Positions 1 to 64,000 of a stretch of DNA of 64,000 nt are shown in pieces; within the stretch, counting starts at the first letter, position 1, and each line of letters opens with the position of its first letter. The position numbers were made by a program, and so were the translations under genes. Origin of the DNA: Amphibalanus amphitrite (lineage: Eukaryota > Arthropoda > Thecostraca > Balanomorpha > Balanidae); NCBI RefSeq assembly GCF_019059575.1, contig NW_024882031.1, positions 372,001 through 436,000 on the forward strand, read 5' to 3'. Below the pieces are notes generated by a model. The model searched no databases. It was not told the origin of the DNA and saw nothing but the letters and a program-made list of their open reading frames with translations.

Positions 1-2400
1 ACCGTACATCACAGGCTGCGTCCGCGCCTAGTCCTTGCCGTGTGGCCACGCGGGGTGCTCGCCCTCCGACAGACAGTCCCGGTCCGGCTGCTCGCGGCTG
101 ACTCACACCGGAGGCTGGCTCTGACCACGCAGCGTGCGCACCCACCGTCGCAGCGTTCGGCGGAGACTGGCCCGAGAGGCGGGCCGCCGCGCGCCGACGC
201 CATTCATTGGTGCGCACTGCGCCGCGTCGGACCGGTAGGAGCCCAACGACGAGACAGATCAGCGGCGCGTGGGGCGGCCGACGGGTGGTTCGTCGGAGCG
301 AGGCTGGAAGCTGCACCCCGATCGGTTTCGCCCGGTGATTGTTGCCAGAGAGCTGATGAATATGTAGTGTGTGCGCGGTGGTCATGGTTGAATTCATTTC
401 CATCTTCAATGCCCCTATCGGATCAGAGGGTTTTAGCATCCAGCCGTAACTGCATAGAGAATGCATGTAGCAGCAGTATTTCGAATGCCGAGCATGCTGT
501 CCCAAGATTCCTCTCTTTGAATCTGCCGATGGATTGCTCGGTCACTTTGTCCCGAAAAAGAACAGATTAACCGTGAGCCCCTGGGTGAGCCCGGTAACGA
601 ATACAGATGTAAATTGAACAGATTTAACTTCTAAACCATGGTCGGAACACGCAACAGTTCCATTACGTTACGGGCATCCGACTTTTATTTGATAAAATTT
701 CTGAATTATTCCTTTTATTTGAAGACGACGGCGAAGTATCACCTGGCAGGTGATAAGTACATTTTAAGGTCATGTTACCATGCAATGCCGACCTCATCAA
801 AGAGTTATGCGTAATAAGGAATTGCAAGAATTGCAAGAAAAATCGCAATTATATCACGTGAATGAAAAAATGTAAATGTAAATGCCTGCCTGAATAATGC
901 CTATAAACTATCCTTGAACTTTGTTTAACGTTTGAGTGTATAGGAGGTTAACCTTGGGTTAACCGTGAAAAATAAGTATATGTATACCTGCGTGACATAC
1001 AAGCACTATGAAATCAAGAGCCGTTGATAAAATGTGTGGGATCAACGAATTTACCAAAATGAAGCTAAGCCCTTTAAAAAATAATGCTAAGACAGCATTC
1101 TAAATTCATTGCTGTTGGGGAAAACGAACAAGAAAAGAAAAAAAAAGAACGTAATAAACTATCTCTCTGCTATCGTAATACAATCTCTATGTTCAAAATC
1201 ATAACATTTTTCACCAACCCACGCTATAAAAGGAGTTGAAAGACGGAAAATTTGACGAAATAGCAATGGTTACTGGGCATAAGCCTGTATAATACTTATC
1301 AAATGCACATGACAGAGCCAATCCTGGCAGTGGGGTGTCTAAACTGAGAAAGCGCAGGTGTCATGTACTTGGGATTAGTACAACAAATCACATCAAATGT
1401 GACGGTAAGTAAGCATCTCAGACGCCAAAATTGTACACCAATTTTCCACATGCCGGACAATATCATACTCCCAATGCCCAGACGCCCATGGTCATGGCTG
1501 CCCTTCGCATGTGAACGAACCAAGTCTCGAGTAGAGAAAGGAATATCTAGGGCCATAAAATCCATTTTTTAACGTTATATTCAGTGGTTGTGTGACCACT
1601 CAAAATGCTTGTGTTAGCTATGCATGATCAGAAAAAAACAAATGCACGAAAAACGTTGAAATGCACAATTTAATTTGAATAAAATGTAGCGCAAGAAAAT
1701 ACAGACTACATCAGTAGCGTGCCAAGCTACGGCGGGTTAAAACATTCACTATCAGCATAAACAAGGAAGGGATTGTCATTAACATACCTATCCGACAATA
1801 CCAACAAGGAATTTATTCCGGCTATCAAAAACATACTTCGTCCGTCATTATTTTTCGAGCACATGGTTAGCCACATACCCTGTAACACGCCCGCTTGTAT
1901 TCGGCTCGCGTGACCCGGCCCATCCAAATGCGATCGCAGATACGGCCAGCTCGGTGGTCGCGTGTCAATTTTGTCCAAATGCGGAGACGATTGGACGGGG
2001 ACGCTCTGCTGGCTGACACCTCTCCGGACCAAACTCGGACTACAAACTGGGTGCTAACGGGCGCCACGTCAGCGCAAACTGACAAAGGAGCAACACCGAC
2101 AGTGAACCATAGGGTAACGTACCGCGGGGGCGGGTACGACAATTATCTTTGAGCGAGGAATGTCAACGATGACTTAACCCACGCCTCTGGTGGGTAGTCG
2201 ATTGAGAACTAAAAATACGAAATTAACTCAGGCTCACGACCACAGAACATGCAAGATTTTAAATGGTCGTGATTTCCAACGAACAGAGCGCGTAGCGTGA
2301 AATCATGACCAGCATTTCAGGGCTTATTGTAAAAATCACCACCGTTACAACTGTCATGCAAATCCATTCGCAAGAACGCATCAGCCAACATTCCTGAAAT
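1..2400. other. Non-coding stretch, GC-rich at the left edge
   Basis: The first ~330 bases are GC- and CpG-rich and could belong to a promoter or exon that continues outside the window, but I recognise no protein in any frame. The rest to about 2400 is AT-rich with short random ORFs only. I see no convincing gene here. Confidence 0.4.
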
Positions 2401-2539
2401 GACGCTTTGTTTCAGGCCACATTACTTCCGAACCACCAGCACCAAAACCGACAAAAACATGACCATTTTGGATCAACAACATCCCAGCCCCATAGGAAAC
2501 CGCCACAACACCACAGTGGCCCCGGATCTGTTTCGGCTA

Positions 2540-2870
2540 CTGGCTCCGACCGTTCGGGCGAGTCCACTGCGGCCGTCGGCGGGGGAGGCCGCTCGCCTGT
2601 TGAGCGGCACAGCGCGTCGGCCAGGCGGCCGGCCGGCCGGCGATCGGCGGGGGGCGGCGCGGACAAAGAGCGGCCGGCGGGCGGCGCCGGCGGCCCGCCC
2701 GGCCCCGAGAGCAGCGAGAGGAAGGGTGACGGCCGACGGGCCACCGTCGTAAATCGCTACCGTCGGCTCGTCACCGGCGACGCGGCCTCTCGTCAGCGCC
2801 CGTCGTAAACGCTGGGACGTCGACGGCAGCCCGGCCCTCCCGCCCCGTCGGCCGAGAGCGCCGTCAGTTT
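2540..2870. promoter_or_regulatory. CpG-rich island, possible promoter
   Basis: A sharply bounded block very rich in G, C and CpG within AT-rich surroundings. It contains runs of GGCCGGCCGG type. The ORFs crossing it on both strands are low-complexity Pro/Ala/Arg/Gly and look like composition artefacts. It may be an unmethylated promoter island, but no TATA box or first exon could be tied to it. Confidence 0.3.
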
Positions 2871-3358
2871 CGCGAAGCCAGATTTATTGCCACAACGTTC
2901 GTCTCCGATGGTGAAACGGCCCATAAACGGCCGGACGTGTTTGCGTTCGTTACAGTCATAGCTCATTCTCCGAGCATCCGGACACTAAAAGGCCAGTCAG
3001 AGGAGCTAAAACCATGCCGTAACCCAGCAAGAAGCAAGAAACGAAGACTACCGTGTAAAATAAAAGGCGTGCATATCCGGCCGGTTCGGTCGTAAACATA
3101 ACCACGATAGGCCGTAGTTCAGGCGAAACCTCACATAAAGACTCAACTAAATCGAGTAACAACAATAACAAATTCAGACCGCCATGAGCGGACGACAAGT
3201 CCAGTCGGCCTCGCACAGCATAGACGGATATCCAGGTCAGTCCCACATCAGTTAGTGGTACCATCCCTATGTCGACAGTGTCCCTACGGTACTGACGAGA
3301 TCGGCTAGTAACTAGTGCCTCGGTAGAGGACCAAACCGAGGGTGACAGTAACACTCAC

Positions 3359-3412
3359 CCATTGCTGCTGGCCGCCACCGGAGCTCGGCTTCCCATTGGC
3401 GTCCATCCCGGC
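3359..3412 (-). CDS. Candidate small internal exon
   Basis: On the minus strand a pyrimidine-rich acceptor (ctttgcgtcctcag) is followed by 54 bases and a good donor (TGG|gtgagtg). One frame reads AGMDANGKPSSGGGQQQW, a Gly/Gln/Ser-rich linker-like peptide. It could belong to the same gene as the exon-like segment at 4368-4521, but the phases fit only if this exon is read in another frame. I do not recognise the protein. The exon call rests only on splice signals and could be chance. Confidence 0.25.
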
Positions 3413-4367
3413 CTGAGGACGCAAAGCAGCGCCTTTTAGTGCAATGAAGATCCAGAGACAGAGATCAAGGACCAAGGAGTAGCAACACAAAAGGAGCCGC
3501 ACACAGGGGCAAACAAGCACGGTAGGCTAGACGTCTGGTGACAGTCCTCTGTTCACTAGCGCACTGGGCCAGAACGCCTTTTAGCTGGTTGATGTGCGAC
3601 TGGATTCATTTACCTCTCAACAAGGAGTTACCAAACACTTGGACACTGATCAAACGAATGTCATATTTAAATAGTCAGGACAGAGAACGAAAAGCCACGA
3701 TATCACCGATCAAACCGAATTTAATCATTTAAAGATATAACCAGGCTTCAGTGCAGTTTTATCTATCGTTCCAGAGTAACATCTATCATCTATCATCTAT
3801 CTAGAGTAACAGACACTCACGAAATCATATGAAACCTCCTAAAGAGACAACTTGGGGGGGGGGGGGCTGCGTGAGCATATGACAAGCATCAAGCATGAAA
3901 AACAAACACTCGTGCACTTTAACGCAGACTATGGTTTGGTGCTTACCTCTTCTCGCTTCTTCAAGCTCCCTGCAACAGACAATAGGTTGTGTTAATAAGA
4001 CATACCTTATATGTATATTCCTAAAGCGCCGTAAATATGCAACTGGCAGTTGGATTGTTGGAACATTTTTTTTTTTGTTACAAATAAAAGGAGAAATAAC
4101 AAATACTATATAAAACGCGATGCCCACGTATGATTAATTATTCTCATTTCATGTTCCAGTAAACGTAGGCATTCGAATTTCCACACTATCTACTCACGTA
4201 ATAATCAGGCTTGCTGCATAAGGGTTGCCAATTTATCTAAATGGACGCAGGTCAAATAAATGAGGTAACACTTGTGTAACGTCACTTCGCTTTGTCATCT
4301 TTAAAATAAGCAACCGTTGTATAAGTGCCGGCAAAGAAGACCGTCAGCAAATACCCAGGATACTCAC

Positions 4368-4521
4368 CTACTGAAGGCAGTGCTGATCGCTTACCCGCCG
4401 AGCTGGAGCCCTGTGAACCAGTGGCGCCACTGAACGGAAAATACGGCGAACTAGGGCCGTACGGGTTGCCTACAGATGGCGCACCACCGGGCGGCGCTCC
4501 GGGCGTCGGAGGGTACATCTC
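4368..4521 (-). CDS. Candidate exon, Pro/Gly/Ser-rich disordered segment
   Basis: On the minus strand an acceptor (gatctttttcgcag) opens a 154-base exon that ends at a strong donor (GTAG|gtgagtat). The open frame begins EMYPPTPGAPPGGAPSV and continues with Pro, Gly, Ser and Tyr residues, the composition of a disordered region in a nuclear or adaptor protein. It starts in phase 0 and ends in phase 1. There is also an internal gtaagcg that could act as an earlier donor. I do not recognise the family, and no partner exon with matching phase could be fixed. Confidence 0.4.
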
Positions 4522-6171
4522 CTGCGAAAAAGATCATTGTATAAGAAAATACCTAAATAAACAGCAATACGCGGGCAAAAGAGATAGCCAGGGCTAGTAG
4601 AGAGGTCAGTAATCAATAACTCTAAAAAGAACATCTGAACCATGGATTTTGCAAACAGGTCATTGGTCGAGTGGTAGATGTAAGGCGCGTTAAAATTATA
4701 ACCTTTTGCAGTAAACTGTTGACTATTTACCCCCTGAGCGAGGGTCGGCCAAAGCACATCCAAAAAGGTTGGGAGATATATTGGCATGCTTGACGTCCAT
4801 TCGAGTTGGTCAGATCCGGTCCTTAAATTTCAAGAGATGCTAATATTTACTGCTCACCCGTGAGTCGCGCAATAAATCGCCATCGAAACAATAAGGTCGT
4901 CTTTGTTTATTGAAGACGAATGTATACGAATCGCATTTACGAGTATCTTATTACGAAATAAGTTAAGAGTTGATAAGAAACACTGCACAGCTGAGACAAA
5001 ACTTTGGGCAAATGTTATAAGTTGCAGTTTACAGCAATATCACAATGCCTGGGATTTAGGACCGACCAGAGTGAGTTGGTCATCAGCGTCCCAAGCTATC
5101 GAACAAAATGTCAGCATTCGGCATCGCATTCCAAAACACATAGCATTACCCACCCCTGGAAACTAATACGCTTATCTTTATGATATATCCCAGAAGATAA
5201 TCCATCATTCCATTACTTCACAATGGACATCTATCTAGATTATTTGTCAATTAATCATTTCCATTTCTATGGTTAGACCTGCCGATAAAATCCACGATAC
5301 CGACCGACATTCAATCAGTCAAATTCGCCGTGTCGTAATTCAGCTGTCGGTGACACTTGGATTCACAATGGCCCACCGGTTCACGTGAGGAGCATTAATA
5401 TCGTTCACTAATAAGCCCAGGTTTCACGATATCGGTGGCCGCGATAACATTAAGCCGTCGCGTGTCAACAGGTATTACCAGGCTGGCACAGCGGCAGCGA
5501 TTTCTCTGCTGCCGCACCCATTTTTCTAATCGCCACCGAGAACACAAATTACTGTAAACAAAGGGGATAATCTTCATTGCAGCGACGGATACCAACGGAA
5601 ACACCACTGATGGAAAACATGTCAACTTTTCCTAAGATACATTTACACGAAAAGGATCGCATTACAGCTGAATCAAACAAAAATGTCTGGGCAATCTAAA
5701 TAGTGGCGTCGCCTGTTCTCCCTCCTCGGGACGCCGGGACTGATAACTGTCAGCAGCGACACGGCTTGTTTGGAACTGTTTGGCCATTGGTGGATCCGTG
5801 CTCGCGTGACGTAAACAAAACACAGCTCAGGATTCCGGCGCCCAGATAAGCAGCCCGCGCCTCACTAACAATGCGATTAAATGAGCACGTATGACGTCCG
5901 GCACGGACTCTGTATAAATGCGCTGAATGAGGTTCACATAAATGTTATGAAATAAGGATTGCTACCCTAATACGCCGTGAAACGAGAAGCACACGCTAGT
6001 TCGTCGATAAGAGACACTGGCATGCGTTTTGATAGGATGAGCTCCGCCATGCCACGCCAAACTGAATAGTGCCGGTGGCTCCTTTCTAGTTTCTACAACC
6101 ATCCAAAACAATAACCTTAATTTTTCCACTCAGTATGACACCCACACCCGTAAGTGATCCCCTACATAAAA

Positions 6172-6606
6172 GTACGTACAGCCCTCTGCAAACTGCGTGG
6201 TAGGTATTCTCTAAGAGAATACCGAGAAATATTCGAAAAGAGAATTTTTCTTTTCGACAAAACCGAGAATAAGGCGAATACTATCCTATCGGTCACTCGG
6301 AAATCGTAACAGCAAGACGCACGAGTCTCCGCACTTTAGATTGGCATTATCATCGTATTCATTTCCCATCCAGTTTAGCAACAAAACCCAAAAAGTTTGA
6401 ATTTGCCCCCAAAGCAAACTTTTTCATTTTGTTGCCACACAAGGCGTATAGTTTGTCTAATGATAGACCCAATCGAAGGAGTGGAGCATGGCGCATATAC
6501 ATATTTGCAGCGAGTTTCGACCGATTGATAGCATAGCCTTTGAATTATTATCGGTTTTGTCGAAAAAAGAATACCTACCATGCAGTCTGCTGAGGGCTGT
6601 ACATAC
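6172..6606. mobile_element. Possible MITE with inverted ends
   Basis: The left arm has ACAGCCCTCTGC, then GGTAGGTATTCT and TTTTCGACAAAACCGA. The right end shows the reverse complement in the same order: TCGGTTTTGTCGAAAA, AGAATACCTACC, then GAGGGCTGTACA. The left arm is split by about 45 extra bases that themselves contain a hairpin (CTCTAAGAG). This is the layout of a small decayed inverted-repeat transposon. No target duplication beyond a possible TA is clear, and there is no coding capacity. Confidence 0.45.
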
Positions 6607-7599
6607 GTGTTTAGTCTCGACGACCTAGAATGATAAAAGGCACAATCAAATGCAATTGTCACTACTTTTATTGAATTGACGGAAGAAATGACCAAACTAC
6701 CTAAATGTTTTTCCTGGAGCCTTTACGCCCAAGCACACGCCATACGCTACGTTATCGGCGACTTCATACAGTTATCTTATCATATCTGGAAAATGCTTTT
6801 ATGGTCGTCGAATAATCACACCCTTTGCTGACGCATTAGTTCACGCCACTTAGTGAACCAGCAACGCATCCAAAATGAGCCACAACCGACTGAGTCAGTG
6901 ATGACGCAACCGGCACTAGTTTCAGCGCCAACCGGCAAAGATAACGGTGGCCTGAGGAGCATGATCATCCAGTGATCATATCTTTTGTCGTGATTAACTC
7001 TGTTCACCGAAATCAACGGAAAATTATGTAACCTTTTCAGCTTCAAAATCGGCAGTTTCAACCTATATCCTTATAAATTTAGCTGTAACAATACGGGACA
7101 AATGGGAACATCTCCAGGGAATGAAGGAACCCCTGTATATTCTATGAAATCCACGCGCGCTGCATCCCGCCTGTTAACTGTCCATTTACTTTCCGTTATA
7201 TTGACGGAGGAAAGTTATGACATAACATCAGCTATTACTCAGCGAAATGCATAATGAGGCCTCTGCGGACGCAATACACAGAAAGCAACGAACTCTTTTG
7301 TATGGATCTCCGTTTACCAAAGGAAGGAACTCAGTTTACCAATCACTGGCAACTGGACATCTCTGAGAGACCGCACCAGCTTTTATCCGCGATCAAACGC
7401 ACGCACTACTCCTACGCTCCAGCCGCCACTCCAACGTTCTTCGCTACCGACCGATCGACCGACTGAAAACGCGAGCAGCTCGAAAGACAGCCTACCAGAC
7501 AGCGCATTACCACTCGCGATGGTCTCTTCATTGCTTCAGTGCATACGGCACAACCCATTCTCGGGACATCTTCAGTAGGACCGCCCACCCATCCTCCGT

Positions 7600-8010
7600 A
7601 CCCGCTCCTACCTGAAGGGCGGCCGTCCGACCTGTTTTGGCCGAGCGGCGCCGACCACATACAGAGCTCAGCCCACCGTCCGAGCCGTCCCGTACCCACT
7701 AATTGGCCGACGTCGCCGCGCGGCCCCATGCCTAATTAATCGCTCCCCGTTCCCGGACCGGCCCAGCCCGGTCGGGCCGAGGGAGTCCCCATTGATCACA
7801 GAACGGTAGCGGCACCGGTAGCGGTCGCACCGGCGCCGGTAGCTGCCCGGTCACATTCGAGTGCGAGTCGCCGGCGCCGGCAGTCGTACTTAGCGGCGTA
7901 ACAGTGCCGGCCGGCGGCGGCGGTGACGGCGACTGTTGATTGGTTGCCCCGGTGACCGGCCACCGGTCGATGGGCGTGTCTCCCGCTGACCCGCGCGCCG
8001 GCGGCCATTC
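7600..8010. promoter_or_regulatory. GC-rich island with CCAAT-like site
   Basis: A GC- and CpG-rich block with repeated CGGTAGCGG and CCGGCGCCGG motifs and a reverse CCAAT box (gattggttg, about 7937-7945). It has the look of a promoter island for a minus-strand transcript, but no transcript can be assigned. ORFs here are low-complexity and not credible. Confidence 0.25.
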
Positions 8011-9240
8011 ATAATGCAGTCGGGCCGCTCAACGCCGACAAATGGCCCACGGATCCATTGCAGTTCTGTGTCTGATGTATATAGACGTATCTCTCCAGTA
8101 GCGTCTAATGTATACAAAGTGGACTTCTTGCGCAACGTCCAATATTAACAATCTCCAGCCATTCATAGGCGGTAGCCCAACCAAACTACGCTTTTTACTT
8201 CAAAACCAGATAGCATTAGCTTGCTTTGCTAAAATAAAACTTGTAAGATAAACGAACCAGCCATTCAAAAAATATTATTGGAAATAATTTCGTTCTCATC
8301 CACGTGATTGAAGTAGGGCCATATAAAGATATCATGGGTAGTGAATAAAAGATCAACAAATGAATAACTTATCAAATCGGCCAACACCCAACAACGCCCC
8401 ACTGTTCGTGGCGCGGAAGATAGCATGGTCAACTGACGGAAAACTGACGGGAGGCCTGACGTCAATATGACATGATCGGTCACTTTGCGGGGCACCACCC
8501 CTCTGGCATGCATACATTCAATTGAAGAAGATTTCCAACGGCGATAGCCATCGACTTATGCGGAATTGCAGGAAACTTCTCGTCAGGAAGTCTCGTGGTC
8601 CTACCGAGAAGTATGCATATGTCCAGGTGTGTCTGGGATTACACAGTGTGTCATCCGGGGCGTAGAAATCTGGCCAATACGAGCACACCTGTTCGCAGTG
8701 ATGACAGGAGCATTAGCGTGCAAGCGGACGTTAGGATTCGCGAAACACACGGCTCGCTTGTAACGGGCATCATGCCGTTGAGCTTTTTAAGCTCTGTAAC
8801 ACCATGCTTGAAGGAAAGAGGATGATTGAGGGAGGGAAGGAGGTGAGTGAGTAAACAGGAGATAAGTGGATTTGAACACTAAGGACAATAAAAAGGGATT
8901 AAGGTGAATTGACTTATAAATTGCGGAGGGCTGTGGAAGCTTATGTTAAAAAAAATGAATTCCATCCTGATATTTCTGGGGACTAATTGATGGTTAGGGT
9001 AATAAATTTCCTCGAGGCATGACTACTAACTATAATAACTTGACTAATAATAATTATTCCGCTTTTATAAAATGTATGTTTGAATTATGATGCTTCGTAT
9101 GTCGGTGAAAAACCAGTCAAACATCCAGAAGAAAGTTACCAAAATGTCACGACATGAGCGACATAATATGTGCAATGTGAATATAATTCAACATACAAAA
9201 TTTGTTAACATAACTAACTATCTAATTCATTCCAACTCAC

Positions 9241-9281
9241 CTGGCTGTCTCCGTAGGTGGCAACCGGTTGGCCATGTTTGT
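9241..9281 (-). CDS. Candidate exon carrying a start codon
   Basis: On the minus strand a classic acceptor (gttgtttgttttcag) is followed by ACAAACATGGCC, a very good Kozak context, then 11 codons (MANRLPPTETA) and a consensus donor (CCAG|gtgagttgg) in phase 2. This would be a second exon carrying the start codon, downstream of a non-coding leader. I do not recognise the peptide. The downstream candidate at 4368-4521 does not match its phase in the open frame. Confidence 0.3.
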
Positions 9282-9284
9282 CTG

Positions 9285-12087
9285 AAAACAAACAACGAAT
9301 GTCAGTCTCAGAATCACACATCATGACGGTACGGCCATTGTAATTGTACTTCTGGACAAATGCACAAATATGCCAACCGAAACATGAAAGTAGCATGAGG
9401 TGAACAAGGTATCATTGAGCTTGGTGTGCTAATTTTAAAGGTATTTAAAAAGTTAAGTGTTAGGGACGAATTTAGCCGATACTCTTCTCCAATGGGCATT
9501 TTTGTCGAACGGTCAAACTATCTAGAACAAGTTTGATGTGAGACAGCTCCAAAAGTGAACTTCCTCATTATTGTAACGGCATGGCAACGGCAACAAAAAA
9601 GACACGGGAAAAGTAAGAGCTTGAGTTTGGCGTGACAGGCTGAAACAAATAACGTCATTTTATCGCAAAGTGAGCCGATTTTTTCGGCCAGATTTAGAGC
9701 ACACAAGGTGACTGGAAAGTCGGTTCGACCTTCATCACAAGACGTTCTCGAGCTGCCTGCAAGCGGAGCGCGCTTACGACATCCGATCCATTTCCAACAA
9801 CCTCGATACGATCGAGAAAAAACGGCAATCCAGTCCGAGACATGAACATGTAAGTCTAAAAATGGTTAGCGTTCCTCGCCCCGTCCGCCCGCTGGCCGAG
9901 TCCGAGCATTAACCGTGAGGTGAGCGTGTCCAGCTAGCGCCATGCGGTCTGCCGCCCCGTGGGCGTGGGGGGGGGGGGGGCACGGCACAACTTCCCAGAA
10001 CCCTTCAGCCAGCCGAGACACACCAGCAAACAGCATGGAATGCGCTCAGGACGTGTAACCGTGACGTGCAGCATGTCAGTCGGGGCAAAACTTTGCAAAC
10101 GATGCCAGAATTAAGGTATACAATGAGCGCCAGCACATGGCCGCTTGTCAGCCGCGACGGATGAACGGGGCCACTCGCGAAGGTGTTTATGCCAAGCGGA
10201 AAATAACGAGCGCGCTCTAACAACAAATTGACACACTCCACAAAGTCAATAGACACATACTTCATGCAAATAAAATACACAGAGCAGAACTTACACTGAC
10301 AAATTGTAAGAGCGGCACATGTTATTCTACTAACCAGGATCGCATTAACAGAAGGGGAACGATTAATAGTCGCCGCTCGGATTTATGGCACAGGAGGCGT
10401 GGTCGCACGAGTGTTTATAGAGTCGCTGTCCACTTCCGCCGCCCTGTCAATAAACACACGAGCATACCGACGGGCGGCGAAGGAGCCGGTAATGGTCGCG
10501 TCAGCGCCGCGCCGCCTCCGTCGCCAACGTTTTAACTCGCTGATGGACCCATTCGTCAACGGTAAACAGCCCGGCTCGAGAGCTCAAAGGCATTGGGAGC
10601 GTCATGACCGGCCTTCGATGAAGGCCCCAAGTTTCTTTCGGGTACAAAAATCTGCGCGGTGTTCACTCAATGGTATGCCTGATATATAAAAGACAACTAT
10701 GTATGATATTGAGAGTTTAGTCATTCTGCAAAACATCAACCCTGGCGTATTTCGATAAATTTTGCACCATGCTGAGCAATTTTCAGCCCCTACCGTCTAT
10801 CGCATTGGTGAAGGAAACGCTAACGATACACCAGGAACTGATATTCACAGCAATGCGACAGGGCGCTGTAACAGAATAAGTTTAGACAATTATTTCGCGC
10901 AAATTTGGAAGCTCCTCGCCAGGTTAAAGACTGTTTGATCAAGGTATGATTTGTGCGTTCAATCATGCGTTCTGTTATGTAACGGCCCATGTTTCCGGGC
11001 GAGGTCAGCTGACCACCCCGGCTCGGCGCCAGGGCGCGGTGGTCAATACACCTCATACATTTCTATCGCCGCCCGACTTTGTATTTAAGTCGCCCAGCTA
11101 CAACTAAAACCGCAGACTAAAAACGCGGGAGATATACACGGTCAACCATGCAGACTACTAAAACCGCAGACTAAAAACGCGGGAGATATACACGGTCAAC
11201 CATGATCATCTTGTGAATAAATAACGAGGACATTTTTAAACATACGATTGAGAGCCTTTTGACAAGCAAATGAACTAGGAATTATGATGATATTGTTGAC
11301 GTTCTACATTCACTGCGCAAGCTGACAAATGACAATCAAAATATCATCACACTACAGCCATCAATTTTCCAATGGCTTGTATCAACACATCCACATTTTC
11401 GCTAGTATATGGACTCGTAACTCAGTCCCACTCGACAGAACAACATTCCAGTTGGGTTCGGTCAGTTGACTATATTTTTTTTCCACTTGAAAATGATAAA
11501 TCTTAGGAGCATCATGATGGCATGATGCCAAATTACACCCACCGTTCGGCGTTCCGTCATCAGATCTGTGTGACATATGTAACAAACGCTATCCGATAAC
11601 ACTGAGGAAGGTTATTTAGAGCCCGAACAAATAACTGCCGCTGGTTACAGGGATAGACGATGCGGGTTCACCCCCGTCTGAAGGACACTGGCGCTCACCA
11701 AGGAGGACATAGGTACGACGGACAGGGTGGAACGGCTGACCTCAGAACTTCCGTACAGTAATCAGCAATTAAGGACTGAGAACCGATACAAGTCGAGTCG
11801 CCCGGGAAAAATATTGGCTTGCGTAATGATGAGCAGGACAAAACCGCTAACGCTTCCAAGGACTAATTCTATGACCACATTATGTCACTGATTTCCGTTG
11901 AAAATTGCCAACGACAGATTCTAAGCAGAGTTTTGTAATGTATCTTTGCAGTGCACGGGCAGAGTGCAAACAGTCGCCGTGGGAACCCGACTGTTTGTTG
12001 TAGATAGGAACATGGGAGATAGCATACAGAAGCGGCCGATCTCGGGTCACCTTCTGCGGCGTCTATGGTCGGAAGTGGAACCGACCA
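9285..12087. other. No recognised gene
   Basis: Mixed-composition DNA with a poly-G run at 9967-9980 and a 54-bp tandem duplication at about 11103-11204. ORFs are short and unlike known proteins. Confidence 0.4.
11103..11204. repeat. 54-bp tandem duplication
   Basis: The block ACTAAAACCGCAGACTAAAA followed by ACGCGGGAGATATACACGG and TCAACCATG appears twice, 54 bases apart, with no difference I can see. This is a recent local duplication with no evident function. Confidence 0.85.
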
Positions 12088-12309
12088 GAGGCCTCTTGCA
12101 CCAAACTACCTAGCTAGGTAAAATCGAAAAACCGGTTTCAGAATAAGCTAATCTAACGGTGGTAAATTTGTTTGCAATAGCCCAATACATAATCCTACAT
12201 GTGCTTGCAAAATTTTGCATGCAAATTGTTACATTTGAGACTTGGACTGGGTATACAATGCAAAATAATCCAAGCATTGGTGCAAGAGGATTTTGGTGCA
12301 AGAGGCCTC
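12088..12309 (+). mobile_element. 222-bp MITE, copy 1
   Basis: A short non-coding element bounded by inverted repeats GAGGCCTCTTGCACCAAA on the left and TTGGTGCAAGAGGCCTC on the right. Subterminal motifs CTACCTAGCTAGGTA and AAACCGGTTT are themselves palindromic. A second copy of the same length lies at 13649-13870 in the opposite orientation. The superfamily is not determinable from the ends because no clear target duplication is seen. Confidence 0.8.
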
Positions 12310-13648
12310 AGCTCCGCACTGCCAAAGAAATATGAAACAATAAGAAGCCCAGATGTACTGGACTTGGAAATGGAGTCTGGGTGTTAAGTGACAAATTCAT
12401 AAAGGATACAGAAAAAAAGCAGGAAATAAAAGTAGAGTTGAACATTTTCTTTTCCCGCCCATTTGCAAAAAAAAAAAAAACAGTTTAGCCTACGTTTGAC
12501 TGCCCTTGGAGTCAACTGGACAAAGGAAAGCAAAGGACTGATATATTTCCCTTTCATCACCTTGTCTCTGATTCAGATTCTTTATGAGCCTTTGCATCGT
12601 AGCAAGATATTGTGCGAGTTCATTTATTTCGTAGGAATGAAATGAACTCGCATGGCGGTCAATGACAAGTTAAAGGTTGAAATTGAGTATGCCAAATTAA
12701 AAAGCTGGTCAACGAGGTCTCGTTATGTCCAATATAATTTGCGAAAGAGCACTCACAAAGGGAAAGGCAGCAGCAATCCTGTGTTAATGAAAAATGAGGC
12801 TCTCTTATACTCATAGATATTCCGATATTTCTGTTGAGAATTGCAGTTTGCACTTCAGTAAAGTTCCACCTGTGATGCTCCATGTTCATTCATGTACAAC
12901 CTTAGTTTCAGTAATATCAAGTACCTATGGGATCAAATGGCATCACAGGGTCACTTAATTTTGGGGGCAGCCCCTTAGGATAGCAATACAGGATGAGAAT
13001 TAAAAATAAAGGAAATGAGGTAAGGTTGCTGGTCCTTTATCCTGAGGCAAAGATATTTCTGGCTGTCACAAAAAAATCAGTTCATACTTTCCAGGAAATC
13101 AGCAACTTACACCAATAACAAACAAAAATATAATGATATATGAAGACAGAAGAAATTTACTGTCTGGAAGATTTGCAGTAAAAAATGAGTGATAGACATG
13201 AAGTAAAACACAATCACACCTGTTCTTTCATACACCCAGTCCCAGACCAACCACTAAATGGAAATATCAACTATCTTATGGTACTTGCAGGATATGTAAG
13301 CAATGAATCAAATAGGAAGTGTGTTTTATGTTGATATACAACCCTGTTTTCCAAGCCAAGACTTGTATCAAGGCAAGTAATTGGAAAAGCATGAAACACT
13401 GGTTTTGAAAGTCCAAGCTTTTTCTTCAAGAGAGTTTTCCAATACTTGGCAATAAGCCATGACGGTGATTCCCCGTGGTTAGTGGGAGCTGCCACAGCCA
13501 GACAGCCAGGTACAGTCAGTTTATATGACAAACCACTTCCACCTTTGATGAATAAGCTAGTTTTGGACTGTGTCGATAGGTGTTCAGACCTGCGCGGCAA
13601 GCACTGTCTGGCATGGGACACAGCTCTGTGAATCCATTAATTCAAACA

Positions 13649-13870
13649 GAGGCCTCTTGCACCAAAATCCTCTTGCACCAATGCTTGGATTATTTTGCAT
13701 CGTGTACCCAATCCAAGAATCAAGTGTGACAATTTGTGTGTAAAATTTACCATGCACCTGTAGGATTATGTATTGGGCTATTGCAAACAAATTTACCACC
13801 GTCAGATTACCTTATTCTGAAACCGGTTTTTCGATTTTACCTAGCTAGGTAGTTTGGTGCAAGAGGCCTC
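13649..13870 (-). mobile_element. 222-bp MITE, copy 2 (inverted)
   Basis: Same family and length as the copy at 12088-12309 but inverted, so the CTAGCTAGG block now lies at the right end. A few substitutions and small indels separate the two internally. The intervening 1.3 kb has no recognised gene. The two copies could pair as a long hairpin in a transcript crossing both. Confidence 0.8.
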
Positions 13871-14240
13871 AGTAGAGCTATCTATCATATAAAGCATCAT
13901 TTACATTTTAAGGAGCAGGATCTGTTAACTTTGTTATGAAATATGAAGTTTTCAAATGTGTACAAACTGCCATGGGTAAAATCAAATAAATCAAAATGGG
14001 AGGGTGCTGGGTATGAAACAGCCTACTAAATCCACTTAATAGCATCTAAAGCCAGGTAATATAACCTAATTGGCTCTTCTTCATAACAACCAGCAGTGTG
14101 TTCCCTCACATATTCATCTGAGAACAATAAATTATTAATTTTTCAAAACCAATTGCTATGTGAATTGCTGGCCAAAAGCACTACAACTTGAACTAATACC
14201 TACTATTATTATTCAGTAGTCCAGCTAATACAATATATAT

Positions 14241-14401
14241 TAACACATGGTTTCCCGTGTGTAAATGGTTTTAACGCACGACGTGGATGGGTTGGAGCAC
14301 GAGTGTGTTAATGCACGAGTGAAACGAGTGCATTAACGCACAAGTGCTCCATTCCATCCACGAGTGCGTTAAAACCATTTATGCACGGAAACCATGTGTT
14401 A
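14241..14401. mobile_element. Fold-back element with ~75-bp arms
   Basis: TAACACATGGTTTC at the left and GGAAACCATGTGTTA at the right start long inverted arms with a few mismatches. Inner blocks such as AATGGTTTTAACGCAC also match in reverse, and the centre is GAGTGAAACGAG. The whole block is a near-palindrome, typical of a fold-back MITE. No coding capacity. Confidence 0.75.
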
Positions 14402-14547
14402 AACTAATTAATACATGCTTAACGGTGCAAATTTGAATTAAAATTAAACTTAGTCCATGACACTAAAAGGGCCTTTTATGGAATTCTTAGAATAAAGTTA
14501 ATGACCCTTCCGAAAAACTTCAGTCGAGAAAGTCATCACTGGACGCG

Positions 14548-14573
14548 CGTGCACCAATTTAAATTGGTGCACG
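14548..14573. repeat. 26-bp perfect palindrome
   Basis: CGTGCACCAATTT is followed immediately by its reverse complement AAATTGGTGCACG. It lies 150 bases from the fold-back element and shares the ACGCAC motif around it, so it may be a remnant of the same family. Confidence 0.75.
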
Positions 14574-14634
14574 GCTACCTTCGAATTAACGCACGGTTAA
14601 TCCCCAGTGAACGCACCGTAAAGTATGTATTAAT

Positions 14635-14655
14635 CTTACTTACTTACTTACTTAC
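14635..14655. repeat. (CTTA)n microsatellite
   Basis: About five copies of CTTA in a row; simple sequence. Confidence 0.9.
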
Positions 14656-15318
14656 AAGTACAGAATTTTGGGGGTGCTGGGTCAGCAATCAAAAAGTTAT
14701 TTATTTTTAAATCTAATTACAATCATAATAGAATAAACGGTAAAATTAGCCGTCTAGACAAGATGCTATCTTTTGTTTAGTTCAAAACGTGCATTGCACA
14801 CGGTACGAGACATTCATGGCGCATGCAGCGTGAGGGACGTCCGGACAGTTCAGCGAATAAAACACCACCAAACGTTTAAAATTAATAAGATCGAAGTTAA
14901 CTGAAGCTCATTTTCACCCACCTTTCTGCTTATTTGCGATGTTGTTGAAGCAATTTTGAAAAACTTCGTAGAGCTGCATAGGGTTATCGTCGCTGGCCGC
15001 CATCTTTCCTCACCATTGTCTGCCGCGGGGAGAAGAGGCCGCCAAATTGTTTATCTGCGGATTCATCTCCAATTCATCCCGAATGAAAGAGACAGTTGAT
15101 GCTGATTGAAGGTTGATTTGTAAGAAAATCATTTGATTTGATTTTAAAAAAATACCGATAACACCATGCCAACTACTTTGACTCATGTGGTCACTTGCTC
15201 CCGTGGCCTGGAGATGGAGAAGACAAAAGCACAAGGCGGTCAAAGAGAGTTGAGGCCCGATTTATGTTACAATTTAAGTTTATGATAATGCATGTAAAGA
15301 AACAAGCAACTGACGATC

Positions 15319-15605
15319 CAGGACTACGGAGTCGATGGATTTTCGGTGATCCTGACTCCGGCCGGGACTCCGGCTTCACATAATCGGCTCCGACTCCTTC
15401 GATTCTAACTTCAGCTCCGACTCTGGGCATCCCGAGTCGGAGCCGTGACTGCCGTGTTCATAGGCGGCGGAACGGGGGGGGGGGGGGGGGGAGGGGGGCA
15501 CCAGAAAATATTTCGACCAACAGACTAAAAAAGCTCGAAATGTCGACTCTGATTTTGACCCCGGCCAGAGCTGAAGACTCCGACTGACAAGACTCCGCAG
15601 CCCCG
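15319..15605. mobile_element. hAT-type MITE, decayed, with nested fragment
   Basis: The left end CAGGACTACGGAGTCG and the right end GACTCCGCAGCCCCG are imperfect inverted repeats of the family seen intact at 34373-34429. The interior is rich in GACTCCG motifs. Flanks share ACGATC (6 of a presumed 8-bp duplication). At 15459 a CATAGGCGGCGGAAC end, the same as the MITEs at 53253 and 62251, leads into a long poly-G tract, so a second element or fragment seems nested here. Confidence 0.55.
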
Positions 15606-16881
15606 CACGATCACTTTTGGCGTCTAAGTCCCCTTCTGAGATTCGGCGATGAGCTCGATTGAAGCGTCAGATGCTGTTTCAATAGAAGCAATGACGAAGC
15701 AGGCGTCTCCACATGGCACATGGCCAGATAAATAATATTAGAAAAATAATGTGCTGATTTGCCAACCTTGATCGAAGAGGAAACCCTGCTGATTTGAGTC
15801 CCAGCCAAAGCCCGACGGTTGGATATAACTAAGAGTAGACCGTTTGGTGACTGGTGTTGATTATCTAACGGTCTGACGCGCGTACTCTATGCCCCATTCC
15901 CAAAACGGAACGGGAAACCACTGATGTAGCCCGTCATCTCCGGCGGCATACCAGGGTACTAAATGGGAAAACTCCCCAGCGGCGTTTCATTGCATTATTC
16001 AGATGGTGACTGCGACGCGTTTCTAACGGCATTATTCATCATCATAAAATGCTTTGAAATATTGCAGTATATTTAGTCCTCGATGTTCAACAAAACTCGA
16101 TATCTTAAAACACTGGGCTAAAATGGCACGTATCGACGAACGTAAAACTTAAGTACAAAAGCCTGCACTGGCATTGCACCACCGTTATATAGCCACCGAA
16201 AGATCCGTGAGGGGGCGGAGGAGCCGTCCAGCGCGCAGCGCCCCGATCAGGTAGCTCCAGCGCGACTGAGGCAGGGAGCCCCCATTAGTGGACAAACTCC
16301 ACATCTAATTAATGCGCGGAATGGCTGAACGGGACTCGGGCACCACTGTGACGACCAGACACCGGTGCGCGGGTACCTGGGGACTCACGGCCCGAGCCTC
16401 TGTCCCTGCGACCCCAGATCTAAGGCCACAGTTACACACTCACTACGCTAAACGGCTTAACTACGAACAGCCGGATGGCACGCTTATACCTGTACCACGG
16501 AATAATTGTAATCTCGCGTGACAATACACAAGCTCTACGCTGACAATTGGCCCAGTTTCATCCTCAATATGTACATCTAACGTCGTCTCAAGCCCTGCAA
16601 GGCTCTGTTGAGAGCAAAAGTCTGGCAACGTGTAAACATGGAAATGTCATCGTCTACCAGTGCAACTAAGGCAAGTACACCAGCTATGCAAATAACCAGC
16701 GGCACCTCAGGCTTACTGCTTCATACACCAGGCACTTCCTACTCAATCAGTCTTGGAGCGTTATCCGTAACTAGCATATACCTTCGAACATTTCCTGCGT
16801 CTCACGTTCACGCCGTTTTCCGCCAGCGCTGCCGCGGCGGTGACCAACACACGCTCCACATCTGCTCACTCTGTGCGCTCT
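15606..16881. other. 3' flank of the transporter gene
   Basis: This segment lies downstream of the transporter stop codon on the minus strand and should contain its 3' UTR. I found no clear AATAAA on the minus strand close to the stop, so the transcript end is not placed. Otherwise nothing is recognised. Confidence 0.4.
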
Positions 16882-17052
16882 CTATTTGCTGTCGGTGTCC
16901 CCGTTGACGGCCGAGTAGGGAATCTGGGGCGCGATGGGAGACATCTCGAAGTACAGCTCCGGGTGATCTCCGTGATCAGGACCGTCCACTGTCGGCTCAA
17001 AGCCCAGGTCGCGCCGCACGCGGCGGTCCGGCTGTACTGAAGCTTTCAGCCG
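16882..17052 (-). CDS. ine: SLC6 exon 11, cytoplasmic C-terminus and stop
   Basis: The acceptor gtccacag opens [17 protein letters not shown], the usual basic stretch just after TM12. A 56-residue tail follows, ending GDTDSK and TAG. It contains acidic and Pro/Tyr segments ([16 protein letters not shown]). The tail is shorter than the Cys-rich tail I recall for the fly protein. Confidence 0.9.
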   Translation of the reverse strand, partial: RLKASVQPDRRVRRDLGFEPTVDGPDHGDHPELYFEMSPIAPQIPYSAVNGDTDSK

Positions 17053-20000
17053 CTGTGGACAGAGAGCAGCACTCAGCAGGGGCAGATTTACGTTTGGGTA
17101 GTTGTCTTTGGGCGACTTTACGAATCAGATTATATGAGCTCCATAGCTCCTCTTCAGTGATTGCATAAGATTACGTACGTCTATCAACAATAATGCGATT
17201 CTTTCATATTTTTTTTAGCATATCTTTCACGATATTGGCCATAACAGCAAGCGGGCACATAGCATAATAGCTAGCAGCTAAATTGAAATAGTATCCAAAT
17301 TCCAGCAAAGCACCCACCGTTACAACACAGCACACCACACACAAAGCTCGCCGGCCCGGCGAGCGTCGCCCTCTCACCTCCATGAAAGTGTCACCCTCAG
17401 CCCGCCAGAGGGCCAGGACGGCGCACACGGGGATGGGCAGGACGGGCAGCGCCACCAGCAGCCAGCCGAGTCGGGACGCCCACTCGGGGTAGTCGTACGG
17501 CCCGTACGTCAGCGGCTCGTGGTCGATCAGACTGAACACCCAGATGGCCTGCGGGGGTAGATGGGGTCAGGGGTCAGACGGGGTCCGGAGTCAGACGGGT
17601 CAAGTAATAAGTAGCAGTAGCACATACCTCTCACCACAAGCAAACAAACATTAACAAGCAATAGTTCAAACTTAATCCTGCTCTATCCATCCTAACCCAA
17701 ACCAGCCCCTCCCTGCCCGCCTCACCAGAATCAGTAGCGGGGCCAGGAACTTGAGACAGACGATAAAGTAGTTGGAGAACCGTTTGCCGGTCATGGCCAG
17801 GAAGTCCTGGTTGAGCCTCTCGGTGCCGTACACCCAGGCCAGCGTCACGACCTCGAACAGCGCCAGCAGGATGAGGGACGTGTTGGTGACGTTGTAGTCC
17901 ATCAGCTGGAACACGTACATGCCGCCCTGTGGAGAAGAGGGAGAACCCAGAGCTATGAATGACGACCGAGACTGTGTAGAGCTATCCCCATACTGGGCTA
18001 CTTACAACCGTACAAGAGACTCATGGCGACTTTATTAAACAAACCAAACGTTGGCGTCATGAAAAGTAGCAGTATCTGCACCGAAAGTATCACCGTGAGT
18101 AGCCGGCAAAAAGCTTGTGTTCGATAACCTACCTATAACATGTCTCCCGAAAACGCAAGCTACAGTACGGGTATATTCCACAGAAAACACCCCACCTTTC
18201 ACCCGTGCTTGACACCTAACAACGCACTTCGCCACCACAGAAATATCGCCCAAGTAGGGGAGAGTGGGGCAAAGCGGCCACCCGGGGCAAAACGGCCACC
18301 CATCGTTTTAGCCCTTCATAGCTGGTGTCAGTTCCAATTTATGGTTTCCAAATATACTTCTCTTCACGGTCGTTCGAATGAGCCAGACCGGGGTTTCAGG
18401 CCCATCACCATTGTTCTGTGAAACACGGAAAGCATTTCTTGCCAGGTTACCAATTATGTTTGCAATTTTTAAATGTTATGTTATTCCATAACCGTTTGGA
18501 ATTTTTATAACCGTTCTTGTCCATGCATTGCATGATTATCGTACATGTATTCTACCAATTTTAATGTTTTTTACCCCACTAATAGCTAAGCTGGAATATT
18601 TTTGTCTCGGACGGTATGCGCGGGGCAAAGTGGCCGGGGCAAGGTGGCCACCGCCAATTGGCCCTAAGTTGTTTCCATCTGGATAAAAAACATTATTTAT
18701 ATTTAAATGTGTCGTCATGCATTCATCTTGGCCACTTTTCAGTTGCATGAGTAACCAAATAATGCAATTAAATGTTTTTTTTTCATGAAAATCCTTTCTT
18801 TGTTTACCTACAGGTGGAAGATGATAAAGTAAACATCCATCTTCGCTTAAAACTTGTCACCATCAAATACCCTAGGCGTACATGAGGCAACTATTTTGTT
18901 TCTCATATTGGGACTTAAGAAGACGCCGGTGGCCGCTTTGCCCCAGGGTATGGGGCAAAGTGGCCAATATGCATAGGTTTAAAGTTTTGTCAATATCTTG
19001 CGTATGTGAACGCCTTTGGAAATAAAACGCAGTTGAAATAAAAGGCAACTTGATAGGGATCACATTGGTATAGAAAGAATCTTTCCAAGTTTAAAAATCA
19101 AGCGTTGGCATCGTGAGAAGCGTTAGGGTGGCCGCTTTGCCCCACTCTCCCCTACTTATATCGACATGTTTATGCGATAAGCCTCAATCAACACAGTAAT
19201 CGTCTGCCAAAAGTGTCCCTCGAGTGCTCCCTGTCCCCCTCCCCTCCCTGAGCCTCGAGCTACCTGTGTGACGTAAGGCAGTCCGAGGCCGAAGGACAGC
19301 AGGCAGATGACCAGTACGAGCAGCTCGTGGCGTTTCAGGTACCGTTTCACCAGGCCGCTGTAGCCGTCCTGCAGAGACGTAATCACCACCTCCAGTGTGG
19401 CAAACTGCCGGCGAACGACGCGTCATATGACGTCATTGGAGGACACAGGGAGGTGCAGTGTCTAACATGAGATCAAGGTTGTCAGTGTTTCTGAATGCAG
19501 GAAAAATGTCACTAAGGTAAAATATTAAGTTTGTCAACAGTCTTCAAAACGAAACGACATCAGTCATCACTCAATGATTACAAGTCGATAGATGAAAACC
19601 TCCGTTATATGTTACCGTCTCAAACGCCAGCAACTGAAACAAAACCATCTAAAACTGCAGTCGACTATAACCCATTTCTACATTTGACGATCTTAAAAGC
19701 AAAACGTTCGACAGTTGGACGTGCAAATGCCCGTCATAACTTGCGTCATAAATGCCCTTCACAACCCGTCTACTAACTACTGGGTATGGGTATTCGCCAT
19801 TATTCGTATTTACTCGCCCGTCTCAGTTTTCACGTTTCTCACCTGGCTGTCCAGACCGAGGCAGAGCAGCATGAAGAAGAACAGCACGGACCAGAGCTGC
19901 GGGAATGGCATACTGGCCAGCGCCTTCGGGTAGACCACGTATACCAGGCCGGGACCTGAAACAGACGGGTGGGCAATCAGACAAACAGCACGGCAAACCA

Positions 20001-23000
20001 AATATGCCAGGCCGGGGCCTGCAGCGGCTAAGGTTAACAATTCAGGTAAACGGTACGGTAGACTACGTCATACGCCAGGTCGGGGCCTCAAACGGTGTAC
20101 ATTGGCAAGTCATCAAACGTTTCATCAACGCAGGCACAGACTTCTCTATATATAGAGAAGCATATATAGAGAAGTCTGTGACGCAGGCAATCAGCAAGTG
20201 AGACGAATTTTAGCTAATCGATATCTTTATCCTAGTCACCCAGTGTACCCACATGAGCTATAAGCAGTTTGAAGAAAAAAAGATACTAAAAAATAAAGGA
20301 AAATGGGAATCGACAAACATCTAGACGAGACCCGGTCACGGGAAACTTGTGCGTTCACCCCGTTTCAGAAATCTTTTATCGCTCTTATATCTGTCCTCTA
20401 CTGAGAACTATTCGCAGAAACATCAGGTTTGAGTCTGATCATCGTTAGTTTAGTTCTGCGGTCCTGCGGAGCCAGCGGTCAGTGACTAGGACGTAGGTAC
20501 TTGGTACATGGTACTCGTCATGATAACAACCATCAATACCTCCTACATCGGACCACCACGAGTCACAGTGTCATAACGAAAATACAATGCATTGGTTGTG
20601 TGGAAAGATAGGAGACGTCGGACTTTGGCTTCAAACGAGTGGTACGCAGAAGTTAGATGGAACTGCTGACAACAGATGAGTTCCTGTGGAGAAGTTTGAG
20701 ACGATATTTCGCATCGATGCAACCTGACATCGGTCTTATTCCAATGTCATCGACTGGTGTCGCTTCCACTACCTATTGCTCCAATGAGCACTGAGCAATG
20801 AGCACACTTTTTACAGTGTTACCGTGAATATAGCCCAAATGAGTATCGATTGGGGTGCGTAGTCCATGACGTTATCAGTGATAAAGGCAATGGATCAAAC
20901 ACAAGTTTCAACATGCTCCACCGAATGCACTCTTAGTAAACCACTAACGTCAGACAAATGACAAGCGCTATATGTTCCCATTTTCCCCCATCATACGTAC
21001 CGTCGACGACCACCTTCTGAATGGGTCTGCCCAGCTCCATGGCGATGTTGCCCAGTGTTGCGAACACGATGATGCCGGCGAATACGCTGGTCAACAGGTT
21101 GGCCAGGATGATCACCATGGTGTCCATCAGGATCGTCCTGTTCTCGAACTTGTTGTAGCTGGCGAACGTGATCATCGAGCCGAACCCGATGCCGACCGAG
21201 TTGAAGTTCTGCGCCAGGGCATTTACCCAAACCTGGCGGGCGGCAGACAACATGCGTTTAAACGTAAAATTAATCACATTATGTCATCTAAGACCGGTCC
21301 TAGGATAACAACCGTCTCTAGGATTACAATGCTGCAACTTTGTAAAACACAATCACCACCAAAAAAAGCCGAAACACAGGCATACTTTCTCACCCAGTCC
21401 CCATCCCCTCCCTTCATAAAGCCACTATAACCAAACTTACTTCACTAACAACTCTAACCCACCTTGGAGTCGGCGAGTAGTTGCCAGTGCGGCTCTCTTA
21501 CCTTGGAGTCGGCGAGTAGCTGCCAGTGCGGCTCCTTTACCTTGGAGTCGGCGAGAAGCTGCCAGTGCGGCTCCCTTACCTTGGAGTCGGCGAGTAGCTG
21601 CCAGTGCGGCTCCTTTACCCTGGAGTCGGCGAGTAGCTGCCAGTGCGGCTCCCTTACCCTGGAGTCGGCGAGTAGCTGCCAGTGCGGCTCCTTTACCTTG
21701 GAGTCGGCGAGTAGCTGCCAGTGCGGCTCTCTTACCTTGGAGTCGGCGAGTAGCTGCCAGTGCGGCTCCATAAGGCTCGCTCTGACTTACCTTGGAGTCG
21801 GCCAGCAGCTGCCAGTGCGGCTGGAACAGATAGCGGATGCCGGTCGAGGCACCCTCCAGGGTCAGCGCGCGCCATAGGAAGGCCGTCAGCAGGAGGTAGG
21901 GCGCGATCACCGTGACGTACACCACCTGCCGGCAGACGGCAGACGCACCGCCCTACGTAGGTGCGTTTCAACGGGGCATAAGGAGCACGGCCTGACACCG
22001 GCCGCCGCCCGAGGGGGGGGGGGGGGCAGACGCACCGCACTACGTAGGTGCGTTTCAACGGGGCATGAGGAGCACGGCCTGACACCGGCCGCCGCCCGAG
22101 GGAGGGGGGGGGGGGGGGGGCAGACGCACCGCCCTACGTAGGTGCGTTTCAACGGGGCATAAGGAGCACGGCCTGACATGGTTGCCGGCCCCGTTGAGGG
22201 AGGAGACACGGGACCATCACGCACGGCCATTTTCACTTTAGAGCGCCATTTACACATTGGATGGGAAAAAATAAAAATAAAAATCTCGAGTCATCCCTAC
22301 CAGTTTAGGTACCTAATGCACTACATACAAATTTTGAGGACAAGACGTGACTGATCGAGAGGATTAGATGATACCACAGCTTTGATTAGGTTGAATAAAA
22401 GTGTAGGCATGGGTGCAGTCGCCTGAAGGCATGCAAATTTCACGATACTAAGTAAAACTAGTTCTTCAACATTCTTACGAGTTACGACGCAACCGACACG
22501 ATGTCGACGATATACGCGACAGAAAGACCGGACGAAAGCCGATGACGAAATGGGCGATTCATGAGCAAACCGAAGATTAAATCTTATCCAACAACTTACC
22601 GCCTTCAACTTGCCGACTGCGCATGAATCATCAAATTGCAGCAAACTGCAAAGATTACGTCACAAAGCCGCACATACGCCAGCGGTCATCCCATCGAACC
22701 GGTAGGAGCCAGGTGAAAACGGGAACAGAATAGATGACGGAGCAGAAACGCCCGCCGTATAGCCAGGAGTCACGGCGTGCTCGCTCGCTATTACCTTGCC
22801 TACAAACCAGTTGTATCTGGATTGCACTGCCGGGACCACTCGCAGAGGAAGCTGGGAAGGGCCGGATCGTGTCAGTGACCTCTCTCGGCTGTCGCTATGG
22901 ACAAGGCCGCTGGGCGACCGCAGTAGTACGGCGAGAGATACGAGCTGAGGTCATGAATTTCAGAGTGTGAGGTCTGCCTTGGTGATGCCGGGATGATAAG

Positions 23001-26000
23001 TGGGTCCAAGTGGGAGCGCACACTGGACTTGGCACTAGCGCAGGCCGACGACATTACGCGAGTTGCATATCAGTGATTGTGCACGCCGGCCTTTCTTGTC
23101 GCGGGGCTGAGCAATCATTACTGTTTGAACAAAGTTAGCATTACAGCATCAAAGCCAACACAGCAAACCTGCAATATTGACACTTGACACACTTGGCGCC
23201 AAGGACCAAACAACATGCAACAGATATAAGTTCACTGATCCACGTGGATGCACTACTATCAGGCTTTCAACTAAGCCCCGCCGGCAGAGGTAAAGCAGCC
23301 GAGGGATATGTTTACCGTCGTGAGCGTCGGTAATTTTCCATCATGAAACACGACACCGCCCTACACCGGGCGAGAAGACACGAGGAAAGTAGCGGCGTCT
23401 GCCGCCGATGCCGACGATATTCTGAGGACCGTGATCACGAAAACGGCGGCGAATTTCGTGACAGCCATATATGTAGAGCGCGAGGCTGAAGCGACTCTAG
23501 CCGTTCACCTTCCTCTATGGACCTGTAGTCCGGTCCGGTGCCATTCCAGATTCACGCTGCAGCACAGACCGTCCCGAGTCATATACATAAGCGACCAACT
23601 AGCGCTACGCCGCGCCACATGTGACTGCAATGTCTGCATGTTGCAGGAAAAGCCTACGCAGTACGCACTGCCTTGCTGTGGATTACGTAAAATCTCGACG
23701 GGATCAAAATCGTAGAACTTTGACTCAATAGGCAACTAACATCTTAAACAGAGCCATTTAACAGTCATATGCAGGTATATGATCACCGATTAAGCCGCCG
23801 TAACGGATTAATTAATGAACAAAAATATAATTCTAACTATACCTAATTAATGCAATAGGTAATCAACACTGTAACGCCTGACTGCACCAAGCTGCGAGAG
23901 GAGAGCTGATGCGTCACTATAGCTTGCAAGATCTTACCAGCACTTTGCCCATTACAAAAGTGCATGCTAGCTTCCCTTGCCAGATCCCACAACTTGATAC
24001 GGCTCAGCAACCCACCCTGCGACCGATCCTATCTCTTCCCTCCCAGCTCTCTACACGACGTCGCTGCCCACCTTGCCCGAGGACCTGATGGACTTCCAGA
24101 TGGAGAAGTAGACGAGGACCCAGGCTAGCAGCAGCGTCAGCATCAGCGGGATCCGGATCGTGCCCAGGTCGGACACCCCGCTGGAGATCTCCAGCACCCG
24201 GTGGCTGAAAACGGCACACCGTCACTCGTCACGTCAGGTAGGGGTTATGTGAGGTCAGGTCTAGTCACAGTTAGGACAAACTCAGGAAGATGGTTAATCC
24301 CCGGATGTTCCATGCGGTGCCCTTCCCTAGCTAAGCGATGTTCTATAATATACTCTGACAGCTACGGCCTAGGAAGCGCCGTGCAGCAGGGGCCGCCCCA
24401 CTACGGCCGGCGCGGCCCGGTTACCGGCAAGGTCAGGGGTGGCACCTTCAAGGTCACCCGGTCAGTGCCAGCGGGACAAACAGCTGAGCGGAGGCGCACC
24501 TCGTATAGGTGGGCCACGGCCGGCGCCGCGCCGCGTCAGGCGAGCGACAAAACAGCGGTAGGTAATCGCCCTCCGCCCGACCACATCGCACGAGCCCGGC
24601 ACGCGAGCGTTTCGGTACCCGGTAAAGGGTGTGGCAGTCGCCGGAGCTGTCACATAGGTTAAATTTAGATACAGACGGAATCGGTCACCGTTCACGTTCA
24701 GTCCAAGTGGATGTCTGGCTATGTGACACATGTCACTACCTTTCACCCGAGAGGGCAGGACTGATAAGAGGTGCTGTCGGCTGTCACAGCGACGGGACCT
24801 CAAAGTCACATTCCAGCCTAGGAGCTAGCTGTCCAGTCAAAGTCATGTCCACTGTCCCGAGTCAACACACCTCTCACAAGACAAATCGTCGTCGTTAAAA
24901 CGCTCGTCCGCTCATTATGTCTGTCAGCATACTGCATAGGCGTTCTGCCTCATTGCCCAACCAATTAAACGGTCCGCACACGCATTTAGGTAATGTCGGT
25001 GGCGTTGTCGACTGTTACCAATAAACGTGTCACTAGCCGCTGGCTGCCGCTCCTGGATTACGACATATGTCCTCAGATTCCTCCCACAAAGGCGGATAAG
25101 AGATGTATGTACTTACCTACATAAGCGTGTCATAGCGAGTTAAATAAGAATAACGATTCACTCTAACTACTTGCAAGGAAATGTACTACCAAACATCGTT
25201 GCTGCACCTAACGAGAAAACATATTTCCTAGATGAGGCAAATAATAAATATGTTTATTGTATATGATACATGACGCATTTCGAGACTCCGTTGAAATTTG
25301 TGGCAAAGAAAGCCAATTGAAACCAGACTAAGATAATGAACTGTAAGAGGGGATAAAATCCGCTTCATTCCCTTTCACAGCGCAGTTGTCCTTGGCTCTA
25401 TTTGTAGCCATGCCATGGTGAAATATAGCCACTGACCGCTCGGTATCGCCCGATGAAGTGGAGACGCTACCTACCGCCGCCGTATCTGTTTACAGTATCT
25501 AATAACTCAGAATGCCATCACGAAGGACCACTGATACGAAGCGTGTGAACTCAGGGGAGGGGAGAGGTGGCTGATAGTCGGTCCCACACGACGGGGGAGG
25601 GATGGGCGAGTGCGAGGAAGACTAGAGGTGTGGCGAGGGGCAGAGAGGGGGAGGCGAGGGCAGGGGAGGGTGGCAGGTGCGAGTCGGGTGCATTTGGCGA
25701 CCGCATTGCCTGATTAAAATTATTAAACGAATAGAGATAGGAAAATGCTTCAACCCGATGAGGTCAATTTTTCCGTTGGAGTCAGCTGCCAATGCCACAC
25801 TGTAACAACACCTTGGAACCGTTTCTAAACCACTGTGCAATGTTTACTATGCAACCAGCCTCGAGTACCATCGTCTGAATTGCATTAGCCGTCTTCATAT
25901 TCCAACCCGAGGACAGATCTATAGACGCTACGTCAGACGACGGGGAGGGGTGGCATTCTTACATCTCGATAGTGGCATAAATGGACCATAGGCGACTTTG

Positions 26001-29000
26001 TAATAAACGTAAGCGAGGAAACAAGATGTACCGATAGTACCTCATTACCGGAGTGAACGTTAGACGGGAAATGTGTCATCAGAGTTGGTATACGTGAGGG
26101 GAAAAACATTTCGAAAATAGATGGAAAATTAAGTCCCCGACATCCGAGAGCTCACTGAAAATTTAATGCATAAACTGCTATTTATACATAATACTTAAAA
26201 AATTAAGGCGTTAGCAGCTTTATAGGGTCTTATCCGTGACAATTGAACGAACGCTGGCACATAAAGTAAAGCATACCTATAATATATTGTGGGAGCAAGG
26301 GCACATGCAATGAAAAAAGACGTAAAACAAAAATGAACACCACAACTCCCAACAAAGCATAAACTATACGTTTAATCAGGCCGAGCGCCACAAATCCTCC
26401 TCGACCCCAGTTCACCCCAGTCCTCCCGACTCACCTGAAAAACACCTCCTCGGGAGTTGTGGCCAGCGCCGCCGACTTCCGTGCCGTGTGAAACACGGAA
26501 TCGTTCCCCAGCACCGATGACACATTGGCGAACATCGCCGCCGACGCGTTGCCCGACCACAGCCCGTCGTCTGCGTCGAAACCTTCGGTAGCGTTAGCCG
26601 CGGCGGTCAGTGACCGGTTCAGGGGTGAGTCCTCACAGCCCCACGTGGAGTTACCGCACGTCGTCCACGGCAGCGTGCTGCTGAACGAGCTGAACAGGTA
26701 GTAGAGCGCCCAGCCGATCACCACGTTGTAGTAGGTGCAAAAGATGAACGAGATGACCACGGGAGCGACCCCGGCACCTGACGTGCACAGAGAACGGCGG
26801 AGGACACGTCAGTTCCAGAGAAGGCAGCAATCAGTAATTCAAAGCATTCGGTTTAATTTTTTTTGTGCCTGACCCTGATATTATGTCTCCCTGCATGTAG
26901 GTCTTTGGTCCATAAGTATTAAGTGGCAGCCTATGTTCGAAGTTTTGAGAAAAGGAAACCGTCTAAAAATCTATTGCGTTTTACGGAGCTTGAAGAGTTA
27001 ACGACTTGAATGTTATGACAACGTTTCGGACTTAGCTATGGAAAGATCGTCTCAAATCTTAAACGTCTTTTTCAAAATCTTGGCCACATCCTGAATAAAA
27101 AAGAATGTCAAGCATCCTCTAAAACCATTCAAAATCATTGAGTCATCCCATCAACAATCTAAAGAGAGGCAACACTACTGGGCGAGGCGCAAATCGGCAT
27201 GCGACGTCACGAAGACGACCCCGAGAGCGCGTGAGGTCGCATTCACAGCCCGAATGACCGACCCACACCCCAGCTGGCCTACCGGACGATATGAATCACA
27301 TAGTGAAAACAGGCGCCTGTTTTCATAGAGCGGGTCGGGGGAATCCAGATGCGCGCAGTCATGGGAAGGCGGGGAGGGACGGGGGAGGACGAGGGAGGGT
27401 GATGAGGGATGGGTTGGAGGGTCTGTGGCTGGTGCATACCGTTCGTGGTGACCCAGGGTGGTTTGAACGGTGCCAGCTGTTGCCGCTCTGTTAGGTATAA
27501 TGAATACGATTGACATTCATAAGTCACCATATTCAGTGCCGTTTCATTATTCATGCCATATAATGGCGATGGTACATGCCACCATTTTTTTTTCCATTCC
27601 AACTGTTTATTGGTAATACAAATTAAACGCATAATATATAGTAAAATAAGAGGAGGCACAAAAGCCAAAGGGCTTAAGTCTCGGTGCCAACTCTCGTGAT
27701 GCAGTGCACCGGAAATATGTATAATACTAGCGCAGACACATATACATGCATACTTACATACATACACGTACATACATACATACACATACATACAAACATA
27801 CTTACATACGTACATACATATATACATACGTACACGCCTGAACACATTCATCATCTCTCATACTTCGAACATACGCTCAGTCAGAAGTTCGCCCGACCGC
27901 CGCCCCGTCGCCGGCCACCGCCCGCAGCCACCGCCCCGCACGCCCCGCCAGGAGGCCGCGCCCGGCCAGGTCCCTGGATGAAGTTAGAAAACGCATGAGA
28001 ATCTGTGAGTATCTTGTATAAATTTTTGGAAGTGGCGTGCCACCGCCCGACCGCCGACACCGTCGAGGCCTGAGCCGTGCAGGAGGATTTCCAGTTGGAT
28101 GGTTTTAGGTTGAAGTGTAAAGTTGGATTGTAGGCTTCGGGATATATTTTGGTTCATTTCGTCTCTTTGTCGTGTGTATAATGGGCATGAGAAGATAAAG
28201 TGTGCTGTGCTTTCTTGAGGGAAACCGCACAGACAAGCAGGAGAGTCAGTTTTCTGAATTTTGTATAAATGAGAATTTAACTGTGTCGTGTTATAGTCCT
28301 TAGTCTGGTGTGAAGAATGTTAAGATTTTTGCTTCCGTGTGAATAATATGTGGGTGGTTTGGATGCCGAATAATGTTTTTTGATCCATTTGTTGAAGTCT
28401 GAGAGGGGCAATTGCTTTGTGGTCTCTGGCAGTGTATTCCATTGTTTTCCTGTGAGAGTAAAGAAGGAGCGTTGATGTGTTGTTGTCCGGGTTCGAGCTA
28501 AAGTATGGTGTCTAGCGTTTCGAAGTGTCATGTTTATGTCATATTGTCGTGTACGTGGGATGATAGTTGAGATATAATTTGGAATATTGTGGTTATCAGG
28601 TCTACTTAATTTGTGATAGAGTGTCAATCGAATGGGATGATAGTTGAGATATAATTTGGAATATTGTGGTTATCAGGTCTACTTAATTTGTGATAGAGTG
28701 TCAATCGATGTGTTTGTCTTCTGGTTGTCAATTTGTCCCATCCTAATTCGGTGCGTAGTTTGTCAGATGGTGTTCTAAACAGGGTCCCAGTCGTCAGTCT
28801 CGCTATTCTGTTTTGTAACGTCTCCAGTCTAGAAATGTCTCTTAAAGGGACCCTCCCACCTTAACATTAGATTTGAGTTGAGATAGCCAAATTGGTGGCC
28901 ATGGCCTGAAAATACCGGTTTGGGCACTCACAACATCGAAAAATGCTTTAATTCGGAGATATCGAATTTCAAACTTGCAGTTTTCGGATTCTAAGGGGCT

Positions 29001-31224
29001 AATGCATTGGTATGCCCCCTTAGAATTTGTGACGTCAGCGGAGATCTAACGATTTTAAATCTTTTACTAAAACGTTTGGTAGCACGCGGTGGTATATGCT
29101 GCTTTGCGCGCAACAAATGCCGCACTTTCAAATAAAGTCGCTAGGAACAGCGGAGATCCCAAAAAGTAAACAAAAGTAAAAGTCTAATATCTTGAAAACC
29201 GGTGAATATTTTTCGATGAAATTTGGTAGATATTCGTTTTTGCTCTTTCTGAACCGAGCGACATCACTTCCATGCCAATTCATTAACTTTTTTGAAGGTG
29301 GGAGGGTCCCTTTAAAGTGATATGTCCGTCGTACACAGTGTCACAATAGTCAAAAATAGGTAAAATGTACGTTTTGTAAATTTGTTCTAGGATATGTCGA
29401 GGAAGATACTTTGCAATTGAATATAATGGGCTGGTATTTTTGTTTATTTTGCTTATAATTTCGTTTACATGTTCGTGGAATCGGAGATCGTGAGAAAACG
29501 TCAGTCCAAGGTGTTTATGAGTCTCATCTTTCGGTATAGGAGTGTCAGCAAAATGAAGTGTCGGCTGTCGGTGTGACTTTTTAAGTGAGAATGTTTGTTG
29601 ACTAGTTTTTGCTGAATTGAATGAAATGGCCCAGTCTTGTCCGTATTTGTAAATTTCGTCTAAGTCTCTTTGTAAGGTCGTTTGGGTGTTTTGTAGTGTG
29701 TCTGGTGAGTGGGAGGCATATAAAGAGGTGTCGTCTGCGAATAATAAAATGTCGTTGTATGTGCGTTTTGATAGATCGTTTAGATAAATTAGTGCTAAAA
29801 GAGGTCCAAGTACCGATCCCTGGGGGCATCCTGCGTTAATTTTGCGTTGCTGAGAAAAGGAATTCCGAATTTGAACTCGTTGTAATCTGTTACTAAGGTA
29901 AGATTTTAGCCAGTGGAGAAGTGTTCCTGAAATTCCGAATTCATTTTCGCATTTATATAGTAATCCTTTATGCCAGATCTTGTCAAAATATTTCGAGATG
30001 TCTAGGTACATTGCCGTGAAGTCTTGTCCGGTATCTAAAGCTTTATATAGGTTGTGTGTTAAGTAATGAAGTTGAAGTTCGGTGCCATGTTTTTTGCGGT
30101 AGCCACTTTGTTTATCTGTCAAAAGGTCGTGTTCTGTAATGTGTCCGTAAATTTGCCTGTATACAATTTTTTCGAAAATTTTAGAAATGGCGGATAATAT
30201 GCTTATGGGCCGGTAGCAAGTTGGATCAGAAGGGGACCCTTTATTTTTGAAAATTGGTTTGATGTTCGCCTTTTTTAGCTCGTCTGGATAAATGCCTATT
30301 GATAATGATTTGTTAAATAGTTGAGACAGTGGTTTTGCACCTTATGACCCCCTTGCTTCTTCCGTTCCCCTCGCCGACTTCCTCGGGTCTAAAAGCCCTC
30401 CGATGGCCTCCACCCGGTATCAAGTGAACTGACCTTTGAAGAAAAGACAGAGCTGTCCCATGGCCTCCACGGTGCCTTGTCGTGTGAACTGACCTTTAAA
30501 GAGTGGACAGAGCCGTCCCATGGCCCCCACTGGGCCTTGCCGGGTGAACTGTCCAATGGTGAGCTCCATCAACAACAGGGGAATGCTGCAAACCACCATC
30601 ATGATAAGATATGGAATGAAAAACGCGCCTGAAAAGGACAGGTATGCAAGTTATGCATGGATCGCTTCACAAACTGAAAGCCCGTTTATCGTACTAAATC
30701 AAAACAACTTATAGGCGGGAGGAACTTTCCATATTAGGTAATGATTACGTGACGAACCTACACGAAAACACCATTTAATAACACGATGACACAAGTATAC
30801 ACCCCAAGCGAGCTTGTGTGAAACATAGAGGTGGAGGCATGGACCGAACCGATCTCGAGCTTCTGACTGGAGAAGTTCAACATTGTTAGTCATACACGTA
30901 TCGCTAAGGAACTGCTCAATATCCAAGAAGAGCATCATTTAGTCACAGATCTCCTCTAAAACTCTTTCCAATGTATCTACCCCACACGATCAACGATGGC
31001 TCACCTCCCCCAGACTTGTAGCAGAGATAAGGAAACCTCCACAAGTTGCCCAGGCCGACGGCGTAGCCCAGACAAGCCAGGATGAACTCCACCTTGTTGG
31101 TCCACGTGGTGCGACCCCTCGCCCCCCGGTGGGTCGGTACCACCGAGAAGACCGAGTCGGCATCCGAGTCACTCTCGGCATCGCTGTCGACACGGAGAAA
31201 GGGGCGGTATGCGTCAGAGTAATC
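16882..31224 (-). CDS. ine: SLC6 sodium/chloride-dependent transporter, Inebriated-like (11 exons)
   Basis: This plasma-membrane symporter should move a small osmolyte or neurotransmitter-like solute with sodium and chloride. Its exons are 31224-31005, 30628-30494, 26777-26435, 24204-24072, 21925-21791, 21232-21001, 19955-19843, 19404-19264, 17926-17726, 17548-17378 and 17052-16882. They sum to 1995 bases, all phases match, and they give 664 residues plus a stop. TM1 reads [20 protein letters not shown]. It has Gly where monoamine carriers have Asp, so a monoamine substrate is unlikely. TM6 has [19 protein letters not shown] and TM8 has [15 protein letters not shown]. From memory the exon sequences follow Drosophila Inebriated closely, more so than GABA or glycine carriers, but the substrate cannot be told. 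No ATG precedes TM1 in the first exon, so an upstream exon must supply the start. Introns hold many transposons. Confidence 0.88.
17378..17548 (-). CDS. ine: SLC6 exon 10, TM11-TM12
   Basis: 57 codons, phase 0 at both ends. It opens [16 protein letters not shown], continues [19 protein letters not shown] and ends EGDTFME before the donor GAG|gtgagag. DTF-ME/W-ER is the standard SLC6 junction to the C-terminal tail. Confidence 0.93.
17726..17926 (-). CDS. ine: SLC6 exon 9, TM9-TM10
   Basis: 67 codons, phase 0 at both ends. It opens [12 protein letters not shown] and ends FLAPLLIL. It includes the [12 protein letters not shown] segment between TM10 helices that is conserved in the family (WFYG in many members). 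Confidence 0.93.
18257..19152. mobile_element. 896-bp TA-flanked MITE in transporter intron 8
   Basis: Inverted ends GGGGAGAGTGGGGCAAAGCG and CGCTTTGCCCCACTCTCCCC, with GGCCACC continuing the match inward, are flanked by TA on both sides. This is the target preference of Tc1/mariner-type elements. The GGGGCAAAGTGGCC motif recurs internally near 18623 and 18950. There is no transposase ORF. It lies between exons 8 and 9 of the transporter. Confidence 0.8.
19264..19404 (-). CDS. ine: SLC6 exon 8, end of TM8 to TM9
   Basis: 47 codons, phase 0 at both ends. It begins [16 protein letters not shown] and ends [11 protein letters not shown] before the donor CAG|gtagct. It continues the conserved TM8 stretch begun in exon 7 (LGLDSQ|FATLE). 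Confidence 0.93.
19843..19955 (-). CDS. ine: SLC6 exon 7, TM7-TM8
   Basis: 113 bases, phase 1 to phase 0. It reads [18 protein letters not shown] then [20 protein letters not shown]. The acceptor is cgtctgtttcag. Two degenerate tandem copies of the acceptor and exon start lie just upstream (see 20018 and 20086). Confidence 0.93.
19956..20100 (-). repeat. Tandem copies of the exon 7 acceptor region
   Basis: Upstream of exon 7 the start of the exon (ag|GTCCCGGCCTGG) recurs at 20018 (GCAG|GCCCCGGCCTGG) and, more decayed, at 20086 (GAG|GCCCCGACCTGG). The spacings are 63 and 68 bases. The 20018 copy keeps an AG preceded by a modest pyrimidine tract and stays open in frame with exon 7, reading [12 protein letters not shown]. 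Use of that acceptor would add 21 residues without a frameshift. The 20086 copy lacks a good acceptor. Confidence 0.7.
20136..20180. mobile_element. 45-bp fold-back with target duplication
   Basis: ACAGACTTCTCTATAT and ATATAGAGAAGTCTGTG are inverted arms around a short centre. The copy is flanked by ACGCAGGC on both sides (20128-20135 and 20181-20188), a 7-8 bp duplication as left by hAT-type transposases. It is a minimal MITE in transporter intron 6. Confidence 0.75.
20189..21000. other. Transporter intron 6, remainder
   Basis: Intronic sequence between exons 6 and 7 with no recognised element or coding signal. Confidence 0.6.
21001..21232 (-). CDS. ine: SLC6 exon 6, TM6 and flanking helices
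   Basis: 232 bases, phase 0 to phase 1. It opens [18 protein letters not shown], then [19 protein letters not shown], and ends IQKVVVDG across the junction. The NSVGIGFGS and SYNKF residues are the unwound TM6 region that helps bind substrate, sodium and chloride in SLC6 proteins. Confidence 0.95.
21454..21780 (-). repeat. 39-bp minisatellite made of the exon 5 end and donor site
   Basis: Eight copies of a 39-bp unit lie directly downstream of exon 5. Each repeats the last ~30 bases of that exon (CCGCACTGGCAGCTACTCGC then CGACTCCAAG) plus a 5' splice site. Exon-like ends fall at 21736, 21697, 21658, 21619, 21580, 21541, 21502 and 21463, exactly 39 apart. The first is 55 bases beyond the true exon end at 21791. 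Donors are GTAAGA, GTAAGG or GTAAAG, with GTGGGT in the last copy. GTAAG and GTAAAG copies partly alternate, suggesting a two-unit expansion. Because 55 is not a multiple of three, using these donors shifts the frame into exon 6. Confidence 0.95.
21791..21925 (-). CDS. ine: SLC6 exon 5, TM5 and extracellular loop 3
   Basis: 45 codons, phase 0 at both ends. It begins [19 protein letters not shown], then [19 protein letters not shown] and ends LLADSK before the donor AAG|gtaagtc. The junction to exon 6 (ADSK|VWVNA) matches the family. Both sides of the exon carry tandem arrays. Confidence 0.93.
21939..22183. repeat. 86-94 bp tandem repeat beside the exon 5 acceptor
   Basis: Three units start at 21939, 22025 and 22119 with GGCAGACGCACCGC, followed by CCTACGTAGG (palindromic), GTGCGTTTCAACGGGGCAT and GGCCTGACA. 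Poly-G runs of differing length separate them. The array begins only 13 bases from the exon 5 acceptor and may interfere with its pyrimidine tract. Confidence 0.9.
22184..24071. other. Transporter intron 4
   Basis: Intronic sequence of mixed composition. No transposon ends or other coding exons are recognised. Confidence 0.5.
24072..24204 (-). CDS. ine: SLC6 exon 4, TM4
   Basis: 133 bases, phase 2 to phase 0. It reads [19 protein letters not shown] then [19 protein letters not shown] and ends IRSSGK. The acceptor is gtgccgttttcag and the donor AAG|gtgggc. Length and the KSI-SSGK ending are typical. Confidence 0.93.
24205..26434. other. Transporter intron 3
   Basis: A 2.2-kb intron with no recognised element. 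A purine-rich strand asymmetry is seen near 25550-25680. Nothing else is supported. Confidence 0.5.
26435..26777 (-). CDS. ine: SLC6 exon 3, TM3 and large glycosylated loop 2
   Basis: 343 bases, phase 1 to phase 2. It opens [19 protein letters not shown] (TM3), then [16 protein letters not shown], where the two Cys would form the loop-2 disulfide of the family. About 70 residues of Ser/Ala/Asn-rich loop follow with six N-x-S/T sequons (NST, NRS, NAT, NAS, NVS, NDS). The loop is longer than I recall for the fly protein. It ends EEVFFR/S at the donor CAG|gtgagt. Confidence 0.93.
26778..27579. other. Transporter intron 2, proximal part
   Basis: Intronic sequence without recognised elements; the LINE copy begins at its far side. 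Confidence 0.5.
27737..27832. repeat. (CATA)n-like microsatellite
   Basis: About 95 bases of imperfect CATA/TACA repeats (ACATACATACATACACATAC), lying within the 3' UTR of the LINE copy. Confidence 0.85.
28277..28627 (-). pseudogene. LINE ORF2 C-terminal fragment
   Basis: A 116-residue open stretch matching the region after the reverse transcriptase of the larger LINE. It reads [18 protein letters not shown] versus LYHHLKTADPQIPPYVLS there, followed by the W-N-LP block. It is cut off on its upstream side by the 77-bp duplication. Confidence 0.75.
28557..28710. repeat. 77-bp tandem duplication in LINE coding sequence
   Basis: The block beginning GGGATGATAGTTGAGATATA and ending GATAGAGTGTCAATCG occurs twice with a 77-base period. 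As 77 is not a multiple of three it shifts the LINE reading frame, and the C-terminal ORF stops there. Confidence 0.9.
28846..29311. mobile_element. 466-bp TTAA-flanked element, Kolobok-like
   Basis: Inverted ends AGGGACCCTCCCACCTT and AAGGTGGGAGGGTCCCT are flanked on each side by TTAA (28842-28845 and 29312-29315). Removing the element plus one TTAA restores the LINE reading frame ([13 protein letters not shown]). TTAA duplication is shared by Kolobok and piggyBac. The AGGG start fits Kolobok (R-R-G) better than piggyBac (C-C-Y). It has no coding capacity. Confidence 0.85.
29316..30335 (-). pseudogene. LINE reverse transcriptase fragment
   Basis: This segment encodes most of a non-LTR reverse transcriptase: [32 protein letters not shown] (motif A region), [18 protein letters not shown] (motif B) and [12 protein letters not shown] (motif C, FADD). 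It then runs through [13 protein letters not shown] to the inserted element. The start is missing by 5' truncation, so the copy is dead. The frame is open across about 1 kb, so the insertion is not ancient. Confidence 0.85.
30434..30493 (-). repeat. 60-bp tandem copy of exon 2 end with second donor
   Basis: The last 60 bases of exon 2 are repeated immediately downstream with several substitutions. The copy reads [20 protein letters not shown] against [20 protein letters not shown] in the exon, and ends in the same donor AAAG|gtcagt at 30434. Because 60 is a multiple of three and there is no stop, use of the distal donor would insert 20 residues, doubling intracellular loop 1, without changing the frame of exon 3. 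Confidence 0.9.
30494..30628 (-). CDS. ine: SLC6 exon 2, TM2 and intracellular loop 1
   Basis: 135 bases, phase 1 to phase 1. It reads [19 protein letters not shown] then [20 protein letters not shown] and ends CPLFKG across the junction. The acceptor is acctgtccttttcag. GQFTRQGP is a conserved family motif. Whether the proximal or distal donor is used cannot be told; the proximal gives the family length. Confidence 0.93.
31005..31224 (-). CDS. ine: SLC6 exon 1 (first recognised), N-terminal tail and TM1
   Basis: It encodes an acidic Ser/Asp stretch ([17 protein letters not shown]), then [19 protein letters not shown] and TM1 ending CYKSGG at the donor GGAG|gtgagcc in phase 1. Two acceptors are possible: gccgtcgcag before 31224 (phase 0, better pyrimidine tract) or ggctcag before 31268 (phase 1, weaker tract). 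The frame is open across both. There is no in-frame ATG, only a GTG, so coding sequence must come from further upstream. Confidence 0.85.
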
Positions 31225-31269
31225 CTGCGACGGCGGGATGTTGGTGAGGAGAAATTCGCTTATGGATTC

Positions 31270-34200
31270 TGAGCCATTTTGGATAGGGTGTTGACAATCG
31301 ACAATTTCATTAGAGCCGTCATTGGGCCCTTTCGGGTAAATCAGAGCTTACGTCTCAAAGGACAGAGTTATGGGTCTGCGCTAAGTCCTTATTATCACCT
31401 ACAACCGCAAACCGTCGTTTGCGGTTGTCCGCAGTCGTTTGCAACAGCGGTTCAAAGTTTCCGCATCAGTAGGTAACCAGATAACGTTTCATCGATGATA
31501 GTAGCGTATGCCTACAAATGAAATCGCACGCCGAACGAGTGGTCTCGTTACATTCGCGGAAGCATTTTAAACGGCACTGCTGTCTTATATGTGAAATTTG
31601 AGATGCAAGCAAAACACACGAAGTGGGAATGTCCCAATAAGCGATAAAGGCAATAACTCATTTTGGACCATCAGGGCAAAGGCTTGCTCTATAGGTCGCT
31701 GGAGCACTAGAGGTGAGGGCAAAATCTTTCAGGCGCTGGGACGATTCCGGATCTCGATCGATAACGGCATGTCTAGGTATATAAGAAACGAAAGTATCTT
31801 TGTATTAAGTATTTGTTATGTCCGGTTACAAAATAACACTTTTGAAATTTAAAGCTTTATTGAGCTTCGATGACAGGAAGGCTCCAAAATATCAAGTAGG
31901 CACTTGAATCATTATAACCTATTTCAAAAATATGGACGCCTTACGAGTTACGAGCGACTTATTTATGCACAGATCGCGGCCGCTCCCAGGGCAGCAGTGT
32001 CGAGAACTCCGCACGGCAACGCGCCCGTCCATCCGGCTAATGTTTTATTGAACACCTCCAGGCCATAAGTCATGCAGGATCGGCGCGTTTACAAGGCAGA
32101 GAACGGGCTTCGATTCGAAGGTCTTATGCAGACGAGGGCCCGAAATGCCCCTAAGCACCCCTGCCATCGTTGTAAAAGGAGAAAAACGATTGAATGTCAG
32201 TTGGTTACAGCATAATCGAAGAAAATCGAGCCATAACGATATTGAAGTTTCCGAACCATAGCGCATTATCACGAATATCGACGACGTATAATCAGCCACT
32301 AGTTGCGAAAAAATAAATTTTTGGAGAGATGAAATTGCCAATGGATCATACCTATAGGTATAGTAGACGTGCAGGGTAACAATAGGCGATGGTGCTAATT
32401 ACAGTGACTTATCTCAAATTACATTCCCAGACACATTAACGAGATTATATATTTAATGGCCATATGGCCCCATTGTCTCAGCACGGCCAGTCGTGCACCT
32501 TTTATGATTGACCTATTTACATGTCAATGTGAACCTGCATTTACATTTTGAGCTATTGAATTTCACATAGGGACCTAAGTTCAGCGCCTACATGCATGCA
32601 ACGCAAAAAAACTGAGGAACGTTAAAAACAAGCATACGGTCACAAGAAAGGTCAGCATGCCTAATGCACTTATCGCCCGGTCTTGAAAGCAGCATCTAAA
32701 CAAATATAAAAGACCGATGCCATACTTATATAAACATGATTTAGACGATTCCTATCATGTTAGCGGCTGGCTGGTTACTTCCACATCGTGGCGAAAACTA
32801 ATCGATATTTACCAAACAGCTCATCCCGTGGCTCCTTTCTGGCAGCGAGGTTCGCCATGGCTGCACTGTGTAGCGGGATATTAAAGAATGATATCAAAAT
32901 ACCATTGATATGAGGATGGATTCAACTTTTGCGGACTTGAGGCATGCCTCCAAAAGTCTCCCCTTCCAAACGAACCAAAGATAAGCAACTTGAGCGCAAC
33001 AAGGGCAGAAGGCAGAGTTGAGGCCCGATTCCATGCATCAATCTGGAGTGTAGCACTCCAGTCAGCTGATTAGACAGCTGTGCCCATTTTGGCCACTGGG
33101 ACATACCGACAGGAACTGGAAGGCGACGAAACCTAGACCGGAGGCTGTGGCATCACCAAGACAGGAAGTTCTGACGTCAACTTAGCTCGTGACATCACCA
33201 ACATAGGAAGCAGTGACGTGACCTGCCTCGTTGTGACGTGACCAATCTCGTTGTGTCGTGACCTGTCCCATTGGACAGCAATGCAGTGTTCTAAAATTGG
33301 ATTTTGGTTGGGTGTGCCAATGAAGAAAAAAATCATAGGATGAGAGAAAAGGAAATAAATAACCGAAGTGTATTTGCAAAATGGTGTAATGCCAATTTGT
33401 ATGCCAACTGATAAACCAGGATTTCATGTCAGAATCTTGACAGGGTGTGAAACAAAAGGATGTGGGTGCATCAACAGTCAAGTGACATGTAAACTGGCTG
33501 TTGGAAATACATGAAACTTTTTCAGAGATGAAGTAAAGTCGGTCATTCATATTTTAGGGATGTAAGTATTTTCCCCATTAGGTGTGATTTGCCACCAAAA
33601 AGTCTGAAAAATGAACACTGCAGCAGTGTGTCCGTCCAGTGTCCTCCCAGCTCCCGGTAGGAAGTGGTGACTTTCCTCCGGGTCGGCCGGACGTGCGGTC
33701 AGAGATGAGGAGGGGGAGGGCGCGGTGATACAGAGGGGGTGCAGCGTGCACGCCGCGCGGGCCCGCCCTGCTCGGACGCTGTCGGTTTGTTTGTACAGGC
33801 CGGATGGGATGACACGTGGACACGGTGACGAGCCCGGCTCCGGGGGGGCGCCTGTGACCTCTCAGGGCGCTGACGCGGCGCCCGGGACCGACGGACGAGC
33901 AAAACAAACAAACAAACACTGCAAGCCAGCAGAGAGATCATGGTTCATACTTCATAGCTGAGTAGCAACGAGCTGTTGGCATGGTTATATACATGGAAAA
34001 ATACAATTAAGAGCCCCTGAGAGATAATGGACCGTATAGCTTGGCATGACATGGCAGTAGGATTACGGAACTTGTCATGATACTGCACTAGGATGCCTAG
34101 AAGGTATCCAATCGACATAAAGGGTAACTGAGTTTCTGGAGCGGAAGGAACGCACCTGTACATATAACTTTTGAGAGGACGGATTCATTCTCAATAGTCA

Positions 34201-34364
34201 AATACAACACACTTTTCAAGGACGGTTCTACGTACGATTCTATTATGGAAAACACAAATCAACAACAGATTGCAGTTTGCATCTACGAGTATGCCAGGTG
34301 CACGGACCGCATAATGTCTCGCCGTCTTTTGAGTTACCATCCGATCTCCACTACCTATAACCCA
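31270..34364. other. No recognised gene
   Basis: Part of the presumed giant first intron. A GC-rich patch (33650-33900) has only low-complexity ORFs. Short imperfect repeats of TCGTTGTGACGTGACC lie near 33225-33265. No transposon ends are recognised. Confidence 0.45.
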
Positions 34365-34372
34365 GACCAAAT

Positions 34373-34429
34373 CAGGGCTGCGGAGTCGATGAACTTTAGG
34401 GTGATTCCAACTCCGACTCCGCAGCCCTG
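34373..34429. mobile_element. 57-bp hAT-type MITE with 8-bp target duplication
   Basis: CAGGGCTGCGGAGTCG and CGACTCCGCAGCCCTG with only a short centre, flanked by GACCAAAT on both sides (34365-34372 and 34430-34437). The 8-bp duplication and the CAG start are hAT features. Among the smallest elements here, it belongs to the same family as the decayed copy at 15319. Confidence 0.9.
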
Positions 34430-34855
34430 GACCAAATAGCCGACACTCAAGTGACTGCACTGCACTTTCAACAGCCGGAAAGGGCTCACTGACTTATAGG
34501 TAAACACAGTCGATATCGGTTTCAGAGGAACGCGGAGTTCTCAGAGACCGTGCAACTTGGAAGATCTACGTGACAAACGCCTTGACAAACGCTCAGAGAA
34601 CTGCAGGGTCGTATGTCTTACGTCGATGTAAAACAGACGTAGTGACACAAATGAGACCTTATATTTTATGACATTTCAAGAGGACATGATGTGGAATTCG
34701 TAAGAGTAACAAGTTAAGTCCTCATTAATTTGTTAAAAATGGCGATAATGGCCCCAGCAATGTTTCATAAGTCCTCTAACTTCTATCTCGCTGGCTTCGC
34801 CTATCAGGGGCTTGTCCCTGTGGGTGATATTCGTTAAAAATGGAAAAAAATGATG

Positions 34856-34868
34856 AAATAGTAAATGT
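34856..34868. repeat. 13-bp direct repeat, left flank of the Penelope-like pair
   Basis: AAATAGTAAATGT occurs here and again at 39756-39768, immediately after the right end of the inverted Penelope-like pair. It looks like a target-site duplication for the whole 34869-39755 insertion. An unexplained 38-bp segment (34869-34906) separates it from the left arm. Confidence 0.7.
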
Positions 34869-34979
34869 TGTAGGCGAGCAATGGCATCTTTGAGCATCAT
34901 CATAAGTAGAAAAGTATGTATAAATAACCTTATGCTCATTCTTTGCACTTTTTGTTGAAATTGAATAATTAAACAAAAT

Positions 34980-35015
34980 CATTGATATATTTCGGCTTGC
35001 GCCATCTTCAGAATG
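34980..35015 (-). ncRNA. Hammerhead ribozyme (left copy)
   Basis: The minus strand reads CATT, CTGAAGA, then stem II TGGC-GCAA-GCC, GAAA, TATA, TC and AATG. This is the full type I hammerhead core: CUGANGA and GAAA around stem II, a very short self-complementary stem III, the UH cleavage triplet, and AAUG pairing with CAUU in stem I. Penelope-like elements are known to carry such ribozymes in their terminal repeats. It is the mirror of the motif at 39647-39682. Confidence 0.8.
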
Positions 35016-35318
35016 TACAGAAACAATTGTCGACACAAACAAACAAAATTCGATTCCATCAATCAATAAATCGTGCAGCGCTTCAATCAGCTCCTTGATG
35101 AGAGAATAATTTCATATATACATGGCTCTCGAAATAACGATGCGCCGTCCATGATATCTAGGATACATGTACAATATACAACACACAAGATCAATATACA
35201 ATATACAAAATAACAACATAGAATCTGCATGAATCATCACATTGTTTGGCGCAGCCTAAATCAACGGCACAATCAGACAGTAGTTGTCACAATCAATTTG
35301 TGGATATGTACAATATAG

Positions 35319-37102
35319 TTATGTGGGGGTGTACGATGGACGCTGCAGAAGTGGCCAGGATGAAGTTTGGGTGTTCAAACATGGTTTTTGGTTCCTTATT
35401 TCCACTGATTCGGATATTTTTAAATCAGCGACGTCTTTACACACTCTTTCAATGGAGATTTTGAATGACGATGATGTGATTGTACATGATGGGTGTCTTT
35501 GGGTAACGTGATCCCCAAGAGGGGTGTTTTTTGCCTTGTTCTTAGCGTCACGAAAGTGTTCATTGAATCTGTCACGGATGCGCCTTTTTGTTTCGCCAAT
35601 GTAAATAGTACTTTCATTGTCACAAAGATTACATGTAATTTTGTAGACGGCATTTTTGATGTGACAGCGGCCTGGGAGCCCTGCTTCGCATGTGGCACAG
35701 CGTTTGGCACCAGCAGGGCACGGGGGGCTTTCCAGCGCTGACCTCACGATGTGTTTGGCCACCGTTTTCCCACTGGTCCACGCGATACGTGCCTGAACGC
35801 CACATGAGCGCACTACCCCGTTGACTCGTCGTGCAAGGGTCTCGTCTATGTAGGGGAGAGATATGTAAGTCGTGTCGGTGTCTCGTTGCTTAGTGTTTCG
35901 TCTTTTTGATCTTTGTCTGTGATACATGATTTTGTGTTTAGTGCTTTGAATGAGTCTGTTCGGGTATCCATTGTGTCTGAACAGTGATTCCATGAGTCCC
36001 ATGCCCCGTTCTTGTGCTTGTCTATCAGAACCTAGTCGTTTGGCGCGTAGAAGCTGAGAGTGTAGTACAGAGCGTTTGCATTGCATCGGGTGTGCTGACG
36101 TGTAGTGAATGATGATGGGGGCTGTCATAGGTTTGATGTAGAGCTCAGTGCTGTAAGAGCCGTCTTCTTTCACTCTGATCATGGTGTCAAGGTATGGTAT
36201 GCATCTGTTTGGAGTTTGGTCGGTCCTCTCTATCGTGAACTTTAGGGCTGGGTGAAAGTCGTTGAGGAATCGGAAGTATTCGTCTAGTTTGTCCGGTCCG
36301 TGTGTCCAAATACCGAGAATGTCGTCGATATATCTCATGTACGTCATAGGCTGATACTTTGAATTTGGAGAGGTGAGTATCATCGATTCTACTGCGTCCA
36401 TGAACATAATGGCTAGCGGTGGGGCGATCCTGGATCCCATCGCCACTCCCTCTGTCTGTTTGAAGTATTTTTGACCAAATCGAATGTAGTTGTTGCTGAG
36501 ACAATGTCTAAGGAGGGAGTCGATGTCCTTTACAGTGAGTCCACAAGTGTCAATATCGTCCAAGTGTCTGTTCATAAGATTCAAGGTAGCTGTGATTGCC
36601 TCGTGGGTGGGAATATTTCCGTAGAGGTTGGTCACGTCAACTGAAAACACTATACAATCTTTTGGCAGTCCTTGGGGAAACTGGGTCCGTAGTCTGTCTA
36701 GATAGTCGTCTGTGTTTGTCAAATGGGCCGGCACAAAGGTCAGTAGCTGCGTAATTATCCTTTCCAGAAGCCATGCTAACTTGTCCAGGGGGTCTCCGCA
36801 TGCTGAGACGATAGGTCTGAGTGGTGCGTCTGGCTTATGTGTTTTTGGGAGACCATAGAGCTCAGCTGTACGACTTCCGGAGGGCATTACGCTTTTGATG
36901 ACTTTGTCGGGTACCTTGTTTGCTAAGGTATCTTTGATAAGTCTTTTTGTTTGAGCTTCCAATTTAGTAGTAGGATTTTTAGGCACGCTTTCATATTCTT
37001 TGGTTATTTTTTCTGCTTTTTGTAAGTATTCGTTTTTTGATAGCAGTACCAGGCTCTTACACTTGTCTGAACGTTTTACTATGATATCTGGATCCTCGCC
37101 CA
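35319..37102 (-). pseudogene. Penelope-like RT/GIY-YIG ORF, 5'-truncated
   Basis: An open frame of about 595 codons with no start of its own. It has the Penelope reverse transcriptase (FSVDVTNLYGNIP, GVAMGSRIAPPLAIMFMD, MRYIDDILGIW), then a Cys-rich linker (CPAGAKRCATCEAGLPGRC) and a GIY-YIG nuclease (IYIGETKRRIRDRFNEHF). All catalytic motifs look intact but the N-terminal region is absent, so it cannot make a complete protein on its own. Confidence 0.9.
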
Positions 37103-37105
37103 GTA

Positions 37106-39343
37106 GATTTGCTTAGCAAGGGCCCTAATTTCGCTCTCACACGATCAGTGAACAGGAACGTGATCAAAGAAGTAGAGATCGGCCTTGAGAGGGGTGTTTT
37201 TGCCTTGCGGTGGAAAAAGCATATTGAAAAAAGAAAGTCAAACCTGCATCCTAGTGCCAACAGTTCTGAGTCAGATAACGGTACTGTAGCATCAAATACG
37301 GATCAGCAAGATGAAGGTGATTCAAATACCCCTGAACCAGACATCGACCTTGACCCAGACCTGACCCAGGGAGCAAAACACAAACTGAAATTGACACCAA
37401 AGTTTAGCGACACTGACACTCGGGCGGCACCTTTCGCTGACAGCAGCACAGAGAAGTCATTCAAAGTTCTCAAGCAAAAAGTCATGACCATCTACAAAAA
37501 TCACAAAACTACATCAGAGCCCAACCATGGGCCTCATGACAGTAAAATGTTAAAACAGCTGGGCGAGGATCCAGATATCATAGTAAAACGTTCAGACAAG
37601 TGTAAGAGCCTGGTACTGCTATCAAAAAACGAATACTTACAAAAAGCAGAAAAAATAACCAAAGAATATGAAAGCGTGCCTAAAAATCCTACTACTAAAT
37701 TGGAAGCTCAAACAAAAAGACTTATCAAAGATACCTTAGCAAACAAGGTACCCGACAAAGTCATCAAAAGCGTAATGCCCTCCGGAAGTCGTACAGCTGA
37801 GCTCTATGGTCTCCCAAAAACACATAAGCCAGACGCACCACTCAGACCTATCGTCTCAGCATGCGGAGACCCCCTGGACAAGTTAGCATGGCTTCTGGAA
37901 AGGATAATTACGCAGCTACTGACCTTTGTGCCGGCCCATTTGACAAACACAGACGACTATCTAGACAGACTACGGACCCAGTTTCCCCAAGGACTGCCAA
38001 AAGATTGTATAGTGTTTTCAGTTGACGTGACCAACCTCTACGGAAATATTCCCACCCACGAGGCAATCACAGCTACCTTGAATCTTATGAACAGACACTT
38101 GGACGATATTGACACTTGTGGACTCACTGTAAAGGACATCGACTCCCTCCTTAGACATTGTCTCAGCAACAACTACATTCGATTTGGTCAAAAATACTTC
38201 AAACAGACAGAGGGAGTGGCGATGGGATCCAGGATCGCCCCACCGCTAGCCATTATGTTCATGGACGCAGTAGAATCGATGATACTCACCTCTCCAAATT
38301 CAAAGTATCAGCCTATGACGTACATGAGATATATCGACGACATTCTCGGTATTTGGACACACGGACCGGACAAACTAGACGAATACTTCCGATTCCTCAA
38401 CGACTTTCACCCAGCCCTAAAGTTCACGATAGAGAGGACCGACCAAACTCCAAACAGATGCATACCATACCTTGACACCATGATCAGAGTGAAAGAAGAC
38501 GGCTCTTACAGCACTGAGCTCTACATCAAACCTATGACAGCCCCCATCATCATTCACTACACGTCAGCACACCCGATGCAATGCAAACGCTCTGTACTAC
38601 ACTCTCAGCTTCTACGCGCCAAACGACTAGGTTCTGATAGACAAGCACAAGAACGGGGCATGGGACTCATGGAATCACTGTTCAGACACAATGGATACCC
38701 GAACAGACTCATTCAAAGCACTAAACACAAAATCATGTATCACAGACAAAGATCAAAAAGACGAAACACTAAGCAACGAGACACCGACACGACTTACATA
38801 TCTCTCCCCTACATAGACGAGACCCTTGCACGACGAGTCAACGGGGTAGTGCGCTCATGTGGCGTTCAGGCACGTATCGCGTGGACCAGTGGGAAAACGG
38901 TGGCCAAACACATCGTGAGGTCAGCGCTGGAAAGCCCCCCGTGCCCTGCTGGTGCCAAACGCTGTGCCACATGCGAAGCAGGGCTCCCAGGCCGCTGTCA
39001 CATCAAAAATGCCGTCTACAAAATTACATGTAATCTTTGTGACAATGAAAGTACTATTTACATTGGCGAAACAAAAAGGCGCATCCGTGACAGATTCAAT
39101 GAACACTTTCGTGACGCTAAGAACAAGGCAAAAAACACCCCTCTTGGGGATCACGTTACCCAAAGACACCCATCATGTACAATCACATCATCGTCATTCA
39201 AAATCTCCATTGAAAGAGTGTGTAAAGACGTCGCTGATTTAAAAATATCCGAATCAGTGGAAATAAGGAACCAAAAACCATGTTTGAACACCCAAACTTC
39301 ATCCTGGCCACTTCTGCAGCGTCCATCGTACACCCCCACATAA
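37106..39343 (+). CDS. Penelope-like reverse transcriptase with GIY-YIG endonuclease
   Basis: An open frame of about 745 codons that begins DLLSKGPNFALTRSVNR without an ATG at that point. LLSKG is usual some way inside Penelope proteins, so the first residues are missing. Domains in order are an N-terminal helical region with an acidic linker (residues ~50-90), the reverse transcriptase with motifs FSVDVTNLYGNIP (A), GVAMGSRIAPPLA (B) and YIDD (C), a Cys cluster, and the GIY-YIG nuclease (IYIGETKRRIRDRFNEHFRD). The protein copies the element RNA and nicks the target to prime synthesis. The motifs are intact and the stop is natural (YTPT then TAA), so this copy is young. I place it as an endonuclease-bearing Penelope/Poseidon/Neptune-type element; the clade is not resolved. 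Confidence 0.9.
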   Translation, partial: DLLSKGPNFALTRSVNRNVIKEVEIGLERGVFALRWKKHIEKRKSNLHPSANSSESDNGTVASNTDQQDEGDSNTPEPDIDLDPDLTQGAKHKLKLTPKFSDTDTRAAPFADSSTEKSFKVLKQKVMTIYKNHKTTSEPNHGPHDSKMLKQLGEDPDIIVKRSDKCKSLVLLSKNEYLQKAEKITKEYESVPKNPTTKLEAQTKRLIKDTLANKVPDKVIKSVMPSGSRTAELYGLPKTHKPDAPLRPIVSACGDPLDKLAWLLERIITQLLTFVPAHLTNTDDYLDRLRTQFPQGLPKDCIVFSVDVTNLYGNIPTHEAITATLNLMNRHLDDIDTCGLTVKDIDSLLRHCLSNNYIRFGQKYFKQTEGVAMGSRIAPPLAIMFMDAVESMILTSPNSKYQPMTYMRYIDDILGIWTHGPDKLDEYFRFLNDFHPALKFTIERTDQTPNRCIPYLDTMIRVKEDGSYSTELYIKPMTAPIIIHYTSAHPMQCKRSVLHSQLLRAKRLGSDRQAQERGMGLMESLFRHNGYPNRLIQSTKHKIMYHRQRSKRRNTKQRDTDTTYISLPYIDETLARRVNGVVRSCGVQARIAWTSGKTVAKHIVRSALESPPCPAGAKRCATCEAGLPGRCHIKNAVYKITCNLCDNESTIYIGETKRRIRDRFNEHFRDAKNKAKNTPLGDHVTQRHPSCTITSSSFKISIERVCKDVADLKISESVEIRNQKPCLNTQTSSWPLLQRPSYTPT

Positions 39344-39646
39344 CTATATTGTACATATCCACAAATTGATTGTGACAACTACTGTCTGATTGTGCCGTTG
39401 ATTTAGGCTGCGCCAAACAATGTGATGATTCATGCAGATTCTATGTTGTTATTTTGTATATTGTATATTGATCTTGTGTGTTGTATATTGTACATGTATC
39501 CTAGATATCATGGACGGCGCATCGTTATTTCGAGAGCCATGTATATATGAAATTATTCTCTCATCAAGGAGCTGATTGAAGCGCTGCACGATTTATTGAT
39601 TGATGGAATCGAATTTTGTTTGTTTGTGTCGACAATTGTTTCTGTA

Positions 39647-39682
39647 CATTCTGAAGATGGCGCAAGCCGAAATATATCAATG
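39647..39682 (+). ncRNA. Hammerhead ribozyme (right copy)
   Basis: CATT-CTGAAGA-TGGC-GCAA-GCC-GAAA-TATA-TC-AATG in order. The core bases are all present. Stem II is three strong pairs closed by a GCAA tetraloop, and stem III is the self-complementary TATA, which favours a dimeric fold. Cleavage is expected after the C at 39678. It lies about 300 bases after the ORF stop, in the element's 3' terminal repeat region. Confidence 0.82.
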
Positions 39683-39768
39683 ATTTTGTTTAATTATTCA
39701 ATTTCAACAAAAAAGTGCAAAGAATGAGCATAAGGTTATTTATACATACTTTTCTAAATAGTAAATGT

Positions 39769-40240
39769 ATAAATTTGTTTTAGAACTCGCAGTGCAAAGG
39801 AAGGTAAACATATGTTCCGGCAACGATGGGCTTATTATACGAAATTAAAAGAAACAGTTTGGACGTAGGTATACCTTCTTGCAATGGTGTAAATCAAGGC
39901 TATGTAAACCGTGTAAATTAAATAAACGCCGCTATAATTTGACAAGCTTGGCAAATCATACGTGATTGAGTCATAGACGATATAGTGCTTAGTGCTTGCT
40001 ACAGCAAAAATATCAAAGGCCAAGCAAGTTATTTCGCCTTCGGAACTGAAACGTATGGGCATTCGTAAACCGTTCACCTGTGACCGCCGTGCGGGTCGGA
40101 CGGCGCCGGCCGCGCTCCGTGAGCGTCCGATCTGCTGTGTTTCAGTACAGTGATACGGCACCTGACTTTTCCACGGTCATAGTGGGACACTAAGTGTGGT
40201 GGTGCTGAGCGGCGTGATCTTCAAAGGCAGGTAGAGAAGA
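39769..40240. other. Gap between the Penelope-like pair and the LINE
   Basis: Host sequence followed, from about 40080, by what is probably the LINE 5' UTR (GC-rich). The exact 5' end of the LINE could not be fixed. Confidence 0.45.
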
Positions 40241-41027
40241 TGTCTGATTCGATGGCAGCCTCACTCATCGAGTGTTTCGGTAACGACAGAGTCGCAGCGA
40301 CGCTGAGAAGTGAGAAACCTGCTGACGCCAATCGTCAACGAAGCGGTGGAGGCTGCCGTAAACGCAGCTATGGCATCGAAAGATGCTGAGATAAAGGCTC
40401 TTAAGGAAGAAGTAGAGAGAGTCACCAGTCAGCTCAACAACATCGAGCAGTACTCACGGAGACTCTGCGTCAACATTTCGGGTATTCCCGAAAACGGCAA
40501 CGAGGATGCCAAGTCGATCGTGTTGGAGCTGTCGGCAATCACTGGGGCCAACCTCCAGCCCACCGATATCGATGTAGCACATCGAATCGGAAAGCAGAAG
40601 CCCGGCAAAACTCGCACGATCATCGCTCGTTTTGCGACACTGTCCCAGAGGCAGGCGTTCTACAACGCGCGCCGCGCCCTGCGTGGTGCAAGGGCGCCGC
40701 CAGGCTCGAAGTTGACGGGTGATGTACTGGCAAAGACCTTCATCTCCGACAACCTGACTCAAAAAAAATGAGTTCCTCATGTACCAGGCCAGGCAGCTGA
40801 AGAAGAAAGGGAAAGTCTTTGCCGCATGGTCGGACCAAGGAAAGCTCAAAGTAAAGGAAAACCAAGGGGCGTCAACAAAGGTTTTCAAGACGACAGCCGA
40901 CCTCCGTGCCCTGTGTGGAGACGACCCCGTGCTCGACGAAACTTCTGCACCGGCTCAGCGACCGGAGACCGGCGCCGACGACTCCGGGTATCGCAGGTCC
41001 GGGAGACGGGGTAGCAAGCGTCGGTAA
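40241..41027 (+). pseudogene. LINE ORF1, RNA-binding protein with two frameshifts
   Basis: The protein resembles the ORF1 product of many invertebrate LINEs, which coats the element RNA. It has a coiled coil (KDAEIKALKEEVERVTSQL), the NNIEQYSRRLCVNISGIPE junction, an RRM-like domain (DIDVAHRIGKQKPGKTRTI), and a C-terminal block (AKTFISDNLT then YQARQLKKKGKVFAAWSD). The likely start ATG at 40241 (MSDSMAASLIECFGND) is in a different frame from the main part, with a one-base shift near 40310. A second shift occurs at the A8 run near 40763-40770. Both look like decay, though slippage at A8 is possible. Confidence 0.75.
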
Positions 41028-41317
41028 GAAATGAACCTTCCCCCCCCCCCTGGAACTGAGGCCTGGCCTCGCCCATGCGGCTGCTGTCTGTGTCTGCCTG
41101 TCGCGGCCCTGGCGCCCCTGGTGGCGGGCGGCGGAGTTGCTCGGTGGTCAGCCGCGACTTTCAAGTGAGCGCGGCGTGTTTTTCACCGTTAGTTTCCCAG
41201 TCCATGGGGCGCGGTTGGCCGCCGTGCTGACAGCTGCCTGCCCGCTTGCGTCGGGACCTTATCGAACTATCGAGACCCCGGGGGCATTGACTTTCAGCTG
41301 GCTCTCCGCCGAGTGAC

Positions 41318-41835
41318 CTGGGCCCTGTTTCACCGGTGATAGCAGCACGCCACTATCAAATTGCGCGAGCTGACGTAATGTGATGATGTCATACTGCTGA
41401 CGTAAGGGATAATTCTGGCGCACGATTGCCGCAATATTGTTTTACGTCATCAACTAAATGTTCGAAGTTTACGTCCAAATTTTCCTTAAAACCAACTTTT
41501 TTAAATACATCATATTAAAAAAATATATATCGAAAATAAATATACTATCATGACTGCATAAACTCTTACTTTTAAAGGCTCATACGTCACTTAATGCCGC
41601 GGCCAAGGTCGCGGCAATCGTGCGCCGGAACTGCCCATCACGTCAACAGTATGGCGTCATGACATGACCATGGATGAAGTACTCCATGACATTATATATA
41701 TATATACCTAATACCGTTATACCTAATCTTAATACCTTATACCTAATTATTACCGTTATACCTAATCCATGACATGACGTCAGCTCGCGAAACGTGATAG
41801 CAGCGTGCTGCTATCACCGGTGAAACAGGGCCCAG
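41318..41835. mobile_element. 518-bp MITE with GGGCCCTGTTTCACC ends
   Basis: Both ends read CTGGGCCCTGTTTCACCGG then TGATAGCAGCACGC inward, at least 33 bases of inverted repeat, and the similarity continues to GCGCGAGCTGACGT. The interior is AT-rich with a short (TA)n at about 41692-41706. It sits in the spacer between ORF1 and ORF2 of the LINE. A relative of its right end occurs at 49858-49995. The target duplication is not clear, so the superfamily is left open. Confidence 0.8.
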
Positions 41836-42411
41836 GGATGTCGCTGTGTGAGCGGTGCGGTGGCGGGGCCCCGGCCCGTCTCGGTGATTCGCCTGACACG
41901 TGACCGCCGACCGCGTGTCACGGCCGCTCGCGTGGCGGCTCTCGGTGTGCTTGGCTAGCCGGGGCGGTCCTGCCGTCCCGGTCGGCTGACTTGCACCGCC
42001 ACTGATGTGTTCACTGACCCGCGCCCTCCGCCCCGCGGTGGGGTGGTCCACGGCTGGTGGTGGCGGGGCTCAGCGCCGGCCGGCCGGTTGCTCCGGTGTA
42101 CCCGCCGTCCGCCTCCCCGGCTCGCCTGCTGCTCGGGCCAATTGCGCGGCGTCTTTCGTGGGGGTGGGGTCGGGGCTATCGTGTCTTATGTAAAGTGAGT
42201 GCATATGATGTGTCGTCATATTACATTAGTATAGAACGATCATAGTGTTTTGACTTTGAGTTTGTTCGTGATAATTTAACAGTTTTCGTTTCATTACTCC
42301 TTTGTGCGATTGTATTTGTAACCAACATTAACGGAGATTTTTCTTTAAATTTCTAGACTGTTTCTTGCTGGTCTCTGCATACGTTCATAGGTTTATTTAG
42401 GTGCATGATGA

Positions 42412-43556
42412 ATGACTGAAAAGAATGTGTCTGTGCCTGCACAAACGTACGACTGTTTCAGTGCCGCTCAGCGCCGCCGTCTGGGGGTCATGCTCGCCTC
42501 CGGTCCCGGCTCTGCTGGGGTCGCCGCTCCCGCGCCCCGGGGGGACGACCTGCACGGAGCCGTCAACCCCAACCGTAGCAGCTGCCTCTCTCGTCCGCTG
42601 TCCCAAGACCATGGGTACACACGAACTTTAAAAATTGCTCACGTCAACATCAATAGTATAACTGCAAAAAATCGACTGGACGAGCTTCATCATTTTACAA
42701 AAACCAACAACATACACATTATTGGCCTATCCGAAACAAAGCTAGACGATACCATCCATCCAACCCTGTACTGCCTAAGCGACTTTCATGCACCAATTAC
42801 ACACAACCGTAACAGACATGGGGGAGGAACAGCCATATACGTACACAAATCACTACCAGTTACACGTTTGGAAAATCTAGAACTTAACAATTGCGAAGAC
42901 TGGGTATGGTGCAAAATAACTGTTTCAAAATTTTCACTTCTAGTTTGCTGCCTGTACCTACCGCCCAATTTAGACAACGATAGGCTTAACCAATTTACCG
43001 AAAACCTGTCCGAAAGCGTCAGTCTCGCTAATACGCATCAACACACAGAAAAGATCATTCTTGGCGATTTCAATGCTGGGAACAATTATCTCAGTGAAAG
43101 GCATCATATAACAAATAGCAATGGGATCACACCCTTTGATCTTAAGCTAAACGAAACTGCAGAAGCCATAGAACTAATACAAATCATCCATGAACCAACC
43201 AGACTAGCGGAAAGATGCGCAAACCTAAGGGACCTTATATTTATTTCAGATACTGCAATGCTGAAAAACTCCGGAACATTATCCTCATTTTCCCGTCTAG
43301 ACCACTTCCCTGTTTTTGCTGAATTAAATGTTAAAATACCGGAAAGCCAAACATTGTCAAAAACATTGTGGAATTACGACACGATGAATTCTGATCTGTT
43401 CATACGAAAACTACAAGGAACCGACTGGCACGCTATAACTAATCAAGACGTTCACTCTGCAGCAATAGATTTGACCGAAGCCATCTTAAGTGCCGCGGAG
43501 GAGGCAATTCCAAAAAAAGTCATCCGTATAAAAAGCACAGACAAGCCATGGGTAAA
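42412..43556 (+). pseudogene. LINE ORF2 part 1: APE-type endonuclease
   Basis: It starts with ATG at 42412 (MTEKNVSVPAQ). The endonuclease domain shows LKIAHVNINSI, IIGLSETKLDD, GGGTAIYVH, CCLYLPPN, ILGDFNAGNN and SRLDHFPVFAEL, which include the catalytic Asn, Glu, Asp/Asn and His of the exonuclease/endonuclease/phosphatase fold that nicks target DNA. The frame is open to the Helitron at 43557, where PWVN is cut inside the Asn codon. Joined with parts 2 and 3, and ignoring a 2-bp insertion, ORF2 would be about 1147 residues, normal for the group. Confidence 0.88.
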
Positions 43557-44261
43557 TCTATCTTACTATTTGAACAGGATCCGTCTGTCTGTTTGTTTGT
43601 CTGTCCGCCACGCCGTGTAGTGGGTTCAATTTAGCCGGCCTACAGGGCAGACGGTATATCGTAGGGGGTTGAAATTTGCACACCTTCTAGGTGACAGAGC
43701 GGGTCAGCGCCTTTTCTAGGTTCCGACTCGCTGGGGTGCACGGTTCGCGCGTGGGGCGCGCTGGAAGAACGCCAATGAAATTTTGATCGCTTCGTAGATC
43801 TTCATTGAGAGCCGGGGTCGATAAACTTTGTGAGCTAAATGCATGCCGATCGGTGGCGGGTGCCTCGCATTGGCGGATGGGCAGGTTTTTAATTTGAATA
43901 AAAAGTGGCGAGAGAATGTGTTGATTTTCGTTCAATGGGAAGAGTTTGTGATACAAGTATAAAAACGCACCGCGTTTGCCGCAATGCGTCACATTGGTCA
44001 CTACGCGCCATTTTTGCCGCAGCTCGCACAGTTTTGTCAAATATGGTCCGGTAAGGGTACATTTTGGTACAAAGATACATGCTCAATCGACGGGTGAAAA
44101 TGCGCCGCGTTTGTCACAATGCGCCACATACGCCACAAAGCGCCATTTCCGACAAATACGATTAAGCGTAATGGAATGGCACGAATAGGAGCAGGGCTGG
44201 GAACACTTCAAGTCTTATTTTTAGTACTTATTATTATATTAACTTAGTCCGTGACCTGACG

Positions 44262-44890
44262 TGACCCAGTGGTGTTGGTAGGGGTAGAGGTACGGGCGTT
44301 TTTTGCGGCGTTTGCGGTTGGCGGAGGGCGGTCGCGCGATGCGGGCGGTTTTCAGTTTTACAGCATTTGCGGTTGGCGGCGGGCGGGCGCGCGATGCGGG
44401 CGGTTTTCATTTGTTGCGGCGTTTGCGTTTGGTGGCGGGCGGGCGCGCGATGCGGGCGTTTTTTTTTGCGGCGTTTGCGGTTGGCGGCGGGCGGGCGCGG
44501 GATGCGGGCGGTTTTCATTTTTGCGGCGTTTGCGTTTGGTGGCGGGCGGGCGCGCGATGCGGGCGGTTTTCATTTGTTGCGGCGTTTGCGTTTGGTGGCG
44601 GGCGGGCGCGCGATGCGGGCGGTTTTAATTTTTTGCGGCGTTTGCGGTTGGCGGCGGGCGGGCGCGGGATGCGGGCGGTTTTCATTTTTTTGCGGCGTTT
44701 GCGTTTGGTGGCGGGCGGGCGCGCGATGCGGGCGGTTTTCATTTGTTGCGGCGTTTGCGTTTGGTGGCGGGCGGGCGCGCGATGCGGGCGGTTTTAATTT
44801 TTTTGCGGCGTTTGCGGTTGGCGGCGGGCGGGCGCGGGATGCGGGCGGTTTTCATTTTTTGCGGCGTTTGCGGTGTTGTTCGCGGTTGGA
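44262..44890 (+). repeat. G-rich minisatellite inside the Helitron, ~55 bp unit
   Basis: About ten copies of a unit containing GCGGCGTTTGCG, TTGGCGGCGGGCGGGCG and CGATGCGGGCGGTTTTCAT. One strand is strongly G-rich, with many GGCGGGCGGGCG runs that could form quadruplexes. ORFs through it on both strands are repeat translations and not genes. Confidence 0.92.
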
Positions 44891-45010
44891 GGCGGTCGTT
44901 TTTTTATTTTTGTTTGTGCGATGTTTGCGTTCGTCGGCGGACGGGCGTTTTTTTCAATTTGCTTTCGCATTTGCTCACCACGCAGCAAAGCAAGTGGCGC
45001 AGCCGCTTGT

Positions 45011-45030
45011 CTATATTACTATTTGAGGAG
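45011..45030 (+). mobile_element. Second Helitron 5'-end-like sequence
   Basis: TCTATATTACTATTTGAGGA closely matches the start of the Helitron at 43557, and the following GTCTGTCCG and GAAATTTGCACA blocks also match. Just upstream is a hairpin AAGTGGC-GCA-GCCGCTT. It suggests a composite or nested Helitron with two 5' ends sharing one 3' end. Confidence 0.7.
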
Positions 45031-46046
45031 GGTGCGTCTGTCCGTTACCGAGGTCCCGACTTGGTGGTGCTTTGCGTGGACTACAGGCCAGACCGTTGCA
45101 CCTAGCCCGATGAAATTTGCACAAATCATAGATCAAGGATGCGCGACGTGCCTTTGAGGGGTCTGACCTCGATCAGGTTGATAGGGAGCGCGTGGCGCGT
45201 GCTCAAAAAGTGGAAATTCGCGTCATAGACTTTACATGTATAAATCGGCGTGCGAAATCGGGCGAAAACGGCCAAATTTGCCCGACACGGGTCCGATCCC
45301 CGTGCAATATCTCGGTAACCGTGGGCCCGATCGGCACGGGGAAAACAGCATCGTGTAGATAATTGAACGGGCTATCGAATGGTGTGCGGTGCAGGGGATG
45401 GCACGCGCCACGTGCACTGGGGAGGGCACTTTTATTTGGAAAATTGACGTTTTGGACGGATTTCGGAATTTATATTATTTTCAGGTGACCGTCAGACGGA
45501 GCGAGTTGAAACAACGCCTATTGGCAAGAGAAATGTACCACCTCTCATGGAAAAATTGTGAAAAGCTGATTGATCCAAATCAAGGTGGTACAAATCACGG
45601 GAGAAAATGGTGTTTGTCAATTTTTGTGCCACTTTATTTATCACACGGGTTTTGCTCCATGGTCTGATATCTCTGGCAATTAAAAATTGGCACCGTTGGA
45701 AAGAGCATTCAATTCTGTCCAATATTCACTCTTCATTTTTGCATGACGGGCAACAGTATTCTTAAAAATGTAAATGTTCCAAACCATTACATCGCAATTT
45801 TTAGCGAAATTCATCGATGGCCCTCAAAAGACTTCACGCCAGTTTTCGAATCATTCTTAAGTAGAACGCATGATAATACGACACGGGCACCTCGATGCGA
45901 TGTATCTTTTTGTTTTATTACAAAATGCTTGGCCGTCAAAAAGCAATCGAACGAAATGGATACCAACCAAACCGACACAGACCAACCCAATACCCACGGG
46001 TCAAAAAATCCCCCCTTCGCGTTGCGGAGCACGCGGGTAACCCTAG

Positions 46047-47017
46047 TAACGAACTAAAAAGAAACATAAGAAAAAGGGATACACTCTTTAAGTGCGCAAA
46101 ACGTACCCAGTCCCAAATTGATTGGCACAAATGGAAGTTGCAAAGGAACTTCGTAACTAAACTTAACAAACGCCTTCACTCTGAACACATCCTGTCCCAA
46201 GTTAGCAAATTAACAAGCAACAAACAAAATCCCCACAAGTACTTCCAAATTCTAGGCACCCTTATCGGTCGGAAAAACGTCCAGCCCATTCCCCCTCTAG
46301 TCAACAAAGACGGTGAGACGGTGATACATGACAAAGACAAAGCTCAGCTACTTAACGACCACTTTGCTTCCCAAACGAGACTAGTCACTTCCACAAGACA
46401 AACACTCCCAAACGAAGCCCGGCCTGTACCCACACTAGACAGCATTCAAGTGTCTGAACAGGAAGTGATCCGCATCCTTAACTCCCTCGATCCCAACAAG
46501 TCGACTGGACCGGATAAAATTCCAACAAAAATACTTAAGCTTGCCACCGTTCTAATTTCTGAGCCGTTAACAAAACTCTTTAATAAGTCTCTCAGGGACG
46601 GTATTATCCCAAACTCTTGGAAAACAGCTATAATAAAGCCAATATTTAAGAATAAAGGGTCACCATCCATTCCATCAAATTATCGTCCAATATCTCTCTT
46701 GAACACCATGTCAAAAATTCTTGAAAAAATTGTCTTTAACGGTATCTACAAGCATATTAGCGAACATCACCTTTTCACAGACAAACAAAGCGGGTACAGA
46801 CCGGGCCACAGTACTCAACTCCAGCTCGTTTATCTGACGCACAACTTATACCAAACACTTGACGCAGGCGACGACTTCACAGCAATCTACTTAGACATTT
46901 CCAAATACTTCGACAAAATTTGGCACAAAGGACTTCTTCACAAGTGTAAAACAGACTTTGGACTGACAGGGACTCTCTTGACGTTGCAATCTTATTTGAC
47001 GGACAGAACACACCGTG
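46047..47017 (+). pseudogene. LINE ORF2 part 2: linker and first half of reverse transcriptase
   Basis: It continues the ORF2 frame directly from the Helitron right end: NELKRNIRKRDTLFKCAK, then [59 protein letters not shown] and [19 protein letters not shown]. It is cut by the CACTG element at 47018 inside THRV. There are no stops, so the LINE copy was young when it was hit. Confidence 0.9.
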
Positions 47018-47330
47018 CACTGTAAAAAAAATTCACTAGCTAATTTTGAAATTAGGCATTTTTTACGAGTGCCTCCCTTGCACCTCGTTACAACATATAT
47101 GGACATTAGTAGTCAGAGCCATGCACGTTAACAATGCCCTTTGTGGAACAAATGCCTACGAGCGAGAGCATGTTCAGGAACCTAATTTTGCGCAATGTTA
47201 ATGAACTACGCACAGCCTCACAGTGTTACCCGCCGTTGGCTTGTTCTCGGCCAGTTTTTGGCGTGTCCCTCAATTAGGTCATTTTGCTATTAGCTCAGCT
47301 GACGAGGCCCCGGCTGGCACCTACTAAACG

Positions 47331-47390
47331 GATAACCTTGCGCAGGGCATATTTTAAGGATTTTTCACTGCGTCCCAAAGGTGGCATAGG
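47331..47390. repeat. Inverted partner of 51045-51090
   Basis: CAGGGCATATTTTAA and ACTGCGTCCCA here face TGGGACGCAGT and TTAAAATATGCCCTG at 51045-51082. With 49496/50970 this shows layered inverted repeats in the left part of the CACTG element, possibly the ends of an older inserted element of about 3.7 kb. Confidence 0.6.
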
Positions 47391-48525
47391 GCACACGCTT
47401 TGATCGGAAAGGGCACATTGCAAGCGAAATAGTATATAATGCAAGTGAGATAATGTACAAATACATTGTGTACTGTGCTGGTGGAGGGGCACTGCAATCG
47501 GGATATTGGGAGCGGGCTGTGATTGCTTTTGGCCAGTCTCGAAATTCGCCCAGTCGTAGTGCGTTCTTTATCCGCATTCAAAGGGCGGACCGGCGATTTA
47601 ATGACATTTACATTGTTGTTAGTCACTCGTTTTCCTGAACGGCGTTGGGCGTGTTTGACCTCCCTTGACGCACCAAATTGTACCTATGCTTAGAGAATAG
47701 AAATGAATATGCACATGATTAAAATGTGATACATACGTCTCTTCATGCGTTTTTCACCCTTATCGATCGATTCAAAATAGAGGTTGACGTGTGAAACATT
47801 GCCAATTTGCATTGAAGATACTATGTGTTTGAAATAATTAGATGACGTAAGGTCAAACAGTACCCACCTAAGTTGTGACAAGAAATCATCGGATTTTAAA
47901 GCTACATAAAAAATCCATCATATATTAATGCTTTGGATGAACGGATGCTTTGGATGCTTCGGATTTCGCTTCCTTACTGCCTATCATGTAATATAACCCA
48001 AACTTTTCCAAATGAAAGTTCCTTTGTTTAATTATTATGCCCAGAAATGTGTCGATTTTGTGCCATTTCCGGGCGCTTTGGAGGGGGGGGGAGCATGGCC
48101 CCGTGGGCCGTGGCCCCCTCTATATCCTCCTATGGCCAGACGGCCATGACGGCCCTGATCTGACCGTATGCCATCAAATGTCAAACTTCGCAATGATGCG
48201 ATATTTTTTTTCGGAAAACGTGCCGACTGCCGGTATCTCAAAAACTATAACCCGGTTTACATAGCATATTTGACAAGACTCTAGCTCGTTAATTTGGCGA
48301 TAATTTCGTTGCAGTGGTCTTCAAATATTTAGAGGGGATCATTTTGTAAATTGTTAAGCACCATTGGCATCTTTTGCAACATCACGGACGGAGATATAAG
48401 CTTGCAACAAACCCTATGTAAACGCGTCTTATAATAGCTAGGAGGGCACAATCGATAGGAGAAAAGCAATCGATATATCTTGAACAGCTCTTTCGTCAAT
48501 ATTTCGTCAGAATTGAGTACAGATT

Positions 48526-48918
48526 AGAGGCGGCAAAAGATGAAAATTTTGGGAACCAGACTCGAACCAGACCCGGCTGGACATTTCTGGAACCAGTCAG
48601 ACCCGGTATTAGTTGGAATCGGAACCAGTTGGACCCGTTCCCCAAAAGTCAATTAATACAAACTACTTGTAGGTATCATTAGTTGCATCAAGTAAAACAG
48701 CCTATTTCCCACTGGGAATACTCACGAGCTATTGTGTGCAAAGAAACATTCACTTCATTCACTTCATATTTTGCAATAATGTGTAGTGTGCAATATGTAT
48801 AGTTTATGGAAGGACCCGGTTGGACCCGTCAGAAAATTTCCAGGAACCGGTCTGGACCCATATGGGTCCAGACTGGTTCTTTGGACCGGGTCCTCGGGTC
48901 CACATTTTGCCACCTCTA
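48526..48918. mobile_element. Possible hAT-type MITE with GGACCC-rich interior
   Basis: The left end TAGAGGCGGCAAAA and right end TTTTGCCACCTCTA are inverted. The flanks GTACAGAT and GTTCACAT match at 6 of 8 positions, as expected of an aged 8-bp duplication. The interior repeats GGAACCAG and GGACCCGGT motifs. No coding capacity. Confidence 0.6.
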
Positions 48919-49495
48919 GTTCACATCAACGGTTAAGGCTCCATAGCCAAAAACGGGTAAAATTACAATTTTTGTCAATATGGTTTCATGAAAAGCTTTT
49001 GAACTAAAAAAAGGTAGAGAATTTTCGTTTGCACGATCGTTCTTCTCTCATTTTTACCTCGAAATGTCAAGGTCAGAACTTGACCTCACATTAAGGTCAT
49101 TTCGTGACCAAGATAGATCATGTCGCATATCAGTCGATGCGTTTCGATGAGGTACCTCAAAACAATGATACAATCCACTGTGCATGCAAAAGCCCTGTAG
49201 GGCCGGATTTCGGGCCAGGCTCCGGGCCTGCGGGCTCCAACTTGACATCTCTAAACAGGACTTTAGGGAAGGGCAGGACACAGAGTCTGAGCCCTAAGGA
49301 CAGGGCAGGCACAGGCCATGAAGCTAAGATAAGACGGATATAAAATGACGATAATAACTCAAGTTTATGTATTGTACAAGACAAAGCTTTCGATACATAA
49401 AGTATCTTGATCACTGTCAATGAGATGTAGAATATTTGAAAATTCACAAATAACAAAAACCGACGCAAGTCGTTGCATTTCTTTCTTCCTAACAT

Positions 49496-49554
49496 TGCCT
49501 TTGGGACGTAGCCCTCGCGAAATTTGGACCACTGCGTCCCACACTGAAATGCCA
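49496..49554. repeat. 59-bp inverted repeat, left arm
   Basis: TGCCTTTGGGACGTAGCCCT through CACTGAAATGCCA is the exact reverse complement of 50970-51028. The two arms bound about 1.4 kb of degenerate minisatellite. Confidence 0.85.
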
Positions 49555-49790
49555 ATTTGATAAGACGGATACTTGAGGGCTGGGTAGGATGCAGGGTCCG
49601 AGGGCAAGGCAAGGCGCGGGTCTGAGGCTATCATTACACAAGGCCGGAGAGTAGTGCAAGACACAGGGCCTTAGAACACCTGATGATCAACACACCTGAT
49701 GGCAGGGCAACACGCAGGATCTTAGAGCAGGGCAAGAAATAGTACCTAAAGGTAGAGCAAGACATAAGACACAGGTATGGCACAAGGCCC

Positions 49791-49857
49791 GAAACACCGC
49801 CCACGTCTTGTCATACCTTCGGGCCCCGAAGGTATGACAAGACGTGGGCGGTGTTTC
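49791..49857. repeat. Near-perfect hairpin with 33-bp arms and 1-nt loop
   Basis: GAAACACCGCCCACGTCTTG followed by TCATACCTTCGGG, one C, then the exact reverse complement to GTGTTTC. Such a perfect cruciform-forming sequence is unusual. It directly abuts the truncated MITE at 49858. Confidence 0.9.
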
Positions 49858-49995
49858 ACGGACGCTGCTATCAAATTGCGCGAGCTGACGTCATACTTGT
49901 GGTAGTGTTTGAGCAATGGGCCTGTTGATGTCTCCATGGAAACCCAATTTGACACGTGTAATAGCAGCGTGCTGCTATCACCGGTGAAACAGGGC
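49858..49995. mobile_element. Truncated relative of the 41318 MITE
   Basis: GCTGCTATCAAATTGCGCGAGC, in part, and the right end TGCTGCTATCACCGGTGAAAC then AGGGCC match the ends of the MITE at 41318-41835. The left terminus is replaced by the hairpin. Confidence 0.7.
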
Positions 49996-50969
49996 CGGGG
50001 TATGGGGCCTGAGGGCAGGGCAAGGCTCAGGGCATGAAGGCAGAACAAAGCACGGGTTCTGAGGACAGGTAAGGGCACGGGGCATGAGGACGGGAAACGG
50101 CACGGGACCTGAGGGCGGGGGACACCACAGGGCCTGATGACAGGGCAGGGCACACCGCCTGAGAGCGGGCATGGGACACGAGACCTTAGGGCAATGCAGA
50201 ATACAGGGCTTGAGGGCAGAGTAGGACACAGGGTCTGATGGCATGGGACGGCACAAGGCCTGACGACAGGGCAGAGCACAGCAACTTAGGGCGAGGCAGG
50301 GCACGGGCCTGAGGGCGATACAACGCATAAGGCTTAATGGCAGAATAGGGCACAGGGTCTAAGGGCAGGGCAATGCACATGAGGCCTGGAAGCAGAACAT
50401 GACAGGACAGGGCCTGAGGCAGGGCAAGGCATTAGGCTCGAGGATGGGCGCGGGGCCGGGGCATGAGGACATGGGAAGGCACAAGGCCTGATGGCAGGGC
50501 AGGGCACAGTACCTGAAGACAAGGCAGCGGCACGGGGTCTGATGGCAGGACGTGTCACAAGGCTTGAGGGCAGAGAAGGGCAGGGGCCCCAAACTAGGGT
50601 AGGGCAGGGCACGGGGCCAAAAGACGGGAAGGCAGCGCATCAAATTTCCAGGCAGAATATATAAAGTATCGTGTTTGAGGGCAGGGCAGAGCGGGGCACA
50701 GGGCCTGAAGAAAGGGCAAGGCAAGGTACAAGACCTAAGGACAGGTCACTGGGCAGGGCACATATCTTAGGGGTGTAGTAGGGAAGAACATAATAAGGCG
50801 TATGACCAAGGGTAGGGCAGGGCACAAGGACTGGAGAGGGCATGTATGTGCTTAGGTTGTACATAGTAAATCAGGGCACAAAGCAATCGGAAAGCCAACA
50901 TCTTTAACACAGTAAAAGACCGAGGCGAGGCATGTTACTTATTTTGCTCGCACTTTTCGGCTGAAACCG

Positions 50970-51028
50970 TGGCATTTCAGTGTGGGACGCAGTGGTCCAA
51001 ATTTCGCGAGGGCTACGTCCCAAAGGCA
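50970..51028. repeat. 59-bp inverted repeat, right arm
   Basis: TGGCATTTCAGTGTGGGACG through GTCCCAAAGGCA, the exact reverse complement of 49496-49554. Confidence 0.85.
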
Positions 51029-51409
51029 GGGGGCTGCGTCCCAAAATGGGACGCAGTCAGTATGTTAAAATATGCCCTGACCTTGCGTGCAACCCCGCTT
51101 GTTGTCACGAACGCCTGCAGCTGGTAAACGTGCTGGTAAGCTTGCGTGGTAAGCGGCTTCAGATGGCTATGAGGATGTGCCTCATAGCTATCCTCGTCGC
51201 ATGTTACAACCTAGGAGTCTGTGGCTGCTTTCAGAAGGAGTCCCCCCCCCGCATCCGGGAGCCGGCGTCCATTTTGTGTTGCGTCGCCATTACTGTGTGT
51301 GTCTGCCCAACTGCTCTTTGGCTTGATTGAAGGTGAGGCATCTTGTATCATTTGCTGTGTGCTCAACAAAAAGGTTGTCCATTTGTAAACAAAAGTTATT
51401 ATGTTGTTG
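51029..51409. other. Interior of the CACTG element, no recognised gene
   Basis: It contains the partner of the 47331 repeat and an open stretch that I do not recognise. Confidence 0.4.
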
Positions 51410-51659
51410 AGCTTCTTCAGTGGCGCAGCCAGGGGGGGTGAAAGGGGTGAGATCTCACCCCCGTCTCTAATCCTAGGGGCCCACCGTCGATTCGAAAGTT
51501 GTAACGTTATGCAGCCTGACAATTTTTTATCATAATGTCAAGGTCCGTCATAGGACTGAAAAACAGTTTTCAGGCCTGATAGCCCCCCCCCCCTTTAGGA
51601 TTTATAGTCCCATTTTATGATTAAAGAGGGTACATCCAAGACCCGATTGAACTAATCTA

Positions 51660-53010
51660 AGGCCTAGGGGGGCCCCGTTCCATGGCATGAGAGGGTCATT
51701 TCAGGCCTGAGAGGGCCCATTTCAGGTCTGTGAGGGCCCATTTCAGGCCTGAAGGGGCCCAGTTGAAGCTTGAGAGGGCCCATTTCAGGCCCTAGAGAAC
51801 CTGTTTGAGGTCTTAGATGGGCCCATTGCAGGCCTGAGAGGGCCCATTTGATGCCTGTGAGGGCCCATTTCAGGCCTGAAGGGGTCCATTTCGGGCCCTA
51901 GAGGGCATGTTTGAGGCCTGATAGGGCCCATTTCAGGCCTGAGAGGGGCCCATTTCAGGCCTGAGAGGGGCCATTTCAGGCCTGAGTGGGCCATTTCAAG
52001 CTTGAGAGGGCCCATTTCATGCCCTAGAGGGCCTGTTTGGGGCTAGAGAGGGCCCATTCGAGGCCAGAGAGGGCCCGTTTGAGGGCTGAGAGGGGCCCAT
52101 TTCAGGCACCATTTCAGACCTGAGAGGGCCCAGTTACGGTATGAGGGGGCCCTTTTCGACATTTCCGGGCTGAGGGGGCCCATTTCAGTTCTGAGATGGT
52201 CCATTTTTCAGGTCTGAGAGGGCTAATGTCAGGCCTGAGAGGGCCCATTTCAGGCCCTAGAGGACTTATTCGAGGCCTGAGAGGGGCCCATTTCAGGTCT
52301 GAGAGGGCTAATGTCAGGCCTGAGAGGGCCCATTTCAGGCCCTAGAGGGCCCATTTCAGGTCATAGAGGACCTATTTGAGGCCTGAGAGGGGCCCATTTC
52401 AGGCCCGAGAGGGCCCATTTGATGCTGTGAGGGCCCATTTTAGGCCTGAAGGGGTCCATTTCAGGCCCTAGAGGGCATGTTTGAGGCCTGATAGGGCCCA
52501 TTTCAGGCCTGAGAGGGGCCCATTTCAGGCCTGAGGGGACCCATTTCAAGCTTGAGAGGGCCCATTTCATGCCCTAGAGGGCCTGTTTGAGGCTAGAGAG
52601 GGCCCGTTTGAGGCCAGAGAGGGCCCGTTTGAGGGCTGAGAAGGGCCCATTTAAGGCATAAGAGGCACCTTTTCAGACCTGAGAGGGCCCAGGTACGGTA
52701 TGAGGGGGCCCTTTTTCGACATGATAGGGACCATTTCCGGGCTGAGGGGGCCCAGTTCAGGTCTGAGAGGGCCAATTTCAGGTCTGAGAGGGCTAATGTC
52801 AGGCCTGAGAGGGCCATTTCAGGCCCTAGAGGACCTAGTTGAGGCCTGAGAGGGCCCATTTCAGGTCTGAGAGGGCTAATGTCAGGCCTGAGAGGGCCCA
52901 TTTCAGGCCCTAGAGGACCTATTTGAGGCCTGAGAGGGTCTACTTCAGGCCTGAGAAGGGCCCATTTCAGGTCTGAGAGGGCCCAGTTCAGGCCTGAGAA
53001 GACATCCCAG
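51660..53010. repeat. ~21-bp minisatellite (GGGCCCATTTCAGGCCTGAGA)
   Basis: More than fifty imperfect copies of GGCCTGAGAGGGCCCATTTC in varying forms. Some blocks (about 52220-52260, 52300-52340 and 52790-52900) recur as larger units, showing duplication of multi-unit segments. ORFs such as 52593-52901 on the minus strand are repeat translations. Confidence 0.95.
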
Positions 53011-53252
53011 GAGTGAAAGGATCATCCTATGTGTGGGAGGGTCCGTACTCCGTGCCTGGCCTGGATCTGAGAGGGCCTACCCCAATCCTGATTGAGCCGA
53101 TATCATGTTTGATATAGGTCAACTCACCACATGTATATTGATGGCCCAGTTCATGTCTAATGGGCTCATCTCAAGACTCAGAGATTTTATGCTTCAGGAA
53201 GCCTACTCCAAGCGTGAGGGGGCCCATAGAGGTTTTTGAGGCTCATGGAGGT

Positions 53253-53407
53253 CAGAAGCGGCGGAACACCTTCAATTAGGGGGGGGGGGGGGCACTGCCG
53301 TTTTTTGGTCCCATTCTTTCCAAACAACGCCCATAGGGCTAATGTTAAAATGTCAAAATCAAAGGGGGGCACGGTGCCCCGGTGCCCTCCCCGTTCCGCC
53401 GCCTATG
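53253..53407 (-). mobile_element. 155-bp hAT-type MITE with 8-bp duplication
   Basis: Ends CAGAAGCGGCGGAAC and GTTCCGCCGCCTATG, flanked by ATGGAGGT (53245-53252 and 53408-53415). It is the same family as 62251-62408, in the opposite orientation. It sits inside the larger hAT-type element, so it inserted after it. Confidence 0.9.
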
Positions 53408-53415
53408 ATGGAGGT

Positions 53416-55037
53416 CCCGCAGTACGATATGTCAGCCTCTGAGAAAGCCATGCAGGGCCCTGCCAAGCCGACATCTGAAAATCTTCTCAGGCCTGTGCCT
53501 GCCTAACCGCCCGGCCCCATCCCGACGTCTAGGGGTTTGACGCCTAGGTATTTATCGGGACCCCACACAGGTCCATGATGGCTCCAAACTGACACCTGAG
53601 GCTCCTGCACCGGCTTTTGAGGAGCCCACCGACATCTGATAGCCACCACGCAGGCCTCAAAAGACCATGTCGATTGTCAATATCTAAACCCCGAAGGCTT
53701 GGAAGGCCTGTGGTCTATGCAGATTCTTGAGGGCTTTACGTTGGCTTGTAAATATCCCAAACTGGCTCTAGCCTAGCTCGACCGCGCCCCGCAGAGCAGG
53801 GCCCCAGGCTTTCGACTTTTACGCCCCTGAGGGGTGTTTGAATATTCCCTTCTAACCTGACTCCAGGGTCACGTAGCGACAAGTGCGGCGATAGGCGGCT
53901 TTGTAAAGAGTGTGGAAAATCATGGAGAAATTACTTCAGTCATATTGCAGTTCAGACCAAAGCACACGTCATCATGTTCATCGAAGGAAAAGTTTCGCCT
54001 ATTTCGACACTCGAGGACATAAAAGCTATAGCGCGCTGAAAGTGGGTTCGATAGCTCTCTAACTCGTGCAATCAGCCATGGGGGGGGGGGGGCGTATCGG
54101 CCAAACCCGATCATAATTTAAGACGGCTAGAAAGACGAGAAAAGCAACGGATAGCTATAAGATGCTTCAGAATCGTAGAGGTCATTTTTCGATTAGGTCA
54201 TCGCTGAGGTAATTGAAGATGAAATTATGATAAAATTATGATAAACACAAAGACAATATTACCACGAAAAAAAATCTTGTTTTTATATTTTTCACAAATA
54301 ACCGTATAACTCGTGAACCAAAGAGCTAGAGCTTTGCGGAACAACTCATTCGATAGGCCTTTCAAAACGCTTTCGCTTTTAATATTTGACCTCAATGCCT
54401 CATGTCAATGGTTTGGCAACAGAGCAGAGGGTAAAACCGGCAAAACCATCTAAATAGTCGCATTTTACCAAAACACTTTTGCTAAGAATTTTTGCAAGGA
54501 TTTTGGTGAGCAAAAACTATGAGACATTTACTTTGTCATCATTCTCTTGTTAATATGCATCGAATGAGCTACCTATAATTTCACATAAAAAGTTCAACTT
54601 CAAAATGTGACCGCAAATCAAGGTCATGCGGCTCATGCCCTTACTTGAGAAGTTCATGATGGTCATCGACCGATCCGTATGGATGATTAACACCTTCAAG
54701 ACAATGTCATAACTCTACCTGTCATAACTGATGTTGAGCTTTTTTAAAAGCCTTTTGACCTAGCCCGACCCTTTGAGTGGCCGCTGGCCATCAATTGCAC
54801 GCTGCCCATCAGATATGGGCAGAATGGTCGTGTTTCTGTAAATATGCTGTTGTTTTTTATGTACCTCTTGAGATCAAGAGATATTTGTCCTTTTCCCCGA
54901 TTTGGCTGGTAATGATGACAATGATCTGACCTTTCGTTGTTGGTAAGGGGCCCCATTTGGTTGAGGGGGCCCACTTTGCTGGGGGGCCCATCGCGAACGT
55001 CTCTCACCCCCGTCGCCAGAGTTCTGGCTGCGCCACT
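53416..55037. other. Remainder of the hAT-type element
   Basis: Non-coding. It includes a poly-G run at 54080-54091. No transposase similarity is seen in the short ORFs. Confidence 0.5.
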
Positions 55038-55128
55038 GAGCTTCTTAGAAGATGTATAGTATCGCATAATGTTGCCCGTCGTTGGCAGAAGTGCGCCGGT
55101 ATCGTCTATCCAAGTCAGAATAGCTATA

Positions 55129-57107
55129 CACTGTAAAAAATATTGACTAGCCCCTCGTCAAATGATTCTCAACGCTAAATGTCGGGGGCACAGACTAGTT
55201 TTGCATCCTACTTTTGACACACGCTGCGAGCCCCTGGCTTGTTTTGTGTTCGTCAGATGACAGTTACCAGGTGTCGGTTAGTTTTTACCACGTCCCAAAA
55301 ATAGCTGGAGCGTTTCTGCCTTGTTTTGGAAGCAGGTCCTCGTTAATGCTGTGTATGATAACAAAGTACCTAGTAACAATAATAACGAAAAACAATGTCA
55401 AAACGAGGGCGGCTTGTTTAGTGACGATGTTCAAAAGAAGCATCGTCTTGTTCCTACTTAACGAATGAAGCTCAAACTAGGTCAAAACTAGGAGCCCAAC
55501 TAGGCCCTAATCAACCCATAGTCAGATGACCAGCAGATCCTACGCCGCCCAATCCAGTCATCGAATTTGCCAGCGAATTCGTTTGAAGACCATCATATTA
55601 TTAAATATCGGTGGTCTTCAAACGAAATCCCTTACCAGTTTGATGACGAATTCATCCGGCCCATTCCAAAAACGCTCAAGATAAAATGAAAGTGTATTTC
55701 TGAAATAATGTGCTTTCTTGCAATGCACCTTTCGTATATCAAGCGAACCTTTCACTTCCAGCGCCCGTTTACAGTTATCAATCGAATCAGAAGCATGCAC
55801 ATACCTATCGATAGATCTGAACCTAAGAACACAGAAGACATTTTGTAGAGTACCTGTCTGAGCCTATGCAGTGGAGCCCGTGAGCCGCCCAAACCGCAGC
55901 TGCCTCATGAACTTGATGATAGGTCTGAACCTCAGATTGGCCAGAGCTTGGCCGTCAATAACCAGCTTATTTATATCCACAGTTGTAGTGACTTAGGGTT
56001 TGGAATTTGCCAAACCTAAGTTTTGATTACCAAGAGAAGTTTTGTACTTCTTGCACTTGCCTTTTCTTCATAACTTTGGCGGAAATCGTCGTAGTGAAAC
56101 TTCAGTGTTCCGTTAGCTGTCGGTTCTTGAGAGAGTTGGCCAGGCCGGACACCGGGGGCGGCTCCACAACTTTCGAAAAATTAAACCTAAGTCCTATTGC
56201 ACTGCATGGAGAGCAATTCATTTAAAATCGCTCTTGTCCCCCCCCCTCGACAACTTTGCAAACGTCTCTGCGCGATTTGGTTGAGAATAATGGCTTATGG
56301 CAAGTTATTGAATCAGAACGTCGATCACTGCAGGTCATATATCGGCAAGCAATTCTTCATAACTAGACACTGCACAAATGGAAACGATACAGGTTTGCCC
56401 AGTGATAAACACTCGCACTTCACAGACTCGCGCACCCCCGACCGAACGCGGCACGGCACAGCGCAACTGGCGCCGGGAAGCCGGGAACGCATTAAGTGAA
56501 GGATTCACAGGTGCGCAACTTTACTGCGAACAATAAAAACCTACCGCAAACGATTAAAAAAAAGTTTTAGGGCAATCGGAAATACAAATGTATTGACTTA
56601 TAGAAATAAAATTGTCATTCACCTTCCAAATAACCCAACAATTTATTTGCCGTAAAAAGTGTCTGGAAATGGAAAGTTGCAAACATGATTCAGCAAGTAG
56701 GGAAACGCAGCAGCTACCTGGCGAATAATCTCAGGCTGGTTTAGTGACGAGTGCATTGCTACGGCTTGTTCCTCACCCTTCACAGATTACTATGACAAAA
56801 CTATACCCCTAGTATTTTGATCATCCTGAGGCTGGCTTTCACCTAATAATTTGATGAGGGTCTTCCTCGTTTCGGATTGAGGCGAAAACAAACGTCAAAC
56901 AACCTTGATAGTTAATTCAGCACTTCAAAACAAAGGTACACCTAGGGTATCATTACAATACCGGATCATAACGATCTGAATAGTTCTCAGCCTGTAAGCT
57001 AACTAAGCGGTAACTAGTCAAGTGGTAGGTACCGGAAGCATTGACAACCTGGTGACTGTTTCCAGACCCTTGTTTTGACACATAGCTCGTCAATATTTTT
57101 TACAGTG
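55129..57107. mobile_element. Second CACTG-ended transposon, 1979 bp, nested
   Basis: Inverted ends CACTGTAAAAAATATTGAC (19 bases perfect) with a TA duplication (55127-55128 and 57108-57109). Its left part (AGCCCCTCGT) matches the right subterminal part of the outer element, so they are one family. A hairpin with 15-bp arms (TTCGTTTGAAGACCA, 55578-55592 and 55612-55626) lies inside. No transposase is recognised. Confidence 0.88.
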
Positions 57108-57109
57108 TA

Positions 57110-57935
57110 TGTTTGGGACGTAAGCTAGCTTGTGGCAGGAATTTATCACTTTATTCAACTTTAATTTAATCATTTTCCAGATTGGTATGCCTTATGATAA
57201 TAATAATGTTAATATTCGTTTTTTTTCACCCATTACAGACTTCTCTGGTAAAGAATGGGGCCATGTATACATATGTCCTGGCCTACCTTCACCCCGCGAC
57301 TGCCGCCGGTGCAGAGCTAATGAAAAATCACAAATGTTTGATGGTGGTTATTTAAGAAACCTGATTGCAAATTATTCAGTTAGTTGTTGTTGTTGTTGTT
57401 GTTATTGTTAAAGTTATAGTTATTGTCCTGGCGTTGTTATTGTTCTCGTTCTCGTTATCGTGCCCGAATAAATGTGCTGCAGCGCTACTCAGTCTGTTTA
57501 CTTGCGGGTGGCGGTCGAGAGTCGGGGGCACTGGTTGACGGAATTCCGTCGACGGAATTCCGTCGACCCAGTGCCTTCGACCCCGAAGGCCAGTAGCGGT
57601 ACTAGTTAACTAGTGCCACTACTGGCCTTGAGCTAGTACCACTACTAGCCTTGGGGGCTAATACAATTACTGGGTATGGATTAGTAGGCAGTGGCTAGTT
57701 ACCTTACCAGGCAGGGGCTATTATGACACCTAGTAGACGCACTACCCACGCTATTTACGTGCGTGTTGTCAAACTAGGTGGAGCAGGGTGGTCGTATGCA
57801 TACGAGGCACAGCCTTGTCGAACAAGCTTGTTGCTCGGCAACTAGCCTAAAATTAGCCAAATTTACACGCTCCTGCAATGTTATTTTTGCGCTGAGAATT
57901 CCTCTACGAGGGGCTTGTAAGTTTTTTTTACAGTG
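57110..57935. other. Right part of the outer CACTG element
   Basis: It contains an open stretch (57130-57411) with cgacttct-type exon-like segments I do not recognise, a (GTT)n run at 57383-57406, and palindromic blocks (GACGGAATTCCGTCGA twice near 57539-57565; ACTAGTTAACTAGT near 57601-57614). The latter may be subterminal transposase-binding repeats. Confidence 0.5.
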
Positions 57936-57937
57936 TG

Positions 57938-59267
57938 TATTAATACAAAATTCGTTTTCCTCACTTCAAACCACAAATGCGGGATGCCCCCAAGGGTCCG
58001 TGCTCGGCCCTCTACTAGCCCTTATTTACCTAGACGGACTCTCGACCAAGACTTCTAATGACACACTCTTTTTTGCAGACGACACTTCACTTTACGCTTC
58101 ACACAACAATGACACTTTCGCCTTGACACAAACCTCGTTACAGCGCGACCTAGACAACATTCAGCAGTACGGCCATGATTGGATGATTACCTTTAATGCA
58201 TCAAAAACGATACAACAAACATTCTCACTCAAAAACGCCCCAAGCATTCCCAAACTAGTTTTTGACGGTCAAACCATCCCCGTCCGCGAGCACCACAAAC
58301 ATCTTGGCATCTCCCTGTCTTCTGATCTCAAATTTAAAACACGCATAAACGAGATAATAAAGAAAGTAACCAAAGCTCTGGGTCCCCTCTATCCTATCGC
58401 AAAACACGTACCAAGAAACATTCTCCTCCAAATATACATAACCTACATACGGCCCTTTTTCGACTATTGCGACATATAGTATATGACGGACTGATAACTA
58501 GGAACGACGCTAACAGACTTGAACGACTTCAAAATCGCGCAGCCCGACTTATTACAGGAACAATGACAAGAACACCGACGAACAGACTGAGGGAGGAACT
58601 GGGCTGGACTTCCATGGAAAACAGGCGCAAAGTTCACAGACTTCTACTTTACCATCACCTAAAAACAGCTGATCCTCAAATACCACCATATGTTCTTTCA
58701 ATTATTCCTGACACACGAGCATACCAGACAGGTAGAAATTTACGAAATTCCAGCACTCTCACACAATCCTTTAATAGAACTACTCTCTTCAGGAAGTCAT
58801 TCATACCAAGCACAACCCGGCTCTGGAACGACCTTCCCCCCTCTGTCCACCATCCAAACCTCTTTTCCTTTAAACGACAAATTCACGAACATTTTGGCCC
58901 TCCACGACCGCCTGAGTACTTTACCTTCGGCTCCAAGCGCGGCAATCTCCTGCACACCAGACTACGCGTCGGAGCATCTGAACTCAACGAACACCTCCAT
59001 AAATTACTCCTTTCAGATTCACCCTCTTGTCCATGCGGCCATTCACTTGAAACTGCGGAACACTACATCCTTCATTGCACTACATACAATAATATTCGAC
59101 AAACGCTTTTCGAGGAACTATCCACAATTCTCAATCTTGACTTTCGAACTTTGCCAACATCCAAACAACTTAAGATGCTACTTCATGGCGAGTTACTCAA
59201 CCCGGGCAGCGGACGAGAGGTGGCAAGCTGTTTCCAGAAATACATAATTAATTCCCACAGATTTTGA
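57938..59267 (+). pseudogene. LINE ORF2 part 3: reverse transcriptase end and C-terminus
   Basis: It resumes in frame with LIQNSFSSLQTTNAGCPQG, then [28 protein letters not shown] (FADD catalytic pair), LGISLSSDLKFKTRINEI and FFDYCDI. A 2-base TA insertion at about 58476-58479 breaks the frame. The rest reads VYDGLITRNDANRLERLQ to a C-terminal zinc-knuckle-like CPCG-x-H-x-C block (PSCPCGHSLETAEHYILHC) and the stop at 59267. With this frameshift plus the insertions the element is inactive. Confidence 0.9.
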
Positions 59268-59451
59268 TCACCAAAACTCCCCTCGGGCGCGTGGGGCGGC
59301 GGCTCCCGGCGGCTGTTCCGGGGCGCTGTGGGCGGGTGTCCCTCCTCGTGCGGCGGTCGCTGATGTGCAATGAACGCGAGACATTAATGACTGATTGTGT
59401 GTGAATGTACGATGCGTATGATGGAGTGTAGTGTAACTGTTTGAAAATGCG

Positions 59452-59496
<45 letters not shown>

Positions 59497-59795
59497 CGCG
59501 CGTGTGTGAGTGCATGTATGCACGTGACGCTATAGTACACAACAATTACCTGATACGCCAAGAATTGTTACGTGTGCGCGTGCCAGTACAAGTGATTAAG
59601 AGTGTGTGTTTGTATGTATGTGTATAGTGTAAAGCATAGGTATGAGTCTGCACGTAAGCTTGTATGTTTGTGAATGAGTGTGCACGGAGAGAGGTGCCCC
59701 GAATTAAGCCTTGAGCTTCTGCACCAATCTCCGATTTACTCTTTTGTTCCAGTACTTTCTGTTCAATAAATATCATCATCATCATCATCACCGTC
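59268..59795 (+). repeat. LINE 3' UTR with (GT)n and (ATC)n tail
   Basis: GC-rich start, then a (GT)n run of about 40 bases (59453-59494), AATAAA at about 59764 and ATCATCATCATCATCATC as the terminal tail (about 59771-59789). The related copy at 27.6 kb also has a dinucleotide/tetranucleotide-rich 3' UTR. Confidence 0.8.
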
Positions 59796-60538
59796 AAAAA
59801 TCGCTGATCACAAATCACTCAAGTGATGTGTGATCGTATTGTCGAACTAAACGGTGATCCCGATCAAACAAGTTTGGCGTATCAGATCAGACTATAGTCA
59901 TCTTTGAACAATCTGAGACAATTAATGTCTCATTATGACTAGCAGTAGGGCCTTATGACGCCGATACGTCAGGCCCCTCATAAATTGTCATAAACTGCCT
60001 TCCCTTGAGACTTCGGGCCTTTGCAGACTCGAGAGAAATATCCGAAGGGCGCCGTTTTGGAGTTATTATAATCATAAAGCCGTTAAACGGTAAGCGTTAG
60101 CTGCGGTAAATCCCTGCTCATGTGTAAGTGATGTACCAATTCCGCAGCGTCTCCGCGGCGGCTTATATCGTATGTTTATACACTATCGGGTGGCTTTGGT
60201 AACTAGGTACGGTCGTCCGATTTCGTGTCTTTTCCAGTTAGCAACAGCCAACTGATGTTCAAAAATTCACAGGGAGCACATTTGGTAAACTTGGTTCCGT
60301 ATTCAAGCTCTAAACAAGTGCATACCAATGTTCGGCTAACGGCTGTTGCACTTTAAATCCGTTCGTTCTTAGCCCTTAGGTTTGACAGACTATAGAAGGT
60401 CGTATGAATACACGTCACACAGCTTCCCTGTCACTCCTTTCCCATCACCGCTCATGACCGCAGGCAGTGCTGTCCAGTGTCCAGTGTCCGGCCTATCTAT
60501 ACGAATCTCTCGGTCCTGCCGGCGTCGGCCCGGCTGCC
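59796..60538. other. No recognised gene
   Basis: Host sequence between the LINE and the GC-rich first-exon region. Confidence 0.45.
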
Positions 60539-60600
60539 GTCACGTGACCGGCCGGGCCGGCGCGGCGGGCGCGTCACGTGATCTGGGCGGGGGCGGGGGG
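60539..60600. promoter_or_regulatory. Paired E-box (CLEAR/M-box type) sites with GC box
   Basis: GTCACGTGAC at 60539-60548 is a perfect palindrome matching the E-box preferred by MITF/TFE factors. A second site, GTCACGTGAT, lies at 60573-60582. A GGGCGGGGGCGGGG block follows. They sit just inside the intron downstream of the exon at 60623-61667, a common place for promoter-proximal elements. Function is inferred from motif only. Confidence 0.4.
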
Positions 60601-60622
60601 CGTGTTTACCTTGTGTACTTAC

Positions 60623-61667
60623 GGACGGTGTGCAGGTCGGGCAGCTCCCAGTCGAGCAGGCGGCGCACCGTCAGCTGGCGGCCGTCCGAGTGGCCGTACG
60701 ATATGGTGTGCGCCGGGTTGTAGTCGGCCGCCGCCAGCTGCCGGTACAGCGGGTGGCTGGGCTGGAGGCGCGGGTGCACCGAACTGGTGCCGGCCGCCAG
60801 CCGGCTCTGCACCGCCTGCTGGAGGCGCGCAGAGCCCGCCAGACCGGCGGCCAGCGTGGCCGAGTGGCCGGTGGCTAGCAGCGGCTGTCGCGGCACCGGC
60901 TGGTAGTACGCAGTGGGCGGCACACTGCCCACGCCCGGCTGCATGGTGGCGTAGTGCGCGGCCCGCACGCCCGGCAGGCCGGCCAGCACGCCCGCCGCCA
61001 GACCGGCCACGGCTGGTGCCCGGACGGGAGGCGGCGCCCCACTGCCGGCCGGCGCTCCCGGCGGCGGCAGGGTCTGCGAGCACCGGCAGCCCGGCGCCCC
61101 GGGGACACGAGGGACACCCAGTCCCGACACGGCCGGCGACACGACCGCCGTGCTCGCCGACCCTGTCGTGCCCGACGACCCGGCGCCGGCGGCCGGCGGG
61201 CCCGCGGCCGGCCCGTAGTCCCAGCCGTCAGTGTCCCCTGAGTCGGCCGCCGAGTCGAACGGAGTCACACCCGAGTCAACCGGCGCCGGCGCCGTGGCCG
61301 GGGCCGAGGCGGACGACACAAAAATGGCCGGAGGGTGGTGCCGAGGCGGCGGCGACGACGGTCCCTCGCCCTCGGCCAGCTTGGTCACGGTGAAGCGCCG
61401 GTTGGCGCGCGCCGACGGCGGCCGGCTCGTCGGAACTGACCACGCCGTCGGCACCTGAGCCCGATCATCCTCCACCTGTGAACTGTCAGAGTCGGCGCCG
61501 TCGGCTGCCGGTGCGCCCCCCGCGGCCGGCTCGGTGACATGATTGTCCGCCTCACCCGGGCCCTGCGCCCCCAGGAAGTCTGTGGCCGCCCCGGCAGAAG
61601 GGTCCGGCAGTCGGGGGTCCGCACCGTCCCCTCCCGGAGAACTATCGCCTGCTCGACACTCCGTCAT
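60623..61667 (-). CDS. Large first coding exon, disordered, candidate 5' exon of the transporter
   Basis: On the minus strand ATG at 61667 (context gcggtgATGa) opens 348 codons rich in Ala, Gly, Pro, Ser and Asp, ending WELPDLHTV at the donor C|gtaagt (60623). A second donor AAG|gtaaac is at 60610. No membrane segment or known domain is seen. Residues 91-94 are RFTV (in ANRRFTVTKLAEG), matching the RFx[V/I] motif by which SPAK/OSR1 kinases dock. The tail (SYGHSDGRQLTVRRLLDWE) is less repetitive and may be conserved. It is in the right place and strand to supply the missing start of the SLC6 protein. The main donor leaves one base, which fits the 31268 acceptor and would give about 1027 residues. 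I recall that the fly Inebriated long isoform also has ~300 extra N-terminal residues. It could instead start a different gene. Confidence 0.6.
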
Positions 61668-61880
61668 CACCGCTTCACCAGACTGAGGCACTCACTTGAC
61701 ACTCGGCGCGCACACGCGACACCCTGCGGTCCATTCGACGACACACACACCCCAATGCCGCAGACCACCGACTCGAACTGGCCCTGCGACCGCCCCGCGC
61801 CAGCCGCAACGCCGCCGCAGAGTCTAGTGTCAGAGCTGCTCGGCAGATGGCAGCAGCGCTGATCTGTGACGTCAGTATGT
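61668..61880 (-). promoter_or_regulatory. 5' UTR/promoter region with consensus CRE
   Basis: A GC-rich segment upstream of the ATG at 61667. TGACGTCA at 61867-61874 is a perfect cAMP-response element, about 200 bases upstream of the start codon, a typical promoter spacing. No TATA box is evident, as usual for CpG-rich promoters. Confidence 0.45.
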
Positions 61881-62250
61881 CACCGCACCGCCCCTCCCCC
61901 TCCTCGAGTTGACCCGCCCCCCTCTCGGCCGTGATACTTGAGTCTCGAGCGGTCGGCGGCTCGTGTGATGTGCATGCGCACACCACATGGTGATCGGTTA
62001 CCGGGGAGGGGGGGGGGGGGTTAGTGTGAGATGGGGGGGGGGGAAGCTGCCGATCAGTTGAAACGGTGAAAGCAGAGGTACTTCGATTCACCTTGACCCT
62101 CTGATGTGTGGGCGAAGTAAACAGTTTTTGTTCGCTGAAGCGATTGTGTCGTATGTACATTCGTAGTCAAATTCTGACGATTGCTCCTAAGGCTTCCCTG
62201 GCAAGCGAGGTGACATTCGAGACTTTCTCTGAGAATAGAGATGGCTATCT

Positions 62251-62408
62251 CATAGGCGGCGGAACGGGGAGGGCACCGGGGCACCGTGCCCCCTTTGATT
62301 TTGGCATTTTAACATTAGCCCTATGGGCGTTGCATGGAAAGAATGGGACCAAAAGTCGGCAGTGCCCCCCCCCCCCTCCCCTTAATTGAAGGTGTTCCGC
62401 CGCTACTG
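62251..62408 (+). mobile_element. 158-bp hAT-type MITE with 8-bp duplication
   Basis: Ends CATAGGCGGCGGAAC and GTTCCGCCGCTACTG, flanked by GGCTATCT (62243-62250 and 62409-62416). The interior (CCCCTTTGATTTTGGCATTT) is shared with the copy at 53253-53407. A C-run lies near 62366. Confidence 0.92.
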
Positions 62409-62416
62409 GGCTATCT

Positions 62417-63237
62417 TATAAGAAGCCGTATAAATCAGCGCAGTCTATCAGCAGTTAAAACTGCAAGGAAAATAGCAACGAAGGTTTCGAGTGTTATAAA
62501 TACTTTTTTACCGTTTACAACCTCACTGGCGCTCCCAGCGTTTTCAGTCTCGGTTGTCTCGGTCCCGTCTATAAGTCTAAGACGTCACAAAACGCGTAAT
62601 ATCGGTGGTCGCTAAGTTTACAAGTTTTTGACTTTCAAAGGGGAATATCATATGACTCGTATACCAAAAAAGCTGCGGGATCGCGTAAAAGCGACGCTAT
62701 TATGTTACGTAGTCTGGAAAAAATTTCCTTGTCACGTCTTCAGATTTGACTCGGATGAACGGTTTGGATCTAAGAGGATGAAAACCGTCTAATTAGACGA
62801 ACTGTTGTGAGCACTGTTTTGAGAGACATAGACATAATTAAAAATATGTATAATAAAAAAGTAACCGTTAAAAAGTCAAAAAGTTATCTGGCTTTTTTAC
62901 GATTTTCTATTTTAATTATGAGAGTACCTACGATTACTTTTTTGATTATATTTTTAAATAGACGAACTTTGAAGAAACATATGTAATCGGCAATAGGAAG
63001 TGAACAATCATTCAATACATGGTAGTTCTTTCGGGTAGGTACAGGTCTCGCGGGTTTTAACGGTAGGTTTTGCACCAATAAAATTTAATGTGCTTCAGGC
63101 TATATCTTCGCCGTCTATGTCCGTGAAGTTAGCGTCAGCAACAGCAACGAATACAGCGTCGGATTCAGAATCGCTTAAAAAACTCATATAAGGTCAATTG
63201 GGGGACGGGGAGCAAGAATATGACCTTTATTTGGCCC
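62417..63237. other. No recognised gene
   Basis: AT-rich host sequence before the satellite; short ORFs only. Confidence 0.45.
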
Positions 63238-64000
63238 TAGCTCTTACCCCTTACCCCTTAATCGGCCCTTAAAGGAAGGGGCGCGTCAAAAGTGCCTCAA
63301 GGGTTCGTCTGATCGCCAAAATAAGGGTCGCAATCGATTCCTCGGGTCAATATCTAGCCGCAGCCTTGGGTTCCAGATGTGTGCAACTTACCCCTTACCC
63401 CTTAATCGGCCCTTAAAGGAAGGGGCGCGTCAAAAGTGCCTCAAGGGTTCGTCTGATCGCCGAAATAAGGGTCGCAATCGATTCCCCGGGTCAATATCTA
63501 GCCGCAGCCTCGGGTTCCAGATGTGTGCAACTTACCCCTTACCCCTTAATCGGCCCTTAAAGGAAGGGGCGCGTCAAAAGTGCCTCAAGGGTTCGTCTGA
63601 TCGCCAAAATAAGGGTCGCAATCGATTCCTCGGGTCAATATCTAGCCGCAGCCTCGGGTTCCAGATGTGTGCAACTTACCCCTTACCCCTTAATCGGCCC
63701 TTAAAGGAAGGGGCGCGTCAAAAGTGCCTCAAGGGTTCGTCTGATCGCCAAAATAAGGGTCGCAATCGATTCCTCGGGTCAATATCTAGCCGCAGCCTCG
63801 GGTTCCAGATGTGTGCAACTTACCCCTTACCCCTTAATCGGCCCTTAAAGGAAGGGGCGCGTCAAAAGTGCCTCAAGGATTCGTCTGATCGCCAAAATAA
63901 GGGTCGCAATCGATTCCTCGGGTCAATATCTAGCCGCAGCCTCGGGTTCCAGATGTGTGCAACTTACCCCTTACCCCTTAATCGGCCCTTAAAGGAAGGG
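63238..64000. repeat. 144-bp satellite, continues beyond the window
   Basis: A unit of exactly 144 bases starting CTTACCCCTTACCCCTTAAT recurs at 63243, 63387, 63531, 63675, 63819 and 63963. Copies differ at only a few positions (for example CGCCGAAAT in one unit, AAGGATTCG in another). It contains TTACCCC doublets and the block CAAAAGTGCCTCAAGGGTTC. The near-uniform copies indicate recent amplification or ongoing homogenisation. Confidence 0.97.

Follow-up and report, generated by a model that had tools for sequence, protein, structure and literature searches.

The window analysed here, 64,000 nucleotides of the barnacle Amphibalanus amphitrite (positions 372001–436000 of contig C534, in an assembly of 807.6 Mb and 2644 contigs), contains a gene for a sodium/chloride-dependent transporter of the SLC6 family. 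Its 11 exons, numbered 1–11 in the scheme of the first-pass annotation, give one SLC6 protein on splice-consistent translation; exon 1 is placed as beginning at 31183 on the evidence of a database protein, P0001. The product is 97% identical to P0001, whose database name is A. amphitrite "ine-like isoform X2," and 63% identical to P0003, an ine-like protein of Pollicipes, and SLC6 structures match it with an E value of 2.4e-136. To judge from these matches, the gene encodes an SLC6 transporter of the inebriated type, with homology that spans the SLC6 fold. An Rfam scan of the window at the gathering threshold returned no known RNA element.

Three exons of this ine-like gene are accompanied by repeats of their own splice boundary (Table 1). 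The first-pass annotation had reported three such repeats in one transporter gene, and each was found again where it had been placed, on the minus strand. Its description of the copies as including splice sites, as separate events, and as affecting both donors and acceptors is borne out by exons 2, 5, and 7. That the copies lie on the intron side is also true, but wherever splicing uses the exon-proximal site this holds by definition. Two further features, the partial third copy at exon 2 and the minisatellite upstream of exon 5, had been absent from its list.

Table 1. The ine-like gene and its boundary repeats, in window coordinates; a slash marks the exon edge.
Feature	Position	Strand	Remarks
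Inebriated-like SLC6 (sodium/chloride-dependent transporter) gene	16882..31183	-	Splice-consistent chain, 11 coding exons
Additional 5' coding exon of the ine-like gene	60606-60944	-	Protein search match
Exon 2	30494..30628	-	Donor AAAG/GTCAGT
Tandem duplicate of the 60-base 3' end of exon 2	30434..30493	-	83% identity over 60 nt; own terminal AAAG/GTCAGT
Third, partial exon 2 copy, GTCAGTTCAC...GTGGAGGCCATCGGA	30394..30433	-	Repeat family D6 and alignment
87/94-bp minisatellite, 2.7 copies	21938..22178	-	Stops 12 bases before exon 5
Exon 5	21791..21925	-	Donor AAG/GTAAGT
Eight 39-bp copies of exon 5 end and donor	21461..21769	-	TRF 7.9 copies, 94% matches; all with GT
Exon 7	19843..19955	-	Acceptor TTTCAG/GTCCCGG
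Second copy of exon 7 start	19956..20018	-	Acceptor CTGCAG/GCCCCGG 63 nt upstream; 80% over 30 nt (D8)
Third exon 7 copy	20019..20086	-	Acceptor-like TTTGAG/GCCCCGACCTGG; also on C1369

A second contig, C1369, is colinear with the window (C1369:120971-139525 with window 17286-32035). The larger blocks are 88–94% identical, and the block over part of the exon 5 array is 81% identical. All three boundary repeats are also present on C1369, with different unit variants. Their presence on both contigs indicates that the arrays predate the split of the two copies and are no one-off assembly error, and assembly noise is an unlikely source of them. C1369 is probably the other haplotype of the window's locus. 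Occurrence on two contigs was common for other gene matches in the same searches, and recurrent paired contigs are expected where haplotypes have not been collapsed; for a related barnacle, the part of the published report available to us describes 66 genes with separately assembled alleles that differ by 5.5% on average (PMC8270832). The assembly is fragmented and holds near-identical contig pairs, which would fit arrays that are assembly artefacts or a C1369 copy that stems from a recent duplication of the gene and is a locus of its own, not the other haplotype. Given two separately assembled contigs that share all three arrays but differ in their unit variants, the recurrence of such pairs for many genes, and the presence of similar arrays in other genes, we consider this account very improbable.

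At exon 2, a second, whole donor lies 60 bases past the live one. The 60-bp unit can be read as CAGTTCACC through AAAGGT, and on that reading the live donor, GTCAGT, would be exon-derived from position +3 on. The duplication may thus not only have added a donor but also have replaced the sequence of the live donor, from +3 onward, with exon-derived bases. The acceptor of exon 7 is preceded by two diverged copies of acceptor and exon start, 63 and 131 bases upstream (exon starts at 20018 and 20086), and in these copies an AG stands before the exon-like start.

The array at the end of exon 5 is the longest of the three. An initial 55-bp unit leads to the first of the eight 39-bp copies, and on C1369 units of 39, 55, and 38 bp are variants of one unit. 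Donor-bearing copies number 29 on C1369, mostly of these three lengths, versus 8 on the window's contig. When the two contigs are pooled, GT is kept in all 37 array units and G at +5 in 34 of the 37. The outermost donor-bearing unit reads GGTGGGTTAGAG on both contigs, whereas the inner units read GGTAA; by inspection, without a tree, the inner units appear homogenised and the edge unit distinct. The live donor itself differs between the two contigs (GTAAGT versus GTAAGG), which suggests that the live end of exon 5 shares in the turnover of the array. On the other side of the exon, the exon 5 acceptor of P0001 is an AG 27 nt upstream of exon 5, within the last unit of the minisatellite, and the 9-residue insert of isoform X2 arises from that AG.

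Tandem duplication at exon boundaries had been put forward in the first-pass annotation as a possible route to alternative splicing, and the copies could be functional alternative sites that give longer transporter isoforms or unproductive transcripts. Such a route is possible: splicing at the second donor of exon 2 (+60 nt) or at the nearer acceptor copy of exon 7 (+63 nt) would, on the window's contig, extend the protein in an open frame. On C1369, however, these frames are broken, the second exon 2 donor lying at +61 nt with a stop and the second exon 7 acceptor at +65 nt. All eight exon 5 copies on the window's contig would shift the frame, and the exon 5 extensions on C1369 spread over all three frames. 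Frames that differ between the contigs argue against a protein-level function of the copies, and the pattern is what neutral copies would be predicted to look like. A conserved alternative coding extension was rejected as the main reading on the same grounds, the frames being broken on C1369. Donor scores lend functional use some support: the live exon 5 donor has the highest score on the window's contig (8.5), but on C1369 it scores 7.3 and many array donors equal or exceed it, with scores up to 8.5. The minisatellite-derived acceptor of isoform X2 also points in this direction. On the other hand, the database gene model, P0001, skips the copies, its joins using the exon-proximal site at the donors of exons 2 and 5 as well as at the acceptor of exon 7, and an ine paralogue on contig C144 has copies at neither the exon 5 donor nor the exon 7 acceptor. 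Functional use of the copies therefore seems to us quite unlikely. The kept GT and largely kept +5 G of the exon 5 units would also be predicted by selection on donors, but concerted evolution explains it.

The paralogue also bears on the age of the arrays. None of its nine scored boundaries, from the exon 4 donor to the exon 8 donor, has copies (scores 6.5–10), and the edges of its exons 5, 6, and 7 fall at the same protein positions as in the ine-like gene. Introns thus exist at these places without arrays, and nothing in the sequences suggests that the arrays predate the split of the two genes. For other barnacles, the search for orthologues yielded protein sequences only, such as P0003 of Pollicipes. 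The idea that the duplications created the introns was considered and rejected for exons 5 and 7, where the paralogue has boundaries at the same positions. The paralogue (L035, region C144:920362-920664) seems to have a GC donor, AAG/GCAAGC, after its exon 5.

Boundary repeats are also found in other genes. In a second SLC6 gene (C1207:157885-158220, likely partner C606), diverged copies of the donor TTCTTCAG/GTGAGT stand in a row behind it, and C1207 has one more of them than C606. Three myosin genes carry them as well, one of which we take to be muscle-type and another myosin V from sequence features, Pfam giving the family only. In the muscle-type gene (C868:238586-238747), the exon end and donor are duplicated once and the GT of the copy has become AT; the duplicate is present on C868 (own-intron score 31) but not on the likely partner C1044 (7.0). 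The myosin V locus (L070, on C388) has a 32-bp donor array at 4606-4691, with a longer, diverged copy near 4800-4855, and a 96-bp acceptor array of 4.3 copies at 7534-7944. When these repeats are compared with the partner, C472, the longer exon-end copy matches at 88% and the third 32-bp unit at 75%, while no match was reported for the second. In the remaining myosin (C52:298012-298140), an acceptor is preceded by units some 34 bp long that contain AG and the first six exon bases, or near forms of these. A cause specific to the ine-like gene was rejected because other genes carry such arrays.

How far the repeats exceed chance was assessed by comparing a 37-nt query over each boundary with 500 bases of its own adjacent intron, with swapped boundaries and random intron positions as nulls and a score of at least 18 as the threshold for a copied boundary. 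In the ine-like gene, the two copied donors have scores of 25 and 27.5 and the exon 7 acceptor scores 18 in the window and 19 on C1369; the remaining 17 of the 20 internal boundaries score 6.5–9.5. Swapped donors (n = 3036) have a 99.9th percentile of 21 and a maximum of 24, and swapped acceptors (n = 2656) have a 99.9th percentile of 17 and a maximum of 20. The two donors therefore lie above every swap and the acceptor above all but the top 0.1%.

The first-pass annotation went further and held that three such boundaries in one gene exceed chance, which would make the gene special. This claim was not supported, as other genes share the feature and boundaries are copied at nearly the same rate as random intron positions. 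At the threshold of 18, 2 of 10 donors and 1 of 10 acceptors are copied in the ine-like gene, compared with 3 of 34 donors and 1 of 35 acceptors in other genes (one contig per recognised pair). The copied boundaries of other genes are those of the second SLC6 gene and the muscle-type myosin, with myosin V contributing two. Random intron positions reach the threshold in 4.3% of 1360 cases in the donor test and 2.0% of 1400 in the acceptor test, and the excess outside the ine-like gene has P values of 0.18 for donors and 0.51 for acceptors. With the ine-like gene included and contig pairs counted twice, the donors stand at 7 of 59 versus 4.1% at random; in a similar test, 7.6% of 3000 random 60-nt window positions score at least 18. 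The probability of at least three copied boundaries in the ine-like gene, uncorrected for the choice of gene, is 0.017 at random-intron rates (0.041 for donors, 0.015 for acceptors), and rises to 0.07 at rates of 0.07/0.03 and to 0.16 at 0.10/0.04, two settings that bracket the rates at the boundaries of other genes.

The boundary count is small and partly post hoc, the exons of myosin V at L070 (5 donors, 8 acceptors) having been added after TRF arrays were seen; without them, 2 of 29 donors and 0 of 27 acceptors are copied in other genes. Boundaries were set by simple GT/AG scoring near match ends, which misplaces some of them; at exon 6 of the C144 paralogue, the GT chosen differs from the one that fits the protein. 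The count leaves out long single-exon matches, boundaries with no plausible GT/AG near the match end, one contig of each recognised haplotype pair (C315 and C35, probably a pair, were both kept), L051 for its length, loci L013, L014, L027, L030, L042, and L043, and table rows that came with no DNA. The acceptor copies at C52:298012-298140 are not among the matches at the threshold of 18.

These counts also bear on the possibility that tandem duplication in this genome favours splice junctions, and donors in particular, which would make boundary arrays a targeted mutation class; R-loops and paused polymerase are examples of what could cause it. The donor rates both outside and within the ine-like gene, and its one copied acceptor in ten, lean that way, as does the placement of arrays found by TRF, 4 of 19 of which lie over known boundaries outside the ine-like gene versus 2.4 expected from random placement, in a test where some arrays are counted repeatedly through overlapping loci and the exon edges of L070 are approximate. 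Inside the ine-like gene, 1 of 4 arrays does so versus 1.0 expected, or 2 of 4 if the exon 5 array is counted, its TRF start falling just past the exon; one edge used here (exon 1, 31230) was placed wrongly. The excess outside the gene is insignificant, however, and in an earlier, cruder window test 6 of 120 boundaries were positive versus 7.5% of 600 random flank windows, with exon 5 of the ine-like gene on its two contigs supplying four of the six. With its longer windows, that test barely reached the diverged SLC6-B array at the same threshold of 18 (scores 18 and 22), hence the 37-nt queries. The frequency of arrays at exon edges is about that found at other places in introns, and targeting of junctions is in our judgement unlikely.

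We propose instead that the arrays are probably "mirages," neutral tandem duplications that span exon–intron junctions and have since expanded as a minisatellite does. A tandem duplication would happen to land across a junction, leaving the exon whole. The protein frame and the one database gene model suggest that the exon-proximal copy is spliced, and the extra copies would become intron and be close to neutral. Once at least two copies are present, slippage and unequal exchange could expand them and homogenise the inner units, and at exon 5 this may have produced a splice-donor VNTR of 8 copies on one contig and 29 on the other, the outermost donor-bearing unit having kept its own sequence, GGTGGGTTAGAG, during turnover. 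A counterpoint to this reading is that donors outside the ine-like gene are copied about twice as often as random positions (3 of 34 versus 4.3%, P 0.18), which may reflect a modest preference of the arrays for donors. Boundary arrays are common in this genome, and the preference for donors is at most modest and is not established by these counts.

The closest known parallel to the proposed neutral duplications comes from amphioxus, where, in the parts of two reports available to us (PMC3087553, PMC3902484), mirages are described in Adh3, the globins BflGb6 and BflGb9, troponin C, and PGBD5. They are minisatellite-like tandem duplications of exon–intron boundaries, at donors and acceptors, in which many units keep AG/GT. 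Inner units are homogenised and edge units distinct, splicing is reported to be undisturbed, and haplotypes of BflGb6 have copy numbers of 6 and 3 (same sources). As far as those accounts allow comparison, the barnacle units likewise span the boundary and carry donor or acceptor signals, their copy number differs (8 versus 29, if C1369 is the other haplotype), and the inner units at exon 5 are homogenised beside a distinct edge unit. The barnacle differs in being a crustacean, not a cephalochordate, in having three such boundaries in one gene and up to 29 copies at exon 5, and in that splicing is here deduced from sequence. Length instability in somatic tissue has also been reported for amphioxus Adh3.

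Two polymorphisms of human CBS are also similar, again on the accessible parts of their reports. The first, c.844_845ins68, is a common polymorphism in which the intron 7/exon 8 junction is duplicated once; the distal, exon-proximal copy is preferred and the mRNA is normal (PMC2630376). It is a single polymorphic copy of 68 bp, whereas the exon 7 copies of the barnacle are diverged and present on both contigs. The second, located where exon 13 meets intron 13, is a VNTR with a 31-bp unit that varies between alleles, more repeats being reported to lower CBS activity (PMC5188458); like the exon 5 array, to which we liken it by position alone, it is a short-unit VNTR at an exon end. Intron gain by tandem genomic duplication, as in potato RdRp, shares with the barnacle an intragenic tandem duplication tied to splicing, in the part of the source available (PMC4974935), but the introns at exons 5 and 7 of the barnacle gene stand at the positions of the paralogue's introns, so none was gained there.

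Our literature search on boundary arrays, which left subscription papers mostly uncovered and is no proof of priority, found no crustacean report. Within what was searched, the host phylum, the occurrence in several genes of one genome, and the differences between paired contigs are new. Mirages have so far been described as a possible lancelet speciality, with the two human CBS polymorphisms beside them, and their presence in several crustacean genes suggests that tandem duplication across junctions is general, and mostly neutral, in genomes with high diversity and rapid minisatellite turnover. Should the paired contigs prove to be the haplotypes of one animal, a barnacle would provide ready-made sets of donors repeated 1, 2, 8, or about 30 times. 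Such sets could show how one of several near-identical sites is selected by the spliceosome, and with what frequency these duplications give rise to new splice forms or introns.

A bolder view is that tandem duplication in barnacles repeatedly strikes splice junctions across the whole genome, donors most of all, and that a noticeable share of exons carries VNTRs of their own splice sites. The arrays would then vary between an animal's two haplotypes and act as a permanent reservoir from which alternative donors, alternative acceptors, and new introns could be drawn. We regard this view as tentative and rather doubtful. If it is true, such arrays may mark very diverse, minisatellite-rich genomes in general, amphioxus being the other well-described case.

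Several further repeats were observed in the window. A stretch in the intron between exons 2 and 3 (27583-30336, minus strand), recognised by eye as resembling a non-LTR retrotransposon, starts about 60 bases past the third exon 2 copy and is missing from C1369. Within it lie an exact 77-bp tandem duplication (28556-28708) and a pair of 21-base perfect inverted repeats 432 bases apart (28842-29315), which resemble a small nested inverted-repeat element. Two TACAATA-type 7-bp arrays, at 35170-35224 and 39438-39492, are oppositely oriented and separated by about 4.3 kb, an arrangement that resembles the two flanks of an element. The long 5' intron of the ine-like gene holds large minisatellites at 44299-44874, 50005-50582, and 51684-52999 (units of 56, 25, and 21/106 bp), and a 144-bp tandem array with 99% matches (63243-64000) reaches the end of the window.
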